Origin: Lunularia cruciata | Taxonomy: Eukaryota; Streptophyta; Marchantiopsida; Lunulariales; Lunulariaceae | Direction of reading: 5' to 3' | NCBI GenBank assembly: GCA_948567375.1 | Contig: OX419756.1 | Location: 70,632,333-70,696,332 of the forward strand | DNA: 64,000 nt | Shown: positions 1 to 64,000 of the stretch, one piece after another | Numbering within the stretch: the first letter of the stretch is position 1 | How the letters are laid out: the number at the start of each line of letters is the position of its first letter | The notes under the pieces: model-generated | What the model was told of the DNA's origin: nothing | The model's input: only the letters and a program-made list of their open reading frames with translations | The model's database searches: none | Made by a program: the position numbers and the translations under genes

Positions 1-163
1 GATGGCAGGTTACAGGTTGCCCTCCCCCTAGTGTAGTTATCTCGGTTAGAGTTACATTAGTGGGTGGTGTCTAGTTGGTGTTGGCACTTGGTGGGGCACT
101 TGCAGTTGCGACTTGCGGTTGCAGTTGGTGGTTTGGGTTTGCTGTTGCAGTTATGTGGTCACG

Positions 164-1183
164 ACGGAGTTCTTTGGAGATTCCAGAGGAGTTAGCCCTG
201 TAGTACGCAGTGGGTTTACTCGGAGTGGTGCTCGGTATCAGCCTGTATCTCAGGTCCCAGTGAGGGAGGAGATTGACTCTGAGTTGGAGTTCGACATAGG
301 AGCTGATTCAATTGAGAGTGCACTTGGTGTGTCCGCACCGTTGTTGTGGGACATGGACGTGATTTATGGGGCCTCCAAAGGCCCTAGGCGTTACTCTGGT
401 ACAGTGGGTACTATTGAGTTGGATGATTTCATCCAGGAGTTCGATAGTTGGTGTGATCTGCAGCAGATGCGGAACCCGACTTTGTTCACACCCTTCATGG
501 CATGGAAGGGGTTGTTTCAGCACTTGGAGGGTCCACCGATGGACGACTACCATGAGTTCAGGAGAGCTCATTTGGAGGAGATTGAGTTATGGAGACAGTA
601 TTGGTCTACACACTATGTCTCCATCACTTCAAGTTCGGTGGCCAGGAGTAGGTCGGCTGTACCTACGAGTTCTAGCTCGAGTAGTGTTGGTGGAGCTAGT
701 GGAGGTGCACTAGCTGGAGATAGTGCTACTACGAGTGGAGGTACCGCTGCAGGAGGTGGTGTGGTACCGGGGTTTAACCCCATGGTTGAGTTCTTCTTAT
801 GTTTGAGGCAGAACTACCAGGGAGTGCGGACTGACAAGCTGAGGAGCTTGCAGGAGTTCCAGCGGAAGGCTGGAGAGAGCCTACGCGAGGCATACACTTG
901 CATGAGGCGGCTGATCAGTTTCACTCAGGGAGTTACTGAGGCCCAGGCAGTCCAGTTTTGGTATGGGATATTGGACAGGGAGTTGCGACGTAGAGTTCGT
1001 GATGCTACGTTGTTGCAGGCTACTTCGCCCACTTTGGCAGTAGTCTTTGGTTTGGCTGAGTGTATTGAGCTCAACATGGTGGAGGAGAGAGTGGTGACAT
1101 CTGGATTTGGTAGGGAGACCTCATCCACGGTTGTGACTTCTTCTAGAGTGCAGCAGAGTGCACCACGCCCAGTTGGTTTTTGA
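164..1183 (+). CDS. Gag capsid region of element A1 (ancestral start lost)
   Basis: Structural Gag protein that would form the retrotransposon particle. The central part (about 600-1050) has the retrotransposon-gag pattern: a PMVEFF segment, a LQEFQRKAGESLREAY stretch and a QAVQFWYGILDRELR stretch. A Ser/Gly-rich low-complexity segment lies at 640-770. The frame is open from TTG 113, but the likely true start is codon 164-166, which is ACG here and ATG at the matching place in copy A2 (14584-14582). This copy therefore appears to have lost its start codon by a T-to-C change or to use another start; the next in-frame ATG is at 353. The frame ends at TGA 1181-1183, but the same frame continues directly into the zinc knuckles. 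Confidence 0.85.
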   Translation, partial: TEFFGDSRGVSPVVRSGFTRSGARYQPVSQVPVREEIDSELEFDIGADSIESALGVSAPLLWDMDVIYGASKGPRRYSGTVGTIELDDFIQEFDSWCDLQQMRNPTLFTPFMAWKGLFQHLEGPPMDDYHEFRRAHLEEIELWRQYWSTHYVSITSSSVARSRSAVPTSSSSSSVGGASGGALAGDSATTSGGTAAGGGVVPGFNPMVEFFLCLRQNYQGVRTDKLRSLQEFQRKAGESLREAYTCMRRLISFTQGVTEAQAVQFWYGILDRELRRRVRDATLLQATSPTLAVVFGLAECIELNMVEERVVTSGFGRETSSTVVTSSRVQQSAPRPVGF

Positions 1184-3304
1184 GGACAGGGTGGACAGCC
1201 CAGATCCTATGGAGCGAGTGGAGGGCCTAGTGGAGTTAGACCCTTACCCTCATTTTCGGGTCAGCAGCAGCCAGTGAGTGGTGGTGTTGCTTGTTGGACT
1301 TGTGGTGGACCTCACCATAGGAGAGAGTGTACTCAGGGCAGTGGACCTGATACCTCTGGTGCATCACAGCCAGCACAGAGGCAGTGTGAGCATTGCCACA
1401 GATTTGGTCACACTAGTGACCGGTGTTTTGACCTACACCCGGAGTTACGGAGTGGTAGGGCTACTATGACAGGTAGTAGAGGAGCTCCAGTTCATGGAGG
1501 ACGAGGTGGTAGAGGTGGTGGTAGAGGATCTACACCTAGTAGAGGTGCAGTACCTGCCCTTACTTCTGACACAGCTATGGCTACTCGGATTGAGCAGTTG
1601 GAGCAGAGATTGGCTAGTATGGCTATTGCTCAGAGGAGATCAGATTCGGGTGCTGAGGCTTCCACCTCATATGTTGGTGATAGAGATGCTTTGGACTTCA
1701 TGTGCGGAGAAGCACAGGTGGATGCATCTGCAGCAGTGACTAGGAGTGCAGTACGTGCTCCAGAGCCTAGAGGAGCATCAGTGGAGTTGGACCCACAAAG
1801 AGGAGAGGTTGGGAGACAGGTCAGACTTCCCCAGTCTTTCACGCTATTTGAGGCATTGCAGACGACATCCATGGTTCCTAGACGTCCCAGTGCAGGTGTG
1901 GTAGGTGGTGATGGAGTACCTGATGGAGTACTTGCTAGTCAGCCACCTGCTACTACACAAACTGAGTCTAGCATGATGTTGGGGGCGGCTCAGCTGATTA
2001 TGCGGCATCCTTTATTTTCAGCCAGTGACATGTTTACATTGGGAGTTGACCCAGCCCCAATGTTCCGGTTGGCTGCCACATTGTGTGAGAGTAGGGATGG
2101 TGCAGTTCCTACTACTAGAGCAGAGGTGGTTGGTAGTGGAGCTGACTTGGTTGAGGAGCATGGGATCCGTTCAGCGACCAGTGGTTTATGGCAGGCAGCA
2201 GCGGCTAGACTAGAGGAGTTGCCAGCTAGACCGGTCTTTGAGAGAGCGCGGTTTACACCTGGTGTTGTCCTATTGGATAACCAGAGGGGGATCTTTCGTT
2301 TAGTGAGACCTTCAGGGAAGGTCTATACACCACAGAGAGTCTTGTTAGACTCTGGTGCGCAGCCCCTTATGTTGGGGAGAGCTGCAGTTGTTGGTCTGGA
2401 GTTACGGAAGACCGATGTGGAGAGGTGTCCATTTCAGATCCAGACATCTCTAGGTGGTGGTTCGACACAGTACATCACACGTGGGGAGCTTGTTGTCCAG
2501 GTTCAGCCTGGTCATCCGATTGATAGCTCAGTGGTGAGAGCTCAGGCTATTGCGACGATAGCTGAGTCATATGATGTGCTAGTTGGGGGAGCAGTGTTAT
2601 ACTCTATGGGTTTCAGTATTGACTATTGGGAGGAGACAGCCTCTTATAGACCTGGTTGGCAGTCTGGTGAGGGACGGGTATGTCGCCTACCAGTACGCTT
2701 TAGTAGTGGCAGTCTTGGCTCACTACAGTCCGGGACCATGGCAGCATCAGTTTTGGCTTTCAGCGGTGCAGTTACTTGGCCTGGTGACTTGTTGGAGGGG
2801 AATGCCCATGCAGAGGATACTCCAGTACCAGAGGAGATCACTCGGCTATGGAGTACGAGTGGGATTGTCCCATCCACCTTGGATGTTCCATTGTGGAGTT
2901 CAGAGGAGGCATTGCAGCAGCATGCAGATCAGTTGGTGCAGCAGGCTTGGAGTGGAGCCTTCATACCATCAAGGGATGAGTGTGAGGATGAGCCTCCAGA
3001 GGCAATTGCTTTGACACCTCTAGATACCACACTCATTGCTTGGCAGTATCCAGTAGAGGGGATATGTCTATTAGAGTTGTTTGGTGGGATCAGCACCGGA
3101 CTAGCTGCGGTGTTACAGGCGGGTATCCGAGTACAGAGGTACTTGTATGTAGAGAGAGATGAGACTGCTAGGCAAGTCTCTCTACATCATGTGGCACACT
3201 TGGCCTATCGGTATCCAGAGTTATTACCGATGTCAGCAGTCAGAGGTTACCAGGAGATATTTCCCTACCAGGAGATATTTCCTTACTGGGGGCGCATGAC
3301 CTAG
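1184..3304 (+). CDS. A1 nucleocapsid zinc knuckles, aspartic protease and N-terminal half of a C5 DNA methyltransferase
   Basis: Same frame as Gag, directly after its TGA. Two zinc knuckles come first: CWTCGGPHHRREC (from 1289) and CEHCHRFGHTSDRC (from 1388). A Gly/Arg-rich stretch follows (1480-1540). The aspartic protease is near 2330-2650, with active site LLDSGAQPLMLG and a distal YDVLVGGAVLYSMGF. After a linker of unknown role comes methyltransferase motif I, LLELFGGISTGLAAV (3068-3112), with a following RYLYVERDE that fits motif II. The GISTGL core resembles the animal and plant DNMT3 pattern GIATGL more than the DRM or CMT patterns. The frame then runs into an 18-bp direct duplication (about 3249-3284) and stops at 3304; motif IV continues in another frame, so a frameshift lies between about 3225 and 3300. 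Confidence 0.88.
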   Translation, partial: GQGGQPRSYGASGGPSGVRPLPSFSGQQQPVSGGVACWTCGGPHHRRECTQGSGPDTSGASQPAQRQCEHCHRFGHTSDRCFDLHPELRSGRATMTGSRGAPVHGGRGGRGGGRGSTPSRGAVPALTSDTAMATRIEQLEQRLASMAIAQRRSDSGAEASTSYVGDRDALDFMCGEAQVDASAAVTRSAVRAPEPRGASVELDPQRGEVGRQVRLPQSFTLFEALQTTSMVPRRPSAGVVGGDGVPDGVLASQPPATTQTESSMMLGAAQLIMRHPLFSASDMFTLGVDPAPMFRLAATLCESRDGAVPTTRAEVVGSGADLVEEHGIRSATSGLWQAAAARLEELPARPVFERARFTPGVVLLDNQRGIFRLVRPSGKVYTPQRVLLDSGAQPLMLGRAAVVGLELRKTDVERCPFQIQTSLGGGSTQYITRGELVVQVQPGHPIDSSVVRAQAIATIAESYDVLVGGAVLYSMGFSIDYWEETASYRPGWQSGEGRVCRLPVRFSSGSLGSLQSGTMAASVLAFSGAVTWPGDLLEGNAHAEDTPVPEEITRLWSTSGIVPSTLDVPLWSSEEALQQHADQLVQQAWSGAFIPSRDECEDEPPEAIALTPLDTTLIAWQYPVEGICLLELFGGISTGLAAVLQAGIRVQRYLYVERDETARQVSLHHVAHLAYRYPELLPMSAVRGYQEIFPYQEIFPYWGRMT

Positions 3305-4350
3305 AGAGACATGGGCCTATTCACTTGGTGATTTCTGGATGGCCATGTCAGGGACATACACGTGCGGGCCGTGGTTTGGGTCTTCAGGATCCTCGTTCTG
3401 GTGTGTTTTGGGAGATGTTACGGATACTACGACATCTCCAGGTTCATCAGTCTGTTTCTCCAGCTTACCTTTTGGAGAACGTTCCATTGATGGGTGATTC
3501 TTGCACTAGAGTGGTGGCGAGTACACATCAGGTCCATTCTTGGATGGGACCTGCTGTATTGTTAGATGCAGCCAGAGTGGGATCACGGGCTCATCGTCTT
3601 CGTCTTTGGTGGACGAACCTTTTACCCAGAGAGGTTCTACAGCGTAGTTATGATGGGATTCAACGACTAGACCACATTCTTGTTGATGATATCTTGGATG
3701 TTGGACGTCAGTCTCAAACAATGGTAGTGGCTGATAGGTCACCTATGGCAGTGGTGAACCTAGTTGGACAGCCTAGAGCTGCATTTCCCACACTCATGAG
3801 TTTCCCAGGCTCTCATGCTTTTCAAGAGGGAGGACCTGGACTTGTTTGGGACTCACAGTTACAGCAGTTGGTGGAGCCCAATGCTGATGAGAGAGAGCGG
3901 GCAATGGGTTTTTGCACCGGTATTACCGTTGTTCCAGCAGTGTCAGAGGCATCCAGGTGTCAGGTGTTAGGTCAGGCTATGGACCTGAACTGTTTGACCT
4001 GGATTGTGAGCCTTGGTTTGGCAGAGCAGCGTAGGATGCGCTTGATAGGCATCACCACTCGGACACTTGTGAGCCCTATGCCTATCGAGACGATTCAGGC
4101 ACATGCTGGGGGCGATGGACCGAGTGGACATGGTATTCTTGGGACACATCCAGTAGCTACTAGGGAGAGTGGTCTACTTGGAGTCCATCTAGGTGAGCGT
4201 GGGCTACTTGGATTACACCCTTGGTCCACATGGGATGCAGCCAGAGGACGTATGGAGCTTGCAGCCAGAGTGGAGGGAGTTTTTCACACAGAGGTTGGGA
4301 CCTCTAGTGGTCGGGAGCATGACACCATTGCTCCCAAGGGCCCAGTGTAG
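3301..4350 (+). CDS. A1 C5-cytosine DNA methyltransferase, catalytic C-terminal half
   Basis: Transfers a methyl group from S-adenosylmethionine to carbon 5 of cytosine; normally a DNA-modifying host enzyme, here inside a retrotransposon polyprotein. Visible motifs in canonical order: motif IV GWPCQGHTRAGRG (3337-3375) with the catalytic Cys at 3346-3348, then DPRSGVFWEMLRIL; motif VI YLLENVP (3466-3486), the ENV that binds the target cytosine; motif VIII RVGSRAHRLRLWWTNL (about 3568-3615); and motifs IX-X ERERAMGF followed by QVLGQAMDLNCLTWI (about 3892-4005). The order is not the rearranged order of plant DRM enzymes. The frame is that of the downstream RT, so the enzyme sits between protease and RT. 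A Gly-rich linker follows and is cut by TAG 4348-4350. Motif I is complete but in another frame because of the frameshift upstream. The C5-MTase assignment is secure; the exact subfamily is not. Confidence 0.9.
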   Translation, partial: LERHGPIHLVISGWPCQGHTRAGRGLGLQDPRSGVFWEMLRILRHLQVHQSVSPAYLLENVPLMGDSCTRVVASTHQVHSWMGPAVLLDAARVGSRAHRLRLWWTNLLPREVLQRSYDGIQRLDHILVDDILDVGRQSQTMVVADRSPMAVVNLVGQPRAAFPTLMSFPGSHAFQEGGPGLVWDSQLQQLVEPNADERERAMGFCTGITVVPAVSEASRCQVLGQAMDLNCLTWIVSLGLAEQRRMRLIGITTRTLVSPMPIETIQAHAGGDGPSGHGILGTHPVATRESGLLGVHLGERGLLGLHPWSTWDAARGRMELAARVEGVFHTEVGTSSGREHDTIAPKGPV

Positions 4351-4755
4351 CAGCCAGTCAGTACATCTTCCACTCCTACTACAGTTACAGAGGATACTTG
4401 GGAGCCAGATCTTGGACCCAAGCTTACTGGAGAGGAAAGACGGAGGGTTTGGAGGTTCTTGAGGAGTCACACGAGTTGTTTTGCCTTCAGTATGAAGGAT
4501 TTGGGTGCTCTGAAGGGACATGGTATACGGATTGAGCTGACTAGCAACACACCTGTTTTCCGACGTCCTTATCGATATAGTGAGATGGAGAGGACATTGA
4601 TTCAGAGCCGGAGTAGTGACCTTTTTGAGGCTGGTTTGGTGGAGATTTCACATGGAGAGTATGCATCAGTGACAGTGATGCCAGCCAAGAAGGATATGCA
4701 TGGCAACTATACAGATAGGCGGATGTGTGGAGATTACTGTCCTATCAACCGATAG
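4351..4755 (+). CDS. A1 linker and N-terminal part of reverse transcriptase
   Basis: Continues the same frame after TAG 4348. The first 40 codons are a Thr/Ser/Glu-rich linker. From about 4495 the RT fingers begin: MKDLGALKGHGIRIEL, TPVFRRPYRYSEME, the SDLFEAGLVEIS segment, VMPAKKD, and MCGDYCPINR, which corresponds to the usual CVDYRxLN motif of Ty3/gypsy RT. The segment ends at TAG 4753-4755, directly before TRADRYAMPTPEEIFD, where related RTs normally have Gln or Lys. A CAG-to-TAG change would explain the stop. Nothing else interrupts the RT across this point. Confidence 0.88.
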   Translation, partial: QPVSTSSTPTTVTEDTWEPDLGPKLTGEERRRVWRFLRSHTSCFAFSMKDLGALKGHGIRIELTSNTPVFRRPYRYSEMERTLIQSRSSDLFEAGLVEISHGEYASVTVMPAKKDMHGNYTDRRMCGDYCPINR

Positions 4756-7440
4756 ACCAGGGCTGATCGGTATGCCATGCCTACACCGGAGGAGATTTTT
4801 GATGCGATTGGGCATGCAAAGGTCTTCAGTACTTTGGATCTTCGAGCGGGATATCATCAGTTGCCGATCAGGGAGGAAGATAAGTCCAAGACAGCATTTT
4901 GGGCTATTGATCCTCACGGCAAGGATGTGTTATATCAGTGGAGATTCTTACCATTTGGGTTGAAGAATGCTCCTGCTGAGTTCCAGAGGGTCATGGATAG
5001 GATCCTAGCTGGACTGGATTTTGCTCGGTGCTATATTGATGACATTTTGGTGTATAGCACTACTATGGAGGAGCATGAGAGACAGTTGTTGGAGGTGTTT
5101 GAGAGGTTGAGATCTCATGGATTCAAATTACATCCTGGGAAGTGTAGGTTCTTCCATGAGCAGGTTGAGTATTTGGGTCACACTATCTACCCCGGAGGAC
5201 TTGGTGTTCAGCAGACCAAGGTGGAGGCTATTGCACGTATTCCTCGGCCTACGGATGTGAGCAGAGTGCGAGCATTCCTTGGGTTGGCGAACTTCTATCG
5301 CCGCTATGTTAGAGGATTTAGTGCCATTGCCAAGGCCTTGACGAAGCTGACCAAGCTTACACAGGAGTGGTGTTGGGGAGATGAGCAGGAGAGAGCTTTT
5401 GTAGAGCTCAAGGAGAGGTTGACATCTGCTCCTATTTTGAGGAGACCGATCAGGGGACGACCATTTCAGGTTCACACTGATTGGAGTATGTTGGGGCTTG
5501 GAGCGGTGCTCACCCAACATGATGATGAGGAGAAGGAGTTTGTGGTGGCCTATGCTAGTCGCTCCAACAATTCAGTGGAGGCGAAGTATAGTTCATATGA
5601 GGGAGAGTGCTTGGCAGCAGTTTGGGTAGTAGCACATTTCCGATGTTACCTATTTGGTAACCCCTTCACTCTCATCACTGATCATCAGCCGCTGAAGTGG
5701 TTGATGGAGTCCGACAAGCTTTCAGGGAAGCTTGCACGATGGGCTCTGATTTTACAGGAGTATGATTTCACGGTTGTTCACAGACCTGGAGTGGTGAACC
5801 GTGATGCAGATGGGTTGAGTAGAAACCCATGTCCCAGCCAGCAGGATCAGACCGAAGCACGTTGGCATGGTGAGACAGATGAGGAGATGGTGCCAGGTTG
5901 GCATGCATCAGCCTTTCTGTGTATATTTGCAGAGACATTGGTGGTATCTCTCTCAGCGCATACAGGAGGAGTTATTGAGGTCACAGATCCAGAGAGTGAA
6001 GATATTGGTACAGTTCAGCGAGACATTCATGATGATGTCTTAGTGATGGACTATCTTTGCACTGGTGTTGTGGGTGGCACAGTTGGGGCCAAGGAGAGAG
6101 ACCGTGTTCTTCAGCGAGCCAGACGGTTCAGATTGGAGGGTAGACACCTTTTGTGTGTATGGGAGGATGGTAGAGTGCGAGTAGTACCACTTCCATCACA
6201 GAGACCACAGTTGGTCTGTCATGCTCATGAGGAGCTAAGACATTTTGGAGTAAAGCGTACATATAGCTTACTCCAGAGTCATTATTGGTGGCGCGGTATG
6301 CAGACCGAGGTACAGCAGTTTGTTGCCAGATGTGTGGTTTGTGACCAAGTTAGAGCATCATTCAATGCTCCTACGCCACAGTTACACCCATTACCTATCA
6401 TGGGATTGGGTTACCGTTGGAGTTTGGACTTCACCGGACCTTTACCACTGATTGTGAGACATCATCGGTATGTTTTGGTGATGGTGGAGCACTTCTCCAA
6501 GTGGATTGAGTTGGTGGCACTTCCTGACAAGTCTAGTGAAGGGACAGCTTACTCGTTCCTGGATCGAGTTCTTAGTCATTTTGGTGCACCAGCTGAGGTT
6601 TTGACTGATCAGGGTACAGAGTTCTTGGGAGAGTTTCAGGTTTTGTGTGACAAGGCTTTGATTGATCATCGTACTACATCCCGAGATCACCCTGAGGCAG
6701 ATGGCTTAGCAGAGAGAGTGGTTCAGACGGTGAAGAGAGGATTGCGAAAGTATGGTTTGCAGAGAGGCCACTTGGGAGATTGGGATCTCCAGTTACCTTG
6801 GTTGGCCATGGGCTATCGGTTCAGCCGGCAAGCCTCCTTAGCATCCTTCTCTCCATACTTTCTACTCTATGGACGAGATCCAGATTTACCTGCAGCCATT
6901 CGTCGAGATGCTACTGTAGTTTTGGACTTGGATGACCCTGATGTATGGATGAGCGCATGTTCTCAGCGGGCAGAGATCTTTCGGAGAGTGATGCCGATGG
7001 CCTTCAAGAACTTGGCGATTGCTCAGCATAGAGATACTTTACGCTATGCTACCATTCGAGGAGGAGGTTATAGACCCTCGATCCATCGATTTCATCCAGG
7101 CGACTATGTATATCTACAGCAGACAGCACCGACGACACTTGATGTTTCTACAGGCCACACTATCTTGAGAGTGCGCAAGGTTTTGCCATCTGGAGTCCTT
7201 GTGTTAGAAGGACGTGATGGTGTTGTTCGGAAGGATCATGTGCGCAATTGTGCGCCATGCCACCTCCCAAACATTGATGGTACTATGGACCCAAGCTTGG
7301 CACTTGTACGTGCAGGCTTGAGGTGTATGTTATGTGGCTCTTCTGGTGGAGCTGCTTCTATGTTAGTGTGTGATAGCTGTTCGAGAGGATGGCATATGGC
7401 ATGTATGACTCCTCCCCTCACGGTGGTTCCTCAGGGATAG
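4756..7440 (+). CDS. A1 reverse transcriptase, RNase H, integrase and start of PHD finger
   Basis: Copies the element's RNA and inserts the cDNA. RT: STLDLRAGYHQL (4829), FLPFGLKNAPAEFQR (4945) and the catalytic CYIDDILVYS (5029-5060). RNase H (5460-5830): catalytic acids in HTDWS, YEGE, ITDHQPLKW and RDADGLSR all present. Integrase (6190-6800): zinc-binding HAHEELRHFG and CVVCDQ, then the DDE residues in SLDFTGP (6424), LTDQGTEF (6601) and DGLAERVV (6700). No catalytic residue is visibly lost. After the integrase C-terminal region (PGDYVYLQQ, VRKDHVRNC) comes not a chromodomain but a Cys/His cluster of PHD type. TAG 7438-7440 ends the frame six bases before the last Cys pair. Confidence 0.93.
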   Translation, partial: TRADRYAMPTPEEIFDAIGHAKVFSTLDLRAGYHQLPIREEDKSKTAFWAIDPHGKDVLYQWRFLPFGLKNAPAEFQRVMDRILAGLDFARCYIDDILVYSTTMEEHERQLLEVFERLRSHGFKLHPGKCRFFHEQVEYLGHTIYPGGLGVQQTKVEAIARIPRPTDVSRVRAFLGLANFYRRYVRGFSAIAKALTKLTKLTQEWCWGDEQERAFVELKERLTSAPILRRPIRGRPFQVHTDWSMLGLGAVLTQHDDEEKEFVVAYASRSNNSVEAKYSSYEGECLAAVWVVAHFRCYLFGNPFTLITDHQPLKWLMESDKLSGKLARWALILQEYDFTVVHRPGVVNRDADGLSRNPCPSQQDQTEARWHGETDEEMVPGWHASAFLCIFAETLVVSLSAHTGGVIEVTDPESEDIGTVQRDIHDDVLVMDYLCTGVVGGTVGAKERDRVLQRARRFRLEGRHLLCVWEDGRVRVVPLPSQRPQLVCHAHEELRHFGVKRTYSLLQSHYWWRGMQTEVQQFVARCVVCDQVRASFNAPTPQLHPLPIMGLGYRWSLDFTGPLPLIVRHHRYVLVMVEHFSKWIELVALPDKSSEGTAYSFLDRVLSHFGAPAEVLTDQGTEFLGEFQVLCDKALIDHRTTSRDHPEADGLAERVVQTVKRGLRKYGLQRGHLGDWDLQLPWLAMGYRFSRQASLASFSPYFLLYGRDPDLPAAIRRDATVVLDLDDPDVWMSACSQRAEIFRRVMPMAFKNLAIAQHRDTLRYATIRGGGYRPSIHRFHPGDYVYLQQTAPTTLDVSTGHTILRVRKVLPSGVLVLEGRDGVVRKDHVRNCAPCHLPNIDGTMDPSLALVRAGLRCMLCGSSGGAASMLVCDSCSRGWHMACMTPPLTVVPQG

Positions 7441-7458
7441 TGGTTATGTCCTAGATGT
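7324..7458 (+). other. PHD finger at the integrase C-terminus, cut by an in-frame TAG
   Basis: The Cys4-His-Cys3 spacing is visible: CMLC (7324-7335), CDSC (about 7372-7383), then HMAC (7393-7404), PPL..VPQG, the TAG at 7438, and WLCPRC (7441-7458) in the same frame, with TGA at 7462. The PPL, VPxG and WxCPxC landmarks are the classical end of a PHD finger, a histone H3-tail reader. In chromoviruses a chromodomain occupies this place and guides integration, so a targeting role is plausible, but that is inference. The reader is incomplete unless the TAG is read through. Confidence 0.82.
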
Positions 7459-7621
7459 ACTTGACCTATAGCTAGTTCATTCTTTATATGGTATAGATTG
7501 CAGACATGCGACTAATGATGGGGCTCCATAGCACCCGGCCTCCTGATCTTTGCCCATTAGAGGGTATACCATATACTTAGAATAGATGGCTATCTGGAGT
7601 TAGAGGGACCTAACCGCCAGC

Positions 7622-7633
7622 TAGGGGGGCGAT
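7622..7633 (+). other. Polypurine tract of A1
   Basis: A run of purines with six consecutive G lies directly before the 3' LTR start TGTGGCAC at 7634, the usual place of the plus-strand primer for LTR retrotransposons. Confidence 0.75.
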
Positions 7634-8190
7634 TGTGGCACTTTAGAGTCTATGTATGACTTATGTGTGAGTTGTGCTTTTATAGTGTATGATGTTGACA
7701 GCGATGTATGTTGTGTAGCGATGTATATACGCACGACAGCTATCACGCCATTTGTAGTTCCGCATCTAGATGCTTGGACACTGGAGTTCCAGTGATGGTA
7801 GTTAGAGTTATTCTAGCTGTTTCTCAGGGACTACTTTCCGACGGTTAGATTTTGTGTTTGGGGTACTGACTTCACGGTGGGGCCCACCGTCACTTTGCAC
7901 CGTTTGCACCGTCAAGTGTGCCGTCAGCGGGACCGTTAGGGTTTCAGGGCTAGCTCGAGTCCAGGGGGTATAGTTTCGAAGTGATCTCCAGAGAGCTCAC
8001 TTCTCTGATGTTGAGCCTTCGAGTTCCTGGCTATGGTGGACAGAGGCCGGCGAGCGTCACCTGGATTCTCTATGCTTGAGTGGGTGTGGCTTGACTGTAA
8101 TCAGTGCCCAGTTGTTGGTAGTTTATAGAGTGACAGATCAAGTACTGATCTGAGTTGAGTTGAGTTGAGGATGTTAAGCAATCTGATTAT
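7634..8190 (+). repeat. 3' LTR of A1, truncated at 557 bp
   Basis: Starts TGTGGCAC after the polypurine tract. The part from about 7860 on aligns with the inverse complement of the A2 LTR at 15448-15780, for example around GGGTACTGACTTCA and the GAGTGGGTGTGGCTTGA stretch. In A2 the LTR continues another 484 bp beyond the equivalent point (15447 down to 14964), so a complete A LTR should be about 1.0 kb. Here it stops after CTGATTAT, where a fresh LTR start follows. It contains a GC-rich segment with several CACCGT and CCGTCA repeats (7870-7935). Confidence 0.85.
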
Positions 8191-8295
8191 TGTGGCACTT
8201 TAGAGTCTATGTATGACTTATGTGTGAGTTGTGCTTTTATAGTGTATGATGTTGACAGCGATGTATGTTGTGTAGCGATGTATATACGCACGACA
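8191..8295 (+). repeat. First 105 bp of a second A-family LTR (A3)
   Basis: Base for base the same as 7634-7738 by eye. It begins exactly at the LTR terminus TGTGGCAC inside the 3' LTR of A1, which is what a same-orientation insertion of another A element would leave. It ends abruptly at 8295 against the RNase H region of B1, so the rest of A3 has been deleted or moved. Confidence 0.85.
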
Positions 8296-9069
8296 TTGAA
8301 GAATGGGTCTTGAAGACACCATATGCTTTAACTTCTGGAATGCTTCCTCATGCTTGGTGGTCCATTGGAAGCTTGAGTTCTTTCCCAAGAGGTCAGTCAA
8401 TGGTCCAGCCACGTGAGCATAATAGTGGATGAACCGTCGGTAAAAACTGGCCAATCCATTGAATGCTTGTACTTCGGTAGCATCCTTCGGGGTAGGCCAA
8501 TCAGTAATGGCCTTGATCTTCTCTTCTTCCATCTTGATCCCCTCTGATGAGATCTTATGACCCAAGAAGGTAACCTCCTTCTGCCAAAAAGCACACTTTG
8601 ACTTCTTGCAGTAAAATTTCCACTATCATAGTCGTCTTAGGACTTCTCGCACATGATTCCTATGTTCTGCCTCTGTCCTACTATAGATTAAGATATCATC
8701 TAAGAACACTACCACGGACTGATCTAATAGTCCCTCCAACACCCGATGCATATGATCCATGAAGACTGCTGGAGCATTAGTGAGTTCGAAAGGTAGAACT
8801 CTCCACTCAAAATAAGCATACCTTGTGCGAAAGGCAGTCTTTTGCACATCCTCTCCTTCAATAGGAATTTGCAAATAGTTGCTACAAAGATCTAGCTTGG
8901 AAAAGTAGTGTGCTCCACTTAATTGATCAAGCAGGTCATCGATCCGAGGCAAGGGATATGCATTCTTCACGGTTTGCTTATTGAGCCAACGGTAATCAAT
9001 ACAAAAATGAAGTCCTCCATCCTTCTTTGGAACAAATAGTACCGGTGCTCCCCACGGCGAGGTACTATG
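8296..9069 (-). pseudogene. B1 reverse transcriptase and start of RNase H (broken)
   Basis: RT motifs in antisense order: [15 protein letters not shown] (about 9050-9010), [24 protein letters not shown] (8970-8890), [10 protein letters not shown]-type palm and the catalytic [12 protein letters not shown] (about 8720-8680). The thumb follows in a second piece (8565-8296: VQAFNGLASFYRRFIHYYA and LLGKNSSFQWTTKHEEAFQKLK). Stops and a frameshift near 8600 separate the pieces. The usual PFGLTNAP is PFELTNAP here. TGA at about 9070 stands where copy B3 has CGA (Arg in DFIRHSTSP), a CpG-type mutation. Confidence 0.85.
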
Positions 9070-9906
9070 TCATATGAAATCCTTCTCCAACAACTCTATA
9101 AGTGTTTTTTGGAACTCCTCTAACTCCTTTGGTGAGAGCCGATAGATTGGTCTACTCATTGGAGTACTCCTTGGCAATAACTTGATCTTGAAGGGCATAC
9201 CTCGATCAAAGGGTAATCCCTTTGGCAGATCATCCAGAAACACATCTGCAAACTCCTGAACTATCCGATCAACCATTGCTTGATGCGGCACCTGGCCCTC
9301 CTCAGATTGTTCTTGTGCAATCGGCTTGATCCACACAGCAAATACAGACTTATCTTCCTCCAAAGCTTGCTCTATGGCTGCTTCATTAACAAAATTCCCT
9401 TCTTGGGACTCATCTCCCTTCCAAATTTGCTCTATGGCTACCTTCTCAACAAACTTCCCATCTTGGGACTGACTATTCTTAGGTGTCTTACTCAGAGGTG
9501 CCAGACAACCTAATTGGAAATTCCTACCTTGGTGTTGTACTTGAATTTGACGTCGGGTCCAATCGAATTGAACCTTATGACGTTCAAGCCAAGGTAGACC
9601 CAGAATGATATCATAGTGTAGAGGTGCCACTACAAACCTCATACACTCCGAATACTCCTTCCCAATCTTGAAGGTAACAGGATGCGAGGTGCGGAATGCA
9701 GAACCTTTTCTACCATCCGCCATCATCAAACTACTTTTAATCATTGGCTTGATAGGAATACCCAATTCCTTTGCTACTTGCATAGATATGCAATTCTCTG
9801 AACTTCCAAAATCAACCAAAATCTTACAACCCCGATTAGATATCGTACCTTGCAAGTGAAGCAAACTTGCATAGGTCGAGCCTTCAATCCCATTGGAACT
9901 AATCAA
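9070..9906 (-). pseudogene. B1 protease-like domain and pol linker
   Basis: The pol N-terminal part is open over 278 codons. The protease fold is clear: GCKILVDFGSSENCISM, KELGIPIKP, then HYDIILGLPWLERHKVQFDW. The catalytic triplet reads Asp-Phe-Gly instead of Asp-Ser/Thr-Gly. A linker with two 20-residue repeats (KFVEKVAIEQ and NFVNEAAIEQ type) follows, then the RT lead-in FADVFLDDLPKGLPFDRG and RPIYRLSPKELEE. The start used by software (ATT/ATG region near 9906) is arbitrary; in the intact element this would be part of a Gag-Pol polyprotein. Confidence 0.85.
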
Positions 9907-9929
9907 GCTCCCAATAGGCGGTTTGAAAT

Positions 9930-10826
9930 CTCCTACTGGGATTCTTTGTTTCCCTGATCATTTTGTTCCACAAACTCCATCTGGGCAACTTGTCAAGGTC
10001 GCCCATTCCTAAGTGGGCATTCAGCAATGTGATGTCCAACTTGGCAACAATAAAAGTAACCTCCATTTTGTCATAATCTTTCTCTATCTGCTGTGCCAAG
10101 TGGTTTTTGTTGGATAACATCAATCTCCATTGGTACCGGTTCTTCCACTCGTGGTACTAGTAAGTTTTATGTAGGTCGAGGTCAAGACCAAGTTGTCGCA
10201 ACTAAGGAATCAAAACGCTCAGCCAATTGCATGGCTTCTTCTATGTTCTGTGGCTCTCGCATGGTCACCTCCAATCTGGTTCGTGACTTCAATCCTCGCA
10301 CAAATCAATCCAGAACTTCACCTTCTTGGATATCTGGAATTTGCATGATGATATTCTGAAATTGTGTGATGTAGCTTCTCACTGAGCCAATCTGCCTCAA
10401 CTCCGCCAATTTATCTCGTGCAGCTCGGGTGGCATTTATAGTCTGAAATTGACTAAGCACTGCATCCTTGAATTTTGCCCATGTCAAAATTGGTGTAACA
10501 ATTTGTCATTCAGCTCTTTCTACTTGGAATTGCCACCAAAGTTTTGCCATCCAACTGGCTAGAAGCCAAGAGAATTTGTTTCCGCTCGTCTTGAAGACTG
10601 GTGGCTTCAAAGTAACGTTCACAGTCAAACACAAAATTCTCCACTGTGCCTGGAAGATTCTTGCCTCCAAATACCTTGGGTTTTGGAAATCGAATGCAAT
10701 CTTCTCCATCTCAAACTGGCGCTCTGTCTATTTGTTCTCGTCGTTGCTGGTCTCGTTCATCCAACAATCGAGTAAGATGCTCAATTTGTTGTTGCATTGC
10801 AAGGATAACATCCGATATTGCCGCCA
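9930..10826 (-). pseudogene. B1 Gag with zinc knuckle (broken)
   Basis: Begins at the ATG at 10826 (MAAISDVILAMQQQIEHL, a short coiled-coil-like start). The capsid core is recognisable: NFVFDCERYFEAT, DERKQILLASS, WAKFKDAVLSQFQTINATRAARDK and GSVRSYITQFQNIIMQIPD. A degenerate knuckle follows near 10060-10020 (a Cys replaced by Tyr; compare CFYCHQVGHRIAEC in B3). At least one stop after VERAE and a small deletion before KLWWQF break the frame, so no functional Gag can be made. Confidence 0.8.
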
Positions 10827-11084
10827 TCGCTACTACTCTATCCCACTACCCTCAATTTATCTAGTTGATTAACACATAGATACAACACGTCCACCGTTCT
10901 CCATAAGTTACGACTGGAAGTATCAAGGGTTCCTCTGACACGGTGATCATATGTAGAAATCCTGCCCAAAGCGTGAGGTGATGAATTGTGTGAAATGATG
11001 CTTTGATAATATCTGGACATGAAAGTTCCAATGGTTTGGCGGAAGTGGATTTGGTGGTCCATAAATCCATCCATCCCATTCTTG

Positions 11085-11096
11085 CTCTGATACCAA
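11085..11096 (-). other. Primer binding site of B1 (tRNA-iMet type)
   Basis: On the minus strand TTGGTATCAGAGC follows the LTR end directly. TGGTATCAGAGC complements the 3' end of plant initiator-methionine tRNA, the usual primer of chromoviruses. Confidence 0.88.
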
Positions 11097-11522
11097 TGTA
11101 AAAATGTAAAAGACCAAAACCAAGGAGAGAATTGGAGAATGGAAACTCACATTGGGACACTTGAATGAGGGAAAACTCCAAATGCCTAGCATGAGCTTCG
11201 GCCTTGGTATTTATAGGTAGCATATAAGACCCTTGAAGCTTCTTCAAGAAGCTTCCTTGAGCCGCTTTCTTGGAGTGCAAGCCAAGTTAACTAGGAAGCT
11301 TCTCAAGAAGCTTTCTTCTAGAAGCCGCCTACTTGGCGTGCAAGCTAGTTAGAAGCTTCTAGAAGCTTCCTTCTAGAAGCTACCTACTTAGGGCGCAAGC
11401 TAACTAGTTGGGAAGCTTCCCAAGAAGCTTCTTAGATACTTCTAGAATATTCTAGGCTATTTTGTCTTATTCTCTACTTCGTAAGCCTGACCAACTTCGT
11501 CACTAAACTCCATATTGTTACA
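11097..11522 (-). repeat. 5' LTR of B1 with heat-shock-element clusters
   Basis: Runs TGTAAC...ACA on the minus strand. The upstream (U3) half holds many GAA/TTC units: GAAGCTTCTAGAAGCTTC (11352-11369) has four units at exact 5-bp spacing, followed by TTCTAGAA (11371-11378); TTCTAGAATATTC (11440-11452) has three. Further GAAGCTTC pairs lie at 11235-11256, 11295-11313 and 11412-11431. A TATA box (CTATAAATA on the minus strand, about 11216-11208) follows the cluster at promoter distance. This is the layout of a heat-responsive promoter. Confidence 0.88.
11202..11216 (-). promoter_or_regulatory. TATA box of the B1 LTR promoter
   Basis: CTATAAATACCAAGG on the minus strand, about 20 bp downstream of the nearest GAAGCTTC pair. 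The same box is seen in the other B LTRs (for example CTATAAATATAA at 59630 in B4), which supports a real Pol II promoter. Confidence 0.65.
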
Positions 11523-13565
11523 GATAATAACTTCGGATACCGATAGGCCAAGTGTGCCACATGATGTAGAGAGACTCACCTAGCAATCTTATCTCTCTCT
11601 ACATACAAGTACCTTTGTACTTGTATGCCCGCTTGTATTACCGTAGCTAATCCAATGCTAATCCCACCAAACAACTCCAATAGACATATCCCCTCTATTG
11701 GATACTACTAAGCAATGAGTGTGGTATCCAGAGGTGTCAAAGTAATCAACTTTGGAGGCTCATCCTCACACTCATCTCTTGATGGTACAAAGGCTCCACT
11801 CCAAACTTGTTGCACCAATTGATCTGCATGTTGTTGCAATTCCTCCTCTGAACTCCATAGTGGAACATCCAAGGTGAATGGAACAATCCCACTTGTACTC
11901 CAAATCCGAGTGATCTCCTCTGGTATTGGAGTATCCTCTGCATGGATGTTCCTCTCTAACAAGTCACCAGGCCAAGTAACTACATCACTAAAAGCTAAAA
12001 CTGATGTTGCTATGGTCCCAAACTATAATGAGCCAAGACTGCCACTACTGAAGCATACTAGTAGGCAACATACCCGCCCCTCACTAGACTTCCAACCTGG
12101 TCTATAGGAGGTTGTCTCCTCCCAATAGTCAATGCTGAAACCCATGGAGTATAACATTGCTCCCCCAACTAGCACATCATATGACTCAACTATTGTCACA
12201 ATAGCTTTAGCTTGAGCTTTCACCACTGAACTATTAGTCTGATGACTAGGCTGAACCTGGACAACAAGCTCTCCACATGTGATGTACTATGTCAAACCAC
12301 AACCTAGAGATGTCTGGATCTGAAATGGACACCTCTCTACATCGGTCTTTTGTAACTCTAGACCAACTATAGCATCCTTCCCCAACATAAGGGCTGCGCA
12401 TCAGAGTCTAACAAGACTCCCTATGGTGTATAGACCTTCCTTGAAGGTCTCACCAAACAGAAAATCCCCTTTTGGTTATCCAATAAGACAACACCAGGTG
12501 TGAACCGCACTCTCTCAAAGGCCGGTCTAGTTGGCAAGTCCTCTAGTCTAGCTACTGCTACCTGCCATAAATTACTAGTCATTGAACGGATCCCATGCTC
12601 CTCAACCAAGTTAGCTTCACTATCAACCACCTTTGCTCTAGTAGTAGGAACCACATTATCCTTACTCTCACAAAGCGTGGTAGCCAACCAGAACACTGGA
12701 GCTGGATCAACTCCTAATATAAACATATCACTAGCCAAAAACAAAGGGCATTGCATAATCAGTTCAGCCGTCCCCCAACATCATGCTAGACTCATTTTTG
12801 TGTAGTAGCAGGTAGCTGACTAGTAGGTAGTCTATCATGCACTCCATCACCACCTACCACACTTGTACTAGGACATCTAGGAGCCATGGATGTCATCTGC
12901 AATGCCTTAGATAGCATGAAAGATTGGGGAAGTCTGACCTATCTCCCAACCTCTCCTCTTTGTGGGTCCAATTCCATTGATGCTCCTCTAGGCTCTGGAG
13001 CATGTACTGCATTCCTAGTCACTGCTGCAAATGCATCCACCTGTGTTGCTCCACACATGAAGTCCAAAGCATCTCTATCATCAGCATATGAGGTGGAAGC
13101 CTCAGCACCCAAATCTGATCTCCTCTAAGCAATGGCCATACTAGCCAATCTCTGCTCCAAATACTCAATCCGAGTAGCCATAGCTATATCAAAAGTAGTA
13201 AGGGTAGGTATTGCACCTCTACTAGGTGTAGATCCTCTACCACCTTGTCCTCCATGAATTGGAGCTCCTCTACTACCTGCCATAATAGCCCTACTACTCC
13301 ATAACTCCAAGTGTAGGTCAAAGCATCGGTCACTAGTGTGACCAAATCTATGATAATGCTCACACTGCCTTTGTGCTGACTATGATGCACTAGAGGTATT
13401 AGGTCCGATGCCCTAAGTACACTCTTTCCTATAATGAGGTCCACCACAAGTCCAACAAGTAACACTACCACTCATTGGCTACTATTGACCTAAAAAGGAA
13501 GGGAAGGGTCTAACTACAATAGGCCTTCTAGTTGCTCCATAGGATCTAAACTGTCCACCCAATCC
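11523..13565 (-). pseudogene. A2 zinc knuckles, protease and linker up to the methyltransferase
   Basis: Counterpart of A1 1184-3230. Recognisable blocks: CWTCGGPHY-like knuckle (about 13450-13415), the PALTTFDIAMATRIEYLEQRLASMAIA coiled segment (about 13220-13125), RFTPGVVLLDNQKGIFCLVRPS (about 12510-12440), YDVLVGGAMLYSMGFSIDYWEE (12185-12120), and DTPIPEEITRIWSTSGIVPFTLDVP (11940-11865). The protease active-site region around 12400 is damaged by stops. The last part (11700-11523) corresponds to motif I and the following segment of the A1 methyltransferase, showing that A2 also carried the enzyme. Confidence 0.85.
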
Positions 13566-14584
13566 TCAAAAACCAACTAGGCGTGGTGCACTCTGCTGCA
13601 CTTTAGAAGAAGTAACCATTATGGATGAGGTCTTGCTACCAAATCTAGATGTCACTACCCTCTCCTCCACCATGTTGAGCTCAATACGATTAGCCAAACC
13701 AAAGACCACTACCAAAGTGGGCAAAGAACCTGTAACAACGTAGCATCACAAACTCTATGTTGCAACTCCCTGTCCAATATCCCATACCAAAATTGGAGTG
13801 CTTGGGCCTCAATAATTCCCTGAGTGAAATGGATCAGTTGCCTCATGCGAGTGTATGCCTCACGTAGGCTCTCTCCGACCTTCCGTTGGAACTCCTTCAA
13901 GCTCTTCAGCTTGTCAATTCGTACTCCCTGGTAGTTCCGCCTTAAACACTAGAAGAACTCCACCATGGGGTTAAACACCGATACTACACCACCTCCTACA
14001 GTGATACCTCCACTCATGGTAGCACTATCTCTAGCTAGTGCACCTCCACTAGCTCCACCAACACTACTTGAGCTAGAACTTGTGAGTACAACCAATCTAC
14101 TCCTGGCAACCAAGCCTGAAGTAATAGAGACATAGTTCAGAGACCAATATTGTCTCCATAACTCAATCTCCTCCAAATGAGCTCTCCTGAACTCATAGTA
14201 GTCATCCATCGGCGGACCCTCCAAATTTTGAAACAACCTCTTCCATGCCATGAAGGGTGTAAATAAAGTTGGGTTCCGCATCTACTATAGATCACACCAA
14301 CTATAAAACTCATGGATGAAGTCATCCAACTCAATGGTACCCACTATACCAGAGTAATGCCTAAGGCCTTTGGGGACCCCATAAATCTCGTCTATGTCCC
14401 ACAACAATGGTGCGGACACACTCAGTGCACTCTCAACTGGATCAGCTCCTGTGTCAAACTCCAACTCAGATTCAATCTCCTCACTCATTGGGACTTGAGA
14501 TATAGGTTGATATCAAGCACCACTCCAAGTAAACCCACTATGTACTGTAGGGCTATCTCCTCTAAAATCTCCAAAGAACTCCAT
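13566..14584 (-). pseudogene. A2 Gag
   Basis: Counterpart of A1 Gag, starting at the ATG at 14584-14582 (MEFFGD), the codon that is ACG in A1. The same landmarks are present: SELEFDTGAD, TIELDDFIHEFYSWCDL, RNPTLFTPFMAWKRLFQNLEGPPMDD and ESLREAYTRMRQLIHFTQG. Stops and a small deletion near 13720 break it. It ends at TGA 13568-13566, the same codon as the TGA at 1181 in A1. Confidence 0.87.
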
Positions 14585-14963
14585 TGTGATAAAGCAACCA
14601 CAACCACAATCGCAAACTACAACAGCAAGTACCCCACCAAGTGCCAAAACCAATGTAACTTTAACTGAGACAACTACAATAGGGGCAAAGGCAACCTATA
14701 AACCTGCCATCACAACACGTATTCTCACGGTCTGCAGGTCATCACTTCCTACCTCACAAGAAAAAAATTAAGATATTCTTACTGGTCATCACTCCAGCCC
14801 CACTATCAAGAGCAAAACAGAACACCAATGCTCAAAATTCAAGGCACCTCATACAAACACGGTGCACAAACAGGAAGCATAGAATGGAGGAGGCCAATCA
14901 CAAGAATGCTAAACTAAAACCCTCCATCTCATAAATCAACACGAGATTGACTCTGGCACCATT
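14585..14963 (-). other. A2 leader and primer-site region
   Basis: On the minus strand the LTR end is followed by AATGGTGCCAGAGTC (about 14961-14947), which resembles the iMet primer site TGGTATCAGAG with mismatches. The part near 14760-14600 aligns with A1 positions 1-163, including GATGGCAGGTT and GTTACATT. No protein is encoded. Confidence 0.6.
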
Positions 14964-15865
14964 TGGCATTTGATATAATTGGAGTACATATCTACTTCCT
15001 GAGCTACAAGGATTACTTAGGATCGGATCAAAGTTCTTCTTGCCAAAATTTGACGTAAATCCTTCACAAAATCTGTCATAAAATCTGACATAAATCCCTA
15101 AAAATAGCCAACTGCCAAATCCTCCACTAACTCCTCACTTGAGCCAAATTGGAAAAATGGGTTCAAATGGGTTCATACAATCTCTAATTTGCAAGGATGT
15201 ACTCTCAACTCCACCTTCAATTTTAGGTTCTAAGCTCAACTCGTAACAAATTGGTCTTGAGCTCAATCACAATTATCTCTTGAAAATTGCTCCTCCTTGG
15301 CTCTAAACTTTTCCAGCACTTTTTCACACACTCTCTCTCAAGGAAATCTAAACTACTCAATTGAGACACCATGATCCACCAAGCTTGGAGATATCACCAA
15401 CACTCGCAATTCATGCATCCAATTTCCCCTTGACTCACTTTTTAGATATAATCAGATCATTTACAACTCAAATCAATTGAACTCAAATCAATACTTGATC
15501 TGATCCTCAACAACTTGCCAACAATAGGGCATTGATTACAATCAAGCCACACCCACTCTAGCTAAGAGAATCCATGTGACACTCATCGGCTTTCTGTCCA
15601 CTCTAGCCAGGAACTCAAAGGCTCAACATCAGAGAAGTGAACTTTTTGGAGCTGCACTTACAAGGTATACTCCTAATTTTGACCTAGGTCTCATCCCAAT
15701 GGTCCCATTGATTGCACACCCGATGGTGCGGATGGTGCAAGTGACGGTGGGCCATGCCATGAAGTCAGTACCCTAAACAGAAATAGTGATGGGCTGGTAG
15801 AAATAGGAGGAAGCTCCATATTATCTTGTGGAGATGGTAAGATGGTAGCGGTGGGAGGAGACTCC
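14964..15865 (-). repeat. 5' LTR of A2 (partial, interrupted by a solo C LTR)
   Basis: 15448-15780 aligns with A1 3' LTR 7865-8190 in inverse orientation; 14964-15447 is the LTR end missing from A1. The outer end meets the C-family LTR at 15866. The first 140 bp or so of the A LTR, including TGTGGCAC, are not recognisable beyond that LTR, so the C insertion was accompanied by loss or strong divergence. Confidence 0.75.
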
Positions 15866-16556
15866 TGTAACACCCATTTGAGCATGTGTGTAGTATTGTG
15901 ATATTTACCTTGGTATTATAAGTACTTGAGAGATATTATTTATATAAAGATAAAGGATGGTTCTACATTAGTCATGATTAGCTAAATTTAGTCATTGCTA
16001 AGATAGAGGGGACCTTACTTTAGAAGAAGTGGAAAAGATGAGCACCACTATTTTGGATTCTAGTATGTTGACTTGGTATTATTCCTAGGTGTTTGGCTTT
16101 GTGGAAAGAGTTGAAAACTCTTGGGCCCGCAAGCCTTTATGTTTTAGATTCTTCTTTAGTCCAAGGATAGCCCATGTGAAGGAATCCTTGACTTAGTGGT
16201 TGGGTCAAGATAAGATCACATGCTAATGGAATATGCCCATGTGAATGGATATTTCTTTCTACTTTTTGACTTTACTTGAATTTTAGTCTAGTAACTTGAG
16301 TTACTACAGTAATTAGTAAATTTGGTGCGTAACTATTTCACAAGTATATAAACAAGGGGTGAGAAGGTACTCATCATCCTTTCATTTGCAACTATCTCTC
16401 TCTCTCATTGAGTTCTGTAGTGAGCAATGTTTTGAGTCTTGGAGTGTTAGCCTTGGAGGAGTATGATGGAGTTGGGGTTCCTTGCCTTCTTAGTCCATGG
16501 TGTGCTACCATAATAGCCATCAGAGGTTCATCCTAAGTGAGAGATAGGCCGGCTCA
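15866..16556 (+). repeat. Solo LTR of family C
   Basis: About 690 bp starting TGTAACACCCATTTG and ending CCGGCTCA, clearly the same sequence as the two LTRs of element C (19729-20417, 26838-27529). No primer site follows and no internal C sequence is attached, so it is a solo LTR left by LTR-LTR recombination. It includes the TATATAAACAAGGGG promoter core (about 16346). A clean target duplication is not visible. Confidence 0.88.
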
Positions 16557-18595
16557 TAGTCCAAGGTGGATGGAGGATGTGGAGTGGGCATGACATGAGG
16601 ATGAGGGATAGAGGAGACAACTAATGGGGCATCTTGCATATAGGAACCCCTCCTATAGGGCGCTCTATTGGTATAGAAGAAGTATTTGTCCTAGAGACAA
16701 GGGAAAGCCATATGAATAAATATCACAACTATGGGTGTATGTTGAAAAAGATGATGGATGGATTGATGCCCTACTTGCACATATAAGGTGTGGGTGCCAG
16801 ATGAGAAGTGACATCAAGGAGAGTCCCTCTATGGCCCTGTGCTAATGAACACGGCCAAAAATGCTTCAATTTAATAGGGCCTGGGGCTACACGCTTGCCC
16901 TTATTATTATAGCATGTATTGGTACAAAAAATACCATTACCACAACTCTTAGGGAGTTGAATACGAGCCCCTTCGAACCCACCAACCTGATGGGTAAAGC
17001 TCTTATTTTTATTTCCGACAGTGAGGTTTACCATTTATCCACGTTCAAACAGGTAGTCGGGGGCGACACCGGAAGAACAAAATTTAAACAGGTCTAAATG
17101 GAGGCATCTAGAAAGAAGCTATTGAAAGTGTATACCTCTCAAGAGTACCCAAGAAAAGACATGACAAGAAAACAAGACATAGTAAAGAAATGTGATATAT
17201 CTTGATGTAATAGAGAAAAAAAGGATTAAAAAAGCAAAGAAACAATAGCCTATCATACAGGTGAGGAGTGCCTACCTATAATGTCTTGAGAACTCCCTCT
17301 AATTCCAATGTCCTATCCATAGGTTGGTGTAACTGCACATCCATGATAGTAATACTACTTGTAGGTCCCAAAAACTTTCTACTACATAGACTCTCATTTG
17401 TTTGTGGTAGTAATGTTCAGCTCTTGATCCCAACTGCCAGTTGATGAAGTGAATGGAGAGCCGCTGTTGTGTAGGCTCTACAACATGTGGTTCAAGAACC
17501 ATCTATACAAGAACCTTTTGGTAGAAGAACCCATTTTTCCAAGGAAACTCTCATAGAAGAATATACCAACCCAAAGCTCTCTAGTACACAAACTTCTCAG
17601 CATGAAAAATCACTAATCATCATTTTGTGAGTTCAATCCCTATTGTCTTCTACAAGTGGACTATGAGCTCTTGCTATTAGTTCCTTGCCTCTAATTTGTA
17701 CTACTAATCTCTCCCTCTAGAAAGTATTTGCTTCCACGGTGACTTCCCAAGTGAGGGAGATTGAGAGCCCTTGATTCACGTGCCCTTAACTAAACAGTCT
17801 AACCTATATGCATGTTCTAGCTATTTCTCTAGTTACTTGTGCCGCTGCAACTTATCATGCTTCTATAAGGCTTAATTTAACTCCCTTAACCCTTAATCTT
17901 GCCCATAATGTTCTAAAAACAAAGTGCTCTTAGAGTAAAGTGAACCTAACACATTTTGACATGTCAATCCTGCCCCTCAATTGCCTCATCCTACCCTTGA
18001 TTGAGCTTTACCCGTTTGATTATTTGCATGCCCTAGTACCCATCCAAATTGGTGGCTCAAGTCAATTTCACACACTCCAGCTGGTCCACCACTACAATCA
18101 CCTAGGAGAAACCCCCCCTCCCTCCTACTACACTGGACGCATTTCCACTCTCAGTGCGAGGAAGGGCCTTGCCAACGTACTTTTTCCCCTATCTAATCTG
18201 TTCACTAGAGCAGGGTGTGAAATTAATCCCCGATTATGGCTCATATGGTCACTCACCAGTCCACTCACTCAGGCACTTGACCCTCTTGACTCCTAGCTTT
18301 GATGCTCCCAAGCTCAACTCAACAGGAGACCTTTCCCATGGAGAAAAGTAACATTCATCCTTGGGCATCCAAAGAAGTGACTCAAAGAGCCCCAGATAGT
18401 AATCAAGGAACCCTAAACCTTCAGGTCAATCTCTAAGTGAGAATTATAGTAGAGAGAATAAATTGTTGGGGTGAGTTGTTCTCTTATAACCCATCACCTT
18501 TATATTTGATGCAGTAAAATCTGAATGAGAAATTCAAAAGATAATGTAGATGATCTTGCGTAACTCTATATCAGCTGATTTTGATGAGGTAATAT
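16557..18595. other. Intergenic stretch without recognisable genes
   Basis: About 2 kb between the solo C LTR and copia element D. It holds only short open frames (up to 118 codons at 17940-18296, with no family resemblance seen). Around 16990-17025 a segment with TTCGAACCC and short complementary flanks resembles a tRNA T-arm or SINE B box, but no A box was found. Nothing else can be supported. Confidence 0.5.
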
Positions 18596-19279
18596 TGTTG
18601 GGGATCTACTAAAGATTTACCATTCCTCTTCTAATGGTTCTTTAGCTACATATATTGAGATTCAGCTATATATTGAGATCAACCCTACACAAGAAGGAAA
18701 AACATATTGGAAGGAAGAAAGATCTTGGGAGGAAAAAAATTGAGAGAAAATGTACTCACAAACATCAATAGGTTCACAAGAATTATCATGGTTCAGAGTC
18801 ACTTGCTCTTACGTCCATGGGCAACATAGATTCATGATTTTTACTCCCTCTCAAATTATAGATTACAAAGATCATTTGGAAGCTCTACCCTGACCAACTC
18901 TTTCCCTATCTGTCTGAACTGTTCTTGTGTTTATCTTGATCCACCCTTCTCCTAATTATCTCTTGCTTGTCTGATCAAAAAGAAATCAGACCTCACCTAA
19001 CCAGCCTCATGCAAATCAAAGTTGCAAAAGAGTTCCACTAAATCTTTTTCACAAGTGCACCTCTTTTCAACTTGTGAAAAACATCACTCTGTAGGTCATA
19101 GGGTTTTTCCTCTATTGTTGCACACACCAAAAAAATGAGAAGAATCACACTCAAAGTATCATCCCAATATCCTAGATTGTCAAACACCTATCTCAACCTG
19201 GACAAGAAATCTTGTGGATGATCTGAGCCACAAATTGTAGCATCATAGATAGGATAAATCAGACAAATCATGCTCCACA
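18596..19279 (-). repeat. 3' LTR of copia D
   Basis: 684 bp, TGTTGGGG...GCTCCACA on the plus strand, matching 31156-31842 along its whole length with scattered differences. Inside it lies TTGGGGATCTACTA and a duplicated ATATATTGAGAT(C/T) stretch. The polypurine tract (minus-strand GTGGGAGAGTTTTG) adjoins at 19280-19300. Confidence 0.88.
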
Positions 19280-19728
19280 TCCTAACAAAACTCTCCCACT
19301 TGAAGACTGATACTTCTTGCTTATACATCTTTAAAAGAAAAGATAGTAAACTACCAATGCTTGATCTTCATACTCGATGCAACCTTATTATCTAATTATC
19401 ATTGGAGGCCAATTGATGCTATACATAGCCTTAACTTCTTAGAAGTGACAATTTTTGTCAACATATTAGTAGAGTCTTTGGCACCTTGAATCTTTTCAAG
19501 TGATAAACTACTATCTTCAAGTAACTCCCGAATGAAATGATATCTCAACTGTATGTGTTTTGTTCTAGTATGGAACCTTGGATTCTTTGCTAAGTGAATA
19601 GCACTTTGATTGTCTAAGAATAAACACTAAAATTTTGCTCTTTGCCTAGCTCCTTTAGAAGGTTCTATAACCAAATCGTCTCCTTACTAGCTTTTGTAAT
19701 TGCAACATATTCTGCCTCAATTGTGGAC
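19280..19728 (-). pseudogene. Copia D RNase H, C-terminal part
   Basis: Encodes on the minus strand the end of RNase H, from the second half of the STIEAEYVAI motif at the C junction through a KLLKELG-like segment and an LRYHFIREL segment (about 19560-19525). Stops are present. It belongs with the segment starting at 27530; both were one frame before element C inserted. Confidence 0.75.
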
Positions 19729-20417
19729 TGTAATACCCATTTGTGCATGTGTGTGGTATTGTGATATTTAGCTTAGTATTACAAGTACTTAAGAGATATT
19801 ATTTATATAGAGATAAAGGATGGTTCTATATTAGTCATGGTTAGCTAAAGTTAGTCATAACTAAGATAGAGGGGACCTTACATTAGAGGAAGTAGAAAAG
19901 ATGAGCACCACTATTTTGGATTTTAGTGTGTTGACTTGGTATTATTCCTAGGTGTTTGGCTTTGAGGAAAGAGTTGAGAACTCTTGGGTCCGCAAGCCTT
20001 TTTGGTTTGGATTCTTCTTTAGTCCAAGGATAGCCCATGTGGAGGAATCCTTGACTTAGTGGGGTCAAGATAAGACCACATGCTTAGGGGAATATGCCCA
20101 TGTGAATGGATATTCTTTTCTACTTTTTGACTTTACTTGACTTTTTGTTTAATAACTTGAGTTACTATGGTAATTAGTAACTTTGGTACATAACTATTTC
20201 ACAAGTATATAAACAAGGGGTGAGGAGGTACTCATCATCCTTTCATTTGCATCTATCTCTCTCTCATCGAGTTCTCTAGTGAGCAATGTCTTGAGTCTTG
20301 GAGTGTTAGCCTTGGAGGAGTATGATGGAGTTGGGGTTCCTTTCCTTCTTAGTCCATGGTGCGCTACCATAATAGCCATCAGAGGTTCATCTTGAGTGAG
20401 AGACAAGCCGGCTCACA
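19729..20417 (+). repeat. 5' LTR of element C
   Basis: 689 bp, TGTAATAC...GGCTCACA. It contains a TATA box (GTATATAAACAAGGGG, about 20205-20220), followed by a CT-rich stretch typical of a transcription start. It matches the 3' LTR and the solo LTR at 15866 closely. Confidence 0.92.
20203..20220 (+). promoter_or_regulatory. TATA box of the C LTR promoter
   Basis: TATATAAA, conserved in all three C LTRs (also near 16346 and 27318), about 30 bp upstream of TACTCATCATCC, where transcription probably starts. Confidence 0.65.
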
Positions 20418-20418
20418 T

Positions 20419-20440
20419 TTTTGGTTTTGTTGCCGGGATC
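20419..20440 (+). other. Primer binding site of C (tRNA-Asp type)
   Basis: TTTGGTTTTGTTGCCGGGAT directly follows the LTR end. Tat/Athila elements use TGGCGCCGTTGCCGGGGA, complementary to tRNA-Asp; here several C are T. Confidence 0.7.
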
Positions 20441-21249
20441 TCTTTAGAAGGCAAGATAATGTTCCGTGTTCAATTCTACATTAGGCAGAAGGAGGCTATG
20501 AGAGCTCACTTGGAGAGAACATTAGGAGAGGAGAGGGCTGACCTTATGTTAGAGAACCAAGATCCATTTGTATAACCTGTAGTTCATTATGATGTCTTTG
20601 AGGTGATTTTGTACATCTTGTACACATGAGAGGAATTGGAGAGATTGTGTGAGGTGGATTGCAGATTTTGGGGATTAAGGTGATTTTGGGCAAAATCTCA
20701 AGTTTGAGATCTGGACTTGAAATTTTTACACATGATAGCTTGGGTTATCTTTCAGTTAGCACACTTAAAATTATTGTGAGAACTACTATGCGCACTAGGC
20801 TAGAATTTTTGAAAGTTGATAGGGTAAAGTGCTCCCGCAACTACATGCTCAAGAAAATTCAAGAAAATTAAGTGCATTGTATCCTACCTTCTACCACAAA
20901 AATTAGAGAGAGATCGTTCTTGCACAGGGAGTTATGAGTTTTTGAAGTGAAGGGGGTGGTTTTCACATATTTTCACAGCACACATATTTCAGACCAAATC
21001 TGAAATATGTGTGCTGAATAGAAAGGTGTCTAGGCCAAATGGTTCAATGAAACGATCTGAAATTTTGTAGGGAGGGACACCCTAGAGTTTTGATTAAGTG
21101 TGAAAAATTTCAGAGGACCATGATATAGTGGTTGGGAGATTTGAGTGACATTATGAGGAAGGGTCAATTCTACAGAGTGGAGATCTCATGCATGAGGAGT
21201 TTGAGATCAACAAAAAGCATGTTTGAGTGTTTGGATTCATCTTGGGAAC

Positions 21250-21726
21250 ATGGAGTGTCATCAAGAGTGGAAATTGAGATTATACAAGGTTCCCCAAGGG
21301 TTTGAGATGATTTTAGGGGTGAATTTGAGAAAAAAAAAAGAGTTTACAATAGAATTTGAAGAGAGTGTTGAGAGGATCCAAAAACCTACACCACTTGGAG
21401 GAAAGAGTGAGTCTAAGTGCTTTCTGTGTGGAGAGAAGGGATATAAGGCAAGTTCATGTCCATTGACGTTTGAGAGCAAGAGATTGAGGGAAAGGAGAGG
21501 CTTACTTGACTTGGGTTTGCATGTTGGACGTTCTTCACGAAGATTGGGAGGGAGAAGATCTAAGACCAAGGAGTTGTGTGAGGTTTGTGGAGTTGAAGGA
21601 CTTCCAAAAGGACATGAGTGTAGTGGAGTAAAATCACTTTTGGAGACTTTGGTGAAGGATCTTGCAGAGAGTCTTAGTATAGCTACAAAAATACTACTAC
21701 CTTCATCAACTAGTTCTCAAGATTAG
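21250..21726 (+). CDS. Leader ORF of element C with two Cys clusters, function unknown
   Basis: A 158-codon frame from ATG 21250 between the primer site and Gag, in a different frame from Gag. It has two zinc-binding-like clusters: CFLCGEKGYKASSC (a CCHC knuckle with Tyr for His) and CEVCGVEGLPKGHEC, separated by a very basic segment (LRERRG, RSSRRLGGRRSK). The C-terminal part is a possible amphipathic helix (LLETLVKDLAESLS). I know no standard name for it. It could be a nucleic-acid-binding accessory protein of the element or a displaced nucleocapsid relic. It has no internal stop, unlike the neighbouring gag and pol. Confidence 0.5.
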   Translation: MECHQEWKLRLYKVPQGFEMILGVNLRKKKEFTIEFEESVERIQKPTPLGGKSESKCFLCGEKGYKASSCPLTFESKRLRERRGLLDLGLHVGRSSRRLGGRRSKTKELCEVCGVEGLPKGHECSGVKSLLETLVKDLAESLSIATKILLPSSTSSQD

Positions 21727-21964
21727 TGATGGAAATAATCTTTCAACTTATGGATAAACTATCCATGAGGGTTCGATTAATATGCACTCTAGGATTTGAT
21801 GTTGCTATAGAAATCTTGGAGTAACCTAAACCTTTTGTGTTCCCTAGGGTGAATTACTCTCAAATGGTGTTAGTCATGTATACACTCTATTATTTATAGA
21901 GTGAGAGAAAAGAAAAGAGAAAAAAAGAAAAATTAAGAGAAGAGAAAGATAGTGAGAGGTTAAG

Positions 21965-22930
21965 ATGGGGAAACTTCCAGTTTTCTTTGGCAAGGATGGA
22001 GAAGATGTGGAGGCCTTTGTGAGAGACTTCAAGAGAGCTTTCATAGGAAACAATGAGAGGAGGAAGAATGAGTGGGTCTCATTATTACCAGATTTCTTTG
22101 AGGATGCAACACTTACATGGTATGAGTCAGAATAACAAAAGAGAGAGAGGAGAGATGGGGAAGAGGAGTCTTGGGAGACTTTGACTTCAACACTCATTGA
22201 GAACTTTCTTCCTGATGAGAATTATGAGAGATTGATGAGTGTGGTTACATTTCTCAAGCAAGGAGATGGAGAGAAAGTGAGAGTCTATGTGGAAAGAGTG
22301 GAAAAGTTAGAGTCCAGATTTCGCATAGTGTTGAGGAAGGGTGGGGATGATGTGGAGACTACAATGATTGGCATAGGGGCCATGCTCACCAAGAATTTTG
22401 TGGGAGGGTTGAGACCACAAATTAGAAGCAAGGTGAGATATGAGAAACCTTCTTCCAAGGTTGAAGCTATCAAGATCGCAATTCGTATGGAGGAGAGTTT
22501 GGAAGAGGATGAGAGTGATTTGGTGGTGAAGGAGGTTGTGCATCCTCCTCAAGGCTACAAGTATGGTGGAACTTCTGATACTTTGGTGACAAGGGTTGCA
22601 CCACAAGTAGTAGTTGCTCCAATTCTTGCACCTCCACCAAAGGATCCACTTCAAACCACCACAGAACAACTTGCGGATCTCAAGATCAATGTGGTGCAAC
22701 TATGGGAGAAGAGAGAGGTGGATTAGAATGTAGGGAGAGGGCCTAGGAGTTATGGAAACTATCCATATAGAGGAGGCCAACCAGCCAACAATTTCAATGA
22801 TAGAAATTGTTTTGGTTGTGGAGGAAGAGGCCATATCCAAAGGAAATACCCAAATTCCACTTACCATGGAGGAAGGGGTTATGAGGGAGCCAATAGAGAG
22901 AAAGAGTGTGGTAGTGAAACCCAAGTGGCT
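21965..22930 (+). pseudogene. Gag of element C
   Basis: Starts at ATG 21965 (MGKLPVFFGKDGEDVEAFVRDF), typical of plant Ty3 Gag, continuing with LPDFFEDATLTWYESE, then a TAA (about 22133). The same frame goes on with WETLTSTLIENFLPDENYERL and VRVYVERVEKLESRFR. A TAG at 22724 is followed, in frame, by a zinc knuckle CFGCGGRGHIQRKY (near 22810) whose last Cys has become Tyr. Two nonsense codons and the damaged knuckle make it non-functional. Confidence 0.85.
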
Positions 22931-24541
22931 CCTAATCCAAACAAAGGTAAGGGGATAGCATCCATAAATGTGGTGGAGAGCAAGTATGAGAAGGGAGAGT
23001 ACTCAAACTCCAAGAGTCTTAATTTGGAGCTTTTGGCACAAGAGAAGAAGAGAGCTCGTTTTGCAGAGGATGTTCACTCTTCTCAAGGATTTACTCCAAG
23101 CAAGGATACTCCTATGTCTACTAGGAGCACTCGCACCTCAACACCATCAATAACAAAGACTCCAAGGAAGAAGTTGAGGATGGAGGATTTCTTGATTTCA
23201 AAGCAACAATAGAACTACAATGTGTTGGAGGATGTTGGTAATCACAAGGTTAACATCACAATGGGCCAATTGATTGCTTTGAACCCTACCTTGAGAAAGG
23301 AGCTTAGAGGTGGTTTGAGTTCTACAAGGAGCAAGAGGAAGAAGAAGGCAAAAGTTCCAATATCAATGGGAGTGGTGGATGCCAAGCCAGCACCATGGGA
23401 GGCTTGTGAATATGCCTCCAAGATTGATGTGAGAGTGAATGGTCACAACATCAAGGATGCATTGGTTGATGGAGGATTAGCAATAAATGCCATGTCAAAA
23501 AGGTTGATGAAGAAGTTGGGTATGATACCCTCAAGACCTTCAACATTTGTGGTGAGCATGGCAAACAAGCAACAAGTTCAACCAGTAGGGGTGATGGATA
23601 AAGTGGTAGTTTCAGTTATGGGAGTTCAAAATCTCATGACTTTCCAAGTCTTGAAGGATTCAAGCTATGACTTACTTCTTGGGAGGCCATGGTTGAGAGC
23701 AGCACGCACAACTGATCGATGGCACAAGGGGTATTTGAGGATTGGGCCATCAAACCATAGAGTCACAATTCTTGTGACTAACACCACCAACACTTCACAT
23801 TCAGATACACCATCTTCTGATTATTGGGAATCAGATTTTGAAGAAGGAGCTTCAGGTGTGGACACAAGCATGGAAGAGGAGACTTCCACGGAGGAGGATG
23901 AATCTGAATCTGATTTAGATGTGTATCCTTTGTGTGCTATGGATTTTGCACCTAAGCCAGAGGTTTTGAAGGACCCAGCTAAATCACCATTGACACTTGA
24001 GGAGGTAGAGAGAGGGTTATCTACCCTCAAGTATGGTCCAAATGTTACCAAGGAGGAGAAGGTGAGATTTGAGGAGATTTTCTACAAGTTCATCCATGTG
24101 TTTGCTTTTAGTTACAAGGATTTGAAGGAAGTCACCTTGGAGGAGCACAAGATAGAGGTGGAGTCACATGCAAGACCAATCCGCCAAAAGCAACATCGCA
24201 TTAGCCCACCAATATCTTTGGTTTTGAAGGAGGAGATTGATAAGCTCAAGGAGGCTAGATTTATCTTTGAGGTAGAGAATTCAGAATGGGTATCTCCAAT
24301 TGTCATTGTGAAGAAAAAGAATGGCAAGCTTCGGGTATGTGTGGATTACAAGAAGCTCAATGCTCTTACCAAGAAGGACTACTACCCATTGCCATTCATT
24401 GATGAGATCTTGGAGGAGGTTGCAGGTCATGAGAGGTACAGTTTTGGAGATGGTTATAGTGGATATAACCAAATCAATATTGCACCAGAGCATCAACAAC
24501 TCACCACATTCACCACACCTTGGGGAACTTATGCTTTCTAG
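22925..24541 (+). pseudogene. Protease and N-terminal RT of element C
   Basis: The protease has ALVDGGLAINAMSKRLMKKLG (about 23460-23520) and DSSYDLLLGRPWLRAA (about 23660-23700). The DGG active site is normal in Tat/Athila proteases, though the following Ser is Leu. RT begins with HRISPPISLVLKEEIDKLKEA, VIVKKKNGKLRVCVDYKKLN (about 24300-24360) and YYPLPFIDEILEEVAGHERYS. An in-frame TAG at 24539 separates it from the MPFGLCNAPATFQRF motif. A further TAG at 23210 divides the protease region from the upstream charged linker. Confidence 0.86.
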
Positions 24542-25671
24542 GTCATGCCTTTTGGGCTTTGCAATGCTCCAGCCACATTCCAACGGTTCATGAACAAGAT
24601 ATTTGAACCTTTCATTGGGAAATTTATGAGAGACTTCATTGATGACTTTTGTGTCTATGGGAGCAAGGAGGAGCACTTTGAGCACCTAATCAAAGTCTTG
24701 CAATGCTTAGATGAGGCAAATGCATCACTCAACCCAAAGAAGTGCATTTTTGGATGTGAAGAAGGTCTACTTTTGGGGCACATCATCTCCAAGATGGAAT
24801 AGCAGTTGATCCTGAGAAGGTGAGGAAAATCTCAGACCTTCCATTCCCTTCAAGCTTGACAAAGTTACGCCAATTCTTGGGGATGGTTGGATACTATAGG
24901 AGGTTCATCTTCTCATATTCCAACAAGGCTTATGCATTGACCATCTACATGAAGAAGGATGTAGATTACATGGTGATTTTGGAAGACAAGGAGGCTCTCA
25001 AAGCTTTTGAGGAGCTCAAGCAATCCCTTGTTGTAGCTCCAATTCTTGCTAAACCTGATTGGAGTAAGCCTTTCATCCTCTACATTGATGCTTCTAATGT
25101 AGCTATAGGATGCACTCTTAGTCAATTAGACCAAGATGGGCATGATCATCCAATAGCTTATGCTAGTAGGCAGATGGTTTCAGTAGAGAAGAACTACTCT
25201 GTCACGGAGAGAGAAGGTTTGGCAGTGATCTTTGGTCTCAAGAAGTTTAGACACTACTTGATTGGAGAGAAAGCCACCATTGTCACGAATCACAAGGCTT
25301 TGAAGTACATCTTCAACAAGCCTAATGTTGAAGGGAGACTAGCAAGGTGGATGATACTCTTGTCTGAGTATGACTACACCATTGAGGATAGGCCAAGAAA
25401 GAAACATGCAAATGCTGATTTGTTATCTAGAGCTTATGATCATGATGGGGATGAGCTAGTGGATGATTCCTTCTCGGATGAGGAGCTCATGACAATCTCA
25501 ATCACTCAAGGGGTTCCAATGGAGTACAAGGAGATTGGGGATTTTGTGACAAGAGGTACATATCCAAAAGGGATGCATGCTAGGGAGAGGAAGGCCCTTG
25601 CAACAAGATCTAGACCTTACAAAATGGTAGAGGATATTCTTTTTCACCAAGGAGCAGATGGTCTACTTTGA
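24542..25671 (+). pseudogene. RT palm/thumb and RNase H of element C
   Basis: RT catalytic site RDFIDDFCVYGS (about 24630-24665) keeps both Asp. A one-base deletion near 24793 shifts the frame inside the HIISK-GIAVDPEKV connection; the sequence continues with LRQFLGMVGYYRRFI (24862). RNase H: LYIDASNVAIG, TEREGLAVIF, NADLLSRAY present; the usual TDHKAL reads TNHKAL (about 25288), so one catalytic Asp is lost, again a G-to-A change. Confidence 0.86.
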
Positions 25672-25677
25672 AGAGCA

Positions 25678-26789
25678 ATGGGTAAGGAAGAGTCTATCCT
25701 ACTCATAAAGGAGTTTCATGAAGGTTTAGTATGTGGAGGACACTTTGCAGGAAAGGTGATTGCTTTCAAGATTCTAGATGCAGGTTACCATTGGAGAGGG
25801 ATTTTCAAGGATTGTCTTGATTATTGCAAAACTTATCATGTTTGTCAAGCTTTTGCTAGAAAGTCTACATCCACTCCACCACTTAGATCAATTCCATTGC
25901 TAGGACCTTTTGAGAAGTGGGGAATTGATTTTGTAGGTCCTCTCAATAAAACCCCAAGGAACAATTGGTACATTGTGGTAGTTACTGATTACCTTACCAA
26001 GTGGGTTGAGGCTAGACCATTGAGGGATAAGAATGAAGATGAAGTGGGTAGATTTCTTTATGAACGCATTATCACTAGGTTTGGATCCCCTTTGGAGTTG
26101 GTTTTTGATTGAGGAGAGAGTTTACAAGAAGCATTACTACAGCCATGCTATGACATTTCTCTATCACACATAGAGTAACTACATCCTATAAGACAAATTC
26201 TAATGGCTTGGCAGAGAGAACCAATCAGACCTTGTGCATGATTTTGGCCAAAGATGCAGAAATGGAGGGGGCTAAACATCATTGGGACAAGAAGATTCAT
26301 GCAGTTTTGTGGGAGTATAAGACAACCATGAAGACTTCCACCGGATATTCTCCATTTCAATTGGTGTATGGTATTGAGTCTACCTTACCTATTCACTTTG
26401 ATCTTCCTACCTTCCAAAGCATTCATAGGAGATTGAAGAAAGCACAAGGAGGTGATGCAGAGAAGTCAAGGAAGGATCAACTCATGGAGTTGGAAGAGGC
26501 AAGAGCAGTTGTTATGGTTTGAGTGGAGCAAGCCCAAAGGAAACAAAAGGAGAGCTATGACAAGAGGCAAGGCAAGAAGAAGGTGGAGACTTTCAAAGAA
26601 GGTGATTGGGTAATGTTGTTTGATTCCATTCAATTCAAGAGAGTGCAAAAGAAGTTTTTGCCTAAGTACTTTGGACCTTTCATAGTGGAGAAGGTGTGGG
26701 GCAATTACACCTATGATCTCAAGGAGTTGGGAGGAAGACACTTTGATAGGATTAACCATGATAAGTTGAAGATGTACCATAGAAGGTAG
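25678..26789 (+). pseudogene. Integrase of element C
   Basis: Zinc-binding part HEGLVCGGHF...CKTYHVC (25718-25855), catalytic core WGIDFVGP (25918) and YLTKWVEARPL. The second Asp (LVFD, 26107) is followed at once by TGA where related integrases have Arg or Gln, and the next 80 bases are frameshifted. The third acid is in NGLAERTNQTL (26195-26230). A TGA at 26519 precedes the C-terminal part, FKEGDWVMLFDSIQFKRVQKKFLPKYFGPFIVEKV, which ends without a chromodomain at 26789. Confidence 0.86.
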
Positions 26790-26837
26790 AGAGACCTTCA
26801 CTTTGAGGACAAAGTGAAAACTTAGTCCAGGGGTAAA

Positions 26838-27529
26838 TGTAACACCCATTTGTGCATGTGTGTGGTATTGTGATATTTAGCTTAATATTACAAGTACTTA
26901 AGAGATATTATTTATATAGAGATAAAGGATGGTTCTATATTAGTCATGGTTAGCTAAAGTTAGTCATAACTAAGATAGAGGGGACCTTACTTTAGAGGAA
27001 GTAGAAAAGATGAGCACCATTATTTTAGATTTTAGTGTGTTGACTTGGTATTATTCCTAGGTGTTTGGCTTTGAGGAAAAAGTTGAGGACTCTTGAGTCC
27101 ACAAGCCTTTTTGTTTTGGATTCTTCTTTAGTCCAAGGATAGCCCATGTGAAGAAATCCCTGACTTAGTGGTTGGGTCAAGATAAGACCACATGCTTAGG
27201 GGAATATGCCCATGTGAATGGATATTCCTTTCTACTTTTTGACTTTACTTGACTTTTTGTCTAGTAACTTGAGTTACTACGGTAATTAGTAACTTTGGTA
27301 CGTAACTATTTCACAAGTATATAAACAAGGGGTGAGGAGGTACTCATCATCCTTTCATTTGCAACTATCTCTCTCTCATTGAGTTCTCTAGTGAGCAATG
27401 TCTTGAGTCTTAGAGTGTTAGCCTTGGAGGAGTATGATGGAGTTCGGGTTCCTTGCCTTCTTAGTCCATGGTGCGTTACCATAATAGCCATCAGAGGTTC
27501 ATCCTAAGTGAGAGACAGGCCGGCTCACA
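26838..27529 (+). repeat. 3' LTR of element C
   Basis: 692 bp, starting TGTAACACCC after the polypurine-like CCAGGGGTAAA and ending GGCTCACA. Nearly the same as 19729-20417. Confidence 0.92.
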
Positions 27530-30500
27530 TGACAAAGTAACAACCTTTTGCATTTGTGAGAACCAACTCACTACTGTCTCACCTATGGTATAAACATACC
27601 ATGTGGTGCTTTCTTTTGGTATCTATATCACCTCCCAGGTCTGCATCCACAAAACCTTGTAGAGTATGGTTGCTTCTTTTGTAACACAAACCTATATCTT
27701 TGGTACCTTTCAGATATCTCAAAATCCATTTGACAACCTCCCAATGTTGTCTTCTTGGATTGGCCATGTACTTGCTTACAACTCACATTGCATGTGCAAT
27801 ATCATAGTCTAGTACATGTCATTGCATACATTAGGCTACCTACAGCTGAAGCATACGGTACCTTTGACATATCCTTCAGCTCTTCATCATCCTTGGGTGA
27901 TTGTTCCTTTGATAGCTAGTGACTTGCCAAAAGTATCTTCATAGGACTTGCATCTATCATGTTGAACCTTTCTAGCACTTTTCCAATGTAGCTACCTTGA
28001 GTGAGCCTCAACATTCCAGCCACCCTGTGCCTTTCAAACTTCAACCCAAGTATATGCTTTGCTGCACCCATGTCCTTTGTTGCAAACTCTCTTGATAATT
28101 CTTTCTTCCATCTCTCAACCTAGTATGTTAGGTCCAACTATCAACATGTCATCAACATACAGAAGTAAGATGATAAAAATATTATCAAGAGACTTGATAT
28201 AATAGCAATGATCCTCTTGACATCTTGTGAATCTATTACTGATCATGAACTTGTCAAATTTCTTGTACCTTAATCTTGGTACATGTTTTAGACTATAGAG
28301 GCTTTTCTGCAACTTGCATACCAAGCTCTCTTTGGCGGGGATTGCAAAGCCAACATGTTGTTATATATAGATATCTTCATCAATCTCACCATGTAGAAAA
28401 GCAATAATGACATCCATCTGCTCCAAATATAGGGTTTTTGCTGCCAATATATTGAGAACCCCTCTAATTGTTGAGTGCTTGACTATTGGTGAAAAAATCT
28501 CAATGTAATCAATCCTCTCCTTCTACAAGAATCTTTCACAACTAACATTTCCTTGTACCATTTGATACCATTATGTTCCTCTTTTACCTTGTAGACCCAC
28601 TTGTTATGTAATGCCTTCTTGCCTTTTGGTAGTAAGCTAAGCTCCCAAGTTTGATTCTTATCCAAGGACCTCATCTCATCCTTCATGGCAAGCTCCCACT
28701 TCATCAAGTCTTCACTTTGCATGGCTTGTTCATAACATTCACATTCATATCCATTTGTCAACAACAAGCATTCATATCCATTTGTCAACAACAAGCAATG
28801 TAGAGAGAAGGAATACCTTGCTAGTGGTATTGTGATTCTTGTAGATCTCCTCAAGTGTAGTGCACATGGTTAAGATTGTGGTATTTTTTTTAGTAGTTTT
28901 TGAACTTTCAGGACCCTAAACCCATATGATAACATCTTTTGTTATCTCTTGTAGCTCAACCTGATTTTTTTCTTTGCTTTGATCATCTACAGAGTGTTTA
29001 TATCCTTGTAAAGAAGATACTCATTGAATATCACATCTTTGCTTCTGATGATTTTCTTGCTCTCTACATCCCAAAACTTGTACCCAAAGTCATTTGCACC
29101 ATATCCAATAAAGAAACACTTCTTGGACTTTACATCTAACGTGTTCCTTTTCTATGCATGAACATGCATGTAAGAGACACACCCAAAGATTCTCAAGTGT
29201 GACAAACTCACTGGTTTTCCTATCAACTCCTCTTCATGCAACTTATGGTCTAAGGGAACTAATGAACCTCTATTGATCAAGTATGCCATAGTGTTGATTG
29301 CTTCAGCCCAAAATACCTTGGGAAGACTAGCATGGATCCTCATGCTATTAGCTCTCTCATTCAGAGTTTGATTCATGTGCTTAGCCACTCCATTTTGCTA
29401 TCGTGTGCTCAGTAAGGTCTTCTTCATTCTAATTCCAAGTACTGCACAAAATTCCTTGAACTTAGTATTGTCATACTCACCACCATTGTTAGATCTTAGT
29501 CACTTTAGCTTTGTACCAAAATCATTTTTTACCAAGCTTTTCCACTTCTTGAAAGTGCCAAATACCTTTGATTTGTGCTTCAAGTAATATACCCAAACCT
29601 TTGCGGGTGAATCATCTATAAAGGTGACATAATATTGTGAACCCAAAAGATGAAACTGGAGAATGAACCCACACATCTATATGTACAAGCTCTAGCTTCC
29701 CTATCCTAGGTGCTCTTCCCCCTTCAATAAACTAACCTTTTTTTGTTTCCCAAATATGCAATCTTCACAAAAACCTACATTACCGGTTTTCAAATTTGGT
29801 AGCTTGTCCTTCTTCATCATCACCTTCATGCCTTTTTCACTCATATGTCCAAGCCTGCAATGCCATAGATTATTGTTTGATATAGTGTCTGCAAGTGCCA
29901 TCGTGTCCTTGGTGTTGTTGGTGATATAGAGAGTCCCCAACTTGTTCCCCCTTGCAACCACCATAATGCCTTTGGTGATTTTCCATGAACCACATACAAA
30001 GGTTGTGACATACCCTTCACTGTCAAGTTTTTGACAGTGAAGGGTATGTCACAACCTCAATTGAGATTGAGATTCCTATTCAAGCTTGGAACATGCCTAA
30101 CATTCTTCAATTTCCATATAGGCTGATCAGGCATTTCAATATCAACATCACCTCTCCCACAATATCCAATTGCTCATCATCTGCAAGATAAACTTTGCCA
30201 AAATCACCAACAATGTAGTTCAACATACACTCCTTTTGTGAGGTAGAGTGAAAAGAAGCTCCTGAATCAAGAATCCATGACTCCATAGGATTGTTTGCAC
30301 TAAGGATCAAAAATCATTGACTTCCTCTGCAGCTACATTCACTAAGTCTTCATTCTGCTCCTTGCTTGGATTCTTCTTTATGAGCCAATAGTTCTTTCAT
30401 GTGTGCTCTTTCTTACCACAATGCCAACATCTATCACCTTGGACTTGCTTCTCCTCTTGGACTTGGATCTACTTCAATTGTCACTACAAAACATAGTTCT

Positions 30501-31112
30501 TCCTCTATTTTCAAGAGTATTCACGGCCAATCCAGAGTTTGTGCTGAACTCTCTCCTTCTAATATCTTCATTGAGTCTCAAATTTTGAATCTCCTCAAAC
30601 CTCAATTTGTTTGACCCACAAGAACTGCTTATGGCTATCATAGTTGCACTCACTTTCAAGTAAAGAGGATAGGAGAATTACAGCATGCACTTCATCCTCA
30701 AAACTGATTTCCACTAAACTTAATTGGCTCACAATCAGGTTGAACTCATTAATATGATCTGTGACAGAGTGACCTTCATTCATCTTCAGGTTGAAAAGGT
30801 GATGCATCAAGTACATCTTGTTGGAAGCTAATGGTTTTTCATACATATTACAAAGCTTTCAGTAGACTTGTTGTGGTCTTCTCCTCTAGAACATTGAACA
30901 CCACATTCCTAGCTAGTGTTAGGCGGACAACTCCCAAAGCTTGTCTATCCATCAAATCCCAATCTTCTTTGCAACATGAGCTCTGGTTTCACACCTCCGA
31001 GAGATACATGAAGCTTTTTCTAATACAAGTAGTCCTCTATTTGCATTTTCTAGAAACCAAAGTCCTTACCATCAAATCTGTCAATCTTGACCCTTCCTTC
31101 CTCTCTTGCCAT
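27530..31112 (-). pseudogene. Copia D Gag-Pol (broken)
   Basis: Read on the minus strand from ATG 31112: a UBN2-type copia Gag (MAREEGRVKIDRFDGKDF; then NLKMNEGHSVTDHINEFN and ISFEDEVHAVILLSSL at 30790-30650); degenerate knuckle CWHCGKKEHT (about 30430); protease WILDSGASFHSTS (about 30280-30245); GAG-pre-integrase LWHCRLGHMSEKGM (about 29870) with CEDCIFGKQKK; integrase end VAKHMNQTLNERANS (29388-29350), where the catalytic Glu of the GVAE motif is Lys; RT ALHNKWVYKVKEE (28600) and LLLYVDDMLIVG (about 28150); and RNase H up to the C junction. Frameshifts and stops are frequent. Confidence 0.87.
30001..30056. repeat. Perfect 26-bp inverted repeat with 4-base loop
   Basis: Arms 30001-30026 and 30031-30056 are exact inverse complements around GTTT. 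The right arm is the normal copia D coding sequence (its reverse encodes VKGMSQP); the left arm is an inverted copy of it, which disrupts the reading frame. Confidence 0.92.
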
Positions 31113-31142
31113 TGCTCTCACTTTTTTTCCTTCAACCTATTG

Positions 31143-31155
31143 CTCTGATACAAGT
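31143..31155 (-). other. Primer binding site of copia D (tRNA-iMet type)
   Basis: Minus strand TTGTATCAGAGCA directly after the LTR end CCCCAACA. It differs from the initiator-Met complement TGGTATCAGAGC by one base. Confidence 0.8.
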
Positions 31156-31842
31156 TGTTGGGGATCTACTACAGATTTACTATTCCTCTTCTGATAGTCT
31201 TCAGCTACATATATTGAGATTCAGCTATATATTGAGATCAACCCTACACAAGAAGGAAAAACATATGGGAAGGAAGAAACATCTCGTGAGAAGAAAAAAA
31301 ATGAGAGAAAATGTACTCACATACATCAATAGGTGCACAAGAATTAACATGGTTCAGAGTCACTTGCTCCTACCTCCACTGGGCAACATAGATTCAGGAT
31401 TTTTATTCCCTCTCAAATTACAAATTACAGAGATCATCCGGAAGCTCTGCCCCGGCCAACTCTTTCACTATCGGTCTGAATTGTTCCTTTGTTTATCTCA
31501 ATCTGCCCTTCTCCTTATTATCTCCTGCTCGTCTGATCAAATAGAAATCAGACCTCACCTAACCAGCCTCATGTGAATCAAAGTTACAAAAGAGTTCCAC
31601 TGAATCTTTTTCACATGCGCACCTCTTTTCAACTCACAAAAAACCTCACTCTGCAGGTCGTAGTGTTTTTCCTCTACTGTTGCACACACACAGAAAAACG
31701 AAAAGAAGCACACTCTAAGTATCACCCTCACATCCTGGATTGTCAAACACCTATCTCAGCCTGGACAAGAAATGTCATGGATGATCTGAGGGGCAGATCT
31801 CAGCATCATAGAGGGGATAAATTAGACGGATTAGGCTCCACA
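31156..31842 (-). repeat. 5' LTR of copia D
   Basis: 687 bp matching 18596-19279 along its length with scattered substitutions (TCCACTGGGCAACATAG against TCCATGGGCAACATAG and so on). Starts TGTGGAGCC and ends CCCCAACA on the minus strand. Confidence 0.88.
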
Positions 31843-33600
31843 TAGGTTATATGGATGCCCATTGGAACTTGTAAGTGACTGGGAGTACACTTCCTCAACA
31901 ACCTACTTGAATCTCCTCACAAAGTACTTTTAAATTAAGCATCATAAGATAAGCCTATATAGCTTGGAAGCCAATGGCCTTAAAAAAAAGGCTATGCAAG
32001 ATCCTCAACAAGGTCACTATCAACAATGCATATGATTGGGATACAAAGTTACCAACAAATTTTTGGGCATATAAAATTGTAGAAAAAATCACCACCAAAT
32101 AAACTCCTTATTTCCTTAAATTTGACACATATCCTAACTTACCTATAGAATTCAAAATCCCAACCTATAGATCATCTAAAAAGACCATATGTCCAAGGAG
32201 GATAGCCAAGAAACCCAAGTATTACAACTGATATTCTTGGAAGAGAAACAAAATGAGTTGCACCAAAGAACATGTGATCAACAACAAAAATTATAAGAGC
32301 TTTACAAGAAATGAATTGGGCACATATTGGTGACGGTGGGTGATCTTGTACTCATATGTGATAGCATGCATAATCTTTTCCCAAGGAAGTTGCACTTTGA
32401 TAGATGGGACCATAAAGTTTAGATAAATTATGTGACAATGGATTGTTACAACTATCTAACCTTGATGGCAATATTTTTACCACTAAGGTCAATGGATAGT
32501 GCATTTGTAAGTATAATTGCAAAAACAAATACAATTTAAGTCTATTTGTTGGTGGGGATGCTCACATTTGAGGAGGATATATCACAAATCACTTCCTCAT
32601 TGGGGCACTATTTTTCTTTGCTTTCAGTTTTCTTTTTTGTAAACAATAGGATTAAGGTGTCAAGAAGCATCATTTGCAAGGAGTAAGAGTTTAGTTGAGT
32701 CAAACCTCCACAATATTGAGGAATAGGATGCCTCAGCAAAATAAGGCTTATGAGCTCATGTGACAAGAAGGATGCCAAACCTATTTCATAGTTGGGTCCA
32801 TTCCATTTCATACCATGGAGCCTACAAATATGGTTGCCAAACTAAATGAGCCGCTCCATGACAAGGTAGCCTTGACTTCACAAAACTTTGTAGGGTGATG
32901 AGTGGTTGCATGAATTTCTAGCAGTGTGAAACTTCACTGATTTTTGCTATGATTTCAAGATCACATGAAAAGATGTACATGCCACCAAAGAACCATTGGT
33001 GATGGTTTTGTGCCCAAGCTCATATGTATGTTAGACAATCATGACCCTTCACCAACCGCCATGATAGATGAAGGATGGACCCCACTCAATTGGGACTATA
33101 GAAAGACCAACCCCACCCCATAAGTCAAATCTTTCTTTTTCACTTTTTCATTTCTTAGGTTTCATCTCTCTATGACCAACATTTCCTATGACATTGCATG
33201 ATGAATGTGCATCTCTGATTGTGGAATTTTTCTATGATTATCAAGAGCTAAGAAAGGAGAATTGTGGAAGTGGATCAATGAATTATACTTTCAAGAGGAT
33301 TCAAATATTTAGTCATGATAAGATGCACTCCCAAGAGGGGAATTGAGTTGAGGTAAGGAGAAGCAATAGAATTTGTGAACAAACCTTCAAAATTCTAAGT
33401 GGAGATTTACTATCGGACTAACTACATCAAGAAGAGGAAAATGGACTTCTTGTTATGGGATTAGAATGACACCATGTTATAGGAAATTCATGCAAATTCA
33501 AAAACTTGAGTGGGAAATCATTGTGAGGATGCCCTATGATGTGGATGGAGGACCTAAGGCAATGAGTGTTGGGCAAAAATTGCTTGCCACTTAGGGAAAT
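31843..33600. other. Intergenic stretch without recognisable genes
   Basis: AT-rich DNA between copia D and the decayed coding region. Only short open frames. A polypyrimidine run ending in AG (about 33125-33160) looks like a splice acceptor, but there is no convincing exon beside it. Confidence 0.5.
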
Positions 33601-33619
33601 TCATATTGATACCCACATG

Positions 33620-35720
33620 TACATACTAACAAGAGATTGAAGGAACAAATCAACAATTTGTTTGTTGTGGAGAACTCCATGAATGGGTACAAGATCAAGG
33701 ATACAAAGGACCCTACTTGTAAACAATCACCAAAACAATTATGTGGTTGTTTCATTCAAAATGAACAAACTATGTCAACCAAGCCATCTTCTTACAACTT
33801 GTACACAAGCAAAAATTGGTGAGTTGGGCCAAGATGTTTTGTGAGCAAGTCATTGAGCTACTAAAGGATATGATTGAGGGTTCTACCACCATCATAGCCC
33901 CTTTCATTGTTAATTTTCTACATTGGCATGAATTTTTTGATGGACAAAGAGAAGGAGAAGTTCCCATCCCACTTACACTACCCGGCTTACTTCAATAGAG
34001 ACCCAAAATTACTTAAGTAGATTATGAAGTATCACAACATGACATAGCCAAAGAAAATTTCTAAATGGGGAAGTTCATATGAGTATTGGAAACATATAAC
34101 TCAATTATGATTTATAGAAAGACTTCTATTGCTTGTGCAAAGGTACAAGCCTCCAAGAAACAAAAAAGACCTCAAGAGGTGGAATCTTTGTCCAAGGAAA
34201 GCAAGAGTAAGAGTGAGACATACAAGTACACTCATGAGGAAGGTCCACCTCAAGGACAAGAGATACTTGCTTCACAAAAAAAATTTCATAGCCGCCCAGA
34301 CCGCAAAGTCAGCAAGCAACGAGTCGTTCACAAAAATTTTGTCACCCATGGCTAATGAAAAGGGAGAGGTGCCAAACAACAAGGCCTAGTTGTCTCTCCA
34401 ACTTGTCAAAGATGAAATAAGTTTGATAGACAAGAGGAAGACGCCAGCCGCAAAATCTGTTACTCCATCCACAGCTCTAGTCCACAACTTGGCTCCTAAC
34501 TAAGAGGAAGTCTTGCATTACAAAAGAAAGCATCAAACAAACCAAACTTGCCCAGTAGAGGATTTTATCAATGATGTAAAGGCAGGGACATCTTGCAAAA
34601 GTCCAACAAAATGCCAAGGAAAATCTCTATATTCCCTAGTGTGGGAGGAGCAAATGAACAAGAACAATGTTGTTGCAAACTTGAAATCCATACTTAATGA
34701 CAACAAGGCAGGCAATTCCAAGGAACTGACTCTTACTCATGAAGAAAATGAGAAGAATATTCCAAGCCATAACAAGAACCCCACATCCAAAATGAAGAAG
34801 GCCCTATAAAAACAATTGGGAAAGGATGGAAATTATTTGCCTTGGCCAGTGGCAGCCTATATTGTTCATATTGTGACCTTGGTGATGGAAGCATTGGAAG
34901 AGATTCTGCCATTGTACCAAATTTTGGATCCAAAGATGAAAGAACCAACGGCCTTCATACACCACTTACATTGCCTAGTCAATCCAAAATGAATGAGAAG
35001 GACAAGGAAAGTGAGGAGCACCTAAAGGAGTTCCAAAGGGAGAACTAGAATGGCAAGAGGATTACAAAAATCTAATCCAAGGGTTGAAGAAGGAGGTTGA
35101 AAATTATAGCCTGCAATTCTTCCATCAATGAACTCAACATGAAGAGGAGATCCAAAATTGGGAAGACAAACTTACAGCTCTTTAGCAAGAAAGCAAGCAA
35201 GCTAGAAATAGTTCAGGATAATATAAGGCCAATGTAGACTAGATACAAACATCTGAAATAGCTGACTGACCTTTGCATCTCCAACCTATCTACCAACTGA
35301 AAATGACAAAAAGAGAGGTATTGGACTAAGAAAAGAAGATCCATAAGAAGTTGATTGACAAACTCAGCACCAAATGAGCCAATCTGGAAACCAAACAAGC
35401 AAGTTGTGTATGACTATTTGGCATACAACCACTCAACTACACAGCCAGTTGGAGCCCATGGCCAACAAACCTCCAATGATCAAAGGCAAAGGATCTATGC
35501 ACTCAAATTGATGCACTAGAGAGGAAGACATACACAAGCAAGCAACTCAAGGTACTACCTACAAAGCTCAAAGACCACAATAATGCCAAATATATGGAGG
35601 CTCAAACCTACTTTGAACAAATTATTGATGGCTACAAAAAGGAGCTTGCGGACCTTGTTCAAATCTGCAAGGGAGCTGAGCATTCATCCCAATCACCGCA
35701 TCCCCCTCCCAGTTAGGGAT
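33620..35720 (+). pseudogene. Decayed coding region, unidentified, Lys-rich with coiled-coil end
   Basis: I do not recognise the family. Plus-strand reading gives long protein-like pieces interrupted by few stops: MVSWAKMFCEQVIELLKDMIEGS with PFIVNFLHWHEFFDGQREGE (33816-33960), basic Lys/Arg-rich stretches (34129-34390), a Lys/Asn-rich segment (34513-34805), EALEEILPLYQILDPKMKEP (about 34885-34945), and heptad-like segments such as YKNLIQGLKKEVENYS (about 35065) and FEQIIDGYKKELADLVQICK (about 35612-35670) ending in SPHPPPS. Codon-like composition and few frameshifts suggest a former protein of about 600 or more residues, perhaps a gag-like protein of an unclassified element or a captured host gene. 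Confidence 0.35.
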
Positions 35721-35987
35721 AACAAATGGAGCCTAGTCTTACAAAAATAGCCCTAGTTTTTGTTTCCCAATGATGGGATGTTATTTTGTACATACTATTA
35801 GCAGTTTTTGTTAGACTTAGGAATTTTGTGGATCTACCTAGTTTGTAAATAGATACTTGAGTTAAACAAGAAATAGTGTTAGTCTATTAGAGGTACATGA
35901 TCCCAATTAAGTTTATTAATCTGTAGCTACCTAATATTAGGTTTAAGATTAGGAGATAAGATATTTCTCTTCTTGGTCCATATGGTT

Positions 35988-36399
35988 TGTAAAAGACCGA
36001 GACCAAGGAGAGAAATACGAGAATGGAAACTCACATTGGGACACTTGAATGAGGGAAAACTCTGAGTGCCTAGCACAAGCTTTGGCTTTGGTATTTGTAG
36101 GAAGCATACAAGGCCCTTGAGAAGCTTCTCAAGAAGCTTCCTCAAGCCACTTTCTTAGAGTGCAAGCCAAGTTAACTAGGAAGCTTCTCAAGAAGCTTCC
36201 TTCTAGAATTTGCCTCCTTGACGTGCAAGCTAAGCTAGTTGGAAGCTTCTAGAAGCTACTTATTTGTAGTGCAAGCTAAGCTAGCCAGGAAGCTTCCCAA
36301 GAAGCTTCTTAGATACTTCTGGAATATTCTAGGCTAATTTTTCTTATGTGCTACTTTGTAAGTCTGACTAACTTTATTGCTAAACTCCATATTGTTACA
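35988..36399 (-). repeat. 3' LTR of B2
   Basis: 412 bp. On the minus strand it is preceded by GCGGCGGGGGAATA, a purine-rich primer tract, and starts TGTAACAATATGG. It has the same GAAGCTTC/TTCTAGAA arrays as the other B LTRs. Confidence 0.88.
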
Positions 36400-36565
36400 T
36401 ATTCCCCCGCCGCTAGTTGGTGATATCCTTGTTGCCAATGAAGCTTTGAATTCTTGGATGGCCGTCTGTGCATTCTGGAGGTGAGAAAGAGGTTCCCGTG
36501 TGGCATTATGAAGGGGATACCCTTTCCAAAGGACCTTGTACTCCGTATGTTGGCGACGGCCTCGT
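36400..36565 (-). pseudogene. B2 chromodomain, C-terminal half
   Basis: Minus strand: RGRRQHTEYKVLWKGYP, then NATREP and LQNAQTAIQEFKASLATR, up to the purine tract. KVLWKGYP and the W-EP region are the chromodomain signature (usual form YLVKWKGY..ATWEP; the second Trp is Arg here). The N-terminal half lies 4.1 kb away at about 40690-40720. Confidence 0.75.
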
Positions 36566-39500
36566 TGAATATGGCAACATTGTCATTGGGAAAATAGCCC
36601 ATGTGTACCCTTGAAGCTTTTGGTGTGATAAATTTTCTTTTTCTCTTTTAGTTGTTGTAAGGAACATGGATTTATGTTGATATGTCTTGGGTGTGGATTT
36701 ATGCTACCTTGCCGAGGGAGATATTTCCTATATTATTGTGAAGCCCGGAAAAAGTTATGGTATTATTAGCTCAAGGAGTCTTTTAATCTGGCTTGAGCCA
36801 AGAAATGATGTTGGGTTACACTAGCTCAGGTTTGTTTTACATTATTGGAGTGAAAGAGTGTTTTCCTTAGTGGAGGAGCAAAAAAGAGTCTTTTGAGTTG
36901 GAAATACTTTGGGAGGCTTAAGAGGAGTTTTGACAATGAAGGGTTTGGGGAATAACAACATGAAAAAAGTTAGAGGACATGGAAGGAACTTAGCTCGGGA
37001 GGAGAGGTTCTTCGGGGAGGACATGACTGGGAGAGGGGAATAGGTTTTGGGCAGGGGGGAAGGTTCGGGAGGTGAAGGAGAGAAATTTTCAAGTGGAAAG
37101 GGTTCTGGACAGAGGAGGCTAAGGGGGAGAACTCTCAAGAAAAGAGGGCTATCGGAAAAAGGACCAGAAAAGGAGTTTTGGCAGAGGACAGAAGGTGGAC
37201 GGAGTGAAGGAAGAATGAGAGGAGGGTTTTTGAAATTTGGCAGAGAGCAGTAAGGATTGACGGGAGAAGAAGGACAGTAAGGAAAGGATTGAATGGTAAA
37301 AGGTGAGAGGGTTTTGAGTTTTTGCAGAGGATAGAAGGTGGATAGAGTGAAGGAAGAATGAGAGGAGGGTTTTCGGAATTTGGCAGAGAGCAGTAAGGAT
37401 CGACGGGAGAAGAAGGACAATAAGGAAAGGATTGAATGGCAAAAGGTGAGAGGGTTTCAAGTTTTTGCAGAGGACAGAAGGTGGACAGAGTGAAGGAAGA
37501 ATGAGAGGAGGGTTTTTGGAATTTGGCAGAGAGCAATAAGGATTGACGGGAGAAGAAGGACAGTAAGGAAAGGATTGAATGGTTAAAGGTGAGAGGGTTT
37601 TGAGTTTTTGCAGAGGACAGAAGGTGGACAGAGTGAAGGAAGAATGAGAGGAGGGTTTTTGGAATTTGGCAGCGAGCAATAAGGATCAACGGGAGAAGAA
37701 GGACAGTAAGGAAAAGATTGAATGGTAAAAGGTGAGAGGGTTTTGAGTTTTTGTAGAGGACAAAAGGTGGACAGAGTGAAGGAAGAATGAGAGGAGGGTT
37801 TTTGGAATTTGGCAGAGAGCAGTAAGGATTGATGGGAGAAGAAGGACAGTAAGGAGGACATTGAATGGTAAAAGGTGAGAGGGTTTTGATTTTTTGCAGA
37901 GGACAGAAGGTGGACAGAAAAGGAAGAATGAAAGGAGGGTTTTTGGTATTTGGCAGAGAGCAATGAGGATCGACGGGAGAAGAAGGACAGTAAGGAGGAC
38001 ATTGAATGGTAAAAGGTGAGAGGGTTTTGAGTTTTTGCAGAGGACAGAAGGTGGACAGAAAAGGAAGAATGAGAGGAGGGTTTTTGGTGTTTGGCAGAGA
38101 GCAATAAGGATCGACGGGAGAAGAAGGACAATAAGGTGGACATTGAATGGAAAAAGGTGAGAGGGTTTTGAGTTTTGGCAGAGGACAAAAGGTGGACAGA
38201 AAAGGAAGAATGAGAGGAGGGTTTTTGGAATTTGGCAGAGAGCAGTAAGGATTGATGAGAGAAGAAGGACAGTAAGGTGGACATTGAATGGTAAAAGGTG
38301 AGAGGGTTTTGAGTTTTGGCAAAGGACAGTAAGGTGGACAGGAAGGAAGTGAATCGAAAGGAATTGGAATGATCGTGAAGGAGTAGTCAGGAAGGCTCTT
38401 TAGGGATGGAGTGAAGGAATTGACAAGGAAGGAAAGGATCAAGAGAGTGGAAACAGGGAAAAGAGAGGTTGAAGGGAGATAGGTGACTATGGATTTGAGG
38501 GATCCAAAATACAGAAAGGAGAAAAGGAATTGGAATGACAAGGGAATAAACAAAAGGGTTTAGAGAGGAAGGAGTGAAGGATCATGGAGACAAGAAGGAG
38601 TGAAGTATCATGGAGTCAGAAAAAGGAGAAGTACAAAAAATACAGAAGGAAGTGAAGGATCATGGAGACAGCAAGGAATGATGTATCGTGGAGTCAGGAA
38701 AAAAAAGGAGAAGTACAGAAAATACAGAAAGAAGTGAAGGATTGTGGAGACAAGAAAAGGCAAAGAATCGAGAGAAGGCAGGGGTTTCTGAAAAATCGTA
38801 GGAAGAGAGAACAGGGTTTTTGTTTTGAGAATCGAAAGGAGGGAATTGGCAGAAAAGAAAGACAGGACCAGAAATCAAAAGAAAGATAGAGAAATGAAAG
38901 GAAGGAGATGAAGGAGAGATAGGAGTGATCGAAGGGGTTTTCAAGGAAGGCAGTAAGATTTGAGGTTGGCAGAAGGCAGAAGGGAATACATTTTGAGTTC
39001 TCAAAGAAGCAGTAAGTTTGAATTTCAAAGGGAGAAGTAGGATTCACGTGAAGAGAAGTTGGTTGACAATTGAGAGAACAGTGTGGGATCTTTAGAGAAG
39101 GCATTTTGAGTTTGACAAAGTGCAGTAAGGTTCAAGTTGGGAGGAAGTAGTAAGTCTTGAGTTTCACAGAAAGAGTAGGGTTCACAAGAAAGAGGTTTGG
39201 TTGATGATCGAGAGAACAGTGTGGGATTTTTAGAGAATGCATTTTTTGAGTTTTGCAAAGAAGCAGCAAGTTTCATTTTCAAAGGGAGAAGTAGGATTCA
39301 TGGGAAGAGAAGTTGGCTGATAATTGAGAGAACAGTGTGGAATTTTAGAGAACGGTGTTGAGTTTTCTCAGAGAAGCAAGAATGTAGAATGGTTTGAGTT
39401 TGACAAAAGGCAGTAAGGTTCAATGACAAAGGAAGGAGTAGGGTTCAAGGGAAGGGAATCTGGCTGATGAATTGACAGAGCAGCATTGAGTGAGAAGCTC

Positions 39501-40687
39501 AAGAAGAGAACTTCCTAATGACAAGACAAAGGACTGTGAAGCATGGAGAGGGTTTAGCCTGGATCAAAAGCAGAAACCAAGAGAAGGATCTTCTGAGAGG
39601 ACAAGTAGTCTCAAAAGGAGAAGAAGAGAAGAAATTGTAGGGGAAAAACAAGGAAGGAATTTGGGAGAACAAAAATCAGCAGAAAGGTTAGCAGGACAAA
39701 GGTGTCCCTAAGGGCTTGGCAGGAATAGAAAAATCTCGAAAGGTTTTGGAGGACAAAAAAATCTCAAAAGGTTGGTTGGACAGAGAATATGTTACTAGTT
39801 GAAGGTTTCATCCGAAACTTACTCAAAGAGCAGAGAGGAAATGCCAAACTAGCTTTGCAAAGGAAAGGTGGACAGGAACAAAAGAAGAGAGTAGTCATGT
39901 TCAGCTCAGGATAATACAAGGACTGGATATAGAAACTCGATATAGGATTCGTCAGGAGCTTCTACAAGGCGTAGAGTCCTATGGCAAGAGTAGTGCAGAG
40001 CATTCGGGAAGATCTAACAGACCAGAATATCGAAGAGAAAGGAGAATCCCGAGGAAGGACCTACTGGACAGTGGAGACTTGGAAAGAACGACAATTGGAG
40101 ATGCTGCAGAACAGGGAGATGACGAGTTGTAAGGATTAGGAAATAGGACCTGCTTGATTCCTTTTCTTTCTTCATGTGCTTGGCTAGTCAGTGTGCTTCG
40201 GTTTGGTCACTGTTTGGTTAGGAGCCGTGTGTCGTGGCTCAAAGGATTATAAACTGCAAAACTTGGAATTGAGATGGAAATGAGATTCTTAGTGATTGAG
40301 TGTGTGTACTTGATGTGCGAACAACGGTAGAGAAAATAATAATAATGTTTTTTTTTTTTAAAAATTTTTACACTCAGTCCAGCTTATGTAGATGGGTCAG
40401 CACATTTAACTAATTGCCCGAGATTGAGTCCCGTTGCATAACTTGTGGACAACTCCACAAAACCCCAATAGATCATTCTCTCTGGAAGATCAGTCTGAAC
40501 CAAAACTGCAAAACCCACCAAACCCAGAACATACTAAAGTCAAGGATAATAGACCAAACAAGAGGTCAAGAATAATGAGCTGGGACTAATAATAGACGGT
40601 ACGAGAAGGACAAAACACTCCAAAACCCTAAGCGCAGGCAGCCAAGTGCCCAACGCAATCTCAAGACCATACGATCCCCATGACAAC
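36566..40687. other. Purine-rich insert inside the B2 chromodomain
   Basis: About 4.1 kb between the chromodomain halves. From about 36840 to 40130 the plus strand is strikingly rich in G and A (runs of GGAAGAATGAGAGGAGGG type); the flanking parts are ordinary AT-rich sequence, with a T12/A5 run near 40350. It holds the 143-bp tandem array. The long antisense open frame here is a consequence of a pyrimidine-rich strand, which rarely forms stop codons. Both ends start CGTTG in opposite orientation, a weak hint of terminal inverted repeats. No transposase or other coding domain was recognised. Confidence 0.7.
37150..38340. repeat. Tandem array, 143/141-bp unit, about eight copies
   Basis: The landmark GGAGGGTTTT occurs at 37221, 37364, 37507, 37650, 37793, 37934, 38075 and 38216: four spacings of 143 then three of 141. 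The unit shift reflects a 2-bp shorter GACAGAAAAGGAAG variant. Units are very similar, so the array is young or homogenised. Confidence 0.93.
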
Positions 40688-42764
40688 GTGCAAGGATATG
40701 ATCAACTTCATACTCCTCATGATCATCAATAGGGACAGGAAGAGGAGGAGGTTGGACTCAAGAGGAAAAGGAAGAGGGGTTAGGAACAAAGGGTTTCAAC
40801 TTGGAAACATGAGAGACAGGATGGATATGCATATGACAAGGCAAGGCAAGTTAATAAGCAATAGGAGAGACAATTTGGGTGATATCAAAGGGTCCTATCT
40901 AATTAGGGGGCAAGTTTACAAACTTAGGTATCAAGTGGGAGAGGGAGGTTACTAGAGGATAGCATGACTTTATCACCGACTTCAAAGGTAAGATCACGAC
41001 GATGGTGGTCCGCATATTGTTTTTGGCAATTCTAAGCAACAAGGAGGTGAGACTTGGCTTGTTGGAGAGAGTGGGATATAGTGGTCAAGAATGTGGAAGT
41101 ATCAAGAACTTGAGATGGAGGGGAGCGAGAAGAGAATCTGGAACAAGCAGATCTTGGCCAAAATTGAGAAAGAAAGGAGAAAATCCGGTGCTTGCCTGTT
41201 TGGAATTGTTGTAGGCAAATTCTGTAGCTGCAAGACATTCATCCCAATTGGTATGGTGGACATTGACAAAGGCACGTAGCATATCCTCCAATGTAAAATT
41301 TGCACGTTTGGTTTGTCCATCAGTTTGAGGATGATAGGCCATGGACAAAGCAAGCTTGGTGCCAAGTATTTAGAAGAGTGCTTGCCAAAACTTCCTAGTA
41401 AATCAAGGATCACGGTCGGAGATGAGTACACGTGACATCCCATGATGCTTGAAGACATTGTCAAAGTAGATTTAGGCTAAGGTTGGAGCATCCACAGTAT
41501 TATAGGTTAGTGCCAAGTGGATTTGCTTACTAAGCTTATCCACAAATACCATGATTGCAGTGTGTCCTTGTTTTGTCTTTGGCAAAGATGTGATGAGATC
41601 CAAGCTCACATGCTCCCAACAAACGGATGGCATGGCAAGTGGTTGAAGGAATCCACTCAGCTTTTGGTTGCTAGCCTTGTTACATTGGCAACTCTCACAC
41701 GACCGGACAAATTCTTGAATATCTCGTGTCATGTTGGGCCACTACCATTGACGTTGGAGGGTACCCAAGGTCTTTTCCACACCCATGTAACTAGCAATGG
41801 GTAAATCATGGGCTTCTTGAAGGTGCACAAGTCGAAGATCACCTTTAGCTGGAACATAGATCTGGTCTTCATGGAATAAAAGGCCCTCCTTGATGAAGAA
41901 GGTATTCTACTCCTTATCACATGTCGTAAGACGACCATGTACCATTTGGAAGAAGGGATCTTGGTGTAGAGCTTACTGAAACTTGTTTTGGACCTTGGAG
42001 TCAACTGATACTGTTGAAATTGCCATTGTGATGAGAAGAAGAGACTTCAAATCAGGTTGTCATGATAAAGCATCAAGGATGACATGGAACCGACCTAGTT
42101 TGTACTCAAGTTTGATGTCATAGAGTTGGAGTTGTTCCTCCCATCAATGATGTCGACTCTTCATGTGTTCCAAGTGTAAGGTCTGCAACAATGGTTTGTG
42201 ATTAGTTCACATGATCACTTGTTTCCCCAAGAGGTAATGCCTCCATACCTTGGTAGCATATACCATTGCAAGTTGTTCTTGATCTTGAGCAGAGTAGTTT
42301 CATTCAGCCGGATTGAGTTGGCAAGCCACAAAGGCAATGGTATGGAGTCCATTTAGGAATTCTTGTTGCAGCACGGCTCCAATTGCAAAGTTAGAAGCAT
42401 CAAAATCAACCGCACAAGGTAGTTGAAGATCATATGGTTGAAGAATGGGTCTTGAAGACACCATATGCTTTAACTTCTAGAATGCTTCTTCATGCTTGGT
42501 GGTCCACTAGAAACTCAAGTTCTTTCCCAAGAGGTCAGTCAATGGTGCATCCACATGAGCATAATAATGGATGAACAATCGGTACAAATTGGCCAATCCA
42601 TTGAATGCTCATACTTCTATAGCATCCTTCAGGGTAGGCCAATCAGTAATGGCCTTGATTTTCTCTTCTTCCATCTTGATTTCCTTTGATGAGATCTTAT
42701 GACCCAAGAAGGTAACCTCCTTCTGCCAAAAGGCACACTTTGACTTCTTGCAGTAAAATTTCCA
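40688..42764 (-). pseudogene. B2 RNase H, integrase and chromodomain N-terminus
   Basis: On the minus strand: RNase H remnants (about 42480-42030, ending near DALSWQPDLKSL, where the catalytic Asp is kept), integrase zinc part and core with CESCQCNKA (about 41690), VSLDLITSLPKTKQGHTAIMVFVD (41620-41550), then HPQTDGQTKRAN (about 41335), whose third catalytic acid in GQTE is Lys, and FAYNNSKQASTGFSPFFLNFG. The integrase tail has ADHHRRDLTFEVGDK-like sequence (about 41015-40970) and HIHPVSHVSKLKPF (about 40835-40795). EYEVDHILA (about 40715-40690) opens the chromodomain and is cut by the insert. Confidence 0.8.
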
Positions 42765-43097
42765 TTATCGTAGTTGTCTTAGGACTTCTCGTACATGATT
42801 CACATGTTCTGCCTTTGTCTTACTATAAATTAAGATATCATCCAAGAACACCATCACAGACCAATCCAATAGTCCATCCAACATCCGATGCATCTGATCC
42901 ATGAAGACTATTGGAGCATTAGTGAGTCCGAAAGGTAGAACTCTCCACTCAAGATGCCCATACCTTGTATGAAAGGCAGTCTTTTGCACATCCTCTTTAT
43001 CAATAAGAATTTGCCAATAATACCTACAAAGATCCAACTTGGAAACAACTCTGTAAGTGTTGTTTGCAACTCCTCCAACTCCTTTGGTGAGAGCCAA
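42765..43097 (-). pseudogene. B2 reverse transcriptase with internal deletion
   Basis: Minus strand: VGGVANNTYRVV joined directly to [39 protein letters not shown], then TNAPIVFMDQMHRMLDGLLD and the catalytic [14 protein letters not shown]. Compared with B1 and B3, the stretch from [13 protein letters not shown] to LSGA.YF (about 250 bp) is missing, so the fingers subdomain is gone. Confidence 0.85.
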
Positions 43098-43105
43098 TAG
43101 ATGGT

Positions 43106-43870
43106 CTACTCACTGGAGTACTCCCCGTGCAATAACTTGATCTTGAAGGGCATACCTCGATTGGAGGGTAATCCCTTTGGCAGATCATCTAGAAGCACAT
43201 CTGCAAACTCCTGAACTATCCGATCAACCATTGCTTGATGAGGTTCTTGGCCCTCCTCCGATTGTTCTTGTGCAATCGGCTTGATCCACATCATGAATAC
43301 AGACTTATCTTCCTCCAAAGCTTGCTCTATGGTTGCTTTACTTACCAACTTCCCTTTGAGGGACTCATCTCTCTTCCAAGCTTGCTCCATGGTTGCCTTC
43401 TTGGCAAACTTCTCATCTTGGGACTCCACTCCCTTCAAGGTTTGCTCTATGGCTACCTTCTTGACAAACTTCCCATCTTGGGACTGACTATTCTTAGGTG
43501 TCTTACTCAAAGGTGCCAGACAACCTAATCTGAAATTTGTACCTTGGTGTTGTACTTGAATTTGGCATTGGGTCCAATTGAATTGAACCTTATGACATTC
43601 AAGCCAAGGTAGACCTAGAATGATATCATAGTGTAGAGGTGCCACTACAAACCTCATACACTCCAAACACTCCTTCCTAATCTTGAAGGTAACAAGATGA
43701 GAGGTGCGGAATGTAGAACCCTTTCTACCATCCGCCATCATCAAACTACTTCCAATCACTGGCTTGATAGGAATACCCAATTCCTTTGCTACTTGCATAG
43801 ATATGCAATTCTTTGAACTTCCAAAATCAACCAAAATTCTACAACCCTAATTAGATATCATACCTTGCAA
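43106..43870 (-). pseudogene. B2 protease-like domain and repeat linker
   Basis: Minus strand: VDFGSSKNCISM (catalytic Asp followed by Phe-Gly), KELGIPIKPVIGS, HYDIILGLPWLECHKVQFNW. The linker holds three 20-residue repeats of the type SQDGKFVKKVAIEQ, with EKFAKKATMEQAWK and GKLVSKATIEQALE. The end, FADVLLDDLPKGLPSNRG, leads into RT. Confidence 0.85.
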
Positions 43871-43976
43871 GTGAAACAAACTTGCATAAGTCAAGCCTTC
43901 AATCCCATTGGAACTAATCAAGCTCCCAGTAGGTGGCTTAAAATCTCCTACTGGGATTTTTCATTTCCCTGATCCT

Positions 43977-44955
43977 TCAGTTCCACAAACTCCATCTGGG
44001 CAACTTGTCGAGGTCGCTCATTCCTAAGTAGACATTCAGCAATGCAACGTCCAACTTGGTGACAAAAAAACAACCTCCATTTTGTCGCAATCTTTCTCTA
44101 TCTACTGCACCAAGTGGCCTCCATTGGATAGCATCAATCTCCATTGGTGTTGGTTCCTCCACTTGTGTGTATTTTATTGGTAAGCTTAGTGTAAGTCAAG
44201 GTCGAGACCAAGTTGTTGCAACCAAGGAATCAAAGCGCTCAGCCAATTGCATAGCTTCTTCTACATTTTGTGGTTCTTGCATGGTCATCTCCAATTTGGT
44301 TTGTGACTTCAATCCCCGCACAAATCGATCCAAAACTTCTCCTTCTTATATGTCAGGAATTTGCATGATGATGTTTTGAAATTGTGTGATGTATCTTCTT
44401 ACTGAGCCAATCTGCTTCAACTCCGCCAATTTATCTCGTGCGGCTCGGGTGGCATTTATAGTTTGAAATCAACTAAGTTTTGCATCCTTGAATTCCATCC
44501 ATGTCAAGATTGGTGCAACAATCTATCATTCAGCTCGCTCCACTTGGAATCACCACCAAAATTTTGCCACACCATCCAATTGGCTAGAAGCCAAGAGAAT
44601 CTGTTTTTGATCATCTTGAAGATTGGTGGCTTTGAGGTAACGTTCGCAATCAAACACAAAATTATCCACTGTGCCCAAAAGATTATTGCCTTCAAATACC
44701 TTAGGTTTTGGAAATCAAATACAATCTTCTCCATCTCGGACTGGTGCTCTCTTTATATGTTCTTGTTGTTGTTAGTCTCATTATTCCAACACTTCAATCA
44801 CCTTAGGTTTTGGAAATCAAATACAATCTTCTCCATCTTGGACTGGCGCTCTCTCTATATGTTCTTGTTGTTGTTAGTCTTGTTATTCCAATCGAGTAAG
44901 GTGTTTGATTTGTTGTTGCATTGCAAGGATAACATCCGGTATTGCCGCCATAGCT
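43977..44955 (-). pseudogene. B2 Gag with zinc knuckle (broken)
   Basis: Minus strand from ATG about 44952 (MAA.PDVILAMQQQI). A short direct duplication (44700-44740 and 44805-44850, around a CCTTAGGTTTTGGAAATCAA stretch) disturbs the start region. Capsid landmarks include FDCERYFE-like and INATRAARDKLAEL sequence; RWRPLG and a damaged knuckle lie near 44110-44040. Stops are frequent. Confidence 0.72.
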
Positions 44956-45210
44956 ACTACTCTAGCCTACTACTCCCAATTTATCTAATTGATTAACACG
45001 TAGATACAACAAGTCCACCTTTCTCCATAAGTGACAATTGGAAGTATCAAGGATTCCTCAAACATGGTGATCATATGTAGAAAATCTTGTCCAAAGCGTG
45101 AGGTGATGAATTGTGTGAAGCGGTGCTTGGGTAATATCTGGACATGAAAATCCCAATGGTTTGGCAAAAGTGGATTCGGTGGTCCACAAATTCCATCCAT
45201 CCCATTCCTG

Positions 45211-45222
45211 CTCTGATACCAA
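45211..45222 (-). other. Primer binding site of B2 (tRNA-iMet type)
   Basis: Minus strand TTGGTATCAGAGC directly after the 5' LTR, a full match to the initiator-Met type site. Confidence 0.88.
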
Positions 45223-45634
45223 TGTAAAAAACCGAGACTGAGGAGAGAAATAAGAGAATGGAAACTCACATTGGGACACCTGAATGAGGGAAAGCTCTGA
45301 ATGCCTAGCATGAGCTTTGGCTTTGGTATTTATAGGTAGCATATAAGGCCCTTGAGAAGCTTCTCAAGAAGCTTCCTCAAGCTGCTTTCTTAGAGTGCAA
45401 GCCAAGTTAACTAGAAAGCTTCTCAAGAAGCTTCCTTCTAGAAGCCGCCTACTTGATGTGCAAGCTAAGCTAGTTGGAAGCTTCTAGAAGCTACTTATTT
45501 GCGGTGCAAGCTAAGCTAGCCAGGAAGCTTCCCAAGAAGCTTCCTAGATACTTCTGAAATATTCTAGGCTAATTTGTCTTATGTGCTACTTTGTAAGTTC
45601 AACTAACTTCATTGCTAAACTTCATATTGTTACA
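45223..45634 (-). repeat. 5' LTR of B2 with heat-shock-element motifs
   Basis: 412 bp. GAAGCTTCTAGAAGC (45477-45491) gives three GAA/TTC units at 5-bp spacing; GAAGCTTCTCAAGAAGCTTC occurs twice (about 45356-45375 and 45417-45436). TATAAATA lies downstream on the minus strand near 45335. The distal TTCTAGAATATTC of B1 reads TTCTGAAATATTC here. Confidence 0.88.
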
Positions 45635-46745
45635 GTGTTGTTCCAAGTCCTTGATAAGAGAAGTATCTTTATTTTATCTTGGTCATTCTTATGACCAAGA
45701 TAAAAAGATTGTATCTTAGAAGATGGTTTAATTTGGATCACATAAATCTCTCCATGAGAGCTACTTCATCTACTATTGTATGTTAGTAATTCTTATTTAC
45801 TCATATGTGATAGTCTTACTTGAATTGATGAGGTTGTGGATTTGTATGTGTTGAAGAGATTAGAGAGTCATATCTTTGAGCAATGTATTTGGCTTCTTTT
45901 AGATACAACGGTTCCTTCATGATATCAGTATCCTTGTGTGAGTTTTAACTCATATGTAAAATGATAAAAGGCTTCTCTTTGTGAATCTTTGAGATCTACA
46001 TAAGTGTATTCTAAAAGTTGTTGATATACAGCTCTTTACTAAATTAATTCTTTCTAGTTCCATAAGAAAATCCCACAATGCTCTTATTGCATTGATGACT
46101 TGAAATTGGAATTTGATGATTCTTTGGAACTCTTGTTGAGAATTGATTGTACTTCTTTTAGTTGGTAGCTCTACCAAGGTTTTTTAAATACCTTAAAATT
46201 TTCTTGTAGAAAATAGGAATTTTAGTCAATATCTTGTACATTGGTTGCATAAGAATATTACTCAAAACCAAATAGAAATTTCTTCACTCCACTTGCAATT
46301 ATCTTCCTATCAAATGGTTTGTTTAAAAGAATAGAGATGACCGTTTATTCTTTTTCTTTTTCTCAAGATACTACTTGTTTAACTTCTTGTTGTTGAACAT
46401 GGGCCTTTAAAGATAAAGTGAGATGTTGAATTTTTTCTTTATTGCTTGATTAGGAGGGGTATTCATTTCACCTATTAGTGCTATCAATATAAAGGTAAAG
46501 TAAAATAATTTGAAGGTCAAAATATAAAAAACACATATTCATAAATGACCCTTTCACCAAAAGTAATAACTAGACGTACTACAAGCTCATTTGATATAAG
46601 AATAATATCCAAGAAAGTCTAATCAAAACAAGGCTTTGTGAGTTCATTAAATGGCACTTAAGCTTCATATAAATGAATAATTCCTAATGATCTGCAAAAT
46701 GTTGTTTAGGAGTATCATATACTCTATCCATTCCATTATTACACT
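45635..46745 (-). pseudogene. Gag relic and AT-rich DNA
   Basis: At 46130-45950 the minus strand reads QEFQRIIKFQFQVINAIRALWDFLMELERINLVKSC-like sequence. It matches the B Gag segment around QFQTINATRAARDKLAELRQIGSV in pattern, so it is a very old Ty3 gag fragment. A hairpin (arms 45672-45686 and 45691-45705, loop TCTT) lies beside the B2 LTR. Nothing else is recognisable. Confidence 0.4.
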
Positions 46746-47450
46746 AGTATCAAGGAGAACAAATAAAGAGAGGAGAAGAGAGGACCAAGTATGAATGAAA
46801 TATACTTTAAATGCTAGTGATTGCCCAAGGTCTTGCTATTTACACTTAGAGTGGTATAGGTTAACTTTGTAGCAAAAGTATTCCCCAAGGAAGGTCTCAA
46901 TGTACCTTAATATTCTACTCTATCTACAAGAAGGCTTCCATGTACTTCCCAAATATCCTTTTATGATAATTTTGAGGGTACTTTTCAAACTGAAGTATCT
47001 TCTATGGATTTTGGTAAGCTATTTGAAATTTTCAATTAAATAACTAAATAAATTCCATAATAATAAAATAGAGCACTAAAATAAAACAAATAGATCTTCA
47101 TATGATGGAGCTATCACTCTACTTTTCATATTTTTGACTCTCTTGATATTGTTTGAAATGGTAAAATGTAATTTACCATAATAATTTTCAAGAATTTTAT
47201 CATGTAAGTTACTATAAACTTCTAAAAGATAAGAAAAAACCAAGAATTGAGTTGTAAGGTGTTTAGGAACCTTTTTAGATGTTGATATACTTGATCAAAT
47301 GCTAATAGCTAACTTACCAAGAAAGTTGGTGTAAACTTACTCAAGTGTAAATAGCAAGACCTTGAGCAATCTTTGGTAATTGAAGTACATTTTTTTGGAT
47401 TCATGTCTTCTCCTCTCATCTATCATTGCTTCTTATTTGATATAACTCTA
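46746..47450. mobile_element. Candidate non-autonomous element with long terminal inverted repeats
   Basis: 46746-46870 and 47320-47450 are imperfect inverse complements: AAGGTCTTGCTATTTACACTT at 46827-46847 has its exact inverse near 47344-47364, and similarity extends outward through GAGAGGAGAAGA. The interior of about 450 bp is AT-rich without coding sequence. A MITE or foldback element is the simplest reading. Exact ends and target duplication are unclear. Confidence 0.5.
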
Positions 47451-49307
47451 AATAGATATACCTTTAAAAATATAGAAATTTTAACTTCATCTCTTCTATG
47501 TTAAACTTCTTTATGTTTAAAGTATGTGTTAACTTCATCTCTTCTCTTCTATCAGTTATAGATATAACTTTAAAATCCTTTGTCAGTTTTTGCAAATATC
47601 TTCTCAAGCATACTCCATAGTTTGAGCTTGTGTGTGAGACTGTTATCCATCTCCGTAGTCTATAGAATATCTGAATTGAGATTATTCTTTCTGTTGAATA
47701 CACCCCTTGACCTTTGATGCTTAATAATTTCTATGTCAATTGCTTAGTATTAGCTCTATTCTCTAGTAAATGTTTTTCCTCCATTATTAGATCAAGTTTT
47801 GTATAGCAAGATTATAAAACTTCTCCTCATATTGTCTAACTCAATAGAATTGGCAATTCCAACTACTCTTACTCATTTTATAATCAATGATACTATCAAA
47901 GATAAATGTGAATAAAAAATCTTGGACGATGTAGTACTTTTAGTACAAGTTGCTGATTTATGTAACATTTATATGCTACTTTTGTTATACAACAATGGTA
48001 AATATCAACTCTCAAGGGTTGAAATTTAAAACTGCATATCTATCTAGAATCATTATGCATAATATGCATAAATTGTGAATGAAATAAACTTGATGAAAGT
48101 TTTTACCATATATCTCTACCAAAAGCACCTATTAGAGGGTTCATAGCTCAAGTTATGAAGTTCATGCTAAAAATGTGCACTAGATGTTTTTCTCCATATT
48201 TATCTACAAGGTAAATTATGATAAATACATTTAGAAGAGAAAGTTGGAGATAAGGTATGCTACTACATTGTCCTTTCTATTCCATCAACTACACTCAATT
48301 CAATCTCAACTGGAAATATTAGATATTAATATCTATCCATTCACTCTTTGAAGCTTAAGCTTAAACTCTTCATTAAATATCTCTTTGAAAACTTTAGCTT
48401 GTTCCATCACCTACACCAAATTTTATTTTAATGTTGTGGATTGCTATCTATCCTTTCATTCATTGAATATTTTTATTTTCTTTTGTGACTCTCTATCTCT
48501 CACAAGATTTGGAATCGACTCACTTGAAAATTATAGTAGTAAAACTACCTTTGCAATTTCTTTGTTCCATATCACTTTGCTTACAAGTAATTTCTAACAA
48601 AATTTTATTAGAGAAAAATAGCTTATTTTGTACAAATCTTTCACAAATGTTTGAATAAAAACTATAGAGAAATAAACATGTGCTAAAGTTCATATAATTT
48701 TTCTACAAGTAGTTAATTTTACAAGTTATATACCAAGTATACCAAACATATACAAAATTCTAGTTTGCTAAATAACAAAGATCTCTATATGGGTCTATTT
48801 GTAAAAAGCGACATGTTATTCTCCATCCATAGTTAAATTTTTTGAAATAGATAAAGTTAAATCTTCATGCAAACAACTAATTCTTTCATGATATACCTCT
48901 TCCACATTAGTCTTCTTGTAGCTCAATAATTACTACAAACCTTTTTTTTTAAATCTCTATACTTTGTTCAACACTCAAGGTAAACACTTTGATACTTATG
49001 GATAATCCACTCTTATAAGACCAAACTACACTCTAATATGATAATAACTTAGGCTTACATAAAGACTTCTCCAAATAACCTCTTAAATAAGATATGGCTA
49101 AAGATCATTTTCTCTCTTTTGTAAACTAAAGTGCAATCACAAAGGTAATCATCCTTCCTCAAACTAATGAGTGTTATATGAAACACTCATAACTAATACC
49201 CAAGACTAACACAGTAAGTAGTTTATTTATGATTCCTTATTATAGAAAATTTATCTTTGATTAAAATTTGTGATAATTAAATCACTTGTCAAAGACTTTA
49301 TTAAGTA
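47451..49307. other. AT-rich stretch without recognisable genes
   Basis: Very AT-rich. A 20-bp-class direct repeat, AACTTCATCTCTTCT, occurs at 47480 and 47530. Only short open frames; no domain was recognised. Confidence 0.5.
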
Positions 49308-49535
49308 ACCTACGAAGATCTAGCTTGGAAAAGTAGCGTGCTCCACTTAATTGATCAAGCAGGTCATCGATCCAAGGTAAGGGATATGCATTCTTCACGG
49401 TTTGCTTATTGAGCCCACGGTAATTGATACAGAAATGAAGTCCTCCATCCTTCTTTGGAACAAATAGTAGTGGTGCTCCCCAAGGAGAGGTACTATGTCG
49501 TATGAAATCCTTCTCCAACAACTTTGCAAGTGTTG
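49282..49535 (-). pseudogene. B3 reverse transcriptase, N-terminal fragment
   Basis: Minus strand [56 protein letters not shown] and YFSKLDL, then unrelated sequence. The palm with the catalytic Asp pair is absent. A stop lies between this frame and the linker upstream. Confidence 0.85.
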
Positions 49536-49536
49536 T

Positions 49537-50394
49537 TCACAACTCCTCCAACTCCTTTGGTGAGAGCCAATAGATTGGTCTACTCACTGGAGTACTCCCT
49601 GGTAATAACTCAATCTTGAAGTGCATACCTCGATCAGAGGGTAATCCCTTTGGCAGATCATCCGGAAACACATCTGCAAACTCCTGAACTATCCGATCAA
49701 CCGTTGCTTGATGTGGCACTTGGCCCTCCTCAGATTGTTCTTGTGCAATCGGCTTGATCCACACCGCAAATACAGACGTATCTTCCTCCAAAGCTTGCTC
49801 TATGGCTGCTTCATTAACAAACTTCCCTTCTAGGGACTCATCTCTCTTCCAAGCTTGCTCCATGGTTGCCTTCCTGGCAAACTTCCCATCTTGGGACTCA
49901 TCTCCCTTCCAGATTTGCTCTATAGCTACCTTCTCAACAAACTTCCCATCTTGGGACTGACTATTCTTAGGTGTCTTACTCAGAGGTGCCAGACAACCTA
50001 ATCGGAAATTCCTACCTTGGTGTTGTACTTGAATTTGATGTCGGTTCCAATCGAATTGAACCTTATGACGTTCAAGCCAAGGTAGACCCAGAATGATATC
50101 ATAGTGTAGAGGTGCCACTACAAACCTCATACACTCTAAATACTCCTTCCCAATCTTGAAGGTAACAGGATGCGAGGTGCGGAATGCAAAACCTGTTCTA
50201 CCATCCGCCATCATCAAACTACTTCCAATCACTGGCTTGATAGGAATACCCAATTCCTTTGCTACTTGCATAGACATGCAATTCTTTGAACCTCCAAAAT
50301 CAACCAAAATCCTACAACCCCGATTAGATATCATACCTTGCAAGTGAAGTAGACTTGCATAGGTCGAGCCTTCAATCCCATTGGAACTAATCAA
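49537..50394 (-). pseudogene. B3 protease-like domain and repeat linker
   Basis: Open over 285 codons. RILVDFGGSKNCMSM carries the DFG variant of the active site, followed by KELGIPIKPVIGSSLMMADGR and HYDIILGLPWLERHKVQFDW. The linker has three 20-residue repeats (DGKFVEKVAIEQIWKGDES, DGKFARKATMEQAWKRDES, EGKFVNEAAIEQALEEDTS). RT lead-in FADVFPDDLPKGLPSDRG. Confidence 0.87.
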
Positions 50395-50410
50395 GCTCCC
50401 AGTAGGCGGC

Positions 50411-51320
50411 TCAAAATCTCCTACTGGGATTCTGTGTTTCCTTGATCATTCCGCTCCACAACCTCCACTTGGGCAACTTGTCGAGGTCGTCCATTCTTGA
50501 GTGGACATTCAGCAATGCGATGTCCAACTTGGTGACAATAAAAGCAACCTCCATTTTGTCATAATCTTTCTCTATCTGCTGTACCAAGTGGTCTTTGTTG
50601 GATAGCATCAATCTCCATTGGTACCGGTTCTTCCACTTGTGGTACTGGTAGGTTTTGTGTAGGTCGAGGTCGAGACCAAGTTGTTGCAACTAAGGAATCA
50701 AAACGCTCAGCCAATTGCATGGCTTCTTCTACGTTTTGTGGTTCTCGCATGGTCACCTCCAATCTGGTTCGTGACTTCAATCCTCGCACAAATCGATCTA
50801 GAACTTCACCTTCTTGGATATCTGGAATTTGCATGATGATATTCTAAAATTGTGTGATGTAGCTTCTCACTAAGCCAATCTGCCTCAACTCCGCCAATTT
50901 ATCTCGTGCAGCTCAGGTGGCATTTATAGTCTAAAATCAACCAAGTATTGCATCCTTGAATTCTGCCCATGTCAAAATTGGTGTAACAATTAGTCGTTCT
51001 GCTCTTTCTACTCGAAATCGCCACCAAAGTTTTGCCACGCCATCCAATTGGCTAGAAGCCAAGAGAATTTGTTTCCGCTCATCTTGAAGATTGGTGGCTT
51101 CAAAGTAATGTTCACAGTCAAACACAAAATTCTCCACTGTGCTTGGAAGATTCTTGCCTTCAAACACCTTGGGTTTTGGAAATCAAATGCGATCTTCTCC
51201 ATCTCGAACTGGCACTCTGTCTACTTGTTCTCATCATTGCTGGTCTCGTTCATCCAACAATCGAGTAAGATGCTCAATTTGTTGTTGCATTGCAAGGATA
51301 ACATCCGGTATTGCCGCCAT
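50411..51320 (-). pseudogene. B3 Gag with zinc knuckle
   Basis: Minus strand from ATG about 51320 (MAA.PDVILAMQQQIEHL). The capsid core is clear: MFEGKNLPSTVENFVFDCEHYFEA, DERKQILLASSQLDGVAKLWWRF, TWAEFKDAILG, IQEGEVLDRFVRGLKSRTRLEV and EAMQLAERFDSLVATTW. The knuckle CFYCHQVGHRIAEC lies near 50550-50510. A few stops remain (near 50936, 50845 and 50560), the last at a CAA/TAA-type position before QNGGC. Confidence 0.85.
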
Positions 51321-51591
51321 TTCTTCTACTCTATTCCACTACCCTCAATTTATCTAGTTGATTAACACATAGATACAACACGTCCACCATTCTCCATAGG
51401 TTACAACTGGAAGTATCAAGGGTTCCTCTGACACGGTGATCATATGTAGAAAATCCTGCCCAAAGCATGAGGTGATGAATTGTGTGAACCAATGCTTTGG
51501 TAATATTTGGACATGAAAGTCCCAATGGTTTGGCAGAAGTGGATTTGGTGGTCCATAAATTCCATCCATCCCATTCCTGCTCTAATACCAA

Positions 51592-52086
51592 TGTAAAAGA
51601 CCGAAACTGAGGAGAGAAATAGGAGAATGGAAACTCACATTGGGACACTAGAATGAGGGAAAACTCCGAATGCCTAGCATGAGCTTCGGCCTTGGTATTT
51701 ATAGGTAGCATACAAGACCCTTGAAGCTTCTCAAGAAGCTCCCTTGAGCCGCTTTCTTGGAGTGCAAGCCAAGTTAACTAGGAAGCTTCTCAAGAAGCTT
51801 CCTTCTAGAAGCCGCCTACTTGGCGTGCAAGCTAAGCTAGTTAGAAGCTTCCTTCTAGAAGCTACCTACTTAGGGCGCAAGTTAACTAGTTGGGAAGCTT
51901 CTTAAGAAGCTTCTTAGATGCTTCTAGAATATTCTAGGCTATTTTGTCTTATTCTCCCTAGGGCGCAAGTTAACTAGTTGGGAAGCTTCCTAAGAAGCTT
52001 CTTAGATGCTTCTAGAATATTCTAGGCTATTTTGTCTTATTCTCTACTTCGTAAGCCAGACTAACTTTGTCACTAAACTCCATATT
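51592..52086 (-). repeat. 5' LTR of B3 with a tandem duplication of its heat-shock motifs
   Basis: As the other B LTRs, but 51871-51958 is repeated at 51959-52046 (88-bp unit). Each unit holds GAAGCTTC pairs and a complete TTCTAGAATATTC (51922-51934 and 52010-52022). The outer end stops at CATATTA instead of CATATTGTTACA. The iMet primer site is damaged (TGGTATTAGAGC). Confidence 0.88.
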
Positions 52087-53900
52087 AGGAGTGAGAGTTG
52101 TAGTAGTGTGCAAGTGGTAGAACATCAAAGGAAGCATTTGAGCATGAGATGTCCCATGCTCCAAATCTACCACTTCTAAATCCTTTTCTTGTCAGGCTTC
52201 AGATTTTGCACCGTGATGGCTTACAGGACTGGTTGGTGGCACGTTTTGGGGTTATATTTGTGGAGTCAGTGATGGAAAACCTAAATCTTATCATCCTTCC
52301 GGTGCTTACTTATGAACATGTCTAGGACTTGACAATCTATGTGCTTCTATAGTTGGAAATGCCTGAATTTTTGCTCATAAGCTTCAAGGTGGAGTTGTGA
52401 GGTCCATTTGTCAAAGAGTGAAGAAACTACAAGACAAATTTCCGAGAGATTGGGTACCAAGAGAAGGAGCCTGGAGTTTTTGACCATCAAGGGATTTTGG
52501 GGAGGCCATTCGGGAGAAGGAAGACCATGGTTGGAAAGAGGAGCTGACATGCTACAATCTGGAGATAGAAATCACACAATTTAAGCTCATTCTGGGAGGG
52601 ATATGATCAATAGAATCAAGGGGGATAAAATTCATACCCAAGAGCACAAAGTAGGCAATTGAGAGAGCTTCTTGAGACATTTTCACTATCTATCAATAGG
52701 ATTAGTGAGTAGACAAAGTGCTTATAGTATTGACCGCAAGAGATTCTAGTTTTGGGTCTTTCTCAAATCATATCTGGTTGATTGAAGTTGAAGCTCTTGA
52801 GATGTAAGGTGATGGAAAAGAGCTAGTGATCAGGTTTGGAGTTTTGGTCATTCTCCAAGTTGTAATTTGAGTTGCCTTATGAAAATTTCCAATGTTGTTG
52901 GTTGGTAGAGTTTTCACCTTTGTGCAAAGGTTGCATGTGAATTCTTTGAATAAAGAAATCAGGGTATTGGAGGAAGTATACTTGGGTCTGTAGAGCTCAC
53001 AAGTTAGCCCACCTTAGGAATTGATCCACATCTAGGGATTGGGGTTGGATTAGACCATAAAACTTTATAGAGTGCTAAACAAGAGCACAAAAAACTATTA
53101 TGATAAATTTACTTGGCTCTAGACTCATAGAGAGTGAGATCTGATGCAACAAATTTTATTAAAAAATTTATCATAAGCTCAAAGGAGCATTTCCTTCTTC
53201 AATCATAATTGAATGTCAATTCTCTCACTTTTGTGACTATGATTGAGAGTTTAGATTTCTAGAGTGTTTTGTGAGTATCAAGTGTACATCTGATTTAGAA
53301 ATCAGGGGAAATTTGGCAAGAACTAGGGGCAAAACCCTAAAATAGATATTCCAAAATTAAGGTGAAAAGTGTGAAACATCTGGCCAACTTTGAGAGCTTG
53401 TCAAGGGAGCTGTAGTTTTTTGATTGAGACATATTTTATGTCATTGGAAAGCTTATCTCACAAGCTTTCCATTTTATTCTAAAAATATTGAATCCAAGCT
53501 ACACAGAAAAAGTTATAGTTATATGAGCTATTCAGAGTTTTCCCCATCAAGAATACATAAGAATTCTCAACTTGGAGTAGAAAATTGTTTAGATCTAAAG
53601 TTTAGAACGGAGGAGGCTTGGAGTACAGGTTGAAATGAGCTTGATGATTGAGCAAGAAGAACTGAAGCTCTTTTTTGACAAAAAGCACAAAGAGTTGTTG
53701 CCGTGTTCTTGTGATTGGATCCTCTCTATGTTTGTATGCTTGTTTGTATGCCCAGTGGGTTTGGATTGGTGTGTGGGCATTGCGCTTAGGTTATTTTTTT
53801 AGGTAAATATAACTGGAGCAGTGGAAAAGAAACTAATATTAATTAGCAATGATAAACACTTGTTTGAAATTTACTATGAAAATAAATGATATGCTAAAGT
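52087..53900. other. Intergenic stretch without recognisable genes
   Basis: Short protein-like pieces only. On the plus strand at 52130-52300 a reading HEMSHAPNLPLL then LHRDGLQDWLVARFG is suggestive of a decayed coding region, but I do not recognise it. Confidence 0.45.
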
Positions 53901-54160
53901 GTCCGCAAAGTGCCTAAACACAATTTAACTCGCGGTAGGAGGTGGATATTCCGGCGAGTTTCAAAAATCTCACGGACACCCCGAGACGACCCTTTTGTGA
54001 GTTTATGGCAAGTTTGCACAGGAAACTCCTTAAGTAAGTAAGTAGGTAGCGGCACTTCCGATCGGTAGCAGAATGATCTAAGCCGTCCGTACTTTATAGT
54101 CTATCACTAAATGTCGTCATTCTCCCTTAAACATACCCATCGCAGTCCATTTTACTTTGC

Positions 54161-54176
54161 GTCACGTCACGTCACT
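54161..54176. promoter_or_regulatory. Triple CGTCA/TGACG repeat
   Basis: GCGTCACGTCACGTCAC gives three overlapping TGACG motifs (minus strand), the core bound by plant bZIP factors of the TGA type. No gene start lies close by, so it may be chance. Confidence 0.25.
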
Positions 54177-55480
54177 TGTTAGCGAGTTCGAGGAAATCTC
54201 GTTTGTTACTATGCGGGCAACGTTAATTATTCTCTTAACAAGAGAAACGTTAACGAGTTCGAATGAACCTGTGGAGTAAGTAAAGTATAGTGAATTGTGT
54301 AAGGTTCGAGAGGGAATTATATTAAATTGTCTGAAGGGCGTACACATGTCTCGAATAACCTCCACCTTTAAAATGCCAGATTCGTGTCCAAAGTATGTGA
54401 TCCTATTTTATTTGATAATCATGTCCAACACCGCTCTAATTATATCGGATCTTTTCATGGAAGCAAACGTCTCCGATAATTACCGGGCACAATTGATACG
54501 CATCAGTTAAAATGGTAGTTTGATTCAAGTTTCCAACGGTGTTGATACAAATTGCACAATTGTAGTCCATATTCGTTTGACTACAATCATCCACAGTCCT
54601 ATAATCCATTCTTTCTACTGGATTCACTCACCGTTCACGAATGGAGACTAAAAAGTATACAAAGGCGTGGGAAGATACTGAACCCAATACATGTTCAGCA
54701 AAAATCAGCCAAACTGGCCTCTGAAGTTCTAACTAATCACTTTGCTGATGAGTTCATTGTGTGGAACAGATTCTGATTTTCGTCCTCATCAGAATAAAGA
54801 CGAAAGATAATACATCTTAAATCTTGCAAGACGAAACAACCAATGTATCAATGATTGGCTTCGATGTAGAGAGCATCCATACCTCTCGGAAGTGCATCTT
54901 CCTCGTCACTCACCCATGAACTCACAAATAGCTGGAATTAGTAAATCACCTCCACACATAAAAGAAGTTGAGCAAACTAAAATCTGTGAACGTACATAAC
55001 GGACCTCTGGAGATAAATCAGTAAAAAGAATAATGGACTTTCACTTCTCAAAAACTCTATACAGGAGAGCAAAAAGAGGATGGTAAACAGATCGAAAGTC
55101 CAACACATTTAAGTAAGCAAGCAAGTATATGCAAGACAGAGAAACGAGAGATTTACACTCATAGATAAAGACATGTTCATGAATATCAAAATACACCAGT
55201 ATCTACTCTGCACTGGACAGAGCAGGATTGGAGGGAGAGGTTGTGAGAACTCTTGTGAATTTCCAGTGCTAGGTTTAGTCCGGCACATTCGCATGATATG
55301 ACTTCAGAACATACAATTCACCTTCAAAAATGTTCTAGAGCAGAGCGACGAGCATAAGTTGAATTTAATATCATCGTGGCCTAATCTAGGCCTTACTCAA
55401 TTACAGGAAGTGGATACAAGAACCATCTGACCGATGGGTGCTAAGTTTAAACAACAAGAGCACATGGCTGAGATTGAGCC

Positions 55481-56762
55481 TTAAGAGAGCATGGCCTTGT
55501 CTAATGTCTCCTTCAACTCCCCGCTTTTGAAAGCCTCTGAGCACCACAACAAGCAACAAATGAGCAACAACAACTTTTACTTCTCTCAAACCATAGTTTC
55601 CCTATGGAGATTCTTGCATCTTCATGTTCTGATCGAGCATAAAACAACGACCTCCGGGAACGGTATTAACTCCCAGAAATTACCATTCACTGGTCTCTAA
55701 ATACGCTGGAAATACAGTAGACTCACCAATAGTGATGTCGCAACCACCAAAAAATTCGCCATCGATGTAGAGTTGAGGGAAGGTTGGCCAATTTGAGTAC
55801 TCTTTCACTCCCTGTCGTAAGGAATCGTCCTCCAAGATGTTCACGATCTCGTATGGAACTCCGAACTGGTTAAGAATTTGCACGCAGGTATTCGAGAACC
55901 CGCACTGTGGGAAATTCTTATTACCCTTCATGAAAAGCACCACCTTGTTTGCGGCTATAAAAGCGTCAAGAGCCTCTTTCATCTCCGCTGAAAGGGCTGC
56001 AATTCCCCACAATAAAGTCAGCCTGAGAATCCAGTAGTCCAAAACAGAGTTCATAAGACATCATAAAAATCTTCAAACCTCCCTGCGCTTAGGGAACAAT
56101 TCGTGACGTCTACCAAATGTAAAACAACAAAGACCATCTTTAGTTCAGCATACGGATAAAGAAGGACGGCAACCTCGTAAACATCCCTCGAATCATGTCA
56201 CAATACAGCTACAACAGAGAGTTCTGCAGTAACAGGAGGGTCCAACATAAATACCAGCGACCTTTGAAATGTCTCAGGATGTAAACTAGCCCAAACTTGA
56301 GCAATCCGAACAACCTATTCTATTGTACGAGAAAAGCCTTCATGTTAATATATTCCTGCACCGTCGAATTGCAGCAGGTTACTATGAGTTCCTCCCCAAG
56401 AAACCAATTCCAAGAATTGGAGATTGCCTAAAAGCATACTAGGAGAAAATATTTCCATTCCTAAACAGTAGAATAGGATCCAATTCTCCAAGCTACGTAA
56501 ATTGCTCACCTCCATAGCCGGCCTGAGGACCGCTGGCTCTACATTGCAAAGACCCCGCTTGTCTCCTGGTTCCAATCCTGCTCACGGATAGTCCCTGAAC
56601 CTGTAAACCTGAAAGAGATTGCGAATAAAACCGAGCAGAAGAAATCGAGGGGAAGAAAGCTGAAGAGGAGGAAGAAGATGAAGAAGAACAGGACTCTGAG
56701 GACGAGACTGAGGCAGCAAGAGCTAGACGGACACCCTGTGCGTGCAATACTGCCATAGCCAT
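55481..56762 (-). CDS. GRXS14: Chloroplast monothiol CGFS glutaredoxin, three exons
   Basis: Class II monothiol glutaredoxin that binds and transfers [2Fe-2S] clusters in plastids. Exon 1 56762-56510, exon 2 55996-55727, exon 3 55536-55481; introns 513 and 190 bp, both GT-AG (donors GTGAGC and GTGAGT). The joined frame is 579 bases, 192 residues, close to the 173 of Arabidopsis GRXS14. Residues 1-84 are a Ser/Ala-rich chloroplast transit peptide with an eight-Ser run. The domain follows: VVLFMKG (103-109), active site CGFS (116-119), WPTFPQLYI with the cis-Pro (154-162), GGCDI (168-172), and EAFKSGELKETLDKAMLS at the end. The start is the first ATG (MAMAV); the frame is open upstream only from a GTG. 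There is no N-terminal endonuclease-like domain, which rules out GRXS16. Every conserved residue is present, so the gene looks functional. Confidence 0.95.
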
Positions 56763-57141
56763 GTTTCCTGAGTAAGAATTCCGATCTTCTCTTGCTCCTT
56801 CCTTCGTTCCTTCCCTAGTTCCCCTCTGTTCTAGTTCTTTCGTACTCGTCTGCCTGCGAAATCTACGACTACTGCCTGGGAACGGCAACACGGGGCTTCG
56901 AGGATCAGGTTATCTCTTATTGATTTACGAGCAGCCCTCTGTACTGCCCTTACGAGAGTGTAGTAACAGAACCCCCCAACCCTCGGGAGCAAAGTTTACC
57001 ACAGCCCGTAAGTTCAACCGGTCAGTTCGACTGGTTAGTCGGGTTTTGGAGGCTAAATTTAAGGAAGATTCCCATAATAGACTAAAAAAACACGAACATT
57101 TTCTTTCAGATATCGTTTACCAAATCAACAGCGAACTGTGA
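56763..57141 (-). promoter_or_regulatory. 5' UTR and promoter region of the glutaredoxin gene
   Basis: Upstream of the start on the minus strand. 56770-56870 is GA-rich on the coding strand, as often in plant 5' UTRs. CpG is more frequent than in the surrounding repeats. No clear TATA box, consistent with a housekeeping promoter. Start site not determinable by eye. Confidence 0.4.
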
Positions 57142-59100
57142 AAAACGAACCCTATGCGTTATTGTGAGCACTTAGAAGAACATTTTATCCGCTACTGGAG
57201 CTGTTTTACCCGGAGTTTTAACTTCCTGTTTCGGTTTCCTCCCTCTTCTGCCCGGTGGAAGGGAAAGTACTCTTTCCCCGGTTGCTTGTGAAGCTCATTC
57301 TGTGTGATCATCCATCCGCCAACCCATAGTAGGCCAGGGATAATGGAGTCCAGAGCACCGCTTCACTGTCCAGAAACTCAGAGAAGGACTTAACAGTTTA
57401 TCGTTTGATGAATTTTCCCGAAGAGAGGATATTTAGATCACCCCACGATTACTTATTCTTATGAACTTGTACTTAACCTGAATATGGATTTGGTTAGTTC
57501 TACTCATAAATTCTGTTCTATCTCCTTGACATGGCGTTTATTACGAGAATTTAACTACCTGCCAAAAATCTTATTTGAATAAAATAGATAAAATGCTTAA
57601 TTCAAAGTAAGAACATTGAGTTACTTCAAAATATAAAAAAGGTTATGTTAGAAGATAAGATCATTTGAATAATAAATTATGCATCTTTATTATATAATAA
57701 TGTGTAAATTACCTTTATCAGGAGCAAAAATTGTTTTGCACTAACTAAGAGGAATCTTTAGAAACTGAAAACTTTAGAAATCTTTATTATATCCTTATTC
57801 AAAATTTTGACATTTGCAAAAGAAGTTAACCAATTTCACATATTCTATAGAGTGAACTATTTTGATTAAATCAGTTTTTTAGTACTAAATTTAGCATATC
57901 TTATAATTTCTAAACAATCTCTGAATAAGAGAAGGCATAGATTACATTCCATTGGATACCAAGTATCGAATGACACTACTTGATTCAGATGATTTTGTTA
58001 GATTTAATAAACTTCATTTTTGTAAAATCAAAATTTTGACTGATATAGATTTTTAGTGTATGAAGATTATGCTAAGTTAACATCAAATAATTTTTGCTAT
58101 TGATAAGGGTAATTTACACATTCTTATCTAATAGAATAATTTAGATGTAATTTAATAGCTCAAATTTGATCCTAATCATAGATGGAAATATCATTCCAAG
58201 GTAGTATCTCAATATCAATAAAAAAGTAGTAAAAGTGGTAAGTATAAGGTGTCCCTATGTGGAAACGGATTAAAAATTAAAAAAAGTGTCATTATCTTGC
58301 AATTTGTTTATTATTTCCTATTTAATCTGTTGTGCAATAATTACTCTCAAAAGAGGGTAATGTCACACACTTTTCTTTCGGCACACTACAAAAACTAAAG
58401 ATCACTTTCACTACAAATAAAATCTAAATCAATCTTGAAGATGGTGATTCACTTAACCCTAAAGACCTCCCTAGTCCCAACGACTTCAACTCCAAAGGTT
58501 GCATACTACCCTTCCATGATGATACGAGTTGCATATGACTAAAATTGGGGTAAAAGTATCACAAAGCTAACAATCTATTGTTTTGTATCTAACCTCTTTG
58601 GCAAAATCATTCTCATAAGAAAGTAGTCTCATCCTTATTGCCATACTACAAAAAATGTAAATGATTACTTATCACTTTCATGCTAATTGTAGTTCCAGAG
58701 GACTCTTGAAGTAATGGAATCATTTGCAACAAAGGTCACTTTGCCTTGGAATTTCCTCATCATCCAATTAACTTGAAAATATTCATGCCTACTATCATCA
58801 TGACCGTTCTGTTATCTATCTTTTACACCACCATTATGAAAGTTAGGTCACATAAGATAGACAAATCTCAAAAGGTCTCACAAGTAGCAAGATAGAACGT
58901 GCAAACCAATTTGGAGTTAGATTTCCCAAGGGCCTATCTCTTTTTCATTTATGACTATAACATAATGTACTATTCTTCCCAACAAGCACTATGTTTTAGG
59001 AAATTAGAATGGTTCATACTACTTAGTCTCCACAATTTTTGGTACTTAATAATACCTATGCTTATAAAAGTCCATTATGACATTGTTCTTGGCCTATGTA
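57142..59100. other. AT-rich intergenic stretch
   Basis: No recognisable gene or element. Only short open frames. Confidence 0.5.
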
Positions 59101-59275
59101 GAGCACCTATAGGGCCACCCTCTAGTTCCACATGAATGACTCCTTCCCTCTAGTGCTTACACTTCTACACCAAGATTCCTCACAACATAGACCACCTAGA
59201 GAGCCACACTCTAGTTCCACATGAATGATTCCTTCACTCTAGTGCTTACACTTCTACACAAAGATTCCTCACAAC
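59101..59275. repeat. Tandem duplication, 89-bp unit, two copies
   Basis: 59101-59189 and 59190-59275 share CTCTAGTTCCACATGAATGA, CTAGTGCTTACACTTCTACA and AAGATTCCTCACAAC with few differences. Confidence 0.85.
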
Positions 59276-59341
59276 TAAGTGACTAAGTAGGTAAACATTC
59301 ATATGGAGAGCATACACATACACCAACTTGGTAATCCAGAT

Positions 59342-59740
59342 TGTAACAATATGGAATTTAGCAACAAAGTTAGTAGAGCTAACAAAGTGGAAAAGAAGAC
59401 AAATTAGCCTAGAATATTCCAAAAGTATTTAGAAAGCTTCTTGGGAAGCTTCCTGGCTAGCTTAGCTTGCACTCCAAGTAGGTAGTTTCTAGAAGCTTCC
59501 AACTAGCTTAGCTTGCATGCCAAGTAAGCAGCTTCTAGAAGAAAGCTTCTTGAGAAGCTTCCTGATTAACTTGGCTTGCACTCTAAGAAAGTGGCTCAAG
59601 GAAGCTTCTCAAGAGCCTTGTAGGATCCCTATAAATATAAGAGCCAAAACTCATGCTAGACATTTGGAGTTTACCCACATTCAAGTGTCTCAATGTGATC
59701 TTCCATTCTCCTATTTCTCTCCTTGGATTGGTATTTTACA
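59342..59740 (+). repeat. 5' LTR of B4
   Basis: 399 bp, TGTAACAATATGG...TTTTACA. GAATATTC (59411-59419), GAAGCTTC pairs and TTCTAGAAGCTTC (about 59489-59501) precede the TATA box CTATAAATATAA (59630-59640). It shows in forward orientation that the heat-shock-type motifs lie upstream of the TATA box. Confidence 0.88.
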
Positions 59741-59741
59741 T

Positions 59742-59753
59742 TGGTATCAGAGC
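59742..59753 (+). other. Primer binding site of B4 (tRNA-iMet type)
   Basis: TGGTATCAGAGC, two bases after the LTR end. Confidence 0.9.
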
Positions 59754-59997
59754 AAGAATGGGATGGATGGGATTTTTGGACCGCCAAACCACATGGATTT
59801 TAGTGTCCAAGTATTATCCAAGCATTGTTTCATACAATTCATCACCTCGCATTTTGGGTAGCATTTTCTATATATGATCACCTTGTCTAAGGAACACTTG
59901 ATACTTCTTGTTGTAACTTATGAAGAATGATGGACTTTTTGCATCTATGTGATAATGAATTAGATAAATTGAGAGTAGTGGGATAGAGTAGTAGCCA

Positions 59998-61175
59998 TGG
60001 TGGCAATACCAAATGTTATCATTGTTATACAACAACAAATTGAGCACCTTACTTGATTGTTGGATGAACAAGACCAACAACAACAAGAATACATTAAGAG
60101 AGTACCAGTTTGAGATGGAGAAGATCAAATCCAATTTCCAAAACTAAAGGTGTTTGAAAGCAAGAATATTCCGTGCATAATAGAGAATTTTGTGTTTGAT
60201 TGCGAATGTTACTTTGAAGCTACCAATCTTCAAGATGAATGGAAATAGATTCTCTTGGCTTCTAGCCAATTGGATGGTGTGGCAAAACTTTGGTGGTGAT
60301 TCTGAGTGGTGCAAGTTGAACGACAGATTTTTGCACCAATCTTGACGTGGACAAAATTCAAGGATGCAATACTTGTTCAATTTCAAACCATAAATGCCAC
60401 CCGAGCCACACAAGATTAATTGCCGGAATTGAAGTAAATTGGTTGTGTAAAGAGCTACATCACACAATTTCAAAACATCATCATGCATATTCTATATATA
60501 CAAGAAGATGAAGTTCTAGATTGATTTGTGAGAGAATTGAAGTCACAAACCAAATTGGAGGTGACCATGCAGGAACCACAAAATGTGGAAGAAGCCATGC
60601 AATTTGCTAAGTGCTTTGATTCCTTAGTTACAACAACTTGGTCTCGAGGATTGTTTTTATTTTCATTGAGTTGGACATCGCATTGGTGAATGTCCACTCA
60701 AGAATGTGCGACCTTGACAAGTTGCCCAGATGGAGTTTATAGAGCAAACCGATCAAGGAAACAAGGAATCCCAAACGGAGATTTTGAGTCACCTATTGGG
60801 AGCTTGATTAGTTCCAATGGGATTGAAGGCTCAACCTATGCAAGTTTGCTTCACTTGTAAGGTACAATATCTAATCTGGGTTGTAGGATTTTCGTTGATT
60901 TTGGAAGTTCATAGAATTGCATGTCTATGCAAGTAGCAAAGGAATTAGGTATTCCTATCAAGCCAGTAATTGGAAGTAGATTGATGATAGCGAATGGTAG
61001 AAAGGGTTTTGCACGTTGTACCTTGCATCCTATTACCTTCAAGATTGGGAAGGAGTATTTGGAGTGTATGAGATTTGTAGAGGCACTTCTACACTATGAT
61101 GTCATTCTAGGACTACCTTGGCTTGAACGTCATAAGGTTCAATTTGATTAGAACCGACAAAAAATTCAAGTATAA
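59998..61175 (+). pseudogene. B4 Gag and protease (broken)
   Basis: Gag from about 59998 (MVAIPNVIIVIQQQIEHLT), with NFVFDCECYFEATNLQDE, LLASSQLDGVAKLWW, INATRAT and ELKSQTKLEVTMQEPQNVEEAMQFAKCFDSL, interrupted by many stops; part of the knuckle region near 60650 is deleted. The protease (60880-61150) has VDFGSS, SMQVAKELGIPIKPVIGS and HYDVILGLPWLERHKVQFD. The fragment ends there. Confidence 0.82.
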
Positions 61176-61511
61176 TTGTAATACTCCAAGGATAAGAGAA
61201 GAGAGAAAACACAGATTGCACACTCAAACATTCGATGCCCCAAAGGAGCACCTTCTCTTTATTATATAGATAAAGAAGATCTCTTCCAAGGAAGCTCCAC
61301 CATAGGATTAGGGACATAGATAGGTGACATGTCAGCAAGCTCCACCCTTGTATTACTTACTTGGATGGGTGACATGTCTGGTCTAGGTCCTATCTGGTTG
61401 GTCAAACAAGCTTTGATTGGAGAGAATCTTTTAGGGAATCTTCCTATAAGAATCTCAGAATCACGTGAGTAAGGTACCATTGGAAAGCTCTAGATGAGAC
61501 AAAGCAAGGAG
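61176..61511. other. Spacer between B4 and B5, origin unknown
   Basis: 336 bp starting TGTAATACTCCAAGG right after the B4 protease and ending where B5 begins behind its primer site. It has two copies of a GGTGACATGTC motif (61322, 61368). It may be a solo LTR or part of another element; no primer site or coding sequence is visible. Confidence 0.4.
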
Positions 61512-61774
61512 AAAGGAGAGCAGGAATGAGATGGATGGAATTTATGGACCACCAAATCCACTTCTACCAAACCATTGGGATTTTTGTATCCAAGTACTAC
61601 CCAAGTATCATTTCACACAATTCATCACCTCATGCTTTGGACAAGATTTTTTTCATAAGATCACCATAATTGAGGAACCCTTGGTGCTTCTGATTGTATG
61701 GAGAATGGTGGACGTGCTACTTCTATGTGTTAATAAATTAAATAGATTAGGGGTGGTGTGATAGAGTAGCAACC

Positions 61775-62660
61775 ATGGCGGCAATGCTTGAGGTTATCCT
61801 TGCTATGCAATAACAAATTGAGCACCTTACTTGATTGTTGGATGAACAAGAGCTTTGACGACAAGAGCACGTAGAGAGAGTACCCGTTTGAGAAGGAGAA
61901 GATCAAATCTGATTCCCTAAATCCAAGGTATTTAAAGGCAAGGATCTCTCAGGTGTAGTGGATAATTTTGTGTTTGATTGTGAATGTTACTTTGAAGCTA
62001 CTAATCTACAAGATGAGTAAAACCATATTCTTTTGGCTTTTAGCCAATTGGATGGAGAAGCAAAGCTATGGTGGAGATTTTGAGTGGAGCAAGTTGAATG
62101 ACAACTTGTTGCACCAATCTTGACATGGGCAGAATTCAAGAGTGCAATAATTAGTAGGTTCTAAGCTATAAATGCCACATGAGCTGCACAAGATAGGTTG
62201 ATAGAGTTGAAACAAATTGGCTCTATAAGAAGTTACATCACGCAATTCCAAAACATCATCATGAAAATTCCATATATATTGGAAGGTGAAGCTCTAGATT
62301 GATTTGTGAGGGGCTTGAAGTCAAGAACCAAATTAGAGGTAACCATGCAAGAGCCACAACACTTGGAGGATGCCATGTAGTTGGCCAAACATTTTGATTC
62401 CTTGGTTGCAACAACTTGGTCTCGACCTCGACTTTCACAAAACCTATTGGTACACTACATATGGGTGGAGGAGCCGACACCAATGGAGATTGATGCCATT
62501 CAATGGAGACCACTTGGCACAAAAGATAGAGAGAAACTATAACAAAATGGGGGTTGTTTTTATTGTTGGCAATTGGGACATCGCATTGTTGAATGTCCAC
62601 TCAAGAATGTGCGACCTTGACAAGTTGCCCAAATGGAGTTTATAGAGCAAACTGATCAAG
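61775..62660 (+). pseudogene. B5 Gag with zinc knuckle
   Basis: ATG 61775 (MAAMLEVILAMQ). Landmarks: NFVFDCECYFEATNLQDE, FSQLDGEAKLWWRF, ILTWAEFKSAI, INAT, IELKQIGSIRSYITQFQNIIMKIP, FVRGLKSRTKLEVTMQEPQ, and an intact CCHC knuckle CFYCWQLGHRIVEC (about 62550-62592). About ten stops, nearly all C-to-T type, destroy the frame. Confidence 0.82.
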
Positions 62661-62689
62661 GAAACAAGGAATCCCAATAGGAGATTTTG

Positions 62690-63420
62690 AGCCACCTATT
62701 GGGAGCTTGATTAGTTCCAATGGGATTGAAAGCTCAACCTATGCAAGTTTGTTTCACTTGCAAGGTACAATATCTAATCGGGGTTGTAGGATTTTGGTTG
62801 ATTTTGGTTGATTTTGGAAGTTCATAGAATTGCATGTCCATGCAAGTAGCAAAGGAATTAGATATTCCTATCAAGCTAGTAATTGGAAGTAGATTGATGA
62901 TAGCGAATGGTAGAAAGGGTATTGCATTTTGTACCTTGCATCTTGTTACCTTTAAGATTGGGAAGGAGTATTTGGAGTGCATGAGGTTTGTAGTGGCACC
63001 TCTACACTATGATGTCATTCTAGGACTACCTTGGCTTGAACGTCATAAGGTTCAATTTGATTGGAACCAATGACAAATTCAAGTACAGCACCAAGGTAGT
63101 AATTTCTGATTAGGTTATCTGGTACCTCTAAGTAAGACACCTAAAAATAGTCAGTCCTAGGATGTGAAGTTTGTCAAGAAGGTAGCCATAGAGCAAGCCT
63201 TGAAGGAGGATAAGTTCCAAGATGGGAATTTTACCAAGAAAGCAGTCATGGAGCAAGCTTTGAAGAAAGATGAGTCCTTAGATAGGAAGTTTGTTAATGA
63301 AGCAGCCATAGAGTAAGCTTTGGAGGAAGATAAGTCTATTTTTGAGGTGTAGATCAAGGCGATTGCACAAGGACAATCTGAGGAGTGCCAAGAGCCTCAT
63401 CATAAAAATGGTTGATAAGA
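62690..63420 (+). pseudogene. B5 protease-like domain and repeat linker
   Basis: VDFGSS again (about 62805-62822, next to a 12-bp repeat of GTTGATTTTGG), SMQVAKELDIPIKLVIGS, HYDVILGLPWLERHKVQFDW. The linker has three 20-residue repeats (VKFVKKVAIEQALK, DGNFTKKAVMEQALK, DRKFVNEAAIE). Several stops. Confidence 0.83.
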
Positions 63421-64000
63421 TAGTTCATGAGTTTGCGGATATGTTTCCGGATGATCTACCAAAGGGATTACCCTCCAATTGTGGTATGCCCTTCAAGATT
63501 GAGTTATTGCTAGTGAGTAGACCAATCTATTGGCTCTCACCAAAGGAGGTTGGAGGAGTTGCAAACAACACTTATGGAGTTGTTGGAGAAGGACTTCATA
63601 TGACATAGCACCTCCCCTTGGAGAGCACCAGTACTATTCATTTTGAAGAAGGATGGAGAACTTTGTTTCTATATTGATTATGGTGGGCTCAATAATCAAA
63701 CAATGAACAATGCATATCCTTTGCCTTGGATTGATGACTTGCTTGATCAATTCAGTGGAGCACAATACTTTTCCAAGTTGGATCTTTGTAGCAGCTATTG
63801 GCAAATCTCCATTGATAAGGAGGATTGCAAAAGACTACCTTTCATACAAGGTATGGGCATTTTGAGTAGAGAGTTCTAACTTTTGGCCTCACTAATGCTC
63901 CAGCAATCTTCATGGATCAAATGCATTGGGTGTTGGATGGACCATTAGATCGGTACGTGGTGGTGTTTGGTACATGGTACATGGTGGTGAGATTGAGAAC
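63421..64000 (+). pseudogene. B5 reverse transcriptase (runs off the window)
   Basis: FADMFPDDLPKGLPSNCG, RPIYWLSPKE, then [46 protein letters not shown] and [21 protein letters not shown] frameshift at about 63825 precedes [17 protein letters not shown] (63890). At 63955 onward the expected FLDDILIYS is replaced by a TGGTACATGG duplication, so the catalytic site is lost. Confidence 0.83.

Follow-up and report, generated by a model that had tools for sequence, protein, structure and literature searches.

A1, an element in the 64-kb window (the whole stretch of DNA that was analysed), is a decayed member of a gypsy-type retrotransposon family that is abundant and was recently active in its plant host, probably a liverwort. 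In this family a predicted DNMT3-type cytosine methyltransferase (DNMT) forms the C-terminal part of ORF1 (gag-protease-DNMT), with the reverse transcriptase (RT) ORF in the same frame past a single UAG. DNMT and RT are apparently joined only through readthrough of this stop. The order in A1 is gag-protease-DNMT, then RT-RNase H-integrase-PHD; Pfam and family profiles bear out the original prediction of a Ty3/gypsy-type order, with gag, aspartic protease (PR) and RT-RNase H-integrase all present. The features of A1 and of an older copy, A2, are as follows.

113..1426, +: gag region in frame 2, comprising the capsid part and a pair of zinc knuckles at about 1292-1426 (frame translation)
2261..2659, +: aspartic protease region LLDSGAQPLMLG (family profile E=3.8e-53)
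3062-4023, +: DNMT overall, putative DNMT3-type, non-rearranged cytosine methyltransferase, PF00145
3062..3265, +: N-terminal part of DNMT with motif I, frame 2 (family profile E=4.1e-24)
3250..3301, +: site of an insertion private to A1, which puts its DNMT out of frame (32 distinct copies among 40 aligned loci)
3262..4023, +: DNMT motifs IV to X, frame 1 (family profile E=1.8e-129; PF00145; DNMT3A top in PDB)
4348..4356, +: UAG-CAG-CCA between gag-PR-DNMT and RT, one frame on both sides (copy alignment; context rule from PMC2754532)
4564..5814, +: reverse transcriptase and RNase H (Pfam and family profile)
6184..6891, +: integrase, H2C2 and core (Pfam and family profile)
7321..7464, +: PHD finger, integrase C terminus (PF00628 E=4.7e-7; family profile E=2.8e-17)
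7623..7633, +: polypurine tract directly 5' of repeat B (sequence)
7634..7738, +: repeat B, first copy, TG...CA (sequence comparison)
7741..8190, +: repeat A, 3' copy (matches the 5' ends of L028, L033, L035 and L038, and A2 partly)
8191..8295, +: repeat B, second copy, element end (100% identical to first B)
11525..14711, -: A2, older copy, ending inside DNMT (86% identical to A1 1-3226)
15448..15783, -: 5' repeat A of A2, partial, without a following B (sequence comparison)

The repeats follow a DIRS-like order, A-coding-B-A-B. All 40 scored copies end in B-A-B on the 3' side; on the 5' side, A stands without B in all 4 copies for which the left end was retrieved, and likewise in 7 copies inspected at their A end. 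Target duplications of 4 bp, read by eye, were present in 4/4 copies, and the polypurine tract occupies the same place in L028, L033, L035, L038 and L041, with a similar form in L002. The 3' blocks of the 40 scored copies, from 4556 candidates, are 98-100% identical in every case, as expected of an abundant family with recent activity. The enzyme travels with it: among the 40 copies chosen by 3' repeat, DNMT was present in 31 of the 31 checked, comprising 25 (A1 included) with DNMT 4.2-4.6 kb upstream and 6 of 6 others that were fetched, the other 9 being unchecked. Hence the enzyme is, as had been proposed, a family trait and not a single capture. A2, for which the start of the enzyme had been claimed, is cut off within DNMT.

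Frame translation of A1 placed motif I (LLELFGGISTGL, starting at 3068) in frame 2, and motif IV (GWPCQG), motif VI (LLENVP), motif VIII (RAHRLRLWW) and then the C-terminal part in frame 1, all where they had originally been located. An HMM search with Pfam DNA_methylase, proposed at that time as a check, gave a significant match in frame 1 (PF00145 against 3172-4347: E=1.7e-7, 31.4 bits, cut-off 22), and no second Pfam domain was matched in the DNMT's open piece in the Pfam search of A1. When the same piece was searched singly against PDB, DNMT3A was found at 6e-8; a 9-row family profile ranked DNMT3A (2.8e-21) before DRM2 (7e-9), HhaI (2e-8) and DNMT2 (1e-5), in agreement with the predicted DNMT3-like enzyme. 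Both halves of the A1 domain, in frames 2 and 1, were recovered by profile from family members, and, judged by these scores, the DNMT match in A1 is far above chance level. Among 67 family domains with a length of 255 aa or more, the catalytic Cys is kept in 64/66 filled rows, the motif VI Glu in 63/67 and the motif VIII His in 65/65. A phylogeny had also been called for; the trees, which took in one DNMT3 sequence and left out DNMT1, CMT and plant DNMT3, split DNMT3A plus the family from HhaI plus a phage enzyme (support 100/98). Among the C5 methyltransferases compared, DNMT3 appears to be the nearest kin of the family's enzyme.

None of the other 31 distinct copies shares the insertion by which A1 loses its DNMT frame; in some of them different indels occur at that place. 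Copies matching from residue 1 were rejected as a subfamily with A1's frame break because the alignment shows differing indels; they had been picked because the query's first 30 residues were out of frame. Stops at 1181-1183, 4753-4755 (in the RT region) and 7438-7440 (cutting the PHD finger) are present in 4/18, 2/18 and 2/18 aligned copies, A1 counted. They are lesions, the remaining aligned copies being without them, and are not private to A1, as they recur in 3/17, 1/17 and 1/17 of the others.

Decay of this kind was rejected for the TAG at 4348, which is found in all aligned copies (18/18 full copies) and in L002, a distant relative with 52% DNMT identity. UAG is followed by CAR-YYA in 32/32 distinct copies (alignment of 40 loci) and also in L002; across the whole window CAR-YYA follows 5 of 2173 TAG triplets. 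UAG-CAR-YYA is the type I, tobamovirus-type leaky stop context (PMC2754532), and in A1 CAR-YYA comes right after the UAG and the frame continues. No stable RNA structure was seen 3' of the stop (z 0.85, one sequence). The location of DNMT "inside Pol", as first described, therefore has to be revised: the domain ends gag-PR ORF1, and the UAG separates RT from it in every aligned copy. Because the UAG in its leaky context follows DNMT, the enzyme would be expected at Gag level, and RT and integrase via readthrough only. Relatives P0134, P0146, P0172 and P0250 are without a stop between DNMT and RT, so Gag-level expression of DNMT is not universal.

A PHD finger at the integrase terminus is a new observation here. 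It was detectable in 56 of 113 RT-plus-integrase pieces, part of the remainder being truncated. Top PDB matches include KDM5A, KDM5B, CHD4, UHRF1, PHF21A and AIRE, and for the finger of relative P0122 the top match is lysine demethylase 5A. These fingers read unmodified H3 tails. The integrase-end finger thus seems nearest, by sequence, to readers of unmodified H3K4.

DNMT-bearing relatives were found in liverworts, mosses, Closterium and a volvocine alga (a chlorophyte), which is likewise new here. In the RT tree all DNMT-bearing elements fall within one 57-row clade (support 99), which also takes in Klebsormidium proteins P0179 and P0195; the published K. nitens DNMT was not identified among the matches. 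Tetrabaena-type (type II) elements carry DNMT between RNase H and integrase, in the order RT-DNMT-IN, and P0170, which adjoins them in the RT tree, is without DNMT between RT and integrase. That type II is surely nested in type I was not upheld: a quick tree gave this result, but in a careful tree a single clade of type I could not be rejected (p=0.256). The single viral match, L001, was set aside as looking like a phage-type C5 methylase amid phage-type genes. A range that extends from a chlorophyte to liverworts points to a long-standing component of a gypsy clade in the green lineage, and not to a capture in one alga.

Between the A1 family and L002, identity is 52% in DNMT, 46% in PR, 68% in RT-RNase H and 29% in gag. 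In gag, PR and RT, variants common to at least two copies have fewer amino-acid changes than singletons, although L040 gag, without match to A1 before 1209, inflates the gag singletons. DNMT shared variants gave 15 nonsynonymous to 17 synonymous changes (p=0.009; 17 copies, L040 included) and 14 to 14 without L040 (p=0.056; 16 copies), a trend in the same direction, in a small test whose DNMT outcome hinges on L040 and whose copies were also picked by DNMT match. Integrase fails the shared-versus-singleton test (17 nonsynonymous, 4 synonymous). The evidence for constraint on DNMT within the family is suggestive only. Singleton C-to-T changes per site occur at 2.8x (CG) and 2.4x (CHG) the CHH rate, from which it follows that the copies are methylated; host methylation alone explains this deamination. 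CpG o/e is 0.47-0.48 and CHG about 1.2 in three copies, against 0.26 and 0.54 in other window DNA; CpG depletion was not used as a trace of the element's enzyme, a clean control being lacking.

Why should a parasite carry the type of enzyme with which its hosts silence such elements? We propose that most ribosomes very probably stop at the UAG, so that the methyltransferase would be packed into the particle at Gag stoichiometry, with RT and integrase very probably supplied by readthrough; that the enzyme is probably active and kept since it helps the element; that in the particle or preintegration complex it might methylate CG of new double-stranded cDNA; and that the PHD finger might hold integrase on chromatin with unmodified H3K4, where the new copy would land already marked as silent. 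Methylation of own cDNA or of the target is a hypothesis already raised in de Mendoza 2018 (PMC5890265). A parasite may thus mark its own DNA with its hosts' silencing tag; the position of DNMT ahead of a leaky-type stop allows its dosage, packaging and timing to be predicted, and the finger adds a targeting idea for integration. Taken whole, from ORF1 DNMT and leaky UAG to Gag-level active enzyme, cDNA marking and PHD targeting, this explanation has slightly better than even chances in our judgement. A bolder version is doubtful: a Gag-level DNMT3-type writer and an H3K4me0 PHD reader may have delivered premethylated copies into H3K4me0 chromatin since early green-plant history, the writer having moved once in the polyprotein (RNase H/integrase, Tetrabaena-type) or having been taken twice.

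The enzyme could instead act in trans, methylating host or competing DNA (viral, other transposons, host promoters) and shifting silencing to the element's or the host's gain. DNA methylation in yeast is on record for SymbioDIRS enzymes and human DNMT3A, with genome and plasmid named for DNMT3A (PMC5890265), accessory domains have been suggested to act against viruses (PMC6338049), and the amount of enzyme is expected to be high if made at Gag level; however, K. nitens, which bears such elements, is described as having a plant-like methylome, and we consider trans action unlikely. Self-restraint, in which the enzyme marks new copies for silencing, lowers its own transposition and spares the host, is named as a possibility in PMC5890265 and is compatible with the C-to-T excess at CG and CHG, but would be weak if any in a family so abundant, recently active and uniform in its 3' blocks; we rate it lower again.

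Modification of RNA, or nucleic acid binding in the particle without DNA methylation, would agree with the KnitGypsy-Dnmt3 enzyme giving no methylation in yeast, a result its authors call inconclusive, and RNA methylation was raised by the same authors for LINE enzymes (PMC5890265). Such a role is improbable given that DNMT3 is nearer than the tRNA enzyme DNMT2 (3e-21 vs 1e-5) and that the catalytic Cys is so widely kept. That DNMT is an inert passenger, persisting by hitch-hiking, fits the broken state of A1 itself and a constraint that is no more than suggestive, yet the motifs are kept in relatives from liverworts to a chlorophyte, and we give this reading very little credence.

A retrotransposon with a DNMT3-type enzyme is of a kind already known from KnitGypsy-Dnmt3 of Klebsormidium nitens, where DNMT lies in the Pol ORF, is an independent capture and has Ka/Ks under 0.2 (PMC5890265). 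We compared that element by its published description, its sequence not being recognised among the matches. Both have gypsy domain composition, a non-rearranged, intronless DNMT3-type enzyme and, by the K. nitens figure legend, a DIRS-like repeat order, which PMC5890265 spells out for DIRS as A-coding-B-A-B. In contrast to KnitGypsy-Dnmt3, which was reported from a single alga with its enzyme in the Pol ORF, DNMT here ends the gag-PR ORF1 before a leaky-type UAG, the host is another one, probably a land plant, the family is abundant with relatives from chlorophyte to bryophytes, and a PHD finger ends the integrase, the word PHD being absent from the main text of PMC5890265. Like SymbioDIRS-Dnmt3 and SymbioLINE-Dnmt, the family is a retroelement bearing a cytosine methyltransferase. 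The precedent first cited holds as to published retrotransposon-borne methyltransferases, but de novo CG methylation, in yeast, is described there only for the dinoflagellate SymbioDIRS enzymes (PMC5890265). Unlike SymbioDIRS (tyrosine recombinase) and SymbioLINE (a LINE), the A1 family has a DDE-type H2C2 plus rve integrase and 4-bp target duplications, and no tyrosine recombinase of the SymbioDIRS-Dnmt3 kind was found in it. As in chromoviruses (plant Ty3/gypsy; PMC6317226), a module of histone-reading type ends the integrase, here a PHD finger and not a chromodomain; neither PHD nor methyltransferase appears in the main text of that survey. With the DNMT3 family the enzyme shares its best sequence match and the motif order I to X, and the presence of a zinc finger at another place in the element may recall the DNMT3 ADD domain; unlike in DNMT3, the PHD finger is located apart from the enzyme, and its closest matches are KDM5 and CHD4 fingers.

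The element A1 at the window start, of Ty3/gypsy type, encodes a cytosine methyltransferase, as the original prediction had held: in a Pfam search the domain passes PF00145 (E = 1.7e-7). Its DNMT3-like character was likewise borne out, DNMT3A being the best PDB match both for the single sequence (6e-8) and for a nine-row family profile (2.8e-21). With the same profile, DNMT3B scored about 5e-20, and weaker matches were obtained to 4onj (6.5e-11; titled merely "DNA methyltransferase", and which we take to be tobacco DRM), DRM2 (7.4e-9), HhaI (2.3e-8) and DNMT2 (9.9e-6). Of the 67 family domains with 255 aa or more, 63 have the motif VI Glu; the catalytic Cys occurs in 64 of 66 filled rows.

The window starts inside A1, a gypsy-type element on the plus strand that reaches 8295. 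Its coding content is divided between two frames:

A1, frame 2, plus strand: gag with two zinc knuckles, protease, first part of the cytosine methyltransferase
A1, frame 1, plus strand: remaining methyltransferase, RT, RNase H, integrase, PHD finger

A1 itself is not functional, because a private insertion breaks its methyltransferase frame and stops occur at 1181, 4753 and 7438. A stop is found at these positions in 4, 2 and 2 of the 18 aligned copies, respectively (A1 counted), and copies free of them exist. Unlike these, the stop at 4348 is present in 18 of 18. An older copy, A2, terminates within the methyltransferase. Other features were noted around A1, which seems to have inserted in the first of them:

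8296-9957, minus strand: another gypsy element (RT, protease), adjoining A1
near 42765-43846 and 49537-50445: the same kind of element as at 8296-9957 again (by eye)
21205-26522, plus strand: further decayed gypsy element with protease, RT and integrase
28483-30048, minus strand: copia-like piece (PF07727, E = 2e-5, below its cut-off)
36842-39131, minus strand: long repetitive stretch with several frames open and recurring words, which resembles a tandem array more than a gene
55680-56909, minus strand: glutaredoxin-type gene (PF00462, E = 1.6e-22), perhaps with introns; the sole clear host gene seen in the window

Twenty copies of 9.9 kb were fetched, three of which (L034, L036 and L037) match A1 only partly. 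An unbroken ORF1 comprises gag, protease and methyltransferase in that order, reaches up to 1,448 aa between stops (L023) and terminates at TAG CAG CCA. ORF2 follows directly in the same frame, extends up to 1,037 aa (L025) and closes with TGA after the PHD finger. The enzyme had been predicted to lie inside Pol; this placement needs correcting, since the methyltransferase ends ORF1 before the TAG and RT belongs to ORF2. When the stop context was aligned for 40 loci, representing 32 distinct copies with A1 included, the ORF1 stop was TAG in 32 of 32, followed by CAG CCA in 30, CAA CCA in one (L019) and CAG CTA in one (L030); CAR-YYA fits all 32. The distant relative L002, a 9,285-bp contig from a cyanobacterial metagenome bin, has an equal layout with TAG CAA TCA. 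Within the window, CAR-YYA follows 5 of 2,173 TAG triplets (both strands). At the tobamovirus UAG in plants, the CAR-YYA hexamer is essential for readthrough, measured there at 32% (PMC2754532). The ORF layout, the TAG-CAR-YYA context and the tobamovirus rule together suggest that the methyltransferase would most likely be a Gag-side product and RT-integrase-PHD the readthrough product. In proteins of four relatives (P0134, P0146, P0172 and P0250) the DNMT runs into RT without a stop; the stop layout is thus not universal.

We searched the host genome (565,766,749 bases) for copies. With the frame 1 methyltransferase as query, 105 of 16,377 first-look candidates were scored (92-100% identity), and 62 of the 105 lack an internal stop by our own count; with a relative's domain, 125 of 10,908 were scored, all 125 spanning residues 1 or 2 to 316-318 of 319. 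Both scored sets (105; 125) are best candidates rather than a random sample and give no copy-number total. So that the enzyme would not choose the copies, the 3' repeat block was used as query: 40 of 4,556 candidates were scored, all full length within a base or two and 98-100% identical. A methyltransferase match lies 4.2-4.6 kb upstream in 25 of these 40 (A1 included), as taken from the two genome match lists, and the enzyme was found in 6 of 6 further copies fetched, three of them with a stop, frame break or deletion. It is therefore fixed in the family as far as seen, being present in all 31 of the 40 copies that were checked, and is, as predicted, a family trait and not a single capture.

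Constraint was assessed by comparing variants in at least two copies with singletons of other domains (Fisher test); DNMT singletons were omitted from the baseline, being biased by the selection of the copies through their DNMT match. In 17 copies, shared DNMT variants were 15 amino-acid/17 silent against a singleton baseline of 388/163 (p = 0.009); gag gave 18/26, PR 2/7 and RT-RNaseH 9/16, and no constraint was shown for integrase (17/4). The divergent gag of L040 inflates this baseline. Without L040 (16 copies, baseline 171/77), the values were 10/22 for gag (p = 0.0001), 2/7 for PR (p = 0.006), 8/13 for RT-RNaseH (p = 0.007), 14/14 for DNMT (p = 0.056) and 17/3 for integrase (p = 0.20). 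Thus gag, PR and RT are clearly under constraint, and for DNMT the signal is suggestive only. Singleton C-to-T changes per site were higher at CG (0.296) and CHG (0.252) than at CHH (0.106; 18 copies); the copies are therefore methylated and decay by deamination, at rates that do not tell which enzyme is responsible. Plant DNMT3 genes proper occur outside angiosperms (PMC6453930), and a host DNMT3 is therefore expected.

Protein searches gave 159, 1,219 and 13 matches; sources among those listed (the best 120, the best 120 and all 13) include Sphagnum, Marchantia, Calypogeia, Riccia, Closterium, Klebsormidium and Tetrabaena. When 252 matched proteins and six pieces of the window and L002 were mapped for domains, the orders PR-DNMT, DNMT-RT and PR-DNMT-RT-IN emerged. 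In three proteins, P0185, P0251 and P0200 (the chlorophyte Tetrabaena), and in part in P0103 and P0120, the methyltransferase lies between RNase H and integrase; it has either shifted its position in the polyprotein or been acquired twice. Klebsormidium P0179 and P0195 are RT-IN with or without PHD and hold no DNMT within the protein piece. In the RT tree, all DNMT-bearing elements fall inside one 57-row clade (99), with P0227 and P0234 (protease and RT in one protein, no DNMT) outside it, and the window groups with Marchantia and Calypogeia (99). A careful DNMT tree joins the family with one Marchantia, one Calypogeia and two further proteins (100/99) and unites the enzymes located between RNase H and integrase (100/99); the DNMT3A position and deep branches lack resolution. 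These placements make a liverwort the probable host. L002 (CADCWO010000201.1) is a eukaryotic-type retrotransposon filed under a cyanobacterial bin, and the similar P0046 is labelled a bacterial (Obscuribacterales) MAG protein; both are probably contamination of public bins.

A PHD finger is detectable in 56 of 113 RT+IN pieces, the rest being truncated or without the finger. That of the relative P0122 matches lysine demethylase 5A (1.1e-15) and further CHD4, KDM5B, ATXR5, UHRF1, PHF21A and AIRE. These proteins recognise H3 tails in which K4 is unmethylated or R2 is unmodified.

The 3' end has the order B-GC-A-B, in which the two B repeats (7634-7738 and 8191-8295) are identical and a polypurine tract stands immediately 5' of B. 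Four copies fetched with left ends start with A and lack a B there; their 4-bp target duplications are TGTG, GTGC, GAGA and TCAC (by eye). Within each insertion the A repeats are 95.8-98.4% identical, and the insertions are therefore recent on an evolutionary scale. The B-GC-A junction, CACGACA-GC-TGTCACG, is found in L002 too; the integrated form may result from opening of a two-repeat circle there. At 7634-8295 and in L043-L046, split repeats in DIRS-like order (A-coding-B-GC-A-B) accompany an integrase of DDE type and target duplications of 4 bp, a combination that fits a two-repeat circle opened at the palindromic junction ACAGCTGT. Where the 5' repeat A ends (about 190-215 in L035, and equivalents), a perfect inverted repeat, TCTGAT-TAC-ATCAGA, occupies the place expected for the primer binding site; no tRNA-type TGG start was found there, and self-priming is possible.

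Our searches of open-licence PMC papers turned up no account of the bryophyte family, leaky stop or PHD finger. A 2025 survey (PMC12344493) restates that some DNMT3 lie within retrotransposons of streptophytes and dinoflagellates; bryophytes are absent from its available text. The precedent is KnitGypsy-Dnmt3 of Klebsormidium nitens (de Mendoza et al., PMC5890265). That paper gives the order A-coding-B-A-B for DIRS elements and, in one of its legends, assigns it to KnitGypsy as well; in this repeat order the element described here is like both.
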